Shown here: positions 1 to 64,000 of the stretch, in pieces
Numbering within the stretch: the first letter of the stretch is position 1
Layout of the letters: every line of letters starts with the position of its first letter
Origin: Mesostigma viride
Lineage: Eukaryota > Streptophyta > Mesostigmatophyceae > Mesostigmatales > Mesostigmataceae
Direction: 5' to 3'
Length of the DNA: 64,000 bases
Assembly (NCBI GenBank): GCA_009746045.1
Contig: RPFO01000065.1
Location: forward strand, 2,410,484-2,474,483
Notes under the pieces: generated by a model
What the model was told of the DNA's origin: nothing
Database searches by the model: none
The model's input: the letters and a program-made list of their open reading frames with translations, nothing else
Position numbers and translations under genes: made by a program

Positions 1-55
1 GGCACTGAACGCAAAGGTTTTCACCTTTGCGGAGTGTCTGATCAGAATATTCTAG
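1..55 (+). repeat. 3' end of a SINE-like dispersed repeat (copy 1)
   Basis: The first 55 bases match 10,083-10,140 almost base for base. The shared unit contains a strong stem-loop (stem CGCAAAGG / CCTTTGCG, extended by GGCAC / GTGCC in the second copy), followed by TGATCAGAATATTC and a CTAG-AC end. The window edge cuts off the 5' part, so only the terminal hairpin is visible here. The second copy is preceded by a tRNA-like region, hence the SINE reading. Confidence 0.55.
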
Positions 56-274
56 ACGGTGATAAACACAGGCCGAGGAGAAGAAGGGGTCAAACACTGT
101 GAAAGTGCTGCATGGCCGCCCCATGCATGCATGCGTGGTGGATGAAGAGGTTGCACAAGCAGGGGCAGGTAAGCACAAGAACAAGCCATCATGCATGCGC
201 AGCGGACCTGCTGCATGGCCAATTCATAGGCATGGCACACAGGTTGGCTACAGGATGGCAAGTTGTGCTGGCTT

Positions 275-1446
275 GGTGTGTGTGTGTGTGTGCGCGCGCA
301 CGTGCGTGTGTGTGTGTGTGTGTGTGTCAGTCAGTCAGTCAGTCAGTCAGTCAGTCAGTCAGTCAGTCAGTCAGTCAGTCAGTCAGTCAGTCAGTCAGTC
401 AGTCAGTCAGTCAGTCAGTCAGTCAGTCAGTCAGTCAGTCAGTCAGTCAGTCAGTCAGTCAGTCAGTCAGTCAGTCAGTCAGTCAGTCAGTCAGTCAGTC
501 AGTCAGTCAGTCAGTCAGTCAGTCAGTCAGTCAGTCAGTCAGTCAGTCAGTCAGTCAGTCAGTCAGTCAGTCAGTCAGTCAGTCAGTCAGTCAGTCAGTC
601 AGTCAGTCAGTCAGTCAGTCAGTCAGTCAGTCAGTCAGTCAGTCAGTCAGTCAGTCAGTCAGTCAGTCAGTCAGTCAGTCAGTCAGTCAGTCAGTCAGTC
701 AGTCAGTCAGTCAGTCAGTCAGTCAGTCAGTCAGTCAGTCAGTCAGTCAGTCAGTCAGTCAGTCAGTCAGTCAGTCAGTCAGTCAGTCAGTCAGTCAGTC
801 AGTCAGTCAGTCAGTCAGTCAGTCAGTCAGTCAGTCAGTCAGTCAGTCAGTCAGTCAGTCAGTCAGTCAGTCAGTCAGTCAGTCAGTCAGTCAGTCAGTC
901 AGTCAGTCAGTCAGTCAGTCAGTCAGTCAGTCAGTCAGTCAGTCAGTCAGTCAGTCAGTCAGTCAGTCAGTCAGTCAGTCAGTCAGTCAGTCAGTCAGTC
1001 AGTCAGTCAGTCAGTCAGTCAGTCAGTCAGTCAGTCAGTCAGTCAGTCAGTCAGTCAGTCAGTCAGTCAGTCAGTCAGTCAGTCAGTCAGTCAGTCAGTC
1101 AGTCAGTCAGTCAGTCAGTCAGTCAGTCAGTCAGTCAGTCAGTCAGTCAGTCAGTCAGTCAGTCAGTCAGTCAGTCAGTCAGTCAGTCAGTCAGTCAGTC
1201 AGTCAGTCAGTCAGTCAGTCAGTCAGTCAGTCAGTCAGTCAGTCAGTCAGTCAGTCAGTCAGTCAGTCAGTCAGTCAGTCAGTCAGTCAGTCAGTCAGTC
1301 AGTCAGTCAGTCAGTCAGTCAGTCAGTCAGTCAGTCAGTCAGTCAGTCAGTCAGTCAGTCAGTCAGTCAGTCAGTCAGTCAGTCAGTCAGTCAGTCAGTC
1401 AGTCAGTCAGTCAGTCAGTCAGTCAGTCAGTCTGTCTGTCTGTCTG
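275..1446 (+). repeat. (TG)n then giant (TCAG)n tetranucleotide array
   Basis: A TG/CG dinucleotide tract (about 275-327) passes into an uninterrupted TCAG array from 327 to 1,430 (about 276 units, 1.1 kb), ending in four TCTG units. All three forward frames are open because the unit encodes only S, V and Q. These long open frames are a consequence of the repeat, not a protein. The same unit recurs at 43,832-43,997. Confidence 0.97.
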
Positions 1447-1811
1447 TATGTGCATGCGTATGCATGCATGCCAATTGTATGCGTGTGTGCGTCCTCTAAC
1501 ACACAGCAAGAAAAGTCCTGAGAAGCAAGCATGGAAATAAAAAAAAGTCCTGAGAAGCAATTGGAAATAAGCGGTTACTTATTGTTAGATAAGCAGCTAC
1601 CCAAGAACCATGACATGCAGGAACTCTGATGTGTGTGACCAGATTGCACTTGCCCACCGGGTGAGGTGTGTTGCTGCTGTTAGCTGCATGCTCTCAGACG
1701 CAACCAAGGCATGCTGGCAGTCGTAGCATAGCCGGGAGGTCGAGAAAGAGATCAGGATTGAGAACTTTAGGGCGAGAAGAGATCAGGTTGACAAGATTTC
1801 GGTGTCCAGAC
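1447..1811. other. Gene-free spacer with a small tandem duplication
   Basis: No coding exon is recognisable between the two large microsatellites. A short direct duplication around an AAGTCCTGAGAAGCAA core lies at about 1,513-1,562, separated by an A-rich stretch. Nothing else is supported. Confidence 0.5.
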
Positions 1812-3149
1812 CCCCCTTCCCCCCCCCTTCTCTACCCCTCTCGCCCGCCCCCCCCCCCCCCTCCCTCTCCCCTCCCTCTCCCCCTCCCTCCCCCCTCCCT
1901 CCCCCCTCCCCCCCTCCCCCTCCCCCCTCCCCCCCTCCCTCCCTCCTCCCTCCCTCCTCCCCTCTCCCCCCCTCCCTCCCCCTCCCTCCCCCCTCCCTCC
2001 CCCCTCCCTCCCCCTCCCTCCCCCCCTCCCTCCCCCCTCCCTCCCTCCCTCCCTCCCTCCCTCCCTCCTCCCTCCCTCCCTCCCTCCCTCCCTCCCTCCC
2101 TCCCTCCCTCCCTCCCTCCCTCCCTCCCTCCCTCCCTCCTCCCTCCCTCCCTCCCTCCCTCCCCCCCCCCTCCCTCCCCCCCCCTCCTCCCTCCCTCCCT
2201 CCCTCCCTCCCTCCCTCCCTCCTCCCTCCCTCCCTCCCTCCCTCCCTCCCTCCTCCCTCCCTCCCTCCCTCCCTCCCTCCCTCCCTCCCTCCCTCCCTCC
2301 CTCCCTCCTCCCTCCCTCCCTCCCTCCCTCCCTCCCTCCCTCCCTCTCGATCCCTCCCTCCCTCGATCCCTCCCTCCCTCGATCCCTCCCTCCCTCGATC
2401 CCTCCCTCCCTCGATCCCTCCCTCCCTCGATCCCTCCCTCCCTCGATCCCTCCCTCCCTCCCTCCCTCCCTCCCTCCCTCCCTCCCTCCCTCCCTCCCTC
2501 CCTCCCTCCCTCCCTCCCTCCCTCCCTCCCTCCCTCCCTCCCTCCCTCCCTCCTCCCTCCCTCCCTCCCTCCCTCCCTCCCTCCCTCCTCCCTCCCTCCC
2601 TCCCTCCTCCCTCCCTCCGTCCCTCCCTCCCTCCCTCCGTCCCTCCCTCCCTCCCTCCCTCCTCCCTCCCGTCCCTCTCCTCCCTCCCTCCCTCCTCCCT
2701 CCCTCCCTCCCTCCCTCCCTCCTCCCTCCCTCCCTCCCTCCCTCCCTCCCTCCCTCCCTCCCTCCCTCCCTCCCTCCCTCCCTCCCTCCCTCCCTCCCTC
2801 CCTCCCTCCCTCCCTCCCTCCCTCCCTCCCTCCCTCCCTCCCTCCCTCGATCCCTCCCTCCCCTCCCTCCTCCCTCCCTCCCTCCCTCCCTCCCTCCCTC
2901 CCTCCCTCCCTCCCTCCCTCCTCCCTCCCTCCCTCCCTCCCTCCCTCCCTCCCTCCCTCCCTCCCTCCTCCCTCCCTCCTCCCTCCCTCCCTCCCTCCCT
3001 CCCTCCCTCCCTCCCTCCTCCCTCCCTCCCTCCCTCCCTCCCTCCCTCCCTCCTCCCTCCCTCCCTCCCTCCCTCCCTCCCTCCCTCCCTCCCTCCCTCC
3101 CTCCCTCCTCCCTCCCTCCTCCCTCCCTCCCTCCCTCCCTCCCTCCCTC
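1812..3149 (+). repeat. 1.3-kb (CCCT)n pyrimidine tract with higher-order 16-bp block
   Basis: A strand-asymmetric C/T tract with unit CCCT, interrupted by CCT and poly-C variants. At about 2,347-2,458 the array is reorganised into a 16-bp unit, CGATCCCTCCCTCCCT, present about seven times in tandem, with a single further CGATCCC at about 2,848. All six frames are open over much of the tract (S-L-P-P-like or G-R-E-like), which is an artefact of composition. Similar tracts lie at 29,721-30,336 (opposite strand) and 57,597-57,806. Confidence 0.95.
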
Positions 3150-4100
3150 TTTCTTCGCATGGCCAGCAGGTTTCCAGGAAACACACTTACCTCCAGACAT
3201 GCTTGAGAATATATATTATTAGCGATGCGTATCAATACGGACGTGCTGAGCATTCGTGTTCATAAGAATAAAAAAGGGAAACCCCGCACCACTGGATGCA
3301 GGTCCAAGACAGCTTTTCCTGATCAGCAAACGTCCGTGCTCGCGACTCATCAGTATCGGCATGAAATTAGCTACTCGCTTCACAGCCTTCAGGGCTATGC
3401 TGAAGGGATCCCCAAAAGTCTCCATCACAAGAGGCCTCACCAGGCAGTTGTTGCCTGTTGGCCATTCCATGTAGTTTTGTCCCTTCTTCTCCTGTCTCCC
3501 TCGCTGCATTCCAATCAGACAATAAACCCGCGCCTCATCTCCTATGCACGGCCCATCGTATCGGCAGCTGGGCGTGCCCTGTCGTCAGCGATACATATCT
3601 ACATAGTGGGTGAAGCTGCACGCATTGTAGGACACATGCCCACAGTTGCCAGCAGACGACGCAAACCGACATGGGTGGTACCTGCTGGGATTTGCGAGTG
3701 GCAGATGCAAACAGACACAGACGAGCGTGCATACGAACGGCAGATATGAGCTAGTCTATCGTGCTGCTGAAGGTTGACTATGGACGCCACTTTGGGTCCA
3801 ACTACCGTGTACTCACCAAAGATGGTGGATGGCCCAACTCCATCCCTCGTTGTAGAGGGCTTAGAAGCAGCATTCCTGAAAATACCCCGTGATCTACCAA
3901 AGGAGGCAAGCATTTTGATTTGATGTGACTTGATCACGCTGTATCGATCCCGTCACCGTAAGGGGAATGGCATTTGTTGCTTACCCTATTTCCATTTGTC
4001 TTTACTTCATCGCTTGGTTTGCGAGGCTGCGCGGTCGTCCACCAGGGATTGATGTATGACTCCTGCGCACACCATCATCGCGCTGGCTACCCCGGGCTCT
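3150..4100. other. Gene-free stretch
   Basis: Low-repeat sequence between the CCCT tract and the minus-strand reading frame at 4.1-4.8 kb. Short open frames exist on both strands, but none shows a recognisable domain, splice-consistent exon chain or repeat relationship within the window. Confidence 0.4.
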
Positions 4101-4104
4101 CCGC

Positions 4105-4773
4105 TCACCACGATACTGTCTTTATTGACTCTTTCAACAGCCTAGTCATCTCGTCGCACGGCTGGACATGCAGCCGAAGCTCTTTTTTCATCAATTCATG
4201 GTTGGAAAGGGTGGTGCGACCCAGATCGACCTCGACAACTTGCTTGACGGATGGGAGCAGATCACTTTTGATGAATGTAAAGATTTTCTCGAAATTCATC
4301 CACTCGCCGGTGCATAAACCATGGGGAATGGCAAACTCGAGGCCCTCGGCGTCGGGAACGACCAATCCCAACTGGAGGGCTTCCATAGCCTGCATCAAAC
4401 TCTTTCCAGGGTCTAGCACCTTCCGGTTCTGTGCCGTTAGGAACTCATTGATGCGGGTCCTTGCATGATCCGCCTTTACGGATGAGTCCGTCTGTCCATC
4501 AAGGAAGATCTCGTCGGCCAGGACGATGACTTCGATGTCCCTATTTGCAACCAGTTTAACGATGTGTGCCTGTGTATATCCGCGGTCCCATTGATTGGGC
4601 AGATAGTCGAGGGCTGATTCAAATGTGAGCTGTGGGTAGAACGCCTTCCAATCTGGCGATGGGTCCATGCCGTAACCTGGAAGCTCGAACGCAAGGCTTG
4701 GAACTGCTTTGAATCCGAAATGCAAGCCTTTGGGAATGAGAACAAGGCCGGTGAACGGTGCATAAATTTTCAT
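4105..4773 (-). CDS. Orphan minus-strand reading frame, unknown function
   Basis: An open frame of about 220 residues starts at Met (MKIYAPFTG) at 4,773 and ends at a stop near 4,105. Composition is that of an ordinary globular protein, with no low complexity: it has segments such as LPNQWDRGYTQAHIVKLV and IEVIVLADEIFLDG, and a Lys/Glu-rich C-terminus. The frame stays open a further 51 nt upstream to a possible 3' splice site (TTTGTGTTCAG at about 4,808), so an upstream exon is possible. I recognise no family. It lies just upstream of a piggyBac-like element and could belong to a mobile element or virus-like insertion, but nothing proves that. Confidence 0.4.
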   Translation of the reverse strand: MKIYAPFTGLVLIPKGLHFGFKAVPSLAFELPGYGMDPSPDWKAFYPQLTFESALDYLPNQWDRGYTQAHIVKLVANRDIEVIVLADEIFLDGQTDSSVKADHARTRINEFLTAQNRKVLDPGKSLMQAMEALQLGLVVPDAEGLEFAIPHGLCTGEWMNFEKIFTFIKSDLLPSVKQVVEVDLGRTTLSNHELMKKELRLHVQPCDEMTRLLKESIKTVSW

Positions 4774-5050
4774 CTGGGCGCAGTCAGCCCCTGTGATCTT
4801 CGATCCTGAACACAAACTGCCCACGTACGTAATCCACAGCTGTTCTATGCTGAAAAGGAAGCTTACAATTTACGCGTTCCTGAAGTCCTGCCCGAGCTTA
4901 ATTGCAGTGAAATAGGCGCTTTGCAGTGATAAAGAATAAAATCAAAATCAATAAACAAGTTTGGCGGGCTTCGAAATCTGCTGAATTAATCGTGAATTTG
5001 TGACCTGTGGATGTTGACTTGTTGTGGTGGATGATTCCCACGCCGGGCAT

Positions 5051-6809
5051 TTAACCCGTGTTTTGTTACAACGCGATACATCGCGTTGTAGGGTTAGAAC
5101 GCGATGTATCGCGTTGTAATCTGACACGTGGCAAACCTATTAAACATGCGATTTTTGGTCTGAAACTTTCAACATAGGTCAGAAACATCTCATAGAATTC
5201 AAGAAAGAAATCCCATGAAAAATCCTGGTATTTTTGGTATTTTTTTTTGTGACAGCTGCAAACAAATATGTACCACTGAAATCTGGCATTTTCGCGGGAC
5301 GAAGGTGAAGACGACGGCGATGGCGGCAGGTAGATCGCGCCAGTTTTCGCGCGAATTTCAGTGGCTGTTGGGTGGCACGACCATGATGATGCGTTCAAAG
5401 GTTGATAACTAGGTTTCTACGAGTTTGTTGAGGTACTGGGGCAAAGGAAACGTAGTTTTTTCCAGTTTCTCACCCAACTTTCATGCGGAAACCCTGGAAA
5501 CCGGCATAGATATTATTACGTCAAGACTCGGGTCTGCTGCGGCACCATGCTTGGTATTTCCATGGTGTTTCGACTTCTCAACACATGTTTATTCATTCCG
5601 AACGCCCGGACTCTCGGCTAAACCGAGATTTGTGCAGAATTTTATTGGGTAGCTCCGGGCATGATGGTGCCTGCAAATAGCGTAAGGCGTGACCGTGGCT
5701 ATTGCTACGGTATGCTGTATTTTCCTGGAAATGGCCTCTGCCACCGGCTCAATAGTGCTTGCAGGCGTAAGTATATCGTGTTTCTACCAAGTTTCTGCCA
5801 GTTTTCCACTTATTTCTACCGACCTCTGCCCAGCCTCTCTAAGACCGCCATCCTACTCGACGTTGCTTGCATGTCAGCCATAGCAGGTTGCAGTTGTGCA
5901 GTATTTAGGTGCTGTATACGTCGTCAAGCCGTGCATATATCGTGAGGATTGGATGTTGATGGTTTATACTGCGTTGATTGTGCAAGAAGATCAGCTAGGT
6001 GCCCATAATCATGGTGTATAATCATGTGTTGTTAGCATCTTGCCACCATTTGCTAGCATGCATTCCAGCGTCATCTTTGCCTGCATGTAAGCTCATGGAT
6101 CACTCAACCTATCCAAGCCTTGCATTACACGTGCCTCTTTCTTTCAGTATTGCACGCGTTATGGAATGAAAACCCAGCACCTCCGTTCCCACGAGGCATG
6201 TGCTCAACACGTTGTGAGAGTGGATGATGCTTTGGCTATGGCTGCCTGATTCAGTCATATTAGGTCATCCAGTCATGATGTTTGATGCATGTTTGATGCT
6301 GTATAACTTATACAACACCTATTTTCAACGTTTTGACCCTCCAAGCTCACTATGGCCCCGTTTATGGGGCTCGTGTCGTTGCGTCATGATGTGAAGGGCT
6401 CTCATTTTTCCCACTGCGTTGTACTGCGTTGTAATTGTGATGCTAATGAAAAATAGCTCCAGTGGCCCAATGGGCCTGAGTTTTGTTTCACAGAGCCTGC
6501 ATATGTTGCCCATAGCTCGTGCAAGAAGCCAGATTTTTTTCATGAACCATTTGTGAATAAGCACATGACTTGTGACCTAGGGTCAAGAAATCGCGGTCAT
6601 GGTCAGACCCCCCTGTATTCAAACCAGTGCATCTCTCTAATGAATTAGCATTTTGTAGGTCTGAGTAGCTCAAAAAATCCTTTGATTTATGGGCTTTCAG
6701 GAAAGTATATACATGACCATGAAAAAAAAAACTCCTTAGGTGCTATACGCGTTCTAAAAAAAGCTTACAACGCGATATTACGCGTTCTAATTAAAAAAAC
6801 ACGGGTTAA
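5051..6809. mobile_element. Non-autonomous piggyBac-like DNA transposon with TTAA target duplication
   Basis: The element runs from 5,055 to 6,805 (1,751 bp) and is flanked on both sides by TTAA (5,051-5,054 and 6,806-6,809). Its ends are inverted: left CCCGTGTTTTG, right (reverse complement) CCCGTGTTTTT, a perfect 10-bp terminal inverted repeat. TTAA target sites with termini beginning CCC are the known signature of piggyBac-type transposons. Inside both ends lie AACGCGAT/ATCGCGTT subterminal inverted repeats, including perfect palindromic hairpins at 5,068-5,089 and 5,098-5,115. No transposase-like frame is present in the 1.7 kb interior, so this copy would depend on a transposase supplied elsewhere. 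Confidence 0.75.
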
Positions 6810-6949
6810 TTGGGTCCATGCGACCCCGCCCACCTCGGCCGCATGAAGAAACTCGTTTTGTTGTGCCTCTGAGCCCAGAGGCGCGTGCTTGCGACCTTAC
6901 TGTAGCAACTTCAGGTGGCCTCAGAAGTAGGGCACTTTACCTCGGTGTT

Positions 6950-7995
6950 GTCTAAGACTGAGGCGGAGTGGGGGCGGGGGTCCGGCCAGAGCAAGGGCCA
7001 TGGCCTCCGTTTTAAGGCAGATTTCTAGACCAACAGCACGATCCTCGAGTGCCAGGCAGTCCGGCCAAAGTTGCGCTGACTCCGGCTCCTCAATGAGCGT
7101 GATGTTGTCCGGGCATAAATGAGGTCAGCGAGCGAATTCTGCTGCAGGTTGGTCGGCCCCCCTTCCCCAAGCTCGTTCTTGATCACTAGGCCACTCCAGG
7201 TGCGCGGCCAGCCAGCAGAGCAAAGCGGCCGGCACGTGCCTGCAAAACATAATCCACTACAGTAATACGTGAACAGGTACGGTGGCAGGACGCAACCGTG
7301 CCTGACGCCGGTCTGCAGTGGACATGGCGGGGTACATGTAATGCCGTGCATTGCGGTGCGCACCAATCGAGGTGGTCGACCCCTCGTACAGGCTGTATGC
7401 GGATGACAGTAATCAGGGGAGTGCATGGGGACACGGTCTTTAGAATCTTTGTACCAGGGCATGCTGCATGCCTCGCATTTCGGACGAGATTAGACAGCGT
7501 AGGATAGCATTCGTAGGACATCTTGCTCGCACCAGCCAGGTAGACACCGCCCTCGGTCTGGCCGGCCCACAGCGGCTTGGCCAGCCAGGACGGCATATCC
7601 TGACCTGGCCTGGCCCTAAGGACATTCCTAAGAAGGTAGGCAAACATGTCATGACCTACCCACAGCAGTTGATGGCTGACCTAGTGGTCCCAGCGCAGTT
7701 TGAAAATCGCATTCACTCCCTCTCTCTTGCTTGGACTGCTATGCAGGACAAGAGGAGGTGGAAAACCATTGTCCAGGCTCATACGCCCGCCCCTGTGGGC
7801 AAGCCATCCCCCCCCAAGCGGAAGGAGCGCTTTGCTGAGTAGAATAAGTAGGGTTTTCTAGATTAGCTTAGCTTAGAGTTAGATTATAGCTCGGTTTTGC
7901 GGCTTTGCCCCCCCCCCTCCATCCATCCACGGGAATATGTGCTACATGATCTCCTAACGGAGTCATGTTATAATTTAATTTAATTTAATTTAATG
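6950..7995 (+). mobile_element. 5'-inverted (twin-priming-like) copy of an RT-bearing LINE
   Basis: The 3' half is on the plus strand. From 7,468 the frame encodes a LINE C-terminal segment (ISDEIRQRRIAFVGHLAR ... PPKRKERFAE, stop at 7,842), then a short 3' UTR, a stem-loop at 7,944-7,968 and a TTTAA-type tail to about 7,993. It matches the C-terminus of the minus-strand LINE at 59,757-60,825. The 5' half (about 6,950-7,466) is inverted. Read on the minus strand it encodes the RT palm region with frameshifts (GVRHGCVLPPYLF, then LADLIYA, then LIEEPESAQ... LKTEAMALA). The two halves meet near 7,467 with the intervening protein segment deleted. Confidence 0.8.
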
Positions 7996-9439
7996 GGGAC
8001 ACGAGCGTTTCCTGGCCCGCCATGCATGACGAACTTTTTCTGCCTACTCCTGGCGACAAGGTCACCAAGCCCAACTGGCTGGGAATGGCTGCTTCAAGAA
8101 CCGGAGGCGTACTTGAAGGTGCAGTCATCATGTGGGCGTGCAGCTACATGCGCCATGCGACTGACGCCCAGGACTTCATGCACCCATGCAGATTCAGGCT
8201 ACGTACGCTGGCCTCGATCGTCATGAGCCTTCTGCATGAGCGCAGATGGGCAGCCACAGCAGCTGCAGCATCCTCGCAGAGCGGCACCTCCCCCATGCAC
8301 AGCACGGACCACATCCGAGCTGCAGTGGCGGAGCAGCTGGCGCCGATGGCTGAGCAGCTCGATCGCCGCCCTGAACGCGCCTGACGGCCCACTCAACACT
8401 CTCTCGGCCAAGGTCAACAACATTGAAGCCAGAGTCGCACTTAAGCTCCAGCCTCAGTTTACTGCTACATACGCAAGAGCACATTGTCACGAAAGTTTCC
8501 GAGGTCACAGCCACTGTGACCGCCCGCCTTAATCAGGTGGAAGGCCGAGTCGGCCATGCATGAGGCACCGTGAAACTTGAGGCTAGGCCAGTTGCTACCA
8601 AGGTAGACGCCCCGGCCACGCAGGTCCCCGAGATCCCCGAGCGAACGGGCCCCACCATGGCCGCCCAACCTGCTGGTAGGGCTAGCGATGACCCCTCGAC
8701 TCGCGCCTCCTGGGCTGACCTGCTCAAGAGCCAGGCAACCTCCGTACCACCACCGCAATGACCATGCACCAAGCTCCAGGAGCTGGAAGACACGCGCCGC
8801 GTGGCCGTTGACCGCGACCGTCGCCGCTGCCGGGTCATCCTCAGGCGCTTCGACATGCAGCCGGAGGAGACCCCAGACTCTCTTCTCAACGATCGAGCTG
8901 AAGAAACAACTCTTGGCGTGCATGGAGCTGCCAGGTGCGACACTGCAGGGCGCCTAACGCCTGCCCCATCCACGGGACAAGGCTGGGCCCCCTCAGGACC
9001 GAGTGGTCCTCACCTTCAGCGACATCACAGCCCGAGTTCAGTTCCTCTCTCGCCGCAAGAAGCTGGTGAACACCTCCTGGTCGCTTGACGACGACTTGAC
9101 GCCAGCCCAGCAGCAGCAACGCTGTGATCAGTGGCCCGACTTCATCCGCCACAAGACCAACCCCGAGAAGCCCCAAGTGTACTGGCGGGGCGGGGACCTT
9201 GATGTCAACAAGAAACTGTGGAAGCCCCCCCGGGCTTCCTCGGGATAGAGCACTCAAGCTAGTTGTCTAGATGGGGGCAATCGATTATGGGATAGCTTAG
9301 GCATTACAGCACTTGAAATGATATTAGCGCCCAGCGTTACAGAACCTTCTTTTTAATAGCTTCCAGATGCCACCTTGTGGCCATCAGCTTGCGCCTTAGC
9401 CGACGTCTTGAGCCCACCTCACCTTTGTAGCATAAGCTA
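7994..9439 (+). mobile_element. ORF1-only LINE-like element, decayed, plus strand
   Basis: A degenerate ORF1-like protein runs from about 8,022 to the TAG at 9,246-9,248, broken into several frames. Recognisable parts in order are: an N-terminal region with an ATG at 8,022; heptad-like coiled-coil segments (SAKVNNIEARV, VTARLNQVEGRVG); a Thr/Pro/Ala linker; an RRM-like stretch (DRRRCRVILRRFD ... RVVLTFSDITARVQFL); and the C-terminal signature LDDDLTPAQQQQR ... PQVYWRGGDL. The stop is followed by about 190 nt of 3' UTR and then the (TTAA)n tract. No reverse transcriptase follows, so the copy looks non-autonomous. It starts directly after the tail of the LINE at 7,994. Confidence 0.65.
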
Positions 9440-9494
9440 TTAATTAATTAATTAATTAATTAATTAATTAATTAATTAATTAATTAATTAATTA
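9440..9494. repeat. (TTAA)n tract shared by two convergent elements
   Basis: A palindromic TTAA array. It is the 3' tail position of the plus-strand ORF1-only element to its left. It is also the tail of the minus-strand element to its right, whose stem-loop (ACTCC gttg GGAGT) abuts it at about 9,496-9,525. Because the tail is its own reverse complement, it can serve both strands. Confidence 0.8.
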
Positions 9495-9959
9495 GGAACA
9501 TAACTCCGTTGGGAGTAAATGTAGTGCTCACATATCCCAGAGAGGGGGCATATGGAGTTAATGCATTCTAAGCTACTTCCTGCAAGGGTGGGAATGTAAA
9601 CGACACTTGCTCTAGGTGCACCAAGGGCACCTGCACCCCCATGATCTATCAAGCTATGCCCCGCTAAGGGGGAGCCTGTCATGTGGGGGAAGATCAACAT
9701 GGCTATACGAGAGCTAGGGCATGGCCTCTCATCAGAGAGTGACTCTCTGTATAGGCAGGGCTGAGCTAATTCTTAATGCACAACATCCATGGGGGTCCCA
9801 TTATAGGTACCTAGGGCGTGGCTAATTTCTTAAATGCATCATCCATGGCCATTATGGGCGCACATGCGCTGGGGCCGCGTGGTAGGCTAAGCCTTACTTA
9901 CTAATCTACACTACTGCTATATTCCCTTATTAAAAGAGAACTGACTGTAGGTGTTGGCG

Positions 9960-10140
9960 ATGCCCTAGGATCCGGAGACGTCCGTCGTATAGTCAGCGAA
10001 AGTTGGTGCGATCGAGAGGTCCCCAGTTCGATTCCGGTCGGATTCATTTGCAGATCGCGTTTTTCCGCGTTTTCCGCGGACCGGCACTGAACGCAAATGG
10101 TTTTCACCTTTGCGGCGTGCCTGATCAGAATATTCCCTAG
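9960..10140 (+). mobile_element. tRNA-derived SINE-like unit
   Basis: The segment from about 9,984 to 10,050 resembles a degenerate tRNA: TCCG near the 5' side pairs with CGGA at the 3' side, a TAGTCAGCG box-A-like block is present, and a box B, AGTTCGATTCC, is clear. The T stem has mismatches, so this is not a working tRNA gene. The body continues to the hairpin unit at 10,083-10,140 that is duplicated at the window start. Known tRNA-derived SINEs have this head-plus-body arrangement; assignment here is inference from two copies. Confidence 0.45.
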
Positions 10141-11512
10141 ACTGGGGGTGCCTGCCAAGGCTTGTGGTCGACGTGGATGACGTCCCCCCTCCAGTATACT
10201 GGTTTCCCCCCTGCGCTTTGCCGTATCTGGAGGTATACTGAGGTCGGCCATAGCTCGCGTCGCCGTTGTTGCTGGGCCAGGGTCAGCAGGTCGTCATCCA
10301 GCGTGAAGTGAGTCCTCGAGAGCTTCTTGCGGTTTTTAAGAAACAACAGCTTGTCCGCCATGTGAGGAGCACGGGTGCCGGGCCAGCCTTACCCCGCGCA
10401 CGGGGGAGGCGGACAGCCGACATGAGCAGCTCACCAGTAATGTGCATGGGGGCAAGAATGTCGCGCTTAAATGCCGTAAGAAGGGTCGTCGAGTCCTCAC
10501 CTGCCGGCTGGTCGAAGTGCTTGACGATGACGTTGTGGCTGCGCTGGGTGCGGTCGGCCTCCTCGCGGAGGTCGAGGGCTTGTTGCTTAAGCTGTGCCGC
10601 GATGGTGGAGGTGGTGGAGGTGGCGTGGTGCTTGAGCAGGTCGGCCCAGGTCTGGGTGGGAGGGGCATCGCCGCTTGGGCCAGCAGAAGCCGGCTGGGCA
10701 GCGATATCCTTCACCGACTGGGCGGTGATGCCGGCGGTACGTGTTCTGCAGGCATTCGATTACCGGCGATGGCGGTGTCCTGGAGACGCTGGTCGATGGC
10801 GAGGAGCTGGGCTTTGATGTCGGCGGTGGAGGTGGAGGTGGCAGTGGAGGTGGAGGCGAGGAGGGTGGAGGTGGAGGTGACGGTGGTGGAAATGTGAGGG
10901 AGCTCAGCAGCCAGCGTGCCGCCCAGTGCCGCCACATCTGCGGCAAGGGGGGCCGTCACGTGCTGCTGAAAGGCTTCCGTGAGGATGGAGCGGTATGTGG
11001 CTGCGGAGATGGTGGGGGCCCAGATCTCGCCGTCAGACTTCGTCAGCAGGGAACAAAGAAGCATGTGCTGAAGCTCGGGCCGGGGGTAGAGGCCCGTCAT
11101 GCAGCATCAGGTCACGGCTCTGTTTAAAATTAGTGCCGTCATATTCCAGGAGGAGGCGGATGCTGTGAAGGTGGAGGCACAGCTCAAGAAGCGAGGCGTA
11201 GTCCCCGAAGAAAATGCAATGGCAGAGCAGTTGCCGGGGAAATGTTGTACCAGTCGTGACCGTCGGCATATGGAAGGAGTGGAGCTTGAAACGCGGTTCG
11301 CGTGGAAAGGATGAGCGGCTGCGTTTAGGGTCTGGTGATGCCGATGGCGAGGCCACGGAGGAGTGAACCACTAACGCTTGGCTAGGGTCACCGTTGCCTG
11401 CGAGGCCGGGCCTGCTCCCGGGAGGCGAAGCGGCAGCCGAAGCTGCAGGCGTATTTGCTTGGCTCATCGCAGCTTCCAAACTGCGATTCGTCGAGGCGCG
11501 TTTGTTCGACAT
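10137..11512 (-). pseudogene. LINE ORF1-like protein, frameshifted
   Basis: Starts at the Met at 11,512 (MSNKRASTNRSLEAAMSQ) and ends at the TAG at 10,137-10,139. At least two frame changes are needed. The order is: a disordered Ala/Ser/Pro N-terminus; a hydrophobic domain (FKLHSFHMP ... LLLEYDGTNFKQSRD); a Ser/Thr-rich stretch with IKAQLLAIDQRLQD coiled-coil character; TWADLLKHHAT; an RRM-like region (RSHNVIVKHFDQP ... ITGELLMSAVRL); and the terminal KLLFLKNRKKL ... FTLDDDL ... KPVYWRGDV signature. ORF1 proteins of this kind bind nucleic acid and chaperone retrotransposition in known LINEs; here that role is inferred from architecture only. Confidence 0.6.
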
Positions 11513-11693
11513 AATAGCTTCGGGAATTATATCAGTTCGCGTAATAGCTGCAGGCTGGTCACAATACTGCGTTACAGCTGTAACCGTTGATAGTAGCAGA
11601 TGCGCCTAGAAAAGATGCATTGGCTGCGAGTGATCTGACGGAATTTGGGGCTCAGACGCAAAAGTTCTGAGCTCCGCCGTCAGCCATGGCTAC

Positions 11694-11793
11694 CTCGTGG
11701 CTCGTGGCTCGTGGCTCGTGGCTCGTGGCTCGTGGCTCGTGGCTCGTGGCTCGTGGCTCGTGGCTCGTGGCTCGTGGCTCGTGGCTCGTGGCT
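11694..11793 (+). repeat. 7-bp minisatellite (TGGCTCG)n
   Basis: About fourteen near-perfect tandem copies of TGGCTCG. The array is open on both strands by composition and is not coding. Confidence 0.95.
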
Positions 11794-11934
11794 CATTGCT
11801 GTGCGTCAGCCTACCTATGGTATGTGCTAAGCTATGCGTAAGCCTACCTATGGTATTGCAATTGTTGTATTGCACCCACAGGGTTGCGCCCCGGCACCAT
11901 GCTGTGGAGAGAGCGCTCTGTGGCCTGCCCACTT

Positions 11935-12050
11935 GCGGCAGTGAGAGAAGCTAGGGCGCCCTGAGTCCAGGGCTCCTTCTGGTTGTGTATATATGGTTGA
12001 AGGTTCCTTTACTCTGTATTGGCACCCACGTGACGCAGTCACGTGCTTAT
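11935..12050 (+). repeat. Dispersed repeat, copy shared with 59,311-59,430
   Basis: The block GCAGTGAGAGAAGCTAGGGC ... TTGTGTATA ... GGTTGAAGGTTC ... CCCACGTGAC is matched in reverse complement at 59,311-59,430 with small indels. It ends near GACGCAGTCACGTG followed by a TTAAT-like run, and a similar GACGCAGTCACGTGTTAATTAA junction is at about 46,548. This suggests the end of a transposable-element family whose body I cannot define. Confidence 0.5.
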
Positions 12051-12499
12051 TAATCCGCCGGGCCCAGAGGACAGATGGCCATGACGGTGTTGCGCCCATG
12101 CAGGACGAAAGCCAATTTGACTCTCCCCAAGGAGCAGAACAAAGGCAGTTGAGGATCATGCGCATGAACAACTTGAGTGCGGCGCTCTGGATTTGCACAC
12201 ACTCCTGGGTAGTTGGCGGGGTTGTCAGGGGAACCTTAGATATTGTGCAGCATAATACGTTATACGGTATGTAGCTGTGCTGCCACTCTGACAGGAATCG
12301 GCAGCGCGTCGGCTTGAAGCAGGATCTTGTTGCAGACGTCAAGCAGGAACCCCTTGAGCGCCGTCAGTTTAATCACTGGGGCGGGGGGCTGATCAGGTCT
12401 GACGGCGGCGTAGAAGCCGACTGAGTTGCTCGGTCTTGGTGAAGGGGGGTAGCCGATCGTCGGGGTCGGCTGGGGGTTACGTCAGGGGCGCGTACGTGT
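12051..12499. other. Unassigned sequence left of the LTR element
   Basis: About 450 bp with no gene I can support. It lacks the 143-bp block that precedes the right-hand LTR match, so the left LTR may be truncated here or the boundary rearranged. Confidence 0.4.
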
Positions 12500-13639
12500 A
12501 GTTGTCACGGACGCGCGCTATGTCATCCGGGCGCCCACTATGCACAAGACCGGTGACGTGCGCAAGGAATTTGTCTTCTACGCATTTTCGACAAAGGCTA
12601 GTGACCGGGGGGGGACACTAGCACTTGCAGCATAAGAGCGGACGAAAGTGTACGTGCACGCGCGCCGGGCCAGGCACAGCTGGGCGCGCAGCACTGACTT
12701 GAGCGGACGGCAGCACAAGTGTGCAGCGTCGAGAGGATCATACGCGTGTTAGTGGACAGCTGGAGCTGAAGCTGTACTGCTGGACTTCAACAGCGCCGAG
12801 GCTATTGACAGGCCAGGTGTCTTTGTGGTGTAGAATAGCGGGTCAACGTTATGAGGACTGGACAGAAAATGGAAAAGGACAATTTGCGGTGCGGAGCCAG
12901 ATCGCTGGAATGAATGCGAAATCGCTGGCAGCCCTAAAAAGGGATTTCTTCTAGAAAGGAACGATTAGACGCAATGTTTGCTGGGCCACTCACACGCAAG
13001 GTGTGAGCGTGCAGATTGTCTGAAGGATATTATGCTTCGACCTTGCTGGACGTGACTCAATGTCGGACATTCCCAGGGACAGAAATGCCGGAGCCTCTAG
13101 GAGATGAGATCGGCAACAGGGTAGCAATTTAGATTTGTCGGGATGCCTTCCTGCTTTTGTTGGCATGTGTGGTAGAAAGCCAGGACGGCAACTGGAATGC
13201 GGTTTCTATTCGCATGGTTCAGGCAGCAAGATAGTTTTGGCATTCCTGGCTGGACTGACAAGTGTGGCGTGTGTCATGCGTGTGGCATGACGAATGGTTT
13301 GGTTCATAGTCGAAGAGGACTCTCACGCAGCGTGTAGTCTCTTCGAGTCTCTCGTTAGTGGCCTTCGTGTTTCTCCCTTTCCTTGGGAGCAAGGCCGGTA
13401 GCATGTCATGGAGCGCTGCCTAACTGCGGGCTCGTGAGCATGGAGTGCATCGATATTGAGACTATCAACGTGTTGTAATTGTATTAACTTTCTCAATAAA
13501 CTCCGCATGTGCGGCTTCATCATCAGACTGTGCAAAGTATGTGTTTTGAAAGCATTATTCTATAGCAGGGGAGGCAATAAGGTGGTTATCAGGCACGAGG
13601 GACAGTTCCTTGTCCTCGGCTGAGAGCCCTCCTTTCTTT
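12500..13639 (+). repeat. 5' long terminal repeat (possibly 5'-truncated)
   Basis: Matches 21,951-23,089 with an offset of about 9,450. Differences seen: an 8-G versus 7-G run near 12,607, T/G near 12,778, G/A near 13,278 and C/T substitutions near 13,380 and 13,632. It contains TTCTCAATAAACTCC with an AATAAA at 13,495-13,500, a plausible polyadenylation signal. The match begins at AG-TGTCACGG and ends at TTTCTTT. Typical TG...CA termini are not obvious at both ends. Confidence 0.85.
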
Positions 13640-13965
13640 ACTCGAAGAGACTACCCGGTAGTCTGCTTCCTTCTGTTCGAAGCCAAGACGTTGGCTTTAG
13701 TGTTTAGCAACCATCAGCAGTACAGGGAACGGCCTGGCTGACAGTTTGTAAAGGAAGTGTCTTGAGACAGATTTTAAGAAAATAGAACTAGCCAGAATTT
13801 GCTGGCTCTTGTCTTTTTCTGGCAGGCTAGTCGAGTCGTTATCCTTGACACCTGTTATAAAGCCTTTGGTTGTTGCTTCTTCTCAGCGAAACCTAGGCTT
13901 GTTGGTTCTTGTTTTGCCCATCGGTCAGCTGGTGCATGCCACTGACGCGAGCGCAGACTCGAGCC

Positions 13966-15744
13966 ATGGCAGATGCAAATAGAGCAGATGCCGACACGTC
14001 CGCTCCGGGGTCGAATGGCGGGATTCCTCCCGCCGTACCCGCAGTGGGTGAGAGTCGCGACCAAGAAGCGCCGCTGAGTATGGTGGCGCTGTTCGCGCAG
14101 ATGCAAGCGCAGATGCAGCAACAGTCGCAACAGTTGCAGCAGCAATTGGCGCTGCAGATGCGGGAAGTGACCGACAGATTGGTGGCCGTAGAGGGTCGTC
14201 ATCTGCAGTCCACACCATGGGACGGGCAGGCATCGATGCCGGGCCCCAGTGGTGTTGCCGCGGAGCCGAGGGAGCGGGACCAGCCGCCAACCTCAGGTAA
14301 TGCGGCGGGAAGGGCTTCGATGGAACCGGGGGTTTTGGCTGGGTCGCTAACCCAACACGACTTGCTTGGTGAGGCGGATGGTCAGCCACGGGGCGAGTAT
14401 ACGCTGGCGCCCAGGCGCCTGCCTTTCGATCAAGCGCGAGACGGATTGCACGAGGAGAACGGGGCAGGGCTGGCGCGCGCGATGGACCCACACAGGGGTG
14501 CACCAGGACGCATGCTGCCAGGCGGGGCCTCAATTCCGTTTGGGCGAGGCGGTGGGGCGCTGACCGGCGGGTCGACTGCACGGTGGTCAAGTGTGCCAAT
14601 CGGGCGCATTCCGCCCATGGAGGACATAACCACGCCGCTGGCTTTCCGAGTACGGGAGGCAGCACGACCAAGCACGCTGGCGCAGGGACGCGCAGCTCAG
14701 CGACCGCCGGAGGATGCCGATGGGGTGCAGTACCCGCAAAGGGTGCGCCTCATACCGGAAGGCGCGAAGATGCCCACCCTACCACGGGTGGACATGCGCG
14801 AGAAGTTCTCCACAACCGGCAATCTGGCCACGCTGGCGCAGGCCTACAACGCGTACAAGTCATGGATTGATCTGCAATACATGACTACGCAAGGCGCTGT
14901 AATGCATGAGTTTGTGATGAACAACATGCATTTTTTCTTTCACGGCCTTACGCTGAGGCGAGTGGCTAGGCTGGTGGAGCAGTGGAGAGAGGTCTCGCTG
15001 TACACGCGTCACACGGACGTGTGGTTCGGCTTCGACGGGCGTGGCCAGCCCGACTATGACAACATCATGTATGGTGTCGACCCTGCCGAGGAACTGTGGG
15101 GCCTCCTTCGCCAGGAATACCCGGTGGAGACCATCAAGGCAGAGCGTGAGTGGCGCAGTTTCAAGATAGCCGAGGGTGAAACCCCGGAGCAATCTTACGA
15201 GCGCCTCATGGAGTTCGCCGGCGAAGTGGAGGACTGGTCCGAAAAGCTGGCGTGTCAGAAATGGCTGCAAGCGCTAGGCTCCAAGGAGATGGAGCTGCCC
15301 ACGCCGCCCAACGGCCAGCCGTGGCGATTGCGGTCACTGTGCATTGAGGTCAGGGCCATGATGCGACGACACGCGCAAGGCCGGATCTCGGTAAGCACGG
15401 TGGTGGCCGAGCTGCAGGCCAAGGTCGACGCGCTGACCAAGGCCAAGTCGGGTGAGTCGTCTGCCACAAGACAAGCGCGCCCGCAAGGCGGCCACGGTGC
15501 TAGCAGGAACCAAGGGGGGTCTCGCAACGCCTCATCGCATGATGCAACCCAGGGTAACGCCGCTGGCGGCAACAAAGACGCTGCCGCCCCGACGCGAGCT
15601 GGGGGGGCACGTCCTCACAGACGGGTACTAGGACGGATGCGCGCAAATCGGGCTGCTTCCTTTGCGACAAGGATGGGCACCTTAGTCGCGAGTGTCCAAG
15701 CCGCTGCACGAAGCCGCATGGGGCAGACACGAAGTGGCACCTGA
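13966..15744 (+). CDS. gag: Gag-like polyprotein of the Ty3/gypsy element
   Basis: The ATG at 13,966 (GAGCCATGG context) opens 592 codons ending in the TGA at 15,742-15,744. Gag forms the particle that packages the element RNA. The N-terminus is disordered, followed by a Gln-rich coiled-coil-like stretch (about residues 40-75). The middle is Pro/Gly/Arg rich. A conserved retrotransposon gag core runs from about residue 275 to 470, with a YKSWIDLQYMT segment, then an RQEYPVETIKAEREWRSFK segment and a WLQALG segment. The CCHC zinc knuckle expected at the gag C-terminus is not in this frame but in the next one (15,654-15,695). The last about 45 codons of this frame are therefore probably not the native tail. 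Confidence 0.85.
   Translation: MADANRADADTSAPGSNGGIPPAVPAVGESRDQEAPLSMVALFAQMQAQMQQQSQQLQQQLALQMREVTDRLVAVEGRHLQSTPWDGQASMPGPSGVAAEPRERDQPPTSGNAAGRASMEPGVLAGSLTQHDLLGEADGQPRGEYTLAPRRLPFDQARDGLHEENGAGLARAMDPHRGAPGRMLPGGASIPFGRGGGALTGGSTARWSSVPIGRIPPMEDITTPLAFRVREAARPSTLAQGRAAQRPPEDADGVQYPQRVRLIPEGAKMPTLPRVDMREKFSTTGNLATLAQAYNAYKSWIDLQYMTTQGAVMHEFVMNNMHFFFHGLTLRRVARLVEQWREVSLYTRHTDVWFGFDGRGQPDYDNIMYGVDPAEELWGLLRQEYPVETIKAEREWRSFKIAEGETPEQSYERLMEFAGEVEDWSEKLACQKWLQALGSKEMELPTPPNGQPWRLRSLCIEVRAMMRRHAQGRISVSTVVAELQAKVDALTKAKSGESSATRQARPQGGHGASRNQGGSRNASSHDATQGNAAGGNKDAAAPTRAGGARPHRRVLGRMRANRAASFATRMGTLVASVQAAARSRMGQTRSGT
15601..15607 (+). promoter_or_regulatory. G7 tract where gag passes into the pol frame (possible -1 frameshift site)
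   Basis: In the gag frame the tract reads GGG GGG G. One base back, the pol frame is open across it and runs straight into a CX2CX4HX4C knuckle (residues CFLCDKDGHLSREC, 15,654-15,695) and then pol. Either programmed -1 slippage or a one-base length change in the homopolymer explains this. A TGATG stop/start overlap at 15,742-15,746 would allow reinitiation but would leave the knuckle out of both products. Confidence 0.55.
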
Positions 15745-18700
15745 TGAACAAGTGTCCAGCCGCGGGCATCAAGACGGTCCACTTCGCCGAGATGGCGGGC
15801 AAGACCGACTCGATGGAAGCCCAGGTGGCTGCCATCAAGCATGGTGAGGAGGCGACGGCGCCCCCCAACCAATTCGAGACGGTGTACCGGGAGGACCCAT
15901 TCTGGGCGCCCATGCCGGGTGACGTCGAGATCAACGCTGCGGAGGCTACCAAAGGCAAGCAGGCACGCAGCCCGCTTTCTTTTCAGCAGGCACCCATGTT
16001 GCCTGCCGGGCAGTTGCCCGCGTCCTTTTCCATGCCGCTGGCTGGGGTGCAATCTGCTTTTGAGCATGCGAACCCTGCTGGGCTGGAGCAGCGTAGGCGA
16101 TTGGCGCCTGTGTACCCAATGCCGTTCATTGTGGACGTACCCATGTTTTCAGCACGGCAGGTGGTCGACACCTTCGGGCAGAAGGGGGTTGAGTGGCTGG
16201 GGTCGGTTGTGTCCGAGATCCAGTTGTTCGCAGATGGGCATGATGTGCGCACCTTGCGCAATTCTGAGTCCGTCACCTACGGGCGCCAGCCGGTAGAAGC
16301 CGCAGTGCCCGTGGTGCAAGCGGGAGTGGTCAGCACAAGTAGCCAGCAGCGCACTAGTGCAGTCCCCCAGGTTCCCACGGTGGTTCCATACCCCAATGGT
16401 GAGCCGTCCATGGCGTTCCAAGCAGTTGGAGCCTGTGGAGATGTATGGAGCGACATGGTGACATGTCCGTTGGTTGGCGCAGTCAAGCTTGATAGCGGTG
16501 CTCAGCCGCTAGTCATCAGCACGGACTTGGCCACCATGCTGAACCTGACCTACGAGAACGGTGGCTTAGTGGAAAGCCCCGTGTCTGTGTCAGGTTGGCA
16601 GGGTCCGGCTAGTAAGCCGTACGCTATGACGGCGGTTAAAGTCAACGTGATTTTCAATCCGTTGCGCGCCTCTAGCATGACCACCGTGTCCGCGTATGCG
16701 CTGGTGGTCAACAAGTGTGGATATTCCGCACTACTCGGGGTGGATGTCCTTGCTCGCGCCATGGTTCAGGTGGACTATAGGGCGGAGGAGGCATCTTACA
16801 TCCCTGATTGGGATGGGGCTGGCCTGAAGCGGGCCAGCGTGCCGGTCTCATGCTTCAGTTCTTCAGCCGGGGCTGCACGCCTCAACCCTTCCGCGGCTGC
16901 GGGCGTGGTGGAGGTCAGCATGGTGGAGGTACGGGCGGCGGGCTCATCGGCGTGGGACAAGCATCGGACGGTGCTGCCCCAGCCAACGGCGAGCATTGCC
17001 AAGATGCGCACGCAGTGGTCGCTGGATGCTGTGACGTCCACGCGGCAGCTGGCTATGCGCAAGCGGGTAACTGAAGCCGTCATCACCATTCCTCAGATGG
17101 CCAGCCATGGCCTCACTTTGCTGCAACCGGGTGTCTCGGAGGCCCAAGGTAATTTTTCTGCTGCAATCTTACCGCAGGCCCCTGATTTTGCCAAGGGTGC
17201 GGTAGTGTTGGAACTGTTTGCGGGGATCGGAGGGGGCATTGCAGGCTTTTTGGCCGCAGGCGGCGTGTGCCGTAAACTCATCGCGGTAGAGCCATCGCAC
17301 AAGGCGCGTCAGGTGTACTTCAGTCACTGTGGCGTGTTGTCGCGAGAGTATCCCGCGCAGTTTCCGCCATCAGCATGGCGTGACCCGTTTGGGGAATGTC
17401 CTCAAGATATCCGAGCCATCGGTGAGGTGCAGGTGCAGCAGTTGTTGCGCAGGCATCATGCCATCGACTTGGTAATTGCGGGTTGGGAGTGCCAGGGCCT
17501 GAGCCAGGCAGGGCAAGGGCGGGGGCTAGCCGATCCGCGTAGCGCGCTGTTCTGGGAACTGTTGCGTGTGGTGGGACTGTTGCAGTCGCGTCAGCCCCAT
17601 CCGCCTGCGTATCTGTTTGAGAACGTTGTGGCGGGTGACAGCCCACATCAGGCGGTGCGGGAGGACTGGGCTACAATCGTGGCACTCCTGGGGGAGCCCA
17701 TCGTGTGTGACAACGCAGGGCTGGGTGGGCTCACGCATCGTTTGCGTGCCTATTGGACCAACGTGGCGTGTGCGACCGATGTGCAGGCGGTCTTGGGGGC
17801 CGTAGCAAGGCAGCATCCGAGTGTGTCTGCGGAGGTAGCATTGCCTTCCCACCTAGTCACGCAGAAGGTGGATAGCGAGGATCGCCCACCGTATGCACGC
17901 GTCAACCGGGTCGGGAGCCCCATGTGTGCACTGCCGACCCTGGTCAGTTACCAAGGGTCGACAGCATACCGTGATCGGGGTAAGGGTCTCGTTTGGGACA
18001 CTACCACCGGTCTGTTGGTGCAGCCACCCGCAGAATTTCGTGAGGCCAGCATGGGTTTTCATGTCGGGGCCTCGGCGCTGCCGGGCGTGCTCGAGAGTGA
18101 GCGCTGGTCTTTGATAGGCCAGGCTATGTCGGTGTTGCAGGTCGGGTATGTGCTGCTTGCATCGGTTGCCGTGCGCCAGTCTGGGGGGGCGTCCCCAGCC
18201 AATCCGCCTCAGCAGGTTGAGGCGCGCGCAGCCAAACTGAAGCGCCCTGCAGCGACGGGGACTTCATCAGCATGGGGGTGGCGTCTGCGACAGGTGTGGA
18301 CTATCATTCTCATGACCGCCCTGCTGACCAGCACCGTGCTGGCCGGCGAGCCCACGCTGCATCGGGTAATACACCGTGCGGCACGCGAGGCTCCGGCGGT
18401 GGGTGTCACACCAGGCGTGGCAGCCTTTTCCTTGTTCCACGACGATGCGGCTAGGGCGCCGCATCTTGAGGCACATGCGGTAGCTGTGGGTGATCCCGCG
18501 GATACGCACCCCTGGGCTATTGGCGAACACCTTTCTGATGCGCAGCGCTCAGCCATGCTAAAGTGGCTAGGCACTGCAAGGGGGGCCTTCGCTTTCACAA
18601 GTGATGAACTGGGGTGTTTCAATGGTGGGACCATGCGTGTTCCATTGGACACTGACACCCCTTTGTTCCGACGCCAGCATCGCCTGAGTCAGGCCGAGTT

Positions 18701-21700
18701 GGATTTTGTAGCCGAGCAATGCAAGGAGTTAGAGGATGCCGGTATCATCAGGCAATCTTCCTCCAGCTATGCCGCTGCCGTTGTCGTTGCGCCCAAGAAG
18801 GACGCTATCACCGGGGCATGGACGGGTATGCGCATGGCCACCGATCTGCGGTTGCTGAATGCACACACACCCGTGGACCGTTACCCCATGCCACGTGTGG
18901 ATGATGTCCTGGATAAGATATCTCCTCATGTGAAGTTTGTGTCCTCGCTGGACCTGCGTAGCGGCTTTCATCAGATCGCAGTTGCGCCGGAGGATCAGCG
19001 GAAGCTTGCATTCTGGGGGGGCGGCAATTTGTATGAGTGGGTGCGCATGCCCTTTGGGCACCGCAACGCTAGTGCTGTTTTCCAACGAGCTATGGACAAA
19101 GTGCTTGCAGGTCTTCCTTTCGCCGCTTGTTACATTGATGATGTAATCGTCTTTAGCGCGACATTTGAGGAGCACCTGGCGCACTTGGAGCAGGTTCGCT
19201 TGGCTCTCGAGGAGCATAATATGCGGCTGCACCCTGAGAAGTGCAAGTTCGCCCAGCGGACCCTCTCATTCCTTGGTCATCAGATTGTGCCGGGTGGCCG
19301 GACGCCTGATGCCGCCAAGGTCGAATCCATTGTGCAGGCCGCCGTACCCACGGATGTCTCAGGGGTGCGGGCGTATTTGGGTTTGGCTGGCTATTACCGA
19401 GGTTACATTGAGAACTTCAGCAGCAAGGTGAAGCCCTTGACCGAGTTACTCAAGAAGGGGTGCGTGTGGGCGTGGGGTCCCGCACAGCAACGCGCCATCG
19501 AGACAATCAAGCAGGAGCTCACGTCGGCCCCGATTCTGCGCGCCCCTGACTATGCTTTGCCGTTTGTGTTATATACCGACTGGTCCAAGGTAGGACTGGG
19601 TGCGGTCTTGGCGCAAAAGGATGGTGATGGGCGCGAGCACGTTATTGCTTATGCTAGTCGCAGCAACAACCCAGCGGAGAGCCGGTATTCTTCCTATGAG
19701 GGGGAGGCACTGGCTGTGGTGTGGGCCATCAAGCACTTTCGCCCGTATTTAGTTGGGCGCGTGTTTACTCTGGTGACAGACCACCAGCCGCTTCAGTGGC
19801 TAATGACCAACACCAACCTGACGGGTAAGCTCGCCCGATGGGCCATGATTATCCAGGAGTACCACATGACCATTGTGCATCGGGCCGGCAAGGACCATGT
19901 CAACGCCGATGTGCTATCCCGATACGCCATGCCTACCACTGTTGACCACACTGGAGCCCGGGCCATGGGTGCCGAGGGCTCGTCGGGTTCTGTGGTCTTT
20001 GTGAACGCTGCTGGGTATGCGGCCGACGATGAGGAGGAGGCGTGGTGGCGCAGTGTCGAGTACTCTGTGGCGGACTTCGGCATCAGCGACGACCCGGTGC
20101 GGCCGTCGCCATTCACGCCATCCAAAGCTGTGTGCGCTATGGAAGAGGGTAGGTCTCTGTCCTTTGACATTGATCCTTCTCTGCAGCAGCTGATCGCTGT
20201 GCAGGCTCTCTTAGCGCGTAGCTCTCTTGCTGATTGCTACACCGCTGATATCTGGCTAGATGGTCGAGTTTTGGAGCAAGTGCAGGGTGCTGTCTTGACT
20301 CCTACTCCAGTCGATTGGACTCCTGCTCAGAAGGCGACGGAGTTGAACAGGGTGCAGCACAGGGCTGCAACCTATGGTTGGGAAGATGGGGTTTTGTACA
20401 AGCTGTTGGGCAAGCGTAGGGTGGTCGTCCCACCGCCTGACAAGCGCGTTGCTATAGTGCAGGCGTACCACGAGCGGTATGGTCACTTGGGTGGCAATCG
20501 CACGCTCAGCCTCGTACGGACCAGCTATTGGTGGAATAACATGCGACACACAGTGGCCCAGGTAGTGGCCAGCTGTGTCCCGTGTGCTCGAACCAAGGCT
20601 AACTTTAGCGCAGATCATGGTGCCAAGGAGCTGATGTCGCTTCCCATCAAGGGCTTGTTTTATCGCTGGCACGTCGATCTGTGCGGGCCGTTTCAGGAGA
20701 GCCCTGACGGCAACCTCTATGTCATGGTATGCGTGGAGAGCTTTAGCAAATGGGTTGAGTTGATCCCCATTGCTGACAAGCATGCCGCTACCACAGCGAA
20801 GCATTTTGCAGACATCATCACCAGGTTTGGGGCTCCCGCGGAGGTAGTCACGGACCAGGGTGGTGAGTTCAGGGGTGAGTTCCAGGAGTTGCTGGATGGA
20901 TGTCTTATTGATCACCGTCGCACTTCTCGGGAGCATCCTCAGGCCAATGGTTTGGCTGAGAGATTGGTGCAGACCGTCAAGCAGGCGCTGCGCAAGTGGA
21001 GCCTGCAGGTGCCGGAGTCGGCCAGGTGGGATCGCGAGTTGGCATGGATTGCCATGGGTTATCGCATGTCTCCCCAGGAGTCTCTCGCTACCTTCTCCCC
21101 GTATTTCCTTCTGTTCGGGCGTAATCCTCTTTTGCCTACGGAGGCACAGGTTGCGCACCCCGAACCCATGGCCTTCGACAACGCTCAGCAATTTTTGGTT
21201 GAGGTGCTGGCCAGGGCAGAGACTTTTAAGAAGGTCATGCCCATCGCGATGAACAACTTGTTCATTGCTCAGCACAGGGACTCCCTGCGTTACGCTCAGC
21301 GCCGGGGGGGCGCATACATGGCTCGCCAGCTGCGGTTTAGGCCAGGGCAGTATGTTTTCCTGCGCACTCAGCTGAAGCACACTTTGGATGTGGAGGCGGG
21401 GCCCACCATTTTGCGCATTGTGGCTATCAAACCATCGGGAGTGGCAATTTTGGAGGGCGCCGACGGGAGCCGTACGACAGACAACCTCAGCAATCTCAGT
21501 CCCTGCTCACTGCCCAATTTGGTCCACGACCTCCAACCGCACACATCTCGCCGAGTCAAGGACGCCCAGTGTCAGGTTTGTCACCGGGTCGATCAGGCGG
21601 AGTCCATGTTATTGTGTGATCAGTGTAACTGTGGTTGGCACATGCAGTGCTTGCAGCCCGTGGTCACCAGCATTCCGGAGGGGGATTGGTTTTGTCCAGT

Positions 21701-21782
21701 GTGCACCGCTGCGCAGTTTACCTCCCGCAGCTTGACTGCGGTCACCGCTGCCCTTGTCTTGGTACGATCGCTGTCTTCGTGA
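15744..21782 (+). CDS. pol: Pol polyprotein: protease, C5-DNA methyltransferase, RT, RNase H, integrase, PHD finger
   Basis: An uninterrupted frame of 2,012 codons. Residue numbers count from the ATG at 15,744. Retropepsin-like protease: D250-S-G and LLGVD at about 330. DNA methyltransferase: see its own entry (487-805). A hydrophobic stretch lies at about 851-867. Reverse transcriptase: about 965-1,230, with FVSSLDLRSGFHQ and the YIDD catalytic box at 1,130-1,133. RNase H: about 1,270-1,392, with D1279, a YSSYEGEALAVVW segment and a TDHQPL segment. Integrase: H1576/H1581/C1611/C1614 zinc module, then D1645, D1704, E1739 with the classic 35-residue D-E spacing. An SH3/GPY-like stretch (RPGQYVFLR) follows. 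PHD finger: 1,943-1,987. All catalytic acids are present, so the element may be active. Confidence 0.93.
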   Translation: MNKCPAAGIKTVHFAEMAGKTDSMEAQVAAIKHGEEATAPPNQFETVYREDPFWAPMPGDVEINAAEATKGKQARSPLSFQQAPMLPAGQLPASFSMPLAGVQSAFEHANPAGLEQRRRLAPVYPMPFIVDVPMFSARQVVDTFGQKGVEWLGSVVSEIQLFADGHDVRTLRNSESVTYGRQPVEAAVPVVQAGVVSTSSQQRTSAVPQVPTVVPYPNGEPSMAFQAVGACGDVWSDMVTCPLVGAVKLDSGAQPLVISTDLATMLNLTYENGGLVESPVSVSGWQGPASKPYAMTAVKVNVIFNPLRASSMTTVSAYALVVNKCGYSALLGVDVLARAMVQVDYRAEEASYIPDWDGAGLKRASVPVSCFSSSAGAARLNPSAAAGVVEVSMVEVRAAGSSAWDKHRTVLPQPTASIAKMRTQWSLDAVTSTRQLAMRKRVTEAVITIPQMASHGLTLLQPGVSEAQGNFSAAILPQAPDFAKGAVVLELFAGIGGGIAGFLAAGGVCRKLIAVEPSHKARQVYFSHCGVLSREYPAQFPPSAWRDPFGECPQDIRAIGEVQVQQLLRRHHAIDLVIAGWECQGLSQAGQGRGLADPRSALFWELLRVVGLLQSRQPHPPAYLFENVVAGDSPHQAVREDWATIVALLGEPIVCDNAGLGGLTHRLRAYWTNVACATDVQAVLGAVARQHPSVSAEVALPSHLVTQKVDSEDRPPYARVNRVGSPMCALPTLVSYQGSTAYRDRGKGLVWDTTTGLLVQPPAEFREASMGFHVGASALPGVLESERWSLIGQAMSVLQVGYVLLASVAVRQSGGASPANPPQQVEARAAKLKRPAATGTSSAWGWRLRQVWTIILMTALLTSTVLAGEPTLHRVIHRAAREAPAVGVTPGVAAFSLFHDDAARAPHLEAHAVAVGDPADTHPWAIGEHLSDAQRSAMLKWLGTARGAFAFTSDELGCFNGGTMRVPLDTDTPLFRRQHRLSQAELDFVAEQCKELEDAGIIRQSSSSYAAAVVVAPKKDAITGAWTGMRMATDLRLLNAHTPVDRYPMPRVDDVLDKISPHVKFVSSLDLRSGFHQIAVAPEDQRKLAFWGGGNLYEWVRMPFGHRNASAVFQRAMDKVLAGLPFAACYIDDVIVFSATFEEHLAHLEQVRLALEEHNMRLHPEKCKFAQRTLSFLGHQIVPGGRTPDAAKVESIVQAAVPTDVSGVRAYLGLAGYYRGYIENFSSKVKPLTELLKKGCVWAWGPAQQRAIETIKQELTSAPILRAPDYALPFVLYTDWSKVGLGAVLAQKDGDGREHVIAYASRSNNPAESRYSSYEGEALAVVWAIKHFRPYLVGRVFTLVTDHQPLQWLMTNTNLTGKLARWAMIIQEYHMTIVHRAGKDHVNADVLSRYAMPTTVDHTGARAMGAEGSSGSVVFVNAAGYAADDEEEAWWRSVEYSVADFGISDDPVRPSPFTPSKAVCAMEEGRSLSFDIDPSLQQLIAVQALLARSSLADCYTADIWLDGRVLEQVQGAVLTPTPVDWTPAQKATELNRVQHRAATYGWEDGVLYKLLGKRRVVVPPPDKRVAIVQAYHERYGHLGGNRTLSLVRTSYWWNNMRHTVAQVVASCVPCARTKANFSADHGAKELMSLPIKGLFYRWHVDLCGPFQESPDGNLYVMVCVESFSKWVELIPIADKHAATTAKHFADIITRFGAPAEVVTDQGGEFRGEFQELLDGCLIDHRRTSREHPQANGLAERLVQTVKQALRKWSLQVPESARWDRELAWIAMGYRMSPQESLATFSPYFLLFGRNPLLPTEAQVAHPEPMAFDNAQQFLVEVLARAETFKKVMPIAMNNLFIAQHRDSLRYAQRRGGAYMARQLRFRPGQYVFLRTQLKHTLDVEAGPTILRIVAIKPSGVAILEGADGSRTTDNLSNLSPCSLPNLVHDLQPHTSRRVKDAQCQVCHRVDQAESMLLCDQCNCGWHMQCLQPVVTSIPEGDWFCPVCTAAQFTSRSLTAVTAALVLVRSLSS
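17202..18160 (+). other. C5-cytosine DNA methyltransferase domain inside pol
   Basis: Residues about 487-805 of pol. Motif I (SAM binding): VVLELFAGIGGG at 487-498. Motif IV: GWECQGLSQAGQGRGL at 580-595, catalytic Cys583. Motif VI: FENV with E626. Motif VIII: HRLRAYW, R666/R668. A target-recognition-like region (ALPTLVSYQGS) begins about 727. Motif X: ERWSLIGQAM at 786-795. These are the ordered motifs of enzymes that transfer methyl from SAM to cytosine C5. The usual Pro before the catalytic Cys is Glu582 here, so activity cannot be taken for granted. Methyltransferases captured by eukaryotic retrotransposons have been reported, including in algae and dinoflagellates; the host family this one came from cannot be settled by eye. 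Confidence 0.88.
21570..21704 (+). other. C-terminal PHD finger of pol
   Basis: A C4-H-C3 pattern is complete: C1943, C1946, C1958, C1961, H1966, C1969, C1984 and C1987, with the usual Trp before the last Cys pair (GDWFCPVC). PHD fingers read histone H3 tails, often methylated or unmodified K4. Many Ty3/gypsy elements use a chromodomain at this position to steer integration; by analogy this PHD may target the integrase. That role is inference. Confidence 0.88.
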
Positions 21783-21799
21783 TGGGGCCGGTCGCCAGC

Positions 21800-21810
21800 G
21801 AGGGGGGGAA
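21800..21810 (+). promoter_or_regulatory. Polypurine tract
   Basis: GAGGGGGGGAA lies 18 nt after the pol stop, where plus-strand DNA priming is expected. If it marks the LTR start, the 3' LTR begins at about 21,811 (TCATGGGACAG), not at 21,951. Confidence 0.6.
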
Positions 21811-21951
21811 TCATGGGACAGGTCCTCGCCCACCCCACAGGGCATGCAGTTAAGGCAGGCACATCAGCTCAGCTCATTTGGGTTTTACCAAATTAAGCTG
21901 AGTGGCCAGCCGCCATGGTGGCGCCGGAGATTGTGGCACGCAGACGCGACA
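21809..21951 (+). repeat. 143-bp block repeated at 23,179-23,321 (copy A)
   Basis: By eye identical to 23,179-23,321. It lies between the polypurine tract and the start of the LTR match. It is absent upstream of the left LTR, so either it is the 5' part of the LTR (lost on the left) or it is 3' internal sequence. Confidence 0.8.
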
Positions 21952-23089
21952 GCTGTCACGGACGCGCGCTATGTCATCCGGGCGCCCACTATGCACAAGA
22001 CCGGTGACGTGCGCAAGGAATTTGTCTTCTACGCATTTTCGACAAAGGCTAGTGACCGGGGGGGACACTAGCACTTGCAGCATAAGAGCGGACGAAAGTG
22101 TACGTGCACGCGCGCCGGGCCAGGCACAGCTGGGCGCGCAGCACTGACTTGAGCGGACGGCAGCACAAGTGTGCAGCGTCGAGAGGATCATACGCGTGTT
22201 AGTGGACAGCTGGAGCTGAAGCTGGACTGCTGGACTTCAACAGCGCCGAGGCTATTGACAGGCCAGGTGTCTTTGTGGTGTAGAATAGCGGGTCAACGTT
22301 ATGAGGACTGGACAGAAAATGGAAAAGGACAATTTGCGGTGCGGAGCCAGATCGCTGGAATGAATGCGAAATCGCTGGCAGCCCTAAAAAGGGATTTCTT
22401 CTAGAAAGGAACGATTAGACGCAATGTTTGCTGGGCCACTCACACGCAAGGTGTGAGCGTGCAGATTGTCTGAAGGATATTATGCTTCGACCTTGCTGGA
22501 CGTGACTCAATGTCGGACATTCCCAGGGACAGAAATGCCGGAGCCTCTAGGAGATGAGATCGGCAACAGGGTAGCAATTTAGATTTGTCGGGATGCCTTC
22601 CTGCTTTTGTTGGCATGTGTGGTAGAAAGCCAGGACGGCAACTGGAATGCGGTTTCTATTCGCATGGTTCAGGCAGCAAGATAGTTTTGGCATTCCTGGC
22701 TGGACTGACAAGTGTGGCGTGTGTCATGCATGTGGCATGACGAATGGTTTGGTTCATAGTCGAAGAGGACTCTCACGCAGCGTGTAGTCTCTTCGAGTCT
22801 CTCGTTAGTGGCCTTCGTGTTTCTCCCTTTTCTTGGGAGCAAGGCCGGTAGCATGTCATGGAGCGCTGCCTAACTGCGGGCTCGTGAGCATGGAGTGCAT
22901 CGATATTGAGACTATCAACGTGTTGTAATTGTATTAACTTTCTCAATAAACTCCGCATGTGCGGCTTCATCATCAGACTGTGCAAAGTATGTGTTTTGAA
23001 AGCATTATTCTATAGCAGGGGAGGCAATAAGGTGGTTATCAGGCACGAGGGACAGTTCCTTGTCCTCGGCTGAGAGCCCTCTTTTCTTT
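21951..23089 (+). repeat. 3' long terminal repeat
   Basis: Pairs with 12,500-13,639; see there for the differences. AATAAA at 22,945-22,950. The match ends at TTTCTTT, followed by unrelated flank and, 90 bp later, by a second copy of the 143-bp block. Confidence 0.85.
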
Positions 23090-23178
23090 GTCGCGTTTAC
23101 GTGCCATTATATCCTAGCCTATCACTTGGAAGGCATATCCATAGCAATAGAGTACTCTTGTGTGTGATCCACTATATT

Positions 23179-23321
23179 AATCATGGGACAGGTCCTCGCC
23201 CACCCCACAGGGCATGCAGTTAAGGCAGGCACATCAGCTCAGCTCATTTGGGTTTTACCAAATTAAGCTGAGTGGCCAGCCGCCATGGTGGCGCCGGAGA
23301 TTGTGGCACGCAGACGCGACA
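23179..23321 (+). repeat. 143-bp block, copy B
   Basis: Identical by eye to 21,809-21,951, then diverges abruptly into LINE endonuclease-linker sequence. It may be the remnant of an older LTR of the same family, truncated by the LINE fragment, or the product of recombination at the insertion. Confidence 0.75.
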
Positions 23322-23329
23322 TAGTCCTG

Positions 23330-23920
23330 CTCAGCGGCGGGTGGTGTGGGCGGCGCAGGGACGCCCACCGCAGGCGCCAGGCGGGCGGCTGCCAGAGGGC
23401 CGAGCGGCGGAGGCGGCGGGGGGGGCGCCGTGCAGCCGGGACAAGTTCAAAGAACCTAATGGTGCATGAGTCGGTATTCTTCCCTGAGGCGGGCGTAGCG
23501 GGCGGGGTCGCGCTTGTCTCGCAGGGCTTGCCGGGCCTGGATGACGGCATGGAGATGGTGGAGGCTGGTGAAGCGGGGCGGGCGGCAGGGGGGCAGCAGG
23601 GTCCCTGCCGCGGGCAGCTTGCCAGCGAGGTGCCGAAGGGCGGATGCCGGGCCGGCAGCGGGCAGCCGGGCGTGGCTGGCCGGGATGTCCGGCGCGTCGA
23701 CGAACCCCTCCGCCGCCCGCTTGTGGGCGAGTTTTTCAGGGAAATCCTCCAGAGCTTCGTCAGATTTCTCAAGCAACTGAAGTGTGCGCAAATCAGGTGG
23801 TGCCACGTGCTTACGAAAGTGCGATCGAGGGGAATCGCAGGCGGATGCGGGCGGTGACGATGCGATGATCTGAACGCACCCGGGGGATCACGAGCGTGCG
23901 AGCAGCCCTTCTTGTTATGT
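23330..23920 (-). pseudogene. LINE ORF2 fragment: end of AP-endonuclease and linker
   Basis: On the minus strand, SDHRIVTARIRLRF (about 23,870-23,830) is the characteristic C-terminal strand of LINE apurinic-type endonucleases (SDH motif). After a frame change it continues into an Ala/Leu/Arg-rich linker (LRTLQLLEKSDEALEDF ... IQARQALRDKRDPARYARL) ending at a stop near 23,456. RT is not reached. The fragment is bounded by copy B on the left and a (TTAA)n tail on the right. Confidence 0.6.
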
Positions 23921-24300
23921 GTAATTAATTAATTAATTAATTATCAACATCACTCCGTTGGGAGTCAATGTAGCACATATCCCTGAGAAGGGGCATATGG
24001 CTTTAAATACATCCTAGGCTACTTCATGCAAGGGTGGGAATGTAAGCAACACTTGCTCTAGGTGCCGCAAGGGCACCGGCACCACCATGCTGTCTCAGGT
24101 TCAACCCAGCTAAGGGGATCCTGGCACGGGGGAGGAAGATCATCATGGCTATGCAAGGGCTAGGGCATGGCTTCTCGACAGAGAGCATCTCTCTGCATGG
24201 CATAGCATGGCTAAGTTCTTAATGCAACATCCATGGGGGTCCCATTATAGACAAAGCATGGCTAAATGTTGAAGGCATCATCCATGGGGGCCATATATGT
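23921..24300 (-). mobile_element. 3' end of an ORF1-only family element (minus strand)
   Basis: A TTAA tail (about 23,923-23,941) is followed by the ACTCC gttg GGAGT stem-loop and the same non-coding blocks as 9,495-9,860. These include an ATCCATGGGGGTCCCAT block and a GGGCATATGG block. A third copy is at 48,796-49,040. It is 5'-truncated with no coding part. Confidence 0.75.
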
Positions 24301-24943
24301 GTAATGGATCGAGGTAATTGCAACTAGTATCCTCAGAGGTGAGCGCTTTAATATGAGGGACGCCTGCGGGTAGATGCCAGGCAGACCCGTTGCGAAGTAC
24401 CAATGGGTTGCAAAATCAGGGTTGTCGAAAGCAATGGCATCATCAACGTATCGACATACATTACACCATCATGTGTGGATAAAACGCCTAATGAGAGCAT
24501 CGTCATTTGAGGCAATGAGATTCTCCATAAATGCAAGCTCATAAGTCTATAGATGTAGGTTTCCAAGGAGCACGGCCGGCACAGTTAGTGCCAATCTAGG
24601 GATGCCAATAGCTTGTTGGTATACGTGAACCACAAAACAAATGAGGGTGTTATCAACAAGATAAGAGATCCAATGAACAAAGGCAGCCTTCGTGATTATC
24701 TACTTATAAGCATCCCGCACGATAGCACCTGCCGCAATCCCGGAGAGCCACGTTGCTGTGGTCTTGGTCCGAGAGACGTGCAGGCGGTCTCGCCCGTGAG
24801 GCCTACGTGCATACAAATGAGTAGTCGAGCATCTACTACCTGGTAACTATTAAATGCATATTTGGCGGCTCCGGGATTCTTTCGGTTCCCACAGGCCAGC
24901 AAGGCACACGGATCTGCACAGCCCATCCACTCGAAATCGACGC
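24301..24943. other. Sequence downstream of the SMU1 stop (probable 3' UTR and spacer)
   Basis: No reading frame is supported. On the minus strand this is immediately 3' of the SMU1 stop. A TGTAA pentamer (about 24,460), the poly(A) signal used by many green algae, is present, but nothing confirms its use. Confidence 0.35.
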
Positions 24944-27900
24944 TCATGGCTTCCACAGCTTGCACGTCCCATCCTCACTGTACGTGGCGATCATATTGCG
25001 ATGTGGGTGGTGGGCCAGCCCGATGCCAGACTTCTCATGAACCTGCAACGTTCCCCCGTGGCCAATAAGGAAGCGAACACATGAATTAGAAGGGAAAAAC
25101 ATCAATCACACCAGCCCAAATCCCACATATAAGCAACATGCAAACATCAATGGACCATCAACTGGTTGACTATTGATAGTAGTGCTATGCTTGTCGCACC
25201 CTGGCCGCTTCGAGTCCCGATCTACGCACGGATGGTATTTTTACGTCCACATCGCGTCGCGGGGCATGACATTCCTACTCGGGCACTTTTCAGTCGTGCA
25301 CATGCATGTCCGTCACGGCAGTGGCGCGCCGCGCCGGCCTCCAAGTGTCCACGTGTACCGTGCATGCTGAATGATTTCCTTTGTGCTTTCAGCATAGCAT
25401 AGATTCTACGGCACTGTCATCGGGGTTCACGACTGTGCGCGGTGATGGTTGTGCACGTGGTGCGCATAAGGATTGATTGACATTGTATTTACACGAGCTC
25501 CAGCCGGAGCCTGGGCGCGTTGACCTGAGATGGATTGTGACAAGTAGACAGTGTTGGCAACTGAAATGGTGTGATGCCTAGCTAGGAGGATGCTTGAGTA
25601 TGTGCCGCGCCATGGTTTAGCTTGTTGACAGTCTACAGATGTAGGGCGGCGCGGGATTGTCATAAATGTTCGTGCACGGATAGCTAAATGGACGAGCATT
25701 CGGCCATGGTGGTCGTGGTTCCTTCAGTTCTTCACTCATAACTTGTTGTTATCTCCATGGGATGCACTAGTCGGACAACCCGGGGGCACCCGCGTTATGG
25801 TGCCGTGCGGTAGCACGGGAGGTGATAGGTGTGGCAAGACATAATGCAGATGCCATGAAGGGGCTGTATCTGAGGACTGTCACGGGGTACTCCTACGTTG
25901 GAGCTGTTACGCCCGGACATTGTCAGCTATAGCTGATTGCATAGTATGAGGGCCTTAGTATGGCTGTATGACCATCTACCCATCAGCCCTTCTTTTCACT
26001 GAACGAACAACCGGTGCTGGGGTTCAGCCCGGTCTTCTGGCCTGGAGAGCTGGAGAGGTTGTTGCTTACCCCTCAAATAATACTCGAAGCGGGTTATTGC
26101 TCAGCCCCAAACAAAAAGCATCGGAAGAGGTTACGCTTTTGCCTTAACAGCACTGAAGCGGGTTATTGCTTGGCCCCAAGCAAAAAACATACGTGTGGTT
26201 CAGCGGCTCACTGGGATCGTGCCCTGGTGAGGCCCCTGCAACTGGCTGGGGGGGACACACCATGGATAGTGGGCTGCTGGTTCCACTGTGTATGCCTTGA
26301 TTAGTAGGGAGCTGGGCGCTGTAGCGGCTGCCCTGAATCTGCCATTTTTATTCCCCCAGCACACGTGTCCCAAGAATTGTGGTGACACTTGCGGCTTGGG
26401 GGGGGGGGGGGTAAAGTGAGGTCCATTTATGCATTCCAGCATCCATCTTTCAATTCTCTGGTCAGTTTGGCTAAGGAGATTGCTGAGGATCTTGCTGCCA
26501 ACTCAGGATGCATTTGAGCCGATACGCGACATGCTCCTACAAAATCATGCATCCAGCACGGCCCCACACAGAAGCAAACTGTTCAGCACGGTAGTACAAC
26601 GGACAGTATGTGAGCATCACATATAACCAAGCCAGAATAGCCTCGCATCCTGCACATGATGCACGCATATTCGATAAAGTACCTTTGCTCTCTCAAAATT
26701 TCCCATGCTTCTTGCTTTGTGCCCGTTTTCCACTCACCGGCATCAGATGCTCCAGTTTGTTGGACACGAGGCTGAAGCAATACAGGTTGCTGCAGGAGGG
26801 GTAAAGTTTAATATTCAGGTGGTTGGTAACACACATCCAGCACACGCCGCACAGATGACGACATCAAGCCCAAAAATATTAGAAGGGAAAAAATGTAAAC
26901 AGATATCAACGAGACAACCAGCACAGGCCAGAAATCCGGGGATTCTGGAGCATGATAGCCCAAGCCTAATTAGTTAATAGCCCAAGCCTACCGCCTTATC
27001 TTATCCGTGTATGACGCGTCCTTCCAAACGATGGAGATGAATGGAGTGGAAACGTGGCTCCTTGTATGCAAATTATATTTATGGTTGGCTTGAGTTCCGA
27101 GCCAGACCTAGATGGTTAAGCTAAAAAACACTATCGTACCCTCGGTCACACTATCAGATAAAGAAGGATTTTTTTGCTTGCAGAACAAGAAGGGAGAAGA
27201 TCGGAAACAACGTGGCAAAGCAGGTCAGCATCCATGTAATCCCAGCCAGCACGTGGACACAGGGGCAGGTTGCTGTTCATTGTGCCTGCGGGCAGCATGA
27301 AGAGATATCATGCACGAATGGTCAACAATGACGCATGATTAAAAAGGGCCTCCTTGGACAGCCTACACCTATTGTTGAAGCCTATTTGTTGAAGCTGCCA
27401 AGCAGCAAACCCGAGCACATCACCCACGCATATTTGCGTTTTGCTACCGTTGACACGTCCAGCCATGCCCACATAGCGAGCCCCCAAGCAGGCCACATAG
27501 GGAGACCCACCGCAGGTACCGCCCAGTGTCTTCTCTAAGCCCTAGATTACCCATCCATTTCCATTCTTACCTATGCCCCATGTGGAAGCTAAACAGAGCA
27601 AACCTGCCAATGAAACCAACGCGGGTGATAAAGCCATGCCATGCACCGTGAACCGAGCATGTGCCGCCAAACGTTGGTGGCTAGCACAACCCCTTCATCG
27701 CTACCGCAAACAATAGTCCCTTGCTCGCTACCCCGCTGTCGCCCCCCCCCTCAACAACTAGCCCATCACATAGCGCGTTTGGCCACCCACTTGTCCTCTC
27801 CCAGGCAGTAGATCCAGTCCCCCGCAGGCGAGACGGTCGCGTCCACGAAGTCGCCGCCCTCGCGCTTGCCCGAGGAGAAGCTCTTCACCACCTGTAGCAC

Positions 27901-29718
27901 GTCGTGGTGGTGGTGTGTGGGGGTGGGGGGGGTGGGGGGAGTGGGGGGGGTGGGACCAGGGAGAGGGGGAGGGATAATATGAAGAGATTAGCAGAGAAGG
28001 AGACGCGAGGCAGTGGGCTGAGGATGATGCTTGCAAGAGGACGGCACACATGGCACCATGAGGGGGCATCCGAGAGAGCCAGGAATCACCCTTGGGTTGG
28101 CACAATGGCGATGATGGCCGGGGAGGTCACAATGGCGGCCATGGAGACATGGCGGCCCTCCCTCATTGGGAGCGCATGCGAGCACAAACGGACGCCAAGT
28201 CAGCATGTGCAGGGCTAAAAGAGGATAGCAGCGAATACTGGTCAAGAGGGCTAGGATGATACAGTGGCCAACAGTTCAAGAGGCATGCCCCTGCAGACCT
28301 CCCCCCTTCCCTGCCAACAGGGAACATTATGTATAGCTGCTATCCAGCTTAGCGGCCTGTGCCCCCCGTCTTCACCTATGAACGCATTCCATCCCTCACA
28401 TCTGATGCATACGTCGATCGGGGCAAAATAAAACCGCGACAAACTAGAGGCCCGAAACATTGAACACCGTTGCCAGCTGGCAAGCCCTGGGTCGGCCCAT
28501 TCATCCAGGTTGTCGCACCCACCTGCCCCTGCATGGTCATGATGAACACGGTGGGCGACCGGTTGCACACGACCAGCTGCTCGGTGTTCTTGGGGAAGAT
28601 GTGCACGCTGTTGGCCGCCACCTCGCGCCCCTGGTGGCACGGCATGCACATGCGGGCACGCACGTAGGCACGGACAAATGCCAGAGTCATGCAAGCAATT
28701 CAGCACACCTTCACGCATACACGCCACGAGGGCAGTCGTGAAGCAGGGGGACCGGGATGGAGGCAGCCCGAGGCAACACCTGCACGCAAGCCCCTGCCTT
28801 CAAAAGGGCCATGTGGAAGGGCCTTGCCCACAAGTTGCATCATCCAGCGGCACTAATCTGGCTGGGAGCAGCCCGCAAAGGTGATGCCTGCAGTCCCCCA
28901 CGCGAGGGGTGAGGCGGGTGTAAAGCGTCATGAACGGCGGTTGTATGATGCGGGTACACATAAAACAAGATGCAAACACCCAGCATTGTTACACCGTCCA
29001 GCATAATTCGTGTGGGTGTTTTATTAGTGTGGGTTAACAATCAGAGCGGGCCACACTATCCTTGGTATCCTCCACAATATAGCTACGTAGTTTTGGAAAT
29101 CAGTGTCTGTCGGTGTGGCGCGTGCTGATCATGGAACACATTTTCCTAGCACGTTTTCCATCTTGTGATGCATGCAAGGCATCTGTCTTGATGAGCTACA
29201 TACTCAAAGCCGGTGTCAATCTCAAACAGGGTTGCCTACTTGACCTGGTTACTAGGAACAGCATACGCTGCCCACGCTACTTCGATACACCGCCGATAGT
29301 GTGGGTGCGCAAGTAGTGTGGCTCCCCAAAACACATCGGTTTGAAATACGGTGGCCCACACAAAATTATGCTGGGCAGAGGAGTGGTGAGGGGACGATGG
29401 GCGAGACCAGAGAACAGGAAGCAAAGCACGCCCGTTTTACGACAATGTGGTCGCATTCACCTGCCCATTTCCACCTCTGCGCTGCACACACCTGCCTGGT
29501 TCCAGCCTCTACTCGGCACCCACCCACCCAGCTTTCGCCTCAGCTTGTCACCCACTCACCCATCTTCCAGCCTCTACTGGACACCCATCTTCCACCCACC
29601 GTCCAGCCTCGGCTCGACACTCACCTGGGTTGGCTGCGGTGGCCGGAACGTGTGGAGGCATTCGGTGCTCTTCGAGTCCCACACCTGCGGGCATAGGGGG
29701 GGGGGGGGGGGGGGGGGG

Positions 29719-29815
<97 letters not shown>

Positions 29816-32800
29816 AGGGAGGGAGGGAGGGAGGGAGGAGGGAGGGAGGGAGGGGAGGGAGGGAGGGAGGGAGGGAGGGAGGGAGGGAGGGAGGGAGGGA
29901 GGGAGGGGAGGGAGGGAGGGAGGGAGGGAGGGAGGGAGGGAGGGAGGGAGGGAGGGAGGGAGGAGGGAGGGAGGGAGGGAGGGAGGGAGGGAGGGAGGGA
30001 GGGAGGGAGGGAGGGAGGGAGGGAGGGAGGAGGGAGGGAGGGAGGGAGAGGGAGGAGGGAGAGGGAGGGAGGGAGGGAGGGAGGGAGGAGGGAGGGAGGA
30101 GGGAGGAGGGAGGAGGGAGGGAGGGAGGGAGGGAGGAGGGAGGGAGGGAGGGAGGGAGGGAGGGAGGGAGGGAGGGAGGGAGGGAGGAGGGAGGGAGGAG
30201 GGAGGGAGGGAGGGAGGGAGGGAGGGAGGGAGGAGGGAGGGAGGGAGGGAGGGAGGGAGGGAGGGAGGGAGGGAGGGAGGGGAGGGAGGGAGGGAGGGAG
30301 GGAGGGAGGGAGGGAGGGAGGGAGGGAGGGAGGGAGCAAACAGTCCCGGTCGCCGGTGATGGCTTCTGTGAGGCATACAGTCAAGGCTAATTATATTGTT
30401 GACAAGCATGCCAACAGCCAAGCATACAACAGGGGTATGCTGAAGATGAGGCCCACATGCTGATGTCAGCAGAGACAGGGGAGGGTGCAGCACTGGGGCT
30501 TTGGACATTGGTAAGCAAGGGCCAAAGGCCTTGTGACAGGTGGCAGCAGTGAGCATGTATGCCGCACAAATCGCAGCTGATGGGGATAAAGTGGCAATGC
30601 TGGCGGCAAGGTGGTGAAGGCATGACTTTGAAGTGCGCAACTGCCAAAATCCAGCCAGGCGCTACAGTATTCCATGCGCTTGTCTTTGCAGCTGCAACAC
30701 TTGTGTTCCAAAACCAGCCATGCATGCTAAGCACAATCCATGGCAAACAGGATCGTGCTTTTGCATCTTGTATGGTACAAGGGTGCTGTCCTAGGGTGAC
30801 AAGAATACGGGAGACAAGGGTGTGGCAAGGAGGCCAGGGTGAGCGGAGGGATGGGGACAAAGGTGTGGAAGAATTTGACGCAAACTTTCAGATTCCCGTG
30901 GGTCCCCAACACTGTGGCTTTCGCGCTCCATGCTTCAAGGCTGTGAGCCGTAGCCACATGTGGCTTGGGGCAGACAACTCCCACCCCACCTGTACCATCG
31001 CCAGTGTGCTTCCCGTCCTCACCTCTCCTCCACCCCCGCCTTGGCGGCACGCGCATGCCAGCGCAACAGATTCCAAACCCCTGCTCAGCTTCATGGTGCA
31101 TGCCCCCCCCCCCCCCACCCCCCCCCCCCCTTTCATGTTGCAGTCCCCCACCCAACCCACCCACCCACCCACCTTGATGGTGCACTGTCCAACCCCACCC
31201 ACCCACCTTGATGGTGCCGTCGCTGGACGCGCTGATCACGCGCCCGCCGTCGCCCGTGTAAATCGCGCAGTTGACGAACGAGGAGTGGCCGCGGAACTCC
31301 TTGAGCATCTTGCCTGACTTGAGGCCGTGCACGCTGGGGGCAAGCGGAGGGGGTGAATGGGTGAAAGGGGTAGGGGGTAGGGGGGGGGTGGCAACATCGC
31401 ACGCATGGCAACAGCATCTTGCCCAACTTCAGGCCTTGAACGCTGGGGGTAGGGTGTGGGTGGGCATACAACCATACGCCACGATGTGCCAGCAACCTTG
31501 CTATTGGTCACCCAAGCAGCACGGTCTTGTGCCAGGGCACGCAGACGTGGCGCAGCTGCGCATGCCTGCCAGTGCCTTGTCCACTCGAATGCCTTGTCTG
31601 CTCTAATGCCTCGTGCCGTTCAAAAGAACCCAAACCCTTTTACCCCCAATTCAACAATGTGGCCCGATGAGCAGGTCAGCCAGCGCTTGCATGGGCGTGA
31701 CACACATCACCTGCTTGTGTCACCTTTGCATGACAGGTGTAATGTGCATGGGCAAGCGGCCATGAATGCCACCAATTGCGCCACTTTGTATAAAACGATG
31801 CACTTGGCGGTGCTTACCAAGACTGCGCATGCACATACCTGCGTAGGCGCAGCAGCTACGTACGGCGCGCAGCAGCTACATCCGACCCTTGTTCCCCAAG
31901 AGGCACCGTACTCCAAAACTGGCACCATAAACAGCACACAATCATGGACACACTCGCCATGGAGCAGGCGAAGCCAGCAAGCAATGCGAGCTGGCTGAGG
32001 GCGGCGCATGAGCCTCACCGTATGGTGGTGTCGAAGGAGGCAGATAACAGCTGGCTCCCGTCCCAGGAGAAGGAGAGCGACGTCACGCCCTGCGCGTGCG
32101 CCTTCTCCACTTTGCGCAGGCACTGGCCCGTGCGCAGCCGCCAGACCTGAAGGGGGGCCATCAGGCGCTCGCCAGCATTAGGGGGGCGGGAGCAGGGCAG
32201 GAGCGAGGAAGGTGGCATGCCAAAAGTGCGTTCCACGTGTGGGTTACGTGGTAGGGCAGATATGAGCCCACGAGGGCAGTCAAGTGGACAAGAGAGATCT
32301 GCTGACGTAGAGACCAACCAATCGAGCGCCGTGCCAATCATTGTTTATATTAACCCTCCCCCCTTCAACGTTAATCTTGGTGGAATCATCCAGGTTCTCA
32401 TTCCCCTCCCCCCCCCCCCCACATTGCCAATCTCGACCAGTCCACCAACGCCCCACCTTGCCCTTTTTGGCATCATTCACATTGTCATTGTCAACCCCCC
32501 TTGTTCTCACCTTGATCTTGCCGTCCTGGGAACCGGACGCGACCATCTCGCTGTCGCGGCTGAAGGCAAGGCTCAGCACCGAGTCCTCGTGCATCATGAA
32601 CTTATCCTGCAGACGGTGGGGGGGAGGGGCAGAGGTGTAGGCAGGCAACACATGCAGGCACAATGAGGCATAAGGCGATGAGGCGGGACAGGGCCTAGCG
32701 CATTGTCCAGCGAACAGATGGTCTAGAAAGGAATGAGCGCCGATGGACAAACGCAGACGTGAGGATAACCACGCCCAACATGGGGGATCTGCGCGCCTGA

Positions 32801-35800
32801 TGGGCAGGCAGGATGGCAGCAATGGGAGCGAACGATACGTGAGAAAACGAATGTGGCACACGGAGCATGTGCATGTCATACAGTGTGGAGTGGGTCCCCC
32901 GTGATGACGTTCAAGGGGCGCCAAAACCAGAGATGGGGAGTGCCTCGTGAGACATAGGTACACAGCGAACAGACCGGCAATCAACAGGGAAACAACCAAC
33001 AAGTAAGCAATTAATAGATATACGACAATGGATGGGTAAACAAGTAAGCCGTAAAGAGCAAACATGCAGATGGGGCAACTGTGGCATCAAGGGGGGGGGG
33101 GCATATTTCACATAAGCACGACCCCCATCCAATTTCCTTCTCTTTCCTGCAGGTGGGTACGTTGGGGCCCACTGGCCCTGTCTGCTGCAGCCCTAGCGCC
33201 ATGCCAGATGCTTCTGTGGATTATTGGCACTCCGCCGGGCATGACAGTAGGAACACGAGCAAAGGATGGCAGAGAGCTCAACTTTTTCGGAAGAATGGGT
33301 CATAATGCGCAGCCCCCTTTGAGCGGCAGGCATCAATCTCACACAAATTCTGCTGGCACACAAACATGCACACAGACGCACACAGACACGCTCACCCGCC
33401 CGCACTATCCGCCCATCCGCCCCCTTTGAGCGGCAGGCATCAATCTCACACAAATTCTGCTGGCACACAAACATGCACACAGACGCACACAGACAAGCTC
33501 ACCCGCCCGCACTATCCGCCCGCCCGCCCGCCCGCCCGCCTGCCCGCCCACCCGCCCGCCCGCCCGCACACGCACTCATACACACTCGCACATGTCCACG
33601 CATGGATGACCCCGCTTTACCTCGGCCTGGAATGGCAGGTCCTTGCGCAGCTTGCCCGTGAGGAAGTCCCACACCTTTCGTCGCACACCACACGGCCGGA
33701 AGGGAAGAGACAGCGTGGCAAGGAGCGTCCAATACATGTCAGGCGTCCCAACATGTGTGAGGGGGGTGTCCTACAGGGTCATGCGCAAGGTACCCACAGC
33801 AGCACCTACAGCGTTGCACCAGATGCTCTCCCTACAACGCTATGCCCATTAGCCACAACCCCCAAACTATTACTGGCACCCGTGTTCACGTTCGACTGCT
33901 ATGACTACAGGCTGCTTCTCGCGTAATGCCACCTCTAAACCGCCTTGTCATGCCCGCCGCATGGGACCTTACCACTTTCACTCGTGTGACTCCACGGTTG
34001 GTGCCTACGGTGCCTTGGGTGACGGGAACAGGAATAAACGCACAATGGCAACCATGCGGTGTGCTTTGCCAGGCCAAAAAGATATGGAAATTTGTCGAGT
34101 TTTTCCCCGCAGACCTGCCATGACCACCTCCGTCCTTAGACCACACTGCCTATGGGCGGCTGCACAAGGCTGCACAGGCCATGCACGCACCAGGCTCGCT
34201 GTTCTGACGTTATTCTGGCACTGATCTATTGCTTAGTGAGTGATCACCTGGGGGCTGCTGACACAACGCCATGCCAGGCTGCACCCCATGCAACTGCACC
34301 ACGATGCAGTAACTGTATGGACTTCCAAAGTGACACCAGAGGGAATAATGATGGGTGGTAATGATGCGGGATAAAAAAAGGAAAGGCAACGAGTCAACGA
34401 CGTCGCCTCACTGACACCAACAAGGAACGGTCATGGATGGCCAAGCAAGGGGAGCTGCTTAGATTACGGACACAAACTGGGCACAGATGCATGGCCCAAC
34501 GGGCATTCTTGCCCACCTCCACAAAGCCGTCCACGGAGCCGGTCACCAGGAACTGGCCATCGTTCGAGAAGCGGGCCACCTCGGGGTGGCTCTTCTTGCC
34601 AAACTGGTTAGAAGTCCCAGGTGGCGGCGAAGGTGGTGCAACAGGGGATGGCGAAGGGTGGTCGCGACAGGTGAGGTTGGGAAAGGGTACGCGTGGACAG
34701 GTGAGCACGGGGAAGTGTGGTTGGGAAAGGTCAGGGGTATGGTCGCTGACAGGGCATCCATACCGAGAAAGAGTGCGCACTGATGTCAGCCGCATTGCAC
34801 CATTCTGGACGAAACAAGCGAAAAAGCACAGACACACGCATGTAACCAACATGCAGCCGATGCAACTCCAACCCCTGCCCGCTGAAACTGCAGTTACCAG
34901 ATATTTTGTTCTACAATCTAGAACCTGCACTCCGGCACCTCCTCTCTTGGCACAGCCACCCTTGACGACATGCCTCCTATCTTTGAGAATGGTGTGAGGA
35001 CGGCACAAGAAAGGCAGGGCAGGAAGCATGCACAGGGTGTGTCAAATGCATCAGGGGGCAAAAGCCAATTGTGCCACATTGTAGGAGAAGATGTGCGGCC
35101 CGCCCGCCACCCAGGCCCCGCCCTTGCCCCCCCCCCTTCCCCTACAACTCCCCCCCCTTGACCCCGCCCCCCCCCCCCCTAGTGCCAACGCCAAGGGTGC
35201 TGGCGACGCCTTTGTGCCGCAGATAGGGAAGAGGAAAACCTTGGGGGTATGCCTTACCCCTCCTACAGCAGATGCCCCAGCGGCTTCTGCCCCCTACACT
35301 AGTACAGCTGACCCGCTCCCCCCCACACACCTTGATGGAATGCGCCCCCCATGTTGCCCCCACCTTGAGGGTGTGTGCAACACCTCATACAGCTGGCAGA
35401 TGCCCTGGTGGCTTCTGGCCCCCACATTCGTGCCGCTGACCCTCCCCCCTTCCTCACCTTGATCGTGTGCGCCAGCTGCGTCGGGTTGATCTCCTCCTCA
35501 TCGCGCTTCATGGGGGCCGCGCCGCGGAAGAGGTCAAACTGGGTGCCGGGGGGGAGCATGCCTGCAGCCGCACAAAGGCAGGGCGGGCAGGTGGCAGACA
35601 GGCGCAGTCAGACCAGAAATCCCCATCATTCCACCATTCCCCCCCGTTTCTTACAATGCCTGAAGCCAGCAGGCGGCATGACGGAAAAGGCACAGACCAA
35701 AAACAAAAAAGTAGAAAAGCCCAGGTAATGAGGTCGCTACCTCCATGGTTGCAGCGATGGTGGCGGACAATCGACGGCCATGGTCCAGCGGTGCGGGCAT

Positions 35801-38800
35801 CAGCAGTGGCACGGGACACGGAGCAAGAGAGGCATGCAAGAAGCCACATGCTGGATACGGCACGTGCCGTTTGTCCATGGTGTGCCATGCTGAAGGGGGG
35901 GGGGGGGGCACCTCGCCAAGTTATCTCATCTGGCGGCGGGTGGGAGGATGGCCAGCCGCCAGAACTAGAGAGCTGCCTGCATTTGAGAAAAAAAAAAAAG
36001 AACAGCCTCTGACGTGCAAGTGGCACAGTGGCACGGTTAACTAGGTTTTAAGATGCGCCATGGTTGACAAATGCAACATCTCGCAAACTTCTGCACCATC
36101 ATCCCCACACAAGGTGGCACGATGTGCTGTCGACCCAACTTTGCCCAAACATCCACCAGTCCATGCTGGTCGTTTCTCCGACTCTCCGATTCTCCGGCTC
36201 TCCCACTGACTGTCAAGCTAGAGGACTCTCTCGGCAAGGCCACTGCGGGTGCTCGCTTGCAAGGCTAGATGCTAGCAGTCACCCCAAGTCCACACACAGG
36301 AGCAGGTGCCATGACATGCCGCCACCAGATCCAAGCGCACGCTCTCGTCCTGGTCCCGCGGGTGCCATCCGTTAGCGCGCTAGTTTAACGCGGTCGTGCT
36401 CCTTATCCCCCGCTGCGCTCACCCTGGTGCTGCTGCCACTTCAACGCTTGCCCGATGAGCGCCATGAGGCGCGAGGGGGGGACCACGGTAACCTCGTTTG
36501 CCAGCGCTGGTGGGGGCGCACGGGGACGATGATGGTGGGAGGGGAGGGGGCACACGAATGGTGGGAGAAGGGGAGAACACGGACATGGTTGGAGGAGATC
36601 GGGGGACAGGGCGACCTCTGTCCATAACATGTACATGGGAGGGCGCATGTGGGGACGTGCGTGGGGCCGTATGCGGGGGGTTGGCGTGAAAAGGCAAGTC
36701 TGTGGGGCGGAAAACATGCAAGACGGGACCTGCCCCCATGCGACATCTGGTTCCATCTTCCATGGGGGACAGAAGAGAACGATCACAGACAGATTTATTA
36801 CTCCCTGCCACGGGATCCATCTCCACTCAGCACCTACCTGAGCAAAGGTCATCAGGCCCCCAAAGATATGTAGAAGAGCTCAACACCCATCGAACACCCA
36901 GCTAAACTCCCTTCATTTACCAGGCATTGGACAGGGCAAGCTACCAGTGGTGCCCCGTATTTGGCACGCGCCACATTGCATGCGAAAAAGACACACGAAG
37001 CGGCCCACTTAGGAATGCTGCACCTCAAACAAACAGCAAGTAAACACAAAACGAGACTCCAAGGGCTGACAAGTGGGCCAGTGACCTCACCTTGTGCGAT
37101 CTGGGCCCTCCGCTTGTCTTTGGACGAGTCGCCGTACGCCTGCCAAGGACCACAGACAGGGACCGCGCACAAGTGGGCAGGCGGTAGGGGAATAATGAGT
37201 CGAGGGAAGGGGCAACCTTGTGCATCCCCTAGGCAGGCCAGCACGACGAGCGACCTGTGGGCTCACACAAGCATGCATGGCCAGCGGTCAGCTCTACGTG
37301 TAAGTGGTTCCAACGAGACTCAGTGGCCACATAGAGGCATGGTTGTGGGGAGCCTTGAGCGATCCACCTGACCATGGTTGTGGGGAGCCTAGAGCAATCA
37401 ACCTGGCCAAGGACGCAATCTGCACCCGCTCGCACCCAAAGAGAACGCGCTGCACCCAAAGGCCCGGCTGACCACAAGTAGAAAAAAACAAGCCTGCCCT
37501 TTGCGCGTGAAAGGCGAACTTCTAACACATGTCATGCAGGAAACGCCGCCCCATGGGATGCGCTGCTGTTGACACGCAGGGAAGGTAAGCAGGGCCTTAC
37601 AATTATCTTACGGAAGATAAGAGGGACCCCCCGACCATCGTACGGAAGGAAAGCAGGACGCAACAATTATGGTACAAAGGTTCCGGTAGGCGGGACGCAA
37701 CAATTATCTGACAGCGGTAAGCGGGACTCAACCATTCTCTTACGGAAGGTAAGAGGGACCCCAAAATTATCGTACAATTGAAAAAGTGCAAGTGGCCTGG
37801 TGCGGGCGAGCGTGCGCAGCCCCGCAGCAAGGCGACGCCGTGGTGTGACATCGCAAGACTGTCAGCCACCGCCGCCGCGACAGCAGCTGAGACGAGAAGC
37901 CTATTATCCAAGTAGGGTGCCAGACAAGCCCTTGTGGGTGCGACAGCTGGTGTGTGTGCCGCGACGACCTCGTGATATGCGGTGACATCCGACAGGTTAA
38001 AGCATCACTGCGCGGCCGTCAAGCACATGCCGTGCGGACATGGGCACGCGTAGCTGGCATCGTGCGCCTGTCGTGCAGGTGTGGCATGGCTGTCGCACTG
38101 CCGCTAGGGGCGTGGCTGCGCATGACCTTAACACCAATATGGCATTGCTAGCACAGACATAGCGGCGCTGTCGGCCACACCATCTCGCAGTGGTCAAGGA
38201 AGGGTTGCACCAGCAGCTATCACGCAGATATCCACGAGACAACAAGATAAATATCCACAAGGCAACAAGATAAATATCCACGAGGCAACAAGATAAATAT
38301 CCACGAGACAACGCGCGCAGGCCTGAGACCTAGAATACACGTAGCTCCATCATACGACCATGCCGCATGCCCCCACCTATCTATCACACGACCACGTAGC
38401 ATGCCCCCACCTCGCGATGGTCGAAGAAGGAGCGCGAGAGCAGCGTCTCCAGCCGCTTGTATCGCTCCGGGTTGTCCTCCTTCATCAGCAGCATGGCCTG
38501 CGTGTGGCGCAGAAAGGAGCGCGCCGTGTCCAGCTCGCGCAGCTCCACCATCTCCAGAACGATCTGGGTGGGTGGGTTCAAGTGTGTGATCGTGGGTATA
38601 GTGGATACAGTATCTTTCTGCGGTTAGTGCACAATAGTGTGTGCGCGTGTTTTGTTTATGTGCTCGTATGTGTAGTGTGTCTGTCATGTGTGCGCATGCG
38701 TGTGTGCATAGGTGTGTGTGGGTGTGGGTGGGTGGGTGGGTGGGTGCGGATGAACGGTGGGGCTACAGTAGGGGTGGGGGGGGGATGGGAGGGGAACAGG

Positions 38801-40155
38801 GGGGGAGATGTATAGGGTATGGAGGGGGCAGGGAAGGGTAGAAGGGGCAGGGGCCAGGGGAAACGAAGAAAGAAGGGCGCAGGAGGGAGGGTGGCATCCT
38901 GCCATCGAACGAACAATGACATGGCAAGGCAGCAGAGGTCGCCGCATCTCGCTAGCCTGCCTGATAATGGCAGCTGAGCGTAATGCCTCCAGACGCTGAG
39001 GATGCAAGGCCTCAGGTGGGGCGGGTGTAGATGGCAAATGGTGTAGATGGCAAACGAATGCTCGCCTGGTCGAGCAGTGGTCATTGCCACAGAGCGACTG
39101 AATGTCGGCTGGAGGGGATGCGGCGCATGCCGTATGAAACGTTTTGAAGCAAATGCCATGCACAGATTACATGCTGGCTGTCTGCGCCTACATGGCAACA
39201 GTCATTCCTCAATGGCTTTCGACTCATGGGCATCGCCTGGGGCTTCAAGGGGCAAAACTACGTGCGTGCATGGGGCACAGGCGAGCATAGCAGCACAGGA
39301 CGCAAAGCAGTGTTTGGTGCCATTGTTTGGTTGGTTGTGCGCCACACAACCAACCATGCCACATGCCTCATGCTAGCATCCCACATACCTCATGCTCGCG
39401 TCCCACACGGTTCAGCCGGCACGCTCCCAGAGAAAAAAAACGTGCTTCCTGCCATTCCCACGATTACGCACTCACGTGCCCAACAGCGGTGCTTGTCTGC
39501 TACGATCATTTTAACATCAATCTGGGGACGGACCGCACACGCTGCCAAAGGCGTGAGCGCAAGCGACAATAGCCATGCTAGCGGCTAGAGCAAAAGACAG
39601 CGTCTACCTGTTCGTACAGGTCCTCCAGCTTTCTTTTGGGCAGTTTGAGCTGCGACACGACGGGCAGCACGGCATCCCACCGCCCATGGTTGATGTCGTA
39701 GGTGAAGGACTCGATGCCCTCGACGGTGTTCAACGACACTTGACATTCTTCCTGCAACATCGGCAGAAATCATAGATAAAATCGCAACTTCCTGTCAGGA
39801 TGATTTGATCGACATGCCAACAAACTGGAATAGCAATGGGAAATCACAACGGGAGGTGCAGGTGTAGATTGATACTCACCTGCAACGTGTGAAACGTCTG
39901 TTGTAAGGAGTTCTCCTTGCAAAATTGCAGGATGATTTTGATGACGCTGCAATGAAAAAGTAGCAAATCCAGCACGTCCGAGCAGGATTGCAATGGCGAA
40001 ATACGCGCGAAACCTGTCAATAAGATGGCAGCAGAGAACTGAGTACCATGACAAATCGTCAGGAATGCCGAGGCGCAGGCAGTGAAAGACCACGTAACTC
40101 AGCAGTAAATCATACAGTGCACTTACTCCCTGGCCTCAATTTCAAGCTGCGCCAT
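24944..40155 (-). CDS. SMU1: SMU1: LisH/CTLH and WD40-repeat spliceosome factor, 17 exons, complete
   Basis: Coding exons on the minus strand: 40127-40155, 39880-39946, 39608-39751, 38411-38563, 37091-37139, 36423-36506, 35458-35561, 34517-34603, 33621-33674, 32511-32606, 32019-32146, 31207-31333, 29625-29684, 28523-28630, 27791-27891, 26738-26789, 24944-25042. They sum to 1,542 nt, 513 codons plus TGA, the length of human SMU1; every junction is GT-AG and keeps phase. The N-terminal LisH/CTLH half has [15 protein letters not shown] and [11 protein letters not shown]. The linker has [22 protein letters not shown] repeats run from about residue 211, with [28 protein letters not shown] and [11 protein letters not shown], ending TYSEDG and a C-terminal KLWKP. 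SMU1 pairs with RED/IK in the B complex and affects splice-site choice. Introns total about 13.7 kb and are full of repeats. Identification is secure. Confidence 0.97.
26080..26195. repeat. Tandem duplication in the last SMU1 intron
   Basis: Two diverged copies of about 70 bp, each with GAAGCGGGTTATTGCT followed by GCCCCAA-CAAAAA. They lie between the last two coding exons. Confidence 0.6.
26895..26955 (+). repeat. Fragment of the LINE 3' family in SMU1 intron 15
   Basis: ATATCAACGAGACAACCAGC followed by a GGCCAGAAATC block matches, in reverse complement, the 3' regions at 47,140-47,298 and 49,561-49,727. It is a short 5'- or 3'-truncated insertion. Confidence 0.5.
29697..30336 (+). repeat. 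G24-(GA)n-(GGGA)n compound microsatellite forming an intronic pyrimidine tract
   Basis: A run of about 24 G, then about 44 GA units (29,721-29,808), then some 530 bp of GGGA/GGA repeats. In the SMU1 transcript (minus strand) it reads (TCCC)n, (TC)n, C24, then 12 nt to the AG of exon 13 (29,684). The polypyrimidine tract of that 3' splice site is therefore the microsatellite itself. Confidence 0.95.
31170..31452 (-). repeat. Diverged duplicates of both ends of SMU1 exon 12
   Basis: The acceptor side of exon 12 (31,304-31,345) is repeated at 31,413-31,450 ([10 protein letters not shown] versus [10 protein letters not shown], both preceded by CCCAG). The donor side (CACCATCAAG then GTGGGT at 31,200-31,216) is repeated at about 31,167-31,184. 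The true exon is the one that keeps phase and the WD40 sequence. Confidence 0.7.
33313..33526. repeat. 107-bp tandem duplication plus (CCCG)n in SMU1 intron 9
   Basis: Two near-identical units (33,313-33,419 and 33,420-about 33,526), each starting CCCCCTTTGAGCGGCAGG, are followed by a CCCG-type tract to about 33,567. Confidence 0.9.
35265..35460 (-). repeat. Duplications carrying donor-like sequence next to SMU1 exon 7
   Basis: GCAGATGCCCCAGCGGCTTC (about 35,270) is repeated as GCAGATGCCCTGGTGGCTTC (about 35,396). CACCTTGAT / CACCTTGAG donor-like blocks occur at about 35,329 and 35,360 as well as at the true donor (35,452-35,460). Confidence 0.6.
37575..37790. repeat. Diverged minisatellite in SMU1 intron 4
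   Basis: Five or so imperfect copies of a unit of about 40 bp around GGTAAGCGGGAC..CAACAATTAT, with TTACGGAAG between copies. Confidence 0.7.
38226..38315. repeat. About 24-bp minisatellite in SMU1 intron 3-4 region
   Basis: Four copies of ATATCCACGAGGCAACAAGATAA with single-base differences (GAGACA, AAGGCA, GAGGCA). It lies in the intron between the exons at 38,411 and 37,139. Confidence 0.85.
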
Positions 40156-41431
40156 TTCGTCGTTTCAATAACTTCAGTTACTTAGAAAGTTCCCAGTGAG
40201 AACCTCATTCACTCATTCATCGCGGCCGCATAGCAGAGAGTGTGTTACGCATATAATGGCTTGCCTTGTGCACACTTTTCCTCCATCGGCCGTCGCTACC
40301 ACCACTACTGTTAATTCGGTTGATACAGGCCTCCGGCGATGTTCTTTTATGTACCAATGGCTTTATTCTGCTACGATATATGCCAGGAACGATAGACAAA
40401 CAAAATTATATGAACTCGCCAAGTCGCCATGATTTACCGGCTTACTGATACCTAGTTGCAAACTTGCCATTGCAGTTTCGTTGCCAGCATTACGACGCTC
40501 TCTTGTAATAATTAGAGATAATTGAAAGGTAGATACTAGAATAACTAGATAGTCGTTCTATTATAATAAACTGGTTTGCCAACCTATCTGGAGTAGATCT
40601 TGTATCTTCCTAGCTGGCAGCTGCCCATGTGCGGCGTGGGCAACAACAACACGCTGTGCGAATGCCAGTAGCAGAGTTTGGTCAAATAACCGCTGCCTTG
40701 GTCCGTAAAATTGCACCGTGCTGCGCTATCAATAACCGTGTTATTTATTACATTGTACCGTGCCAGTGTCGGTGCAGGGTCGGTAATAAAGCAAAATTAA
40801 TATTTAATGGAGACGAAAAAAGAAAAAGCCTTACGAGGAAGCGTATTCCTATTAAATAAGACAGCTAAGAATCCTTTATGTTCTTCTTACAGTATTTCTT
40901 TTTTCGCTTTTTTCGCTTGAAGCGTAGCAACTTCCAATCACGGCTACTGTGTGCACAACGGGTCGAATTGTCACGTTCCCGCGAAGCTCTTCTGGCCTGC
41001 ATACCATGCTGATTCCAGTTTGATGGCAATCCCTCTCCGGACAGGCGCGCATGTATCTGCGATGTAAACTGTGCTCTTCAAGTTGGCGTGCTTCTATCTA
41101 GCGTCCACATCAGAAACAGCAGGCCTGCGGGTCGATCATGTTTAGAAGACACCGCCAAGAGCTTTGTGTTGGGCGCACAAGTACGCTTACGCAATGGTTC
41201 AATCACAAAATTTCGGGGAATGGCTCGCAGAATTTGGCACATCGACGATCGCGTTGCCATTCATTCCTGGCAGTATGTAATTCCTTGATTTTTCCAGGGT
41301 TGATTAACCAGAAAGCCTCTTTCCGAGCTAGTAATCCAGGGAACTCTATGGGCGTCTTGAAGCACTGCTGGCATTTCCCTTTCCAGTCCAATGCTCGAGT
41401 TCGAGTTATGCGTGCCAGCATAATGTCATAA
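40156..41431. promoter_or_regulatory. Divergent intergenic region between SMU1 and the next gene
   Basis: The SMU1 ATG (40,155, minus) and the ATG at 41,432 (plus) face away from each other with 1.28 kb between. The stretch at 40,490-40,600 is distinctly A/T rich (TAATAATTAGAGATAATTG...). No microsatellite, transposon or convincing reading frame occupies it. It should contain both promoters; I cannot mark individual elements. Confidence 0.5.
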
Positions 41432-44400
41432 ATGAACGGTGTCGTAATTCTTTCCCTCAAGGGGGGCGCCTGCCTCTACTCCCAAAAGTATCGGGATAAA
41501 TATGGCCTGCCCGCGGGTAGCGCGGACGGCGACGGCCAGAGCATGTCGTCGGGCAGCGACGTGGACGGCATGAACATGAGCGCGCTCCTATACGCGTTGA
41601 ACCTGAACGCGGAGGCGGCGTTTGAGACTGACGAGGACAAAGAGGACGGGTCCCCAGGCAGCTCGGCCGGCTCCACGGGAGGCTCTGCGCCCTCTGACAA
41701 ATGCCCCCTGGACCAGACCGCCTCATCCTCCGCTATCACGTCCTGGCGCGTGGGCGAGACGGAGGTCTTCTTCCACTCGGATGCGACCCACGGCGTGATG
41801 GCGGCGCTTTATGCTGACATCCGGCTTGGGGAGGACATCCCGCGCCTGCTGGTGCACAAGATACTCGCACGGTAGGACGCTGGACTCTGCACACACCTCG
41901 CCTGAGCGTGCCCGTGTTAAGGACGGCCAACCTAGATGCACACGCCCCCGCGGCCCCTAGCAGCTTCCCACCGCCACTCGCGCTTTAGAGTGGTGGACAC
42001 ACCCTTTCACCCTTTGATGTCCAGTTATATGAACTGGTTTTCCTTCCGCCATGCGGCACGGAAACTTGTACTCGGCTACTCTCCATCTGACTAGTCATGT
42101 TTATTGAATGAAAGGTCACGTTTTTATCATGTTTCCTGAAACACGCTGCCCTGCACCCCCCGCTGGCCCTCTGGCCCTCTTTCTCACTTTGTCATTTTTC
42201 CTTTCTAGTTTGTCAATGTGTTCTTTAGGACAATTAATATTTTTGCCCCTTCCTTTCCTCGTTCCGTTCTCGCTGCCAGGTTTGTGTCCAAGTACAGCAA
42301 GCAGCTGGCCAAGCACAAGGCTGTCAACCGGCGGTTTACCTCCTTCACGCCCATCCTGCGCTCGCTGCTGCTTGAGGTAGGCGCGCATTGCCCGCAGTTG
42401 GGGATGCCACGGTGTAACGAGAGGCATGGTTGGCATCACCACTGTGTAAGGACCGTCTTTGGTTCGATCATGGTCGAAGGATCATCTTTGGTGTCACCAC
42501 GGCACGAGAGCCCTGTTTAGTGTCGTAGTCATGCAAGGACCCCGACCTGCTTTGACAGTACGTCCAAAAGCAAGCACCCTGCTGATTAGTGCTACGGCCA
42601 TTTGCGGTGCGCCGAGTCTTGTTGGCGTGGATGCTGTGCTGCGCACACCCCGGGCTTGTGTGCACAGGGGCATGCGCGGTTGTGCTTGTGAGCTGTGCCT
42701 GTTGTGCGAGCAGTCATGGCCGGGCAGGCACGGTCAGCAAGGATAGGGCGTGACACCGGTAGTGGCGGATCAGGCATCAGTACTGATATAATGCGTGTGC
42801 ACTGTATGCTACGCACGCGCCTCTCGTGCCTCAGAGCATGGCCCCTGTGTGATGCTCCGTGTGGTGGTACCCGAACAACACGAGCTGGCCTGTCTACTCT
42901 GTCCCCCCCCACCAGGCAAGCCCGGTGTTTGGTTATCCAAGCGTTCATGCTGCTCCGCGACACATTGTACACTGCAGGGAGTAAATATTGACTTAGTAGT
43001 ACGACAGGTAGCGCAACAAGATGCGCAGTGGCAGAGTGAGCAGGGTAGTGGATTACTACCCTGCAGGGAGTGTCATGCCAAAGAGTCCCCTCTACCACCC
43101 CTGCCCCTTGTTCCTACTTTGAGGCAATTTCCTAATTCTGATACTGATACATTGCGGCTGCGCGCAGGTGCCGGACATGATCCTGTCATCCGTCACCAGC
43201 AAGCTGGCCCCGCTGCAGCCGCAGTGGCTCTACGTGGCCGTGTCCGATGAGATGTTTGTCCCCGTGACGTCGGCAGTGGCGCCCGTGCCACCCGCCACAC
43301 CCATGCCCGGTCGAGGTGGGCGCATGTCCAACGGTGCTCGCCCCGCCTCTAGTGATGCGGCGACCTCCGCCACCTCCACCGCCACCGACAGCGACAGAGA
43401 CGGGCCCTCCCCGCCAGGTGACTCGGATGGGCAGGGAGGGGCCTCTTTGGGGAACCAGAGCGGCGATCATTGGAATGCGCACGGGCTGAGGGATGGCACG
43501 CTGGCAGGTGGCCACGAGGCAGTAGTCCCCATGCCACCCCTGCAGCCACCCCCACAGCCACCCGCCTTTAGCCGGCCAGGCGACTCGGCGGCTCCTTTAT
43601 CTTCAAACGCGCGCCGACGCAGCTACCGGCTGCGCCCGACCCCGTTCCGCGAGCCCAAGGCCCAGTGGTGGCAGCTGGGGCGCAGCGGGCGCACGATGGC
43701 TGCACGTAGCAAGGTACAGACACGAGCATGCCAGCCAGCCAGTTCGTCAGCCAGCCTGCAAGCTGGCTAGCAAGCAACCAAGCAAACAACAAGCAAGCAA
43801 GCAAAGAATCAAGCAAGCAGGCAAACAACCTAGTCAGTCAGTCAGTCAGTCAGTCAGTCAGTCAGTCAGTCAGTCAGTCAGTCAGTCAGTCAGTCAGTCA
43901 GTCAGTCAGTCAGTCAGTCAGTCAGTCAGTCAGTCAGTCAGTCAGTCAGTCAGTCAGTCAGTCAGTCAGTCAGTCAGTCAGTCAGTCAGTCAGTCAGCAC
44001 ACATGCAAGCATGCTTGGGAGATGACCGCTGTGGACGCGGATTCGTTTACCGCCCATTCATTGAGCGAAGAAAACACGTGCCTCTACTGGAGGTCACAAA
44101 GCAATCACATTTTATACCCTAGGAGGTCACAGTTCCTGTCCTTTCTGGAGTTTTTGCGCACCCATTACAAGCATTTACAACGAGCAAGTAGCCATGCTCT
44201 CCGTTTTTTTCAGCGCAGGACTAGAGCTACGATGGGAAGGGTCGAGGGCAGTACTGAAATCCAGCCACCTGATCCTGCAGGGCCCCTTTATCCCGACAAC
44301 GCAAACAGCAGTCCTTCGCTATTCCAAGAGGGAGGGTCCAGTAGAGAAAAGAGCAGTTAGGCAGATGGGTTGTGGTTTGTGGCTTGTGGGTTGTGAACTT

Positions 44401-45734
44401 CTCATATGCGATCGTCTGTAAACAGGAAAGCTAGCCCTGCTGCCCGTGTGGTGCAACCTATGGCTTCTCTCAGTACACAAGCTGCCACCCCGGGTGGTGT
44501 GATTAGCTGCCATCCCCATGTCGCTCGACATGCGGCGCCCTGGCCATCATATTGTGGTGCATCCAACGCACGGTAGCGCTCATTGTTTCCGTCGCCGCAG
44601 GCAGCATGTGACATGCATGCACGTGGGTTTTCCAGAAGCCTGGCCGCAGTGTTTTCTGTATGGTTGGTGGGATGATGTCATGGACGGGCTGCACCGTAGT
44701 GTGAGTGTAGGGGGGGCACAGTGGGCGCGTAGTGAGTGTTCTGTGGCGCGCTTCGGCAACACCCCTCTTCGTGGCATCCTCGGGCTTGCTCACCACCGCC
44801 ACCACGTTCCCTTGCCCTGCTGCGTGCATGTGTTGTGTGTGCGCATGCCTTATGTACGCACGATGGGCGGTGCCACCCACACGGGATCGTGGAAACATCT
44901 GGCTGGGTCGCCGTGGAAACATCATTCTGTCGGCTCACTGCGTCGCGGCACCCTCCTATCTGGGTCCCCCTCCAGGTGGGTCCCTTCCAATACGTCTTCC
45001 AGCGGAAATGGGACCACCGCGTGAGCACACCGCCACATCCCACGGCACCTTCCGGCGCCAGTAAGCCCTCCACCCCTGCCTCTACCACCGCCTCCACCGC
45101 CGCGTCCTCCCCCATCAGCGGCCAACTGCTCGACGGTGGGGGCGCGTCCACCCCCACCTCAGTGGCCCCTGGCTGGCTGCCCTGCAATGCTGCCGCGCTC
45201 GATGCCCTTGTGGAGGTTGTGCTGGCAGCTGGAGAGCTGTTGGCGTGCCTCACAGGCACCAGCACGGGGGCCGTGCAGTCGATGGAGGCGGTGTTTGTGC
45301 CGTCAACCATGCGGGGCAGCCAGGGTGGTTATGGCTATCCCCGGCTCGTAGATGCCAGTCTACCTCAGCTCGCTGGAGCCGCGTCTCCAGGGGAGGCGCC
45401 CCCCATGGGGATCTCTCGCACCAACAGCGGGGTTGAGGCCACCAGCGCCAGCGGCCGCAGCACGCCATCGCTCGCAGGCAAGAGAGCGGCCGAGGGCAGT
45501 GCCGCGTGCACGCTGGTGGTACTGCGATGGGACGAGTTCCTCTTTGCCATGCCGCTTGTGCCGTACACCGGAGGGGCCGGGTCGTCCGACGCATCAGTGG
45601 GAGGCTGGTCGGCGGCGTGGGTGAAGGACAGGGTGCTAGCGGACCTGGTGAGCCTGCACCTGTTCTTCAAGTTTCTGGAGAAGGAGATCCCTCGGGAGGA
45701 GGTCAACTTCAACGTGCTGCCATCCGGCACATGA
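41432..45734 (+). CDS. Four-exon gene of unknown function, possible longin-like N-terminus
   Basis: Exons 41432-41871, 42280-42376, 43168-43713, 44976-45734; all introns GT-AG, phases consistent, 613 codons plus TGA. The N-terminus (MNGVVILSLKGGACLYSQKY) followed by KILARFVSKYSKQL and then SVTSKLAPLQPQWLYVAVSDEMF recalls the beta-strand/helix layout of longin or adaptor-sigma domains, but I cannot assign a family. Exon 3 ends in low-complexity Pro/Ser sequence and a basic patch; exon 4 opens with VGPFQYVFQRKWDHRV. The C-terminus is SLHLFFKFLEKEIPREEVNF. A GTGAGC at 45,648 could be an alternative donor. A (TCAG)n array lies in intron 3. It is head to head with SMU1. Confidence 0.7.
43832..43997 (+). 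repeat. (TCAG)n array in intron 3
   Basis: About 41 perfect units, preceded by degenerate CAAG/CAGC-type repeats from 43,722. Same unit and strand as the 1.1-kb array at 327-1,430. Confidence 0.97.
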
Positions 45735-46540
45735 GCGTTAAGGACAGCCAATCTCACATGGTTGCAGCGTGGGTGCCACCGGTTGTCCATCAAGGGGGAC
45801 TGTGGTATTGGATTATTTTTACCCTATCCTGCCCAATCCCATTGTGTTTACAAGGACACAATTATTGGTTGATTGGAGCCGGACCTGCATCCGAGGAATC
45901 CCTTGTTTTACTAAGGGTGTTTTCAAGAGCCATTCTCAGTGGTAGCTATAAGCACGGTAGGGATGGCAGCATGAGTCATTGGGACAGTGAAGCCGTGCCT
46001 TGAGTTGTTTTTGCGGCTGTGGTCAATGTGGGTCGATCTCACTCCAGATCTGGCTGCGCATGGGATTCATTTGCAAGCTGAATTAAATTGCCGCTTTGCA
46101 AGTACGCTATGGCCATGCAGCGAGTTCAGTAGGCACGCTAGCATGAACACCCCACTTTATACAAGTCAGAGTCGCCATATCTAGCTGGTTGGTTCGCGAT
46201 TTACTATAGTAAACTAGTCTACTGATTGTGTACTCATGTGCACGTGTGGACCCAGATGGTGCATGCATGCGGCTCAAATGCCACTTTTTGCGCAGGTCGA
46301 AATCATACTTCAGCATGTGAATTGGTGATCACTGTTTATGCGGCACGCGCCAGATTCCATGTGAAGACGAACTCGATTGCATGTGCATGAAGACGAATGC
46401 CGTGTGCACCGACATGTGACTAACTAAACTTACTTGAGCACGATCGCTGAGCGTATTTGAACAGTGCTAGTACTCCATCGGAGCGCTAGCTACACTCCTA
46501 GAAATGTTGTACAGGCCTGATTCCCAAGTGCATGTAAGAT
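45735..46540. other. Spacer downstream of the four-exon gene
   Basis: No coding exon or repeat family is recognised. It presumably includes the 3' UTR. Confidence 0.35.
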
Positions 46541-47139
46541 ACGGGACGCAGTCACGTGTTAATTAATTCATATTAGATAATGAGCCATGGTCTGAGCCCT
46601 GTCCTTGTAGTACACAAGTCAAGGAGACAACCAGCGCACATGGTGTATACATAACCTGAACTATAAAAGTAGTACCGGCCAGCAATAGTAGCTATAAAAT
46701 AATAATTTATTAAGTGAGACAACTATGCCTGGACGCATGGCGATCCAACGCCGTGGAAGGACTAGGGTAGTTGTCTGAGAGCAAAGACGCGAAGGCCGCG
46801 GGAGCCGCGTGGCTATCTCTAGGAAGACCTGCATGGAGGGAGACAGAGGGTACAACAAGACAAAACGCTGTGCTCTACCGACCTGGACCGCTCCAAAGCT
46901 TGCTACTGGACACTGATTCTCCCCAATGATTGTGAGCTAGGACAACTCCGACACCGGCCTGGCCGGCTGGATCGATAGGCCACGGCGCCGAGCATACTAT
47001 AATGATAGCTCCCGGCCAGATGATAGCTCCCGGCCTAGACACTCCCGGCCAGTGGCTCGAATTAAACACACGCCCTGATCAAGCAAGCTGTTTCCGGCCC
47101 CACCGTCTAGGTCATCTAGTCGCTCTACACGTTTATTTA

Positions 47140-47298
47140 GCCAGCCATAATTTCAATGCACAAGGCTACACATTTCCATCACCGTTCATATTCATCATCC
47201 TGAACGACTCGAACACGCGGACAAGATAACGGCAGGCTCGAGCTACCATGGTCCGGATTCTCCCGATTTCTGGCCTGCGCTGGTTGTCTCCTTGATAG
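47140..47298 (-). repeat. LINE-family 3' end, copy 1
   Basis: Nearly identical to 49,561-49,727 (AGCCAGCCATAATTTCAATG start; ATGGTCCGGATTCT near the other end). In the second copy it is directly 3' of a zinc-finger LINE C-terminus on the minus strand, which identifies it as that family's 3' UTR. Confidence 0.7.
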
Positions 47299-47784
47299 CT
47301 GGCCGGTCCACCCCGTTGTGTCGCCGGCTAGTGGGCACCTCGGCCATTAGTGCCCCGGTCGTTTCAGTTGTGGCACCAGCCCGCGGCTTGCCCCGCGTGC
47401 TCGAGAAACGTCTCATGTCAGCGGTGGCTCACGGCTCTAGCGGCTAGATCGACTTCTAGGCTGTCCAGATGGCAGTGTCCGTCACCCGCATATAGCTGCC
47501 AGAGCTATTAATTAGATAACCTAGCTAGTGTTGCGTGCCCGACCCTTGGAACGGGCGCAACAATGGAATAAATTATGTATTTTGGCTTGTTGTCATAGTC
47601 CGTAGGACTTTGGGACTCATTTCGGGACTTAATTTGGGAATTGTCCCTTGGTCAGGACTTTTGTATGGAACTTTATGATAGTTTGTGTGATTCGGACCAG
47701 TTATTTTGGGCCTAGGTTGATGTATGCGATCTTCTAGGGGCCGGTGCAGTCGCGCCGCGCTGGGTACTTTATAGCTGGTTGAGA

Positions 47785-48025
47785 TTAATTAATTAATTAA
47801 TTAAACTCGTGCTCCCGTTGGGGAGTCACGGAGCACCGAAGTGCTTTTAATCCCTGTGTGTGCACTACAGGAGAAAGGGCAGAGACCCCCAGTCTCCTTC
47901 ATGCCAAAGGCATGCCACAGCTGCAATCGGGCGCGGCTAGCTAAAAGGACAGGCTAACGATCCGGCAAACTGTGGGTGCAATAAGACCCATGTGAGCATG
48001 TCATAGCAAGGAGCGTGGGCAAGTA
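47785..48025 (-). mobile_element. 3' end of an ORF1-only-type element (minus strand), second subfamily
   Basis: Starts with a TTAA tail (47,787-47,804), then the stem-loop block CTCCCGTTGGGGAG, then sequence matching 62,710-62,957 in reverse complement (CACAGTTTGCCGGATCGTTA and TGCCAAAGGCATGCC blocks). No coding part is retained. Confidence 0.75.
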
Positions 48026-48070
48026 ATGGTTGAGATATTGTACTCATGCGTGGATTCTGTAGCCTGGAGA

Positions 48071-48359
48071 GGGTCGATGTCGACCCGAGGATCTTGTGTG
48101 GACTGCATGTTTCGGAGTTCTCTGGAAGGTCGGCGCCATGTCGGCGCCTCTTCCCAGCTTGGTGGCAGACCTAGGTGAAATTGGTCCGAGGACGAGAGTC
48201 TCGTCCTCTGGGTTTGATGAATGTAAAGTGCGATGACGCCTTCATATTAAACCTGGGGCAACTATCCATTTGTAACTGGTATTGCTAGCCATTATAAGTG
48301 TGTATTAAATAGCTTGGCATCAAGCCGCGGTGCCAGATATCTCACGACCCCAGTCGTGA
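48071..48359. other. Cluster of five perfect or near-perfect hairpins
   Basis: Inverted repeats: 48,071-48,086 (GGGTCGA tg TCGACCC), 48,126-48,152 (GGCGCC atgtc GGCGCC within AAG...CTT), 48,188-48,208 (GAGGACGAGA g TCTCGTCCTC), 48,312-48,325 (GCTTG gcat CAAGC) and 48,342-48,359 (TCACGAC ccca GTCGTGA). No reading frame spans them. It might be a structured RNA segment or a transposon terminus. Confidence 0.5.
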
Positions 48360-48475
48360 AGCGCAATCTGCATTAGGCCACCTTGATTCTTCCTATTACC
48401 GGCATAGTTGATCTTTCGCGACGTAGCTCAGGCTAGGTGTCTGGGCTGGCACGTTACAGCTAGATCGATCAAGTC

Positions 48476-48732
48476 CCGTCTTTGGACTGTCATGCGCAGG
48501 ACAAGACGCGGTGGAAGAAGATTGTCAAGGCGCACACGCCCGACCCTGTGGGCAAGCCACCTCCCCCCAAGCGGAGGAGGCGTTTTGATGAGTAGTGTAG
48601 TTAGGATTTTCTAGATAGCTTAGAGTTAGTATAGTTCGATCACGCGGCTTCCTCCACCCCATCCATCATGGAATATGTGCTACATGACCTCCCCACGGAG
48701 GCATGTTATAATTTAATTTAATTTAATTTTTA
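48476..48732 (+). mobile_element. 5'-truncated RT-LINE insertion with 12-bp target duplication
   Basis: ATCGATCAAGTC at 48,464-48,475 is repeated at 48,733-48,744. The 257 bp between start at CCGTCTTTGGACTG and encode the last residues of the LINE protein (KKIVKAHTPDPVGKPPPPKR, stop at about 48,595). Then follow the 3' UTR, a stem-loop at 48,682-48,706 (ACATGaCCTCC ccac GGAGGCATGT) and a TTTAA tail. It is highly similar to the 3' end of the element at 59,757-60,825. Confidence 0.88.
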
Positions 48733-48795
48733 ATCGATCAAGTCTCCAGTAAATACTATATGAGTTTGCCATAATTTCTAATTTGGCTACGGCTA

Positions 48796-49092
48796 AATAC
48801 ATACCTAGCTCTTGTATAGCCATGATGGTTGTCTCTTTGATGATGATCTTCCTCCCCCGTGCCGGGATCCCCTTAGTTGGGTTGAACCCGAGACAGCATG
48901 GTGGTGCCGGTGCCCTTGAGGCACCTAGAGCAAGTGTTGCTTACATTCCACTCTTGCAGGAAGTAGCCCAGAATGTATTAAAAGCCATATGCCCCTTCTC
49001 CGGGATATGTGCTACATGTACTCCCAGCGGAGTTATGTTTCTAATTAATTAATTAATTAATTAATTAATTAATTAATTAATTAATTAATTAC
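48796..49092 (+). mobile_element. 3' end of an ORF1-only family element (plus strand)
   Basis: Third copy of the family seen at 9,495-9,860 and 23,942-24,300, here on the plus strand. Stem-loop 49,014-49,038 (ACATgtACTCC cagc GGAGTtATGT), then (TTAA)n to about 49,092. It is preceded by GATATGTGCT, which the RT-LINE 3' end also has. Confidence 0.78.
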
Positions 49093-49270
49093 ATACACGT
49101 GCAGGTTGTCTCCTTGATATACATATCCACCTGAATTCAATATAATTTCCATCATCATCCCAGGTGAACGACTCGATCGACAAACGCGGATAACAGCAGG
49201 CTTGACTGCTACCGCCTACCATGGTCTGGATTTTTCCAGATTTCCGGGTAAATGGGTTTTTTTTATTAAC
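49093..49270. repeat. Diverged relative of the LINE 3' family
   Basis: GGTTGTCTCCTTGATATACA, GAACGACTCGA.CGACAAACG and TACCATGGTCTGGATTTT blocks parallel 47,140-47,298 and 49,561-49,727 in order, with much divergence and extra sequence. Confidence 0.45.
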
Positions 49271-49560
49271 CAATGGGAATATTATTAGGTAAAGGGGTAC
49301 CACGTATCGACCAGCTGGTTACCCAATGTGTGTAAATTTTCCAGATTTATCTTTCTGGTCTGCACAGTGCGCTGGTTGCTAGTTTCCGGTGAAATGGGTG
49401 TTTTTTTAATTTCCATATGCCAGTTAAGTTAACCCAGGTATGCCACAAATAGCCAAAAGTTACCTAGTCGTGCCTAAATTGGGGTGCCCGCATTAATAAG
49501 GCGCGCCCTGCAACCATGGTAGCCATTGTACTGAAGATATATCGGCTCTCTACACGTAAG

Positions 49561-50740
49561 CCAGCCATAATTTCAATGCACAAGGATACACATTTCCATC
49601 ACCATTCATCTTCATCATCCTGAACGACTCGAACACGCGGACAAGATAACGGCAGGCTCGAGCTACCATGGTCCGGATTCTGAGCCCGATTTCTGGCCTG
49701 CGCTGGTTGTCTCCTTGATATATCGGCGTCCGTCATGAGTGTAAAGACCATATTCACCCCCATGAGTGCATAAAAGACTTCCAGTGGGCTGGGGGCATCA
49801 TTGTTAGGGCCCGGGTCCCATATTTTGTGTTGTTCCGTCGCCAGGAGCCAGTAGCGACGCATGGCCAGGTTCCAAGAGGATATAAACCGGCTGACCACGG
49901 CACAGGTTCTAGTGTACTCGGCACGTAACGTAGTGAAGACGGTCTCGTTGCGTACTTGCCATATGGTGTGCAGCATCGTCGTGCATAGCCATATCCATGC
50001 CATCTGGTTGTCTCCTACTGAGTTGATATCCATGCCATCTGGTTGGCTGTGAGGCTCGCGTCCCGTAATCCCGTGATGCCGAAAATAACCGTAGATAGTG
50101 TGACGGTGGGTGGTGATGTAATAGCCATCCACTTTGCCCATATACCCAGCAGCCATTGCCAAACCCCTGCGAGTTGGCACTGAGTCCAGGAATCTGTGCT
50201 CTATTGTTTCATCTGGAAAGCTGCATAAGCACGCCGCCCCGTGGGAGTACCGATGGTGTAGTTGGGAGTTGACCCCGATGGCCCGATGCATTAGCAGGTG
50301 CTGGACGTCGGTGGCCCGTTTGTCAACCAATGGGTGATCCACTGCCAAGATAATGTTCTTGATCCAGGTGTAGCCCGGCCACTCGGGGTGCCAGCGCAGG
50401 CGACGTGGGTGCATCCTGTGATGTTTATGTTGCGTTTGTGGATCGTGCGGCAGGTAGAAGAAGCCGGGATCCCCAATCTCATGCAGGGTACTCGAAAAGG
50501 CACTTCGGCTTCATTGGGGTGCCGCCAGTTGTGAGGACCCACCCAAACTCTAGCGGGTCCAGAGCAAGCGTGTCCAGGCGCCCCTTGCCAACATGCAGCC
50601 ATGTGGTGTCGCATATCACTGTGGTGGGGTCCAGGGGTAACATGCACGCCTGTGACAGTTGCTAGTTTGTTTGTACTATGGAGCCCCACGCGTTCGTAAG
50701 TAGACAGCAGTAACAGCAGTAATAAGACAGTCACTAATTA
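49561..50740 (-). pseudogene. LINE C-terminal fragment with zinc-binding RVT-associated module
   Basis: The minus-strand frame from about 50,414 to 49,599 has an RRLRWHPEWPGY lead, then HRAIGVNSQLHHRYSH, a CLCSFPDETIEHRFLDSV segment and MAWIWLCTTMLHTIWQVRNETVF. The C-x-C ... E-T-x-E-H-x-x-x-x-C/S pattern followed by an IW-x-x-RN segment is typical of the zinc-binding region after RT in many plant-type LINEs. Sequence at 50,440-50,740 is a frameshifted extension. The 3' end (49,561-49,727) is the repeat also present at 47,140. No RT catalytic box is present, so the copy is 5'-truncated. Confidence 0.6.
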
Positions 50741-50885
50741 TTCCACCGGGGTGCACATGCGAATGCCAGATTTGGTGCGTTGTGGCTATGGAACCTAATG
50801 GTGAGCCCCGTTCAGCCTACAGTAATAAAGCCTCGGAGTGGACTGAAAAGACCTCGGGAAGAGCTTTCACGGTGCGATTAGGAAA

Positions 50886-51275
50886 GTGACGATGAGCTTA
50901 CGCGCTGCATGCTACGTTTGGCAGTGCTCGGTGCCAACCCTTCTCGGCATTAACCTGGGCAGTAGACAGGCGCTCTTGCAGACATTGGCTGTAAAGCCTG
51001 CTCACCCTACTGCAAATAAAGTAGGCTTAAAATTGAGACACCTGCGGAGCTATGACCTTGCATCGTTCCACCACAAAGGCACTGTGACCTCAGCATGTCA
51101 TCGCCCCGTGGTTTTTACCTCGGAATTTTGGTACGAAGAGGAAGAGGAGTTCGACGTGCTCGAGATTATCCGGCCAAAACGGATCCAGCTAGTACGCACA
51201 TGGATCAAAGAAGCCAAAGAATCTCCATGGTATGGATCAGGTCGCGAGTGGCTCACAAGCATGTTTACTTTCTAA
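50886..51275 (+). CDS. Unassigned open frame, possible exon
   Basis: 129 codons from the ATG at 50,886 to a stop at 51,275, with an acidic then basic segment (FWYEEEEEFDVLEIIRP, KRIQLVRTWIKEAKESPWYG). No family is recognised. A GTAAGC donor-like site at about 51,297 lies just past the stop, in another frame. It could be an upstream exon of the gene at 53,346-58,863 or a chance frame. Confidence 0.25.
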   Translation: MTMSLRAACYVWQCSVPTLLGINLGSRQALLQTLAVKPAHPTANKVGLKLRHLRSYDLASFHHKGTVTSACHRPVVFTSEFWYEEEEEFDVLEIIRPKRIQLVRTWIKEAKESPWYGSGREWLTSMFTF

Positions 51276-51637
51276 TGCATGTTTCGCTTTCAATAGGTAA
51301 GCTTTTGTGACATTTCTGCATTCGTCAGTGTCCAACCTGCGTGTGTCGGTGTCAGCATTTCTCCTTGCCCTTAGTGCTAATCCATTACCTGTCATATCAA
51401 TTCCAGGATTGAATCTGTTACTCCCTTTCTGCACCGGCACATCCTTGACTTTTGCTGCTCATCAATCGGCCTGATGGATGTTGCTTGATGCGAAAATGCT
51501 GTCAGCATTGAATGGAGCGCAGTGGGAAGTTGCAAATGTGCGCATGCTAATAAGATCTGGAACATGGGTCGCGTCGTCTATTTCTCTTTCTAATGCGCCA
51601 GCATCTAATGTAGCTTGCCCACGTACTGTTGGCTGCA

Positions 51638-53295
51638 TCATATGGCATTATGCTGCATCACGCTGCATTGTGCTGCGTTGTTCTGCATCATGCTGCATTT
51701 TGCTGCATTTTGCTGCATTTTGCTGCATTTTGCTGCATTTTGCTGCATTTTGCTGCATTTTGCTGCATTTTGCTGCATTTTGCTGCATTTTGCTGCATTT
51801 GCTGCATTTGCTGCATTTGCTGCATTTGCTGCATTTTGCTGCATTTTGCTGCATTTTGCTGCATTTTGCTGCATTTTGCTGCATTTTGCTGCATTGTGCT
51901 GCATTGTGCTGCATTGTGCTGCATTGTGCTGCATTGTGCTGCATTGTGCTGCATTGTGCTGCGTTGTGCTGCGTTGTGCTGCGTTGTGCTGCGTTGTGCT
52001 GCGTTGTGCTGCGTTGTGCTGCGTTGTGCTGCGTTGTGCTGCGTTGTGCTGCGTTGTGCTGCGTTGTGCTGCGTTGTGCTGCGTTGTGCTGCGTTGTGCT
52101 GCGTTGTGCTGCGTTGTGCTGCGTTGTGCTGCGTTGTGCTGCGTTGTGCTGCGTTGTGCTGCGTTGTGCTGCGTTGTGCTGCGTTGTGCTGCGTTGTGCT
52201 GCGTTGTGCTGCGTTGTGCTGCGTTGTGCTGCGTTGTGCTGCGTTGTGCTGCGTTGTGCTGCGTTGTGCTGCGTTGTGCTGCGTTGTGCTGCGTTGTGCT
52301 GCGTTGTGCTGCGTTGTGCTGCGTTGTGCTGCGTTGTGCTGCGTTGTGCTGCGTTGTGCTGCGTTGTGCTGCGTTGTGCTGCGTTGTGCTGCGTTGTGCT
52401 GCGTTGTGCTGCGTTGTGCTGCGTTGTGCTGCGTTGTGCTGCGTTGTGCTGCGTTGTGCTGCGTTGTGCTGCGTTGTGCTGCGTTGTGCTGCGTTGTGCT
52501 GCGTTGTGCTGCGTTGTGCTGCGTTGTGCTGCGTTGTGCTGCGTTGTGCTGCGTTGTGCTGCGTTGTGCTGCGTTGTGCTGCGTTGTGCTGCGTTGTGCT
52601 GCGTTGTGCTGCGTTGTGCTGCGTTGTGCTGCGTTGTGCTGCGTTGTGCTGCGTTGTGCTGCGTTGTGCTGCGTTGTGCTGCGTTGTGCTGCGTTGTGCT
52701 GCGTTGTGCTGCGTTGTGCTGCGTTGTGCTGCGTTGTGCTGCGTTGTGCTGCGTTGTGCTGCGTTGTGCTGCGTTGTGCTGCGTTGTGCTGCGTTGTGCT
52801 GCGTTGTGCTGCGTTGTGCTGCGTTGTGCTGCGTTGTGCTGCGTTGTGCTGCGTTGTGCTGCGTTGTGCTGCGTTGTGCTGCGTTGTGCTGCGTTGTGCT
52901 GCGTTGTGCTGCGTTGTGCTGCGTTGTGCTGCGTTGTGCTGCGTTGTGCTGCGTTGTGCTGCGTTGTGCTGCGTTGTGCTGCGTTGTGCTGCGTTGTGCT
53001 GCGTTGTGCTGCGTTGTGCTGCGTTGTGCTGCGTTGTGCTGCGTTGTGCTGCGTTGTGCTGCGTTGTGCTGCGTTGTGCTGCGTTGTGCTGCGTTGTGCT
53101 GCGTTGTGCTGCGTTGTGCTGCGTTGTGCTGCGTTGTGCTGCGTTGTGCTGCGTTGTGCTGCGTTGTGCTGCGTTGTGCTGCGTTGTGCTGCGTTGTGCT
53201 GCGTTGTGCTGCATTGTGCTGCATTGTGCTGCATTGTGCTGCATTGTGCTGCATTGTGCTGCATTGTGCTGCATCATGCTGCATCATGCTGAATT
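51638..53295 (+). repeat. 10-bp minisatellite (TGCTGCGTTG)n, 1.65 kb
   Basis: Variants are ordered: TGCTGCATTT units (51,680-51,890), a short TGCATTTGC sub-block (51,790-51,835), TGCTGCATTG units (51,890-51,960), then 125 perfect TGCTGCGTTG units (51,961-53,210), then TGCATTG and TGCATCA units again. All six frames are open because a 10-bp unit cycles through the frames without a stop. It is not a protein. It lies immediately 5' of the exon at 53,346. Confidence 0.97.
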
Positions 53296-53345
53296 GTGCT
53301 GCATCTTTTGCTGGCTGAACACTTCTGGCTGCATCACGCTGGCAG

Positions 53346-58863
<5,518 letters not shown>

Positions 58864-59640
58864 TGAGGCATGGCGTATGGCGCGCCTCTGGCTGGAGGTT
58901 ATTGATTAGAGGCCATCGTGAGGCATGCATCCTTGGGTTTATAAATTCAATGCTTGCCTCCAGCGGGTGGCTGTAGCGAGGCCATCATGAGGCACGGCGT
59001 ACCCCATTGGGTGTTACGGCACCGGCGATATATGTTTCACGGACATAACTAAACCTATTGCATTGAGATAAACTAAACATTGCTGGCAGACTTACTCAGC
59101 AGGGAATCCCCACTATCAGATGTGATTCATGTACGTTGCATGTGAGTATGCATCATAACAGCGGCTTGCATGTTGCAACGGGGCACATTTGGGGACACAT
59201 CCTGTGGCATGTGCCAACAACATCCATTTTGTTTATTAAATCACCACCAACTGAAAACTCTTCCAGAACTTTGCTGGCCTGCGTTCATTGGTTAGCAGGT
59301 AGACGTATTGTATGTGTCACGTGGGTACCTTGATAGTTAAAGGATCGAACCTTCATTCAACCCCTATACACAATGATCTCGAAGGAGGGCCAGAGGGCGC
59401 CCTAGCTTCTCTAGCTAGCTCACTGCCCCAATTATAGTGGCCGGCGCAGGGGCCCAATTATAGGGGCCACATAGCGCTCTATCCGCATCGATCATCGTGC
59501 AGGCGCTACTGCGGGTGTTGACAATACATCAAGAAGTACTTAGGCTGATGCAAAGCTGATGTTATGGAAAGACCTGTGAGGTGCGGTAAAGACATAGTAG
59601 TATAGGCTGAGGCGCAAGCAAGTGGCCACGTTGAGCCATT
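58864..59640. other. Downstream region of the six-exon gene
   Basis: Holds the presumptive 3' UTR and, at 59,311-59,430 (minus orientation), the second copy of the dispersed repeat found at 11,935-12,050. A TAAATTTAATTT tail-like run lies at 59,643-59,665. No coding exon is recognised. Confidence 0.45.
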
Positions 59641-59754
59641 ACACTAAATTAAATTTAATTTTTAATGATGCAGACAATATTTGTAACTTTCGTGTATAAT
59701 TATTTTCTAATGACATTAGCATGTAGTACTCCATGGTATGGGCCCATATGCGCA

Positions 59755-60825
59755 TTAAAATTAAATTAAATTAAATTATAACATGCCTCCGTGGGGAGGT
59801 CATGTAGCACATATTTCATGATGGATGGGGTGGAGGAAGCCGCGTGATCGAACTATCCTAACTCTATCTAGAAAATCCTAACTGCACTACTCATCAAAAC
59901 GCCTCCTCCGCTTGGGGGGAGGTGGCTTGCCCACAGGGTCGGGCGTGTGCGCCTTGACAATCTTCTTCCACCGCGTCTTGTCCTGCATGGCAGTCCAAAG
60001 ACGGGAGAGAGAGTGGATGCGGTGCTCAAACTGGGCTGGGACCACTAGGTCGTCCAGCAACATCTGAACGTAGTTCGTGACAGGTTTCCCTACCCGTTTG
60101 GGAATGTCCTTGGGGCCAGGCCAGGTCAGAATGTGCCGCCCTGGCTGGCCAAGCCGCTGGGGGCCGGCCAGACCGAGGGTGGTGTCGACCTGGCTGGTGC
60201 GTGCAAGGTGTCCTACAAATGCTATCCTACGCTGCCTAATCTCGTCCGAAACACGAGGCATGCCATGATACAAAGACTCTGATGACGGACGCTCGGAAAA
60301 ACCTACATTAAGGACCTGCCGGAGCATCCTGTAAACTGTGCCGTCGAGCCGAGCTGCCAGTTTGGGTGGGAGGGTCCACGCCTCGGCGCCATACGTGAGC
60401 ACCGTGAGGACGAGGACCTTGAAGAGCATGCGCTTGCGGTGCCCGTTAAGGCCCTTCGAGCGCCAGTAGGGTGTGAGCGAGCGGAGCTTGGCCCAGGCAA
60501 GGCCGATGCGGGTGTCCACATCGTCGGCGGTGTCAGGAAGCCAGCTCCCCAACAGCTTGAAGCGGTCGCGGAACGGGACCTCCGTCCCGTCGAGCAGGCG
60601 CGGCAGCGGTGGTTTACTGGATGCTCCTATCACCATCGCCTCAGTTTTGACACTAATCTCCAGCCCCACCGCCCGCGCCTCCAGGCCCAGGCAGTCCAGC
60701 CAGGTCTGAATGTGCTCGGGGCTCTCGATGAGGGTGGTATCATCCGCATAAATCAGGTCGGCAAGGCGGTAACCAGGTCTAACCCCGCCGTGCTCTTTCA
60801 CGTTAAGGAGATATGCGCATGACAC
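59755..60825 (-). mobile_element. RT-bearing LINE, 5'-truncated, 312-codon open frame intact
   Basis: Read on the minus strand: an open frame from about 60,825 to the TGA at 59,887-59,889. It starts in the RT palm (GVRPGYRLADLIYADDTTLIE, YADD catalytic box) and includes AEAWTLPPKLAARLDGTVY, a RIAFVGHLARTSQVD segment and a basic tail (KPPPPKRRRRFDE). Then follow about 80 nt of 3' UTR, a stem-loop at 59,781-59,805 and a TTTAA tail at 59,755-59,779. LINEs copy their RNA at a nicked target; this copy lacks the N-terminal half of RT and any endonuclease. Other copies: 6,950-7,995 and 48,476-48,732. The intact frame suggests a young insertion. Confidence 0.88.
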
Positions 60826-62270
<1,445 letters not shown>

Positions 62271-62372
62271 TCATGGCCTTGATATATATTAAAAATATAA
62301 TTACTTACAGCAGAGTGAAATCACTCAAACCAAAGCAAACACCCAGCTATAAACCTACATATATACAGAGCC

Positions 62373-62957
62373 ATGTCAAAGCTGGATGACGACCTCACCC
62401 CCGCTCAGCAACAGCAGCGACGCGACCTGTGGCCGGAATACCTCCGCCATAAGCAGGACCCCCAGAAGCCCAAGGTGTACTGGAGGGGCGGGGACCTGAT
62501 GATCAACCACAAGATGTGGACGCCCCCAGCGGGCTAGAATAGCAATAGCCCTAGCTTGTAACCATTGGCGTCACTGCCGCTAAGGCAGCCATGCCTAGAA
62601 TGTTGCCTAGCTGTGCCAACACACCTAGTCACGTGCCGCCAACGCACGGTACACAACCAGCCATAGCCTTAGCCTAGTCCTAGTACAGCCATGCTACGCC
62701 CTGGCTATGTTCAGATTACTTGCCCACGCTCCTTGCTATGATATGCTCACATGGGTCTTATTGCACCCACAGTTTGCCGGATCGTTAGCCTGTCCTTTTA
62801 GCTAGCCGCGCCCGATTGCAGCTGTGGCATGCCTTTGGCATGAAGGAGACTGGGGGTCTCTGCCCTTTCTCTTGTAGTGCACACACAGGGATTAAAAGAA
62901 CTTCGGTGCTCCGTGACTCCCCAACGGGAGCACGAGTTTAATTAATTAATTAATTAA
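62373..62957 (+). mobile_element. ORF1-only element, 5'-truncated, with 3' UTR and TTAA tail
   Basis: A 54-codon frame (62,373-62,537) holds the ORF1 C-terminal signature (SKLDDDLTPAQQQQRRDLW ... PKVYWRGGDL ... KMWTPPAG). It is followed without any RT by about 400 nt of 3' UTR. The UTR ends with the block GACTCCCCAACGGGAGCACG and (TTAA)n at 62,938-62,957. The UTR is duplicated at 47,785-48,025 (minus) and, diverged, at 63,316-63,565. Confidence 0.75.
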
Positions 62958-63300
62958 TGTCAAAGCTCTATACTACGATAAGACCAATGGAAACGCCTAT
63001 TACGGGAGGAACCTAATAGCCTTGCATGCTGCACCGCAAAATCAGCCCGCGTACGGCGGAGCATGATGATATCAGCCATGGCCCGAGTCAGCGCCCGCCG
63101 ACAAGCGCTGACGCCAATATGACGTCCAGGTCCGCGCCGACCATGGGGCCCGCTGGCCCTCGTCCAGCCGGTCCTCCCGGAGCCGGCAACACTCCTTGAA
63201 GAAGGCGGAGGTCAGGGGCCCCATGGCCCCAAACTCCTCCAGGACAAAGGGCACCACACAATGGTGCCCGACGTCGCCGTAGGCCAGGAGCTATAATAAT
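62958..63300 (-). pseudogene. Second copy of the restriction-like-endonuclease LINE end
   Basis: The minus strand carries DVGHHCVVPFVLEEFGAMG, FFKECCRLREDRLDEGQ, then SARTWTSYWRQRL and a MAD block, matching 61,052-61,290. Unlike the first copy it continues past A-D about 100 nt, to abut the TTAA tail of the plus-strand element at 62,957. Confidence 0.65.
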
Positions 63301-63315
63301 ATAGTAATGCAATGC

Positions 63316-63565
63316 TCACACGGGGCATATTGCACCCACAGCCTGGGGATGCTGGATCGTCGACGGGTCCGATTGTGCACCTTACGTAGCTGCATGTGGC
63401 ATGCCTGCTGTGGCACGAGGGAACACAGCTAGGGGGGGCGCCAGGGTCTCTGCCAGGTGCCCTGCCCGCTGTGCACACTCAGGGATCAAAAGCACACTGG
63501 CGCCGCTCCGCGACTCCCCAACGGGAGCACGTGTTTTGAATTAATGAATGAATTAATCAATTAAT
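63316..63565 (+). mobile_element. Diverged 3' end of an ORF1-only element
   Basis: Parallels 62,740-62,957: ATGCTCACACGGG, TTGCACCCACAG, CTGGATCGTC, GTGCACACTCAGGGATCAAAA and the stem-loop block GACTCCCCAACGGGAGCACG, then a degenerate TTAAT(GA) tail. Confidence 0.7.
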
Positions 63566-63589
63566 TGCAGGAGCAAGCTCCTGTCATGC

Positions 63590-64000
63590 ACCCAACTCGG
63601 GCCCTCAATCGTAGCTGTGAACTACTACCAGAGCTGCGTGGGCTGCCACTGCCTTCCCCATTCACGGGACAAGGCGACACCCCCACCAGTCCTGTTCACC
63701 TTCAGCTCGGACCGGATGGAGGATAAGTGCCGGGCTGTTAATTCCTCTCTTGCCGCAAGCATGCAGTTGCACGGCCTCCCCTGGACGCTGGATGACGACA
63801 GCTGATGCCTGTTCAGCAGCAGCAACGCGACCTGGCAGTGGCCTCGATTACCTCCGCCACATGCAACAAGCAATTACTGTATAATGTCCCAATTGACAAT
63901 AAGACCCCAAATAAAGCCCAAGGTGTTCTGGATGGGGGGGCCCTGATAGTCAACAACCAGCTGTAAACGCCCCCCCGACGGGCTAGACAGCATGCAGCTA
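63590..64000 (+). pseudogene. ORF1 C-terminal fragment, frameshifted, cut by the window end
   Basis: Broken pieces of the same signature: LFTFSSDRMEDKCRAVNSSL, then WTLDDDS, PVQQQQRD, DYLRHMQQ, and after an insertion KAQGVLDGGALIVNNQL. Several frame changes and an internal insertion around 63,870-63,910 show it is dead. Confidence 0.6.

Follow-up and report, generated by a model that had tools for sequence, protein, structure and literature searches.

Why would a transposon carry a transposon-silencing mark? The question is raised by a locus of the alga Mesostigma viride, within a 64,000-nucleotide stretch of contig RPFO01000065.1 (the window), where the Pol protein of a Ty3/gypsy retrotransposon contains both a C5-cytosine methyltransferase (MT) and a PHD finger. 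The answer developed here, which we consider about as likely to be right as wrong, is that this recently active element uses a Dnmt3-class MT in Pol to mark its own new DNA, and that a PHD finger on its integrase tethers it to chromatin with unmodified H3K4.

The whole element is larger than the pol ORF alone. It occupies positions 12503-23321 and has TAGT target duplications on both sides. Its repeat order is A1-gag-pol-B1-A2-B2, that is, DIRS-like split direct repeats, yet the termini are TG...CA. The features are as follows.

12499-12502, no strand: left target-site duplication TAGT, identical to 23322-23325
12503-13639, + strand: split direct repeat A1, 1137 bp, left terminus TGTCACGG..., recurring as A2
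13640-13659, + strand: putative primer-binding region, starting ACTCGAAGAGACTACC..., based on its position directly 3' of A1
13936-15744, + strand: Gag-like ORF (first ATG 13936; open frame 13897-15744)
15558-21782, + strand: Pol open frame of 2074 codons, with an ATG at 15744 giving 2012 aa
15654-15695, + strand: CCHC zinc knuckle CFLCDKDGHLSREC, in the pol-frame translation 5' of the pol ATG
16461-16778, + strand: aspartic protease region (LDSGAQ), from a weak Pfam match and the family profile
17193-18188, + strand: C5-cytosine MT, Dnmt3 class, from Pfam PF00145, profile, AF2 and Foldseek
18621-19313, + strand: reverse transcriptase (RT), from Pfam and the YIDD motif
19473-19913, + strand: RNase H, from Pfam
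20430-20960, + strand: integrase H2C2 zinc domain and rve core (D1645, D1704, E1739), from Pfam and residues
21261-21548, + strand: C-terminal integrase module, which we take to be GPY/F-like, from family conservation and the model
21570-21704, + strand: C4HC3 PHD finger, from Pfam and comparisons
21797-21808, + strand: polypurine tract AGCGAGGGGGGG, directly 5' of B1
21809-21951, + strand: split direct repeat B1, 143 bp, 100% identical to B2
21952-21953, + strand: GC dinucleotide of the internal joint CGCGACA-GC-TGTCACG, absent from the element ends
21954-23089, + strand: split direct repeat A2, 1136 bp, repeat of A1
23090-23178, - strand: 89-bp insert at the A2/B2 joint, the reverse complement of a B-like repeat from another split-repeat family
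23179-23321, + strand: split direct repeat B2, copy of B1, right terminus ...ACGCGACA
23322-23325, no strand: right target-site duplication TAGT, matching the left copy

The Pol frame proved to be as the initial annotation had described it. From 15744 to 21782 on the + strand it encodes 2012 aa with no internal stop and includes protease, MT, RT, RNase H, integrase and PHD. Pfam models above cut-off are DNA_methylase (residues 488-628, 42.2 bits), RVT_1, two RNase H models, Integrase_H2C2, zf-H2C2, rve, and PHD (residues 1943-1987, 35.5 bits); the protease, with its LDSGAQ site at residue 249, scores 13.8 bits and lies under the cut-off. The integrase residues D1645, D1704 and E1739 are correct, the last two being 35 apart, and YIDD is found at 1130. 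All MT motifs are present (LELFAGIGG 489, GWECQ 580, FENV 625, HRLR 665, IGQAMS 791), motif IV reading ECQ instead of PCQ, a form that is frequent across the family. The open frame begins at 15558 and covers the CCHC knuckle, and the pol ATG overlaps the gag stop (TGATG), which suggests that Pol may be produced by a frameshift or by stop-restart. The Gag-like ORF had no match in the Pfam scan.

Assignment to Ty3/gypsy holds for Pol, given its PR-RT-RNase H-IN order and Gypsy-type domains. In a profile comparison against the PDB, alignment A2, which includes full-length relatives, matches Ty3 Gag-Pol best. A DDE integrase, TG...CA ends and a short target duplication are those of a Ty3/gypsy element, and a Pfam scan of two ORFs detected rve but no tyrosine recombinase. 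Two identical full LTRs around the interior were not found in the five window-family copies judged or in one copy of a second family ("family 2").

Neither an assembly join nor a one-off chimera explains the MT-bearing frame. All 23 pol copies scored, among 5731 first-look candidates, are 100% identical over 2012 aa and lie on 22 contigs, which rules out a join. At the MT, 40 of 40 scored copies (315 candidates) are identical in DNA. The element is multi-copy and young in its host genome. It is a very recently active Ty3/gypsy retrotransposon and, given that all scored copies are intact and identical, it may even be active today, in an alga that can be cultured. In one divergent copy, 16 of the 20 pol substitutions fall at third codon positions. 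A dN/dS check of the MT also pointed to purifying selection: set against the MT of another family from this genome, it gave dN 0.28 and pS 0.73, a comparison of two families with dS about 2.6, near saturation.

The MT was assigned to the Dnmt3 class by its profile match to DNMT3A (E 1.7e-22). Its AF2 model is of high confidence (pLDDT 91.5, pTM 0.90), and all 50 Foldseek matches listed are DNMT3 entries. In the preferred reading, the MT would act in the particle or the nucleus on the element's cDNA or fresh insertion, writing 5mC, presumably at CG, so that a new copy would be marked early. The host has a DNMT1 gene, whose 100% match identifies the genome as that of Mesostigma viride, and its product could maintain this mark. 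Two observations on the sequences count against self-marking. Pol shows no CpG depletion (o/e 0.81 versus 0.72-0.82 in the flanks), so there is no deamination trace, and some relatives that lack the MT catalytic residues still have long pol ORFs, from which it follows that MT catalysis is dispensable at least in those relatives.

These observations bear on two other explanations. The MT may act against the host by modifying host or competing DNA or by titrating silencing factors, with the PHD finger merely assisting integration. Purifying selection on the MT alongside undepleted CpG in the element would fit this, as would the ability of a Pol polyprotein to act in trans; however, the MT is fused to Pol, which has the element's cDNA as its substrate, and this favors action in cis; we consider the explanation improbable. 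A mainly structural or RNA- or cDNA-binding MT, with catalysis secondary and sometimes lost, seems more improbable still. It accounts for the 13 of 124 aligned MTs without the catalytic Cys, in pol lineages with long ORFs, and for the C. reinhardtii member P0083, whose DNA_methylase score is gone in Pfam. Against it, the Cys is retained in 111 of the 124, every motif is intact in the window copy, and the Cys, the motif VI Glu and the motif VIII H-R-x-R are invariant in the 26 rows of alignment A2, which were picked by hand and include none of the decayed MTs. Weak MT calls among the decayed sequences depend on a profile that, like the other domain profiles, was iterated at E 1e-3 on the very 144 proteins under comparison.

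The C4HC3 PHD finger is complete, and in sequence and fold it is nearest to readers of unmodified H3K4 (BAZ2A/B, KDM5/Lid, ORC1b), although in the fold comparison the rows with the best E-values belong to Tudor-PHD constructs of PHF1/MTF2, which superpose poorly (rmsd about 13). In 125 of 130 family members, Gly occupies what we take to be the position of the methyl-lysine cage Trp. This likeness to BAZ2/KDM5-type fingers, together with the missing cage Trp, modifies the earlier idea that the PHD finger steers integration to particular histone states: steering to unmodified H3K4 is favored, and steering to H3K4me3 is made less likely. Judging from sequence, the PHD finger would probably tether the integrase to nucleosomes whose H3K4 is unmodified. 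There it would hold the integrase in the place that the chromodomain has in chromoviruses; Pfam detected a PHD and no chromodomain in the window protein, and one relative, P0135, has both. DNMT3 itself pairs its writer with an ADD domain that reads H3K4me0, the same pairing as MT plus PHD.

The initial annotation had singled out the MT between protease and RT, and its pairing with a PHD finger, as exceptional; this is not supported for either. The same order is seen in a protein from Klebsormidium and in the proteins that group with it. Of the 144 proteins compared, 115 have both MT and PHD, and 104 of the 120 listed relatives, found through integrase-PHD, have an MT match. The MT lies either 5' of RT (window, Klebsormidium) or 3' of RNase H. 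Proteins of the two kinds form cleanly separate groups in an MT tree of 119 of the 124 aligned rows (P0028, P0029, P0042, P0046 and P0051 left out, of which P0029 and P0051 have the MT before RT) and in an RT-RH-IN tree of the 116 proteins, among the 144, that have RT, RNase H and IN. Five PR-MT ORFs stopping 5' of RT had been assigned to the MT-before-RT group beforehand. MT distances track those of other pol domains (rho 0.57 for IN, 0.53 for RNase H and 0.44 for RT, compared with 0.38 for RT-IN and 0.43 for RT-RNase H) among the 82 proteins in which all six domains are present and the MT is not decayed. The lineage is present in both Streptophyta and Chlorophyta. The element is a member of a large green-lineage family and no freak fusion.

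At least as unusual as the MT-PHD content are the split direct repeats, which were absent from the initial annotation. Three of the eight window-family loci fall outside the count of ends: C111 is a tandem, C133 is fused, and for C1469 no left end was found. All five copies with both standard ends, and one family-2 copy, have A only on the left and B-A-B on the right, and perfect 4-bp target duplications flank these six of six. B begins directly after the polypurine tract, which adjoins it in the window and in the eight other loci covering a pol 3' end, and the end of A lies on the primer side. The first 8-9 and 14 nt of the putative primer-binding region recur as filler at two A/B joints elsewhere. 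In the window, A1 and A2 differ by 4 mismatches and 1 indel, and the 89-bp insert is 98.9% identical over 90 bp to L010:40-129, where the arrangement is polypurine-B-GC-A.

How such ends arise is contested. The ends used by the integrase may correspond to those that would result if a B-GC-A joint in joined cDNA or in a cDNA circle were opened, the GC being removed and TG...CA ends inserted. One route, which we think rather unlikely, is that canonical LTR cDNA with B-GC-A at each end is joined into circles or chains, and that cutting at B-GC-A yields A1-int-B1-A2-B2. The positions of the B start and A end fit this route, as do the two C111 units with one B-A in common. C133 fits as well, with B-A-int-B-A directly between a foreign A-like sequence (a putative end) and a foreign B start, without target duplication. 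So do the joints, since A2/B2 is variant in four of the eight loci (through the 89-nt insert, one extra nt, a truncated A or a foreign B) and B1-GC-A2 is constant apart from a single L008 substitution, located 14 bases into A. Set against it are the genome-wide rule of exact A/B joints (76 exact, 3 with 1-30 nt filler) and differences shared by A1 or by A2: G8 in 5/5 A1 versus G7 in 10/10 A2-context copies, and, in each of the two C1391 copies, T/T in A1 versus C/A in A2 (alignment columns 965 and 996). A1 and A2 thus seem to be inherited separately, and canonical LTR synthesis would erase such differences.

Separate inheritance agrees with PAT/DIRS-like copying of a near full-length RNA, a possibility we rate as tentative, in which the B1-GC-A2 joint would template circle closure and a DDE integrase would replace the tyrosine recombinase. 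The A-coding-B-A-B order is identical to that of DIRS, and family 2 shows the identical layout. The C133 arrangement and the variant A/B joints speak against such copying, as does an AATAAA near A position 993, which would terminate the RNA inside A2. With similar reserve, short of an even chance, we propose a third insertion mode for a DDE-integrase retroelement, with a B-GC-A attachment site in the repeat unit, split repeats left behind and A1 and A2 kept separate. It would be coupled to a portable pair of Dnmt3-class MT and H3K4me0-type PHD, kept in Streptophyta and Chlorophyta, that marks new copies and aims at unmodified-H3K4 chromatin.

Split repeats with DDE ends challenge a simple divide between LTR and DIRS replication and make A1/A2 divergence unsafe as an insertion clock here. 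The two MT positions, the PHD finger in most listed relatives and the repeated MT decay link a 2018 observation in Klebsormidium to a widespread green-lineage transposon group and constitute a natural experiment on the opening question. A possibly still active element in a culturable alga makes self-methylation and PHD-guided insertion directly testable.

MT-bearing Gypsy elements were published, and self-methylation of the new copy was proposed, by de Mendoza 2018 (PMC5890265), as far as the available parts of that paper extend. The closest published element is KnitGypsy-Dnmt3 of Klebsormidium nitens, whose MT has Ka/Ks below 0.2 and gave no detectable methylation in yeast, a result the authors call inconclusive and a further point against self-marking; the Fig. 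4 legend gives it a DIRS-like repeat order. The word PHD is absent from the text, and its available parts do not give the termini, target duplications or replication mode of the Gypsy element. A 2019 opinion paper (PMC6338049), in the part available, places DAM- and DCM-encoding Ty3/Gypsy and DIRS retrotransposons in green algae, charophytes and others. Among the open PMC entries listed, titles and abstract starts showed no Gypsy element with MT and PHD, no Mesostigma element of such a kind and, for split repeats with a DDE integrase, only the PMC5890265 legend.

Like KnitGypsy-Dnmt3 as described there, the window element comes from a streptophyte alga and has a Dnmt3-class MT in a Gypsy Pol and a DIRS-like repeat order, together with purifying selection on the MT. 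The partial K. nitens protein P0027 (KFL_009030040), taken to be of this kind, has the order PR-MT-RT-RH-IN and groups with the window protein. SymbioDIRS-Dnmt3, whose MT is active on CG in yeast according to the same partial source, shares Dnmt3 in Pol and A-coding-B-A-B repeats with the window element; it has a tyrosine recombinase, whereas the window element has a DDE integrase. Chromoviruses likewise carry a chromatin reader at the integrase end, a chromodomain where the window element has a PHD finger. PAT/Ngaro-type DIRS elements have the same split direct repeat order, and the window element differs from them in its DDE integrase, its TG...CA ends, its 4-bp duplications and its lack, by Pfam, of a tyrosine recombinase.

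The element comprises two reading frames on the forward strand:

13897-15744, forward strand: open frame of a gag-like ORF, from ORF reading
15744-21782, forward strand: pol ORF, intact, 2012 codons

The initial annotation had described the latter as a single intact frame joining a C5-cytosine methyltransferase (MT), reverse transcriptase (RT), RNase H (RH), integrase (IN), and a PHD finger. This was borne out by the ORF call and by Pfam, with DNA_methylase, RVT_1, RNase H, Integrase_H2C2, rve, and PHD above the cut-off and a weak match for the protease (PR), and the residues it named were correct when checked on the window protein. The true start of the open pol frame is 15558, overlapping the gag-like ORF, and a CCHC knuckle is encoded 5' of the ATG. 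The gag stop and the pol ATG overlap as TGATG. Together, this overlap and the open frame from 15558 suggest that Pol is produced by frameshift, in which case the knuckle would be included, or by stop-restart.

The 440 Mb genome (2243 contigs) was searched for copies. With the whole protein as query, all 23 scored places (the best 23 of 5731 first-look candidates) were stop-free and 100% identical over 2012 aa. The MT DNA query, part of a copy search proposed earlier, found the domain intact in every scored copy, with 40/40 places 100% identical over 1009 bp (the best 40 of 315 candidates); as scoring was limited to the best candidates, older copies are under-sampled in both counts. Pol DNA equals the window exactly in six of the first eight loci, the window copy itself among the six, and the other two differ at 3 (L002) and 4 (L008) sites, every one at a third codon position and three common to both. 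A divergent copy, L049 on C58, has 20 differing sites, 16 at third codon positions, plus a one-base deletion. Upstream of pol, its match to the window gag region is only 85 bp; this copy appears to combine the same pol with another gag.

A second family in the same genome (L043-L045) encodes gag-PR in its first ORF and MT-RT-RH-IN in the next, and the PHD is present in the sole copy read through to the 3' end. Amino-acid identity between the two families is 65.4% for MT (pN 0.234, pS 0.727), 81.4% for RT, 87.8% for RNase H, and 74.1% for IN. The MT ratio of about 0.11 is rough because dS is near saturation; on this comparison of two families, the selection check suggested in the initial annotation clearly points to purifying selection on the MT. 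The domain scan also found host genes:

L046:3865-9000, reverse strand: DNMT1-like gene (RFD, BAH, MT)
L047:3302-6478, reverse strand: second DNMT, 1059 aa, class left unnamed

Across 713 aa, the DNMT1-like protein is 100% identical to an entry under the portal code jgi/Mesvir1, taken to be that of the streptophyte alga Mesostigma viride. The assembly is also rich in standalone-looking C5-MTases (140-175 bits; L013-L042 and further matches), which fall into several identical-copy sets and may represent another mobile element, a virus-derived family, or a contaminant MT family.

In protein searches, the MT region gave 28 matches and the integrase-PHD region 272, of which the best 120 are listed, with Chlamydomonas, Tetrabaena, Pleodorina, Astrephomene, Haematococcus, and Klebsormidium among the named hosts. 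Domain order was computed on 144 proteins, the window protein among them. A PHD occurs in 118 of the 120 relatives listed, a figure biased by its being part of the query, and an MT, found without MT in the query, in 104, of which 12 have it ahead of RT and 82 downstream of RNase H, the position being not assignable in 10. Most of the 16 MT-less relatives listed (12) begin <155 residues upstream of RT, and an upstream ORF could hold their MT, as suggested by five PR-MT ORFs (P0002, P0004-P0006, P0008). Protein P0135 carries an MT and, 3' of the integrase region, an adjacent PHD and chromodomain (residues 1426-1544). An extra C-terminal stretch of P0017 (residues 2046-2084) has DPFAGSGT and SPPF-like motifs, with similar motifs in P0021; it gave a weak D12 adenine-MT Pfam match (17.7 bits, below cut-off) and is possibly a second DNA methyltransferase within one polyprotein.

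Quick, unrooted trees were built for MT (119 rows) and RT-RH-IN (116 rows). In the former, the 17 MT-before-RT rows, window and Klebsormidium included, form one group (SH-aLRT 100), and 14 decayed MTs form another (13 Cys-less and the long-branched P0047). The latter tree splits with support 100 into one side of 14 MT-before-RT, 13 MT-less, and one decayed row, and another of the MT-after-RNase-H rows, two MT-less rows, and eleven decayed ones, of which nine form a single clade. This split by MT position suggests either a single move of the MT or two separate gains from related sources. MT distances track the other pol domains as closely as those domains track one another. The catalytic Cys is missing in 13 of 124 aligned MTs, which usually lack the motif VI Glu too and include proteins of Chlamydomonas reinhardtii and other volvocines:

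Cys-less MT-like domain kept in Pol, from the alignment: P0048, P0063, P0065, P0075, P0076, P0083, P0087-P0089, P0094, P0097, P0118, P0132

The element is ordered A1 - gag - pol - polypurine - B1 - GC - A2 - B2, where A1/A2 and B1/B2 are the two pairs of split direct repeats. Eight window-family loci include a 3' end; in five of them both termini are standard, TGTCACGG...ACGCGACA, and all five are flanked by perfect 4-bp duplications (TAGT, CATG, CCCA, CCCT, CCAG), a count that omits C111 (left tandem), C133 (fused to another family), and C1469 (left end outside the 601 bases fetched). The second-family copy has the same repeat order and the duplication CTTG. At C111, locus L009 is a tandem of two units with one common B-A repeat. 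Genome-wide there are 76 exact A|B joints, solo A-B and full copies counted together, and 0 of the reversed control. Three more joints carry 1-30 nt of filler: in one it is +1 nt, and in the other two it reproduces the start (8-9 or 14 nt) of the sequence adjoining A1; the latter two are solo forms, because the upstream A repeat begins at flanking DNA, and could be deletion products. The A2|B2 joint is exact in four of the eight loci and variant in four:

Window: 89 bp from the B-like repeat of another family
C1413: +1 nt
C1469: A shortened
C133: foreign B

On the left side of C133, B-A-int is adjoined by 1040 bp of foreign A-like sequence, the end of this foreign A being putative. There the window-family copy is fused to what remains of a third family with split repeats (polypurine-B-GC-A; L010:40-1171 and L002:8847-8936). 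Long tandem or satellite arrays occupy 326-1447, 1811-3149, 29695-30336, and 51629-53302 of the window, some sequence being common to 1.8-3.1 kb and 29.7-30.3 kb in inverted orientation.

Two replication routes are considered. Canonical LTR cDNA may form end-to-end joins that are later opened at B-GC-A, and the coincidence of the B start with the polypurine tract side and of the A end with the primer side argues for this route. Alternatively, near full-length RNA may be copied in a PAT/DIRS-like manner with a DDE integrase, which is slightly favored because A1 and A2 appear to be inherited separately. A G run is G8 in 5/5 A1 and G7 in 10/10 A2-context copies, weak on its own as a homopolymer, and G8 also in two solo A repeats. 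Two C1391 copies with different duplications both have T/T in A1 vs. C/A in A2 at alignment columns 965 and 996, a pair that rests on these two copies, the window copy having no A1/A2 difference there. A1 and A2 of the second-family copy differ by two mismatches and zero indels.

The solved structures closest to the window PHD by sequence are BAZ2B, Lid/KDM5, BAZ2A, WSTF, and ATXR5. The two-domain structure model is loose (pTM 0.44), and the top rows of the fold search, PHF1/MTF2 Tudor-PHD constructs, superpose poorly (rmsd about 13). BAZ2A in complex with unmodified H3K4 superposes on the PHD at 1.7-1.9 A over about 50 columns. The alignment position that we take to be the cage Trp site is Gly in 125 of 130 family members.

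The MT most likely would methylate the element's own DNA before or shortly after insertion, and the PHD would tether the integrase. The decayed MTs (13/124 without the Cys) speak against a strict requirement for catalysis. The self-methylation half of this proposal was already made for such elements in a 2018 paper (PMC5890265), which also describes this kind of MT-bearing Gypsy and its unusual repeats from Klebsormidium. A 2019 opinion paper contains a general statement on methylase-encoding Gypsy and DIRS elements in green algae (PMC6338049). Within the open PMC literature searched, the pairing with a PHD appears to be new, as do the occurrence of the MT at two positions, its decay across the group, and DDE ends with target duplications on split repeats.
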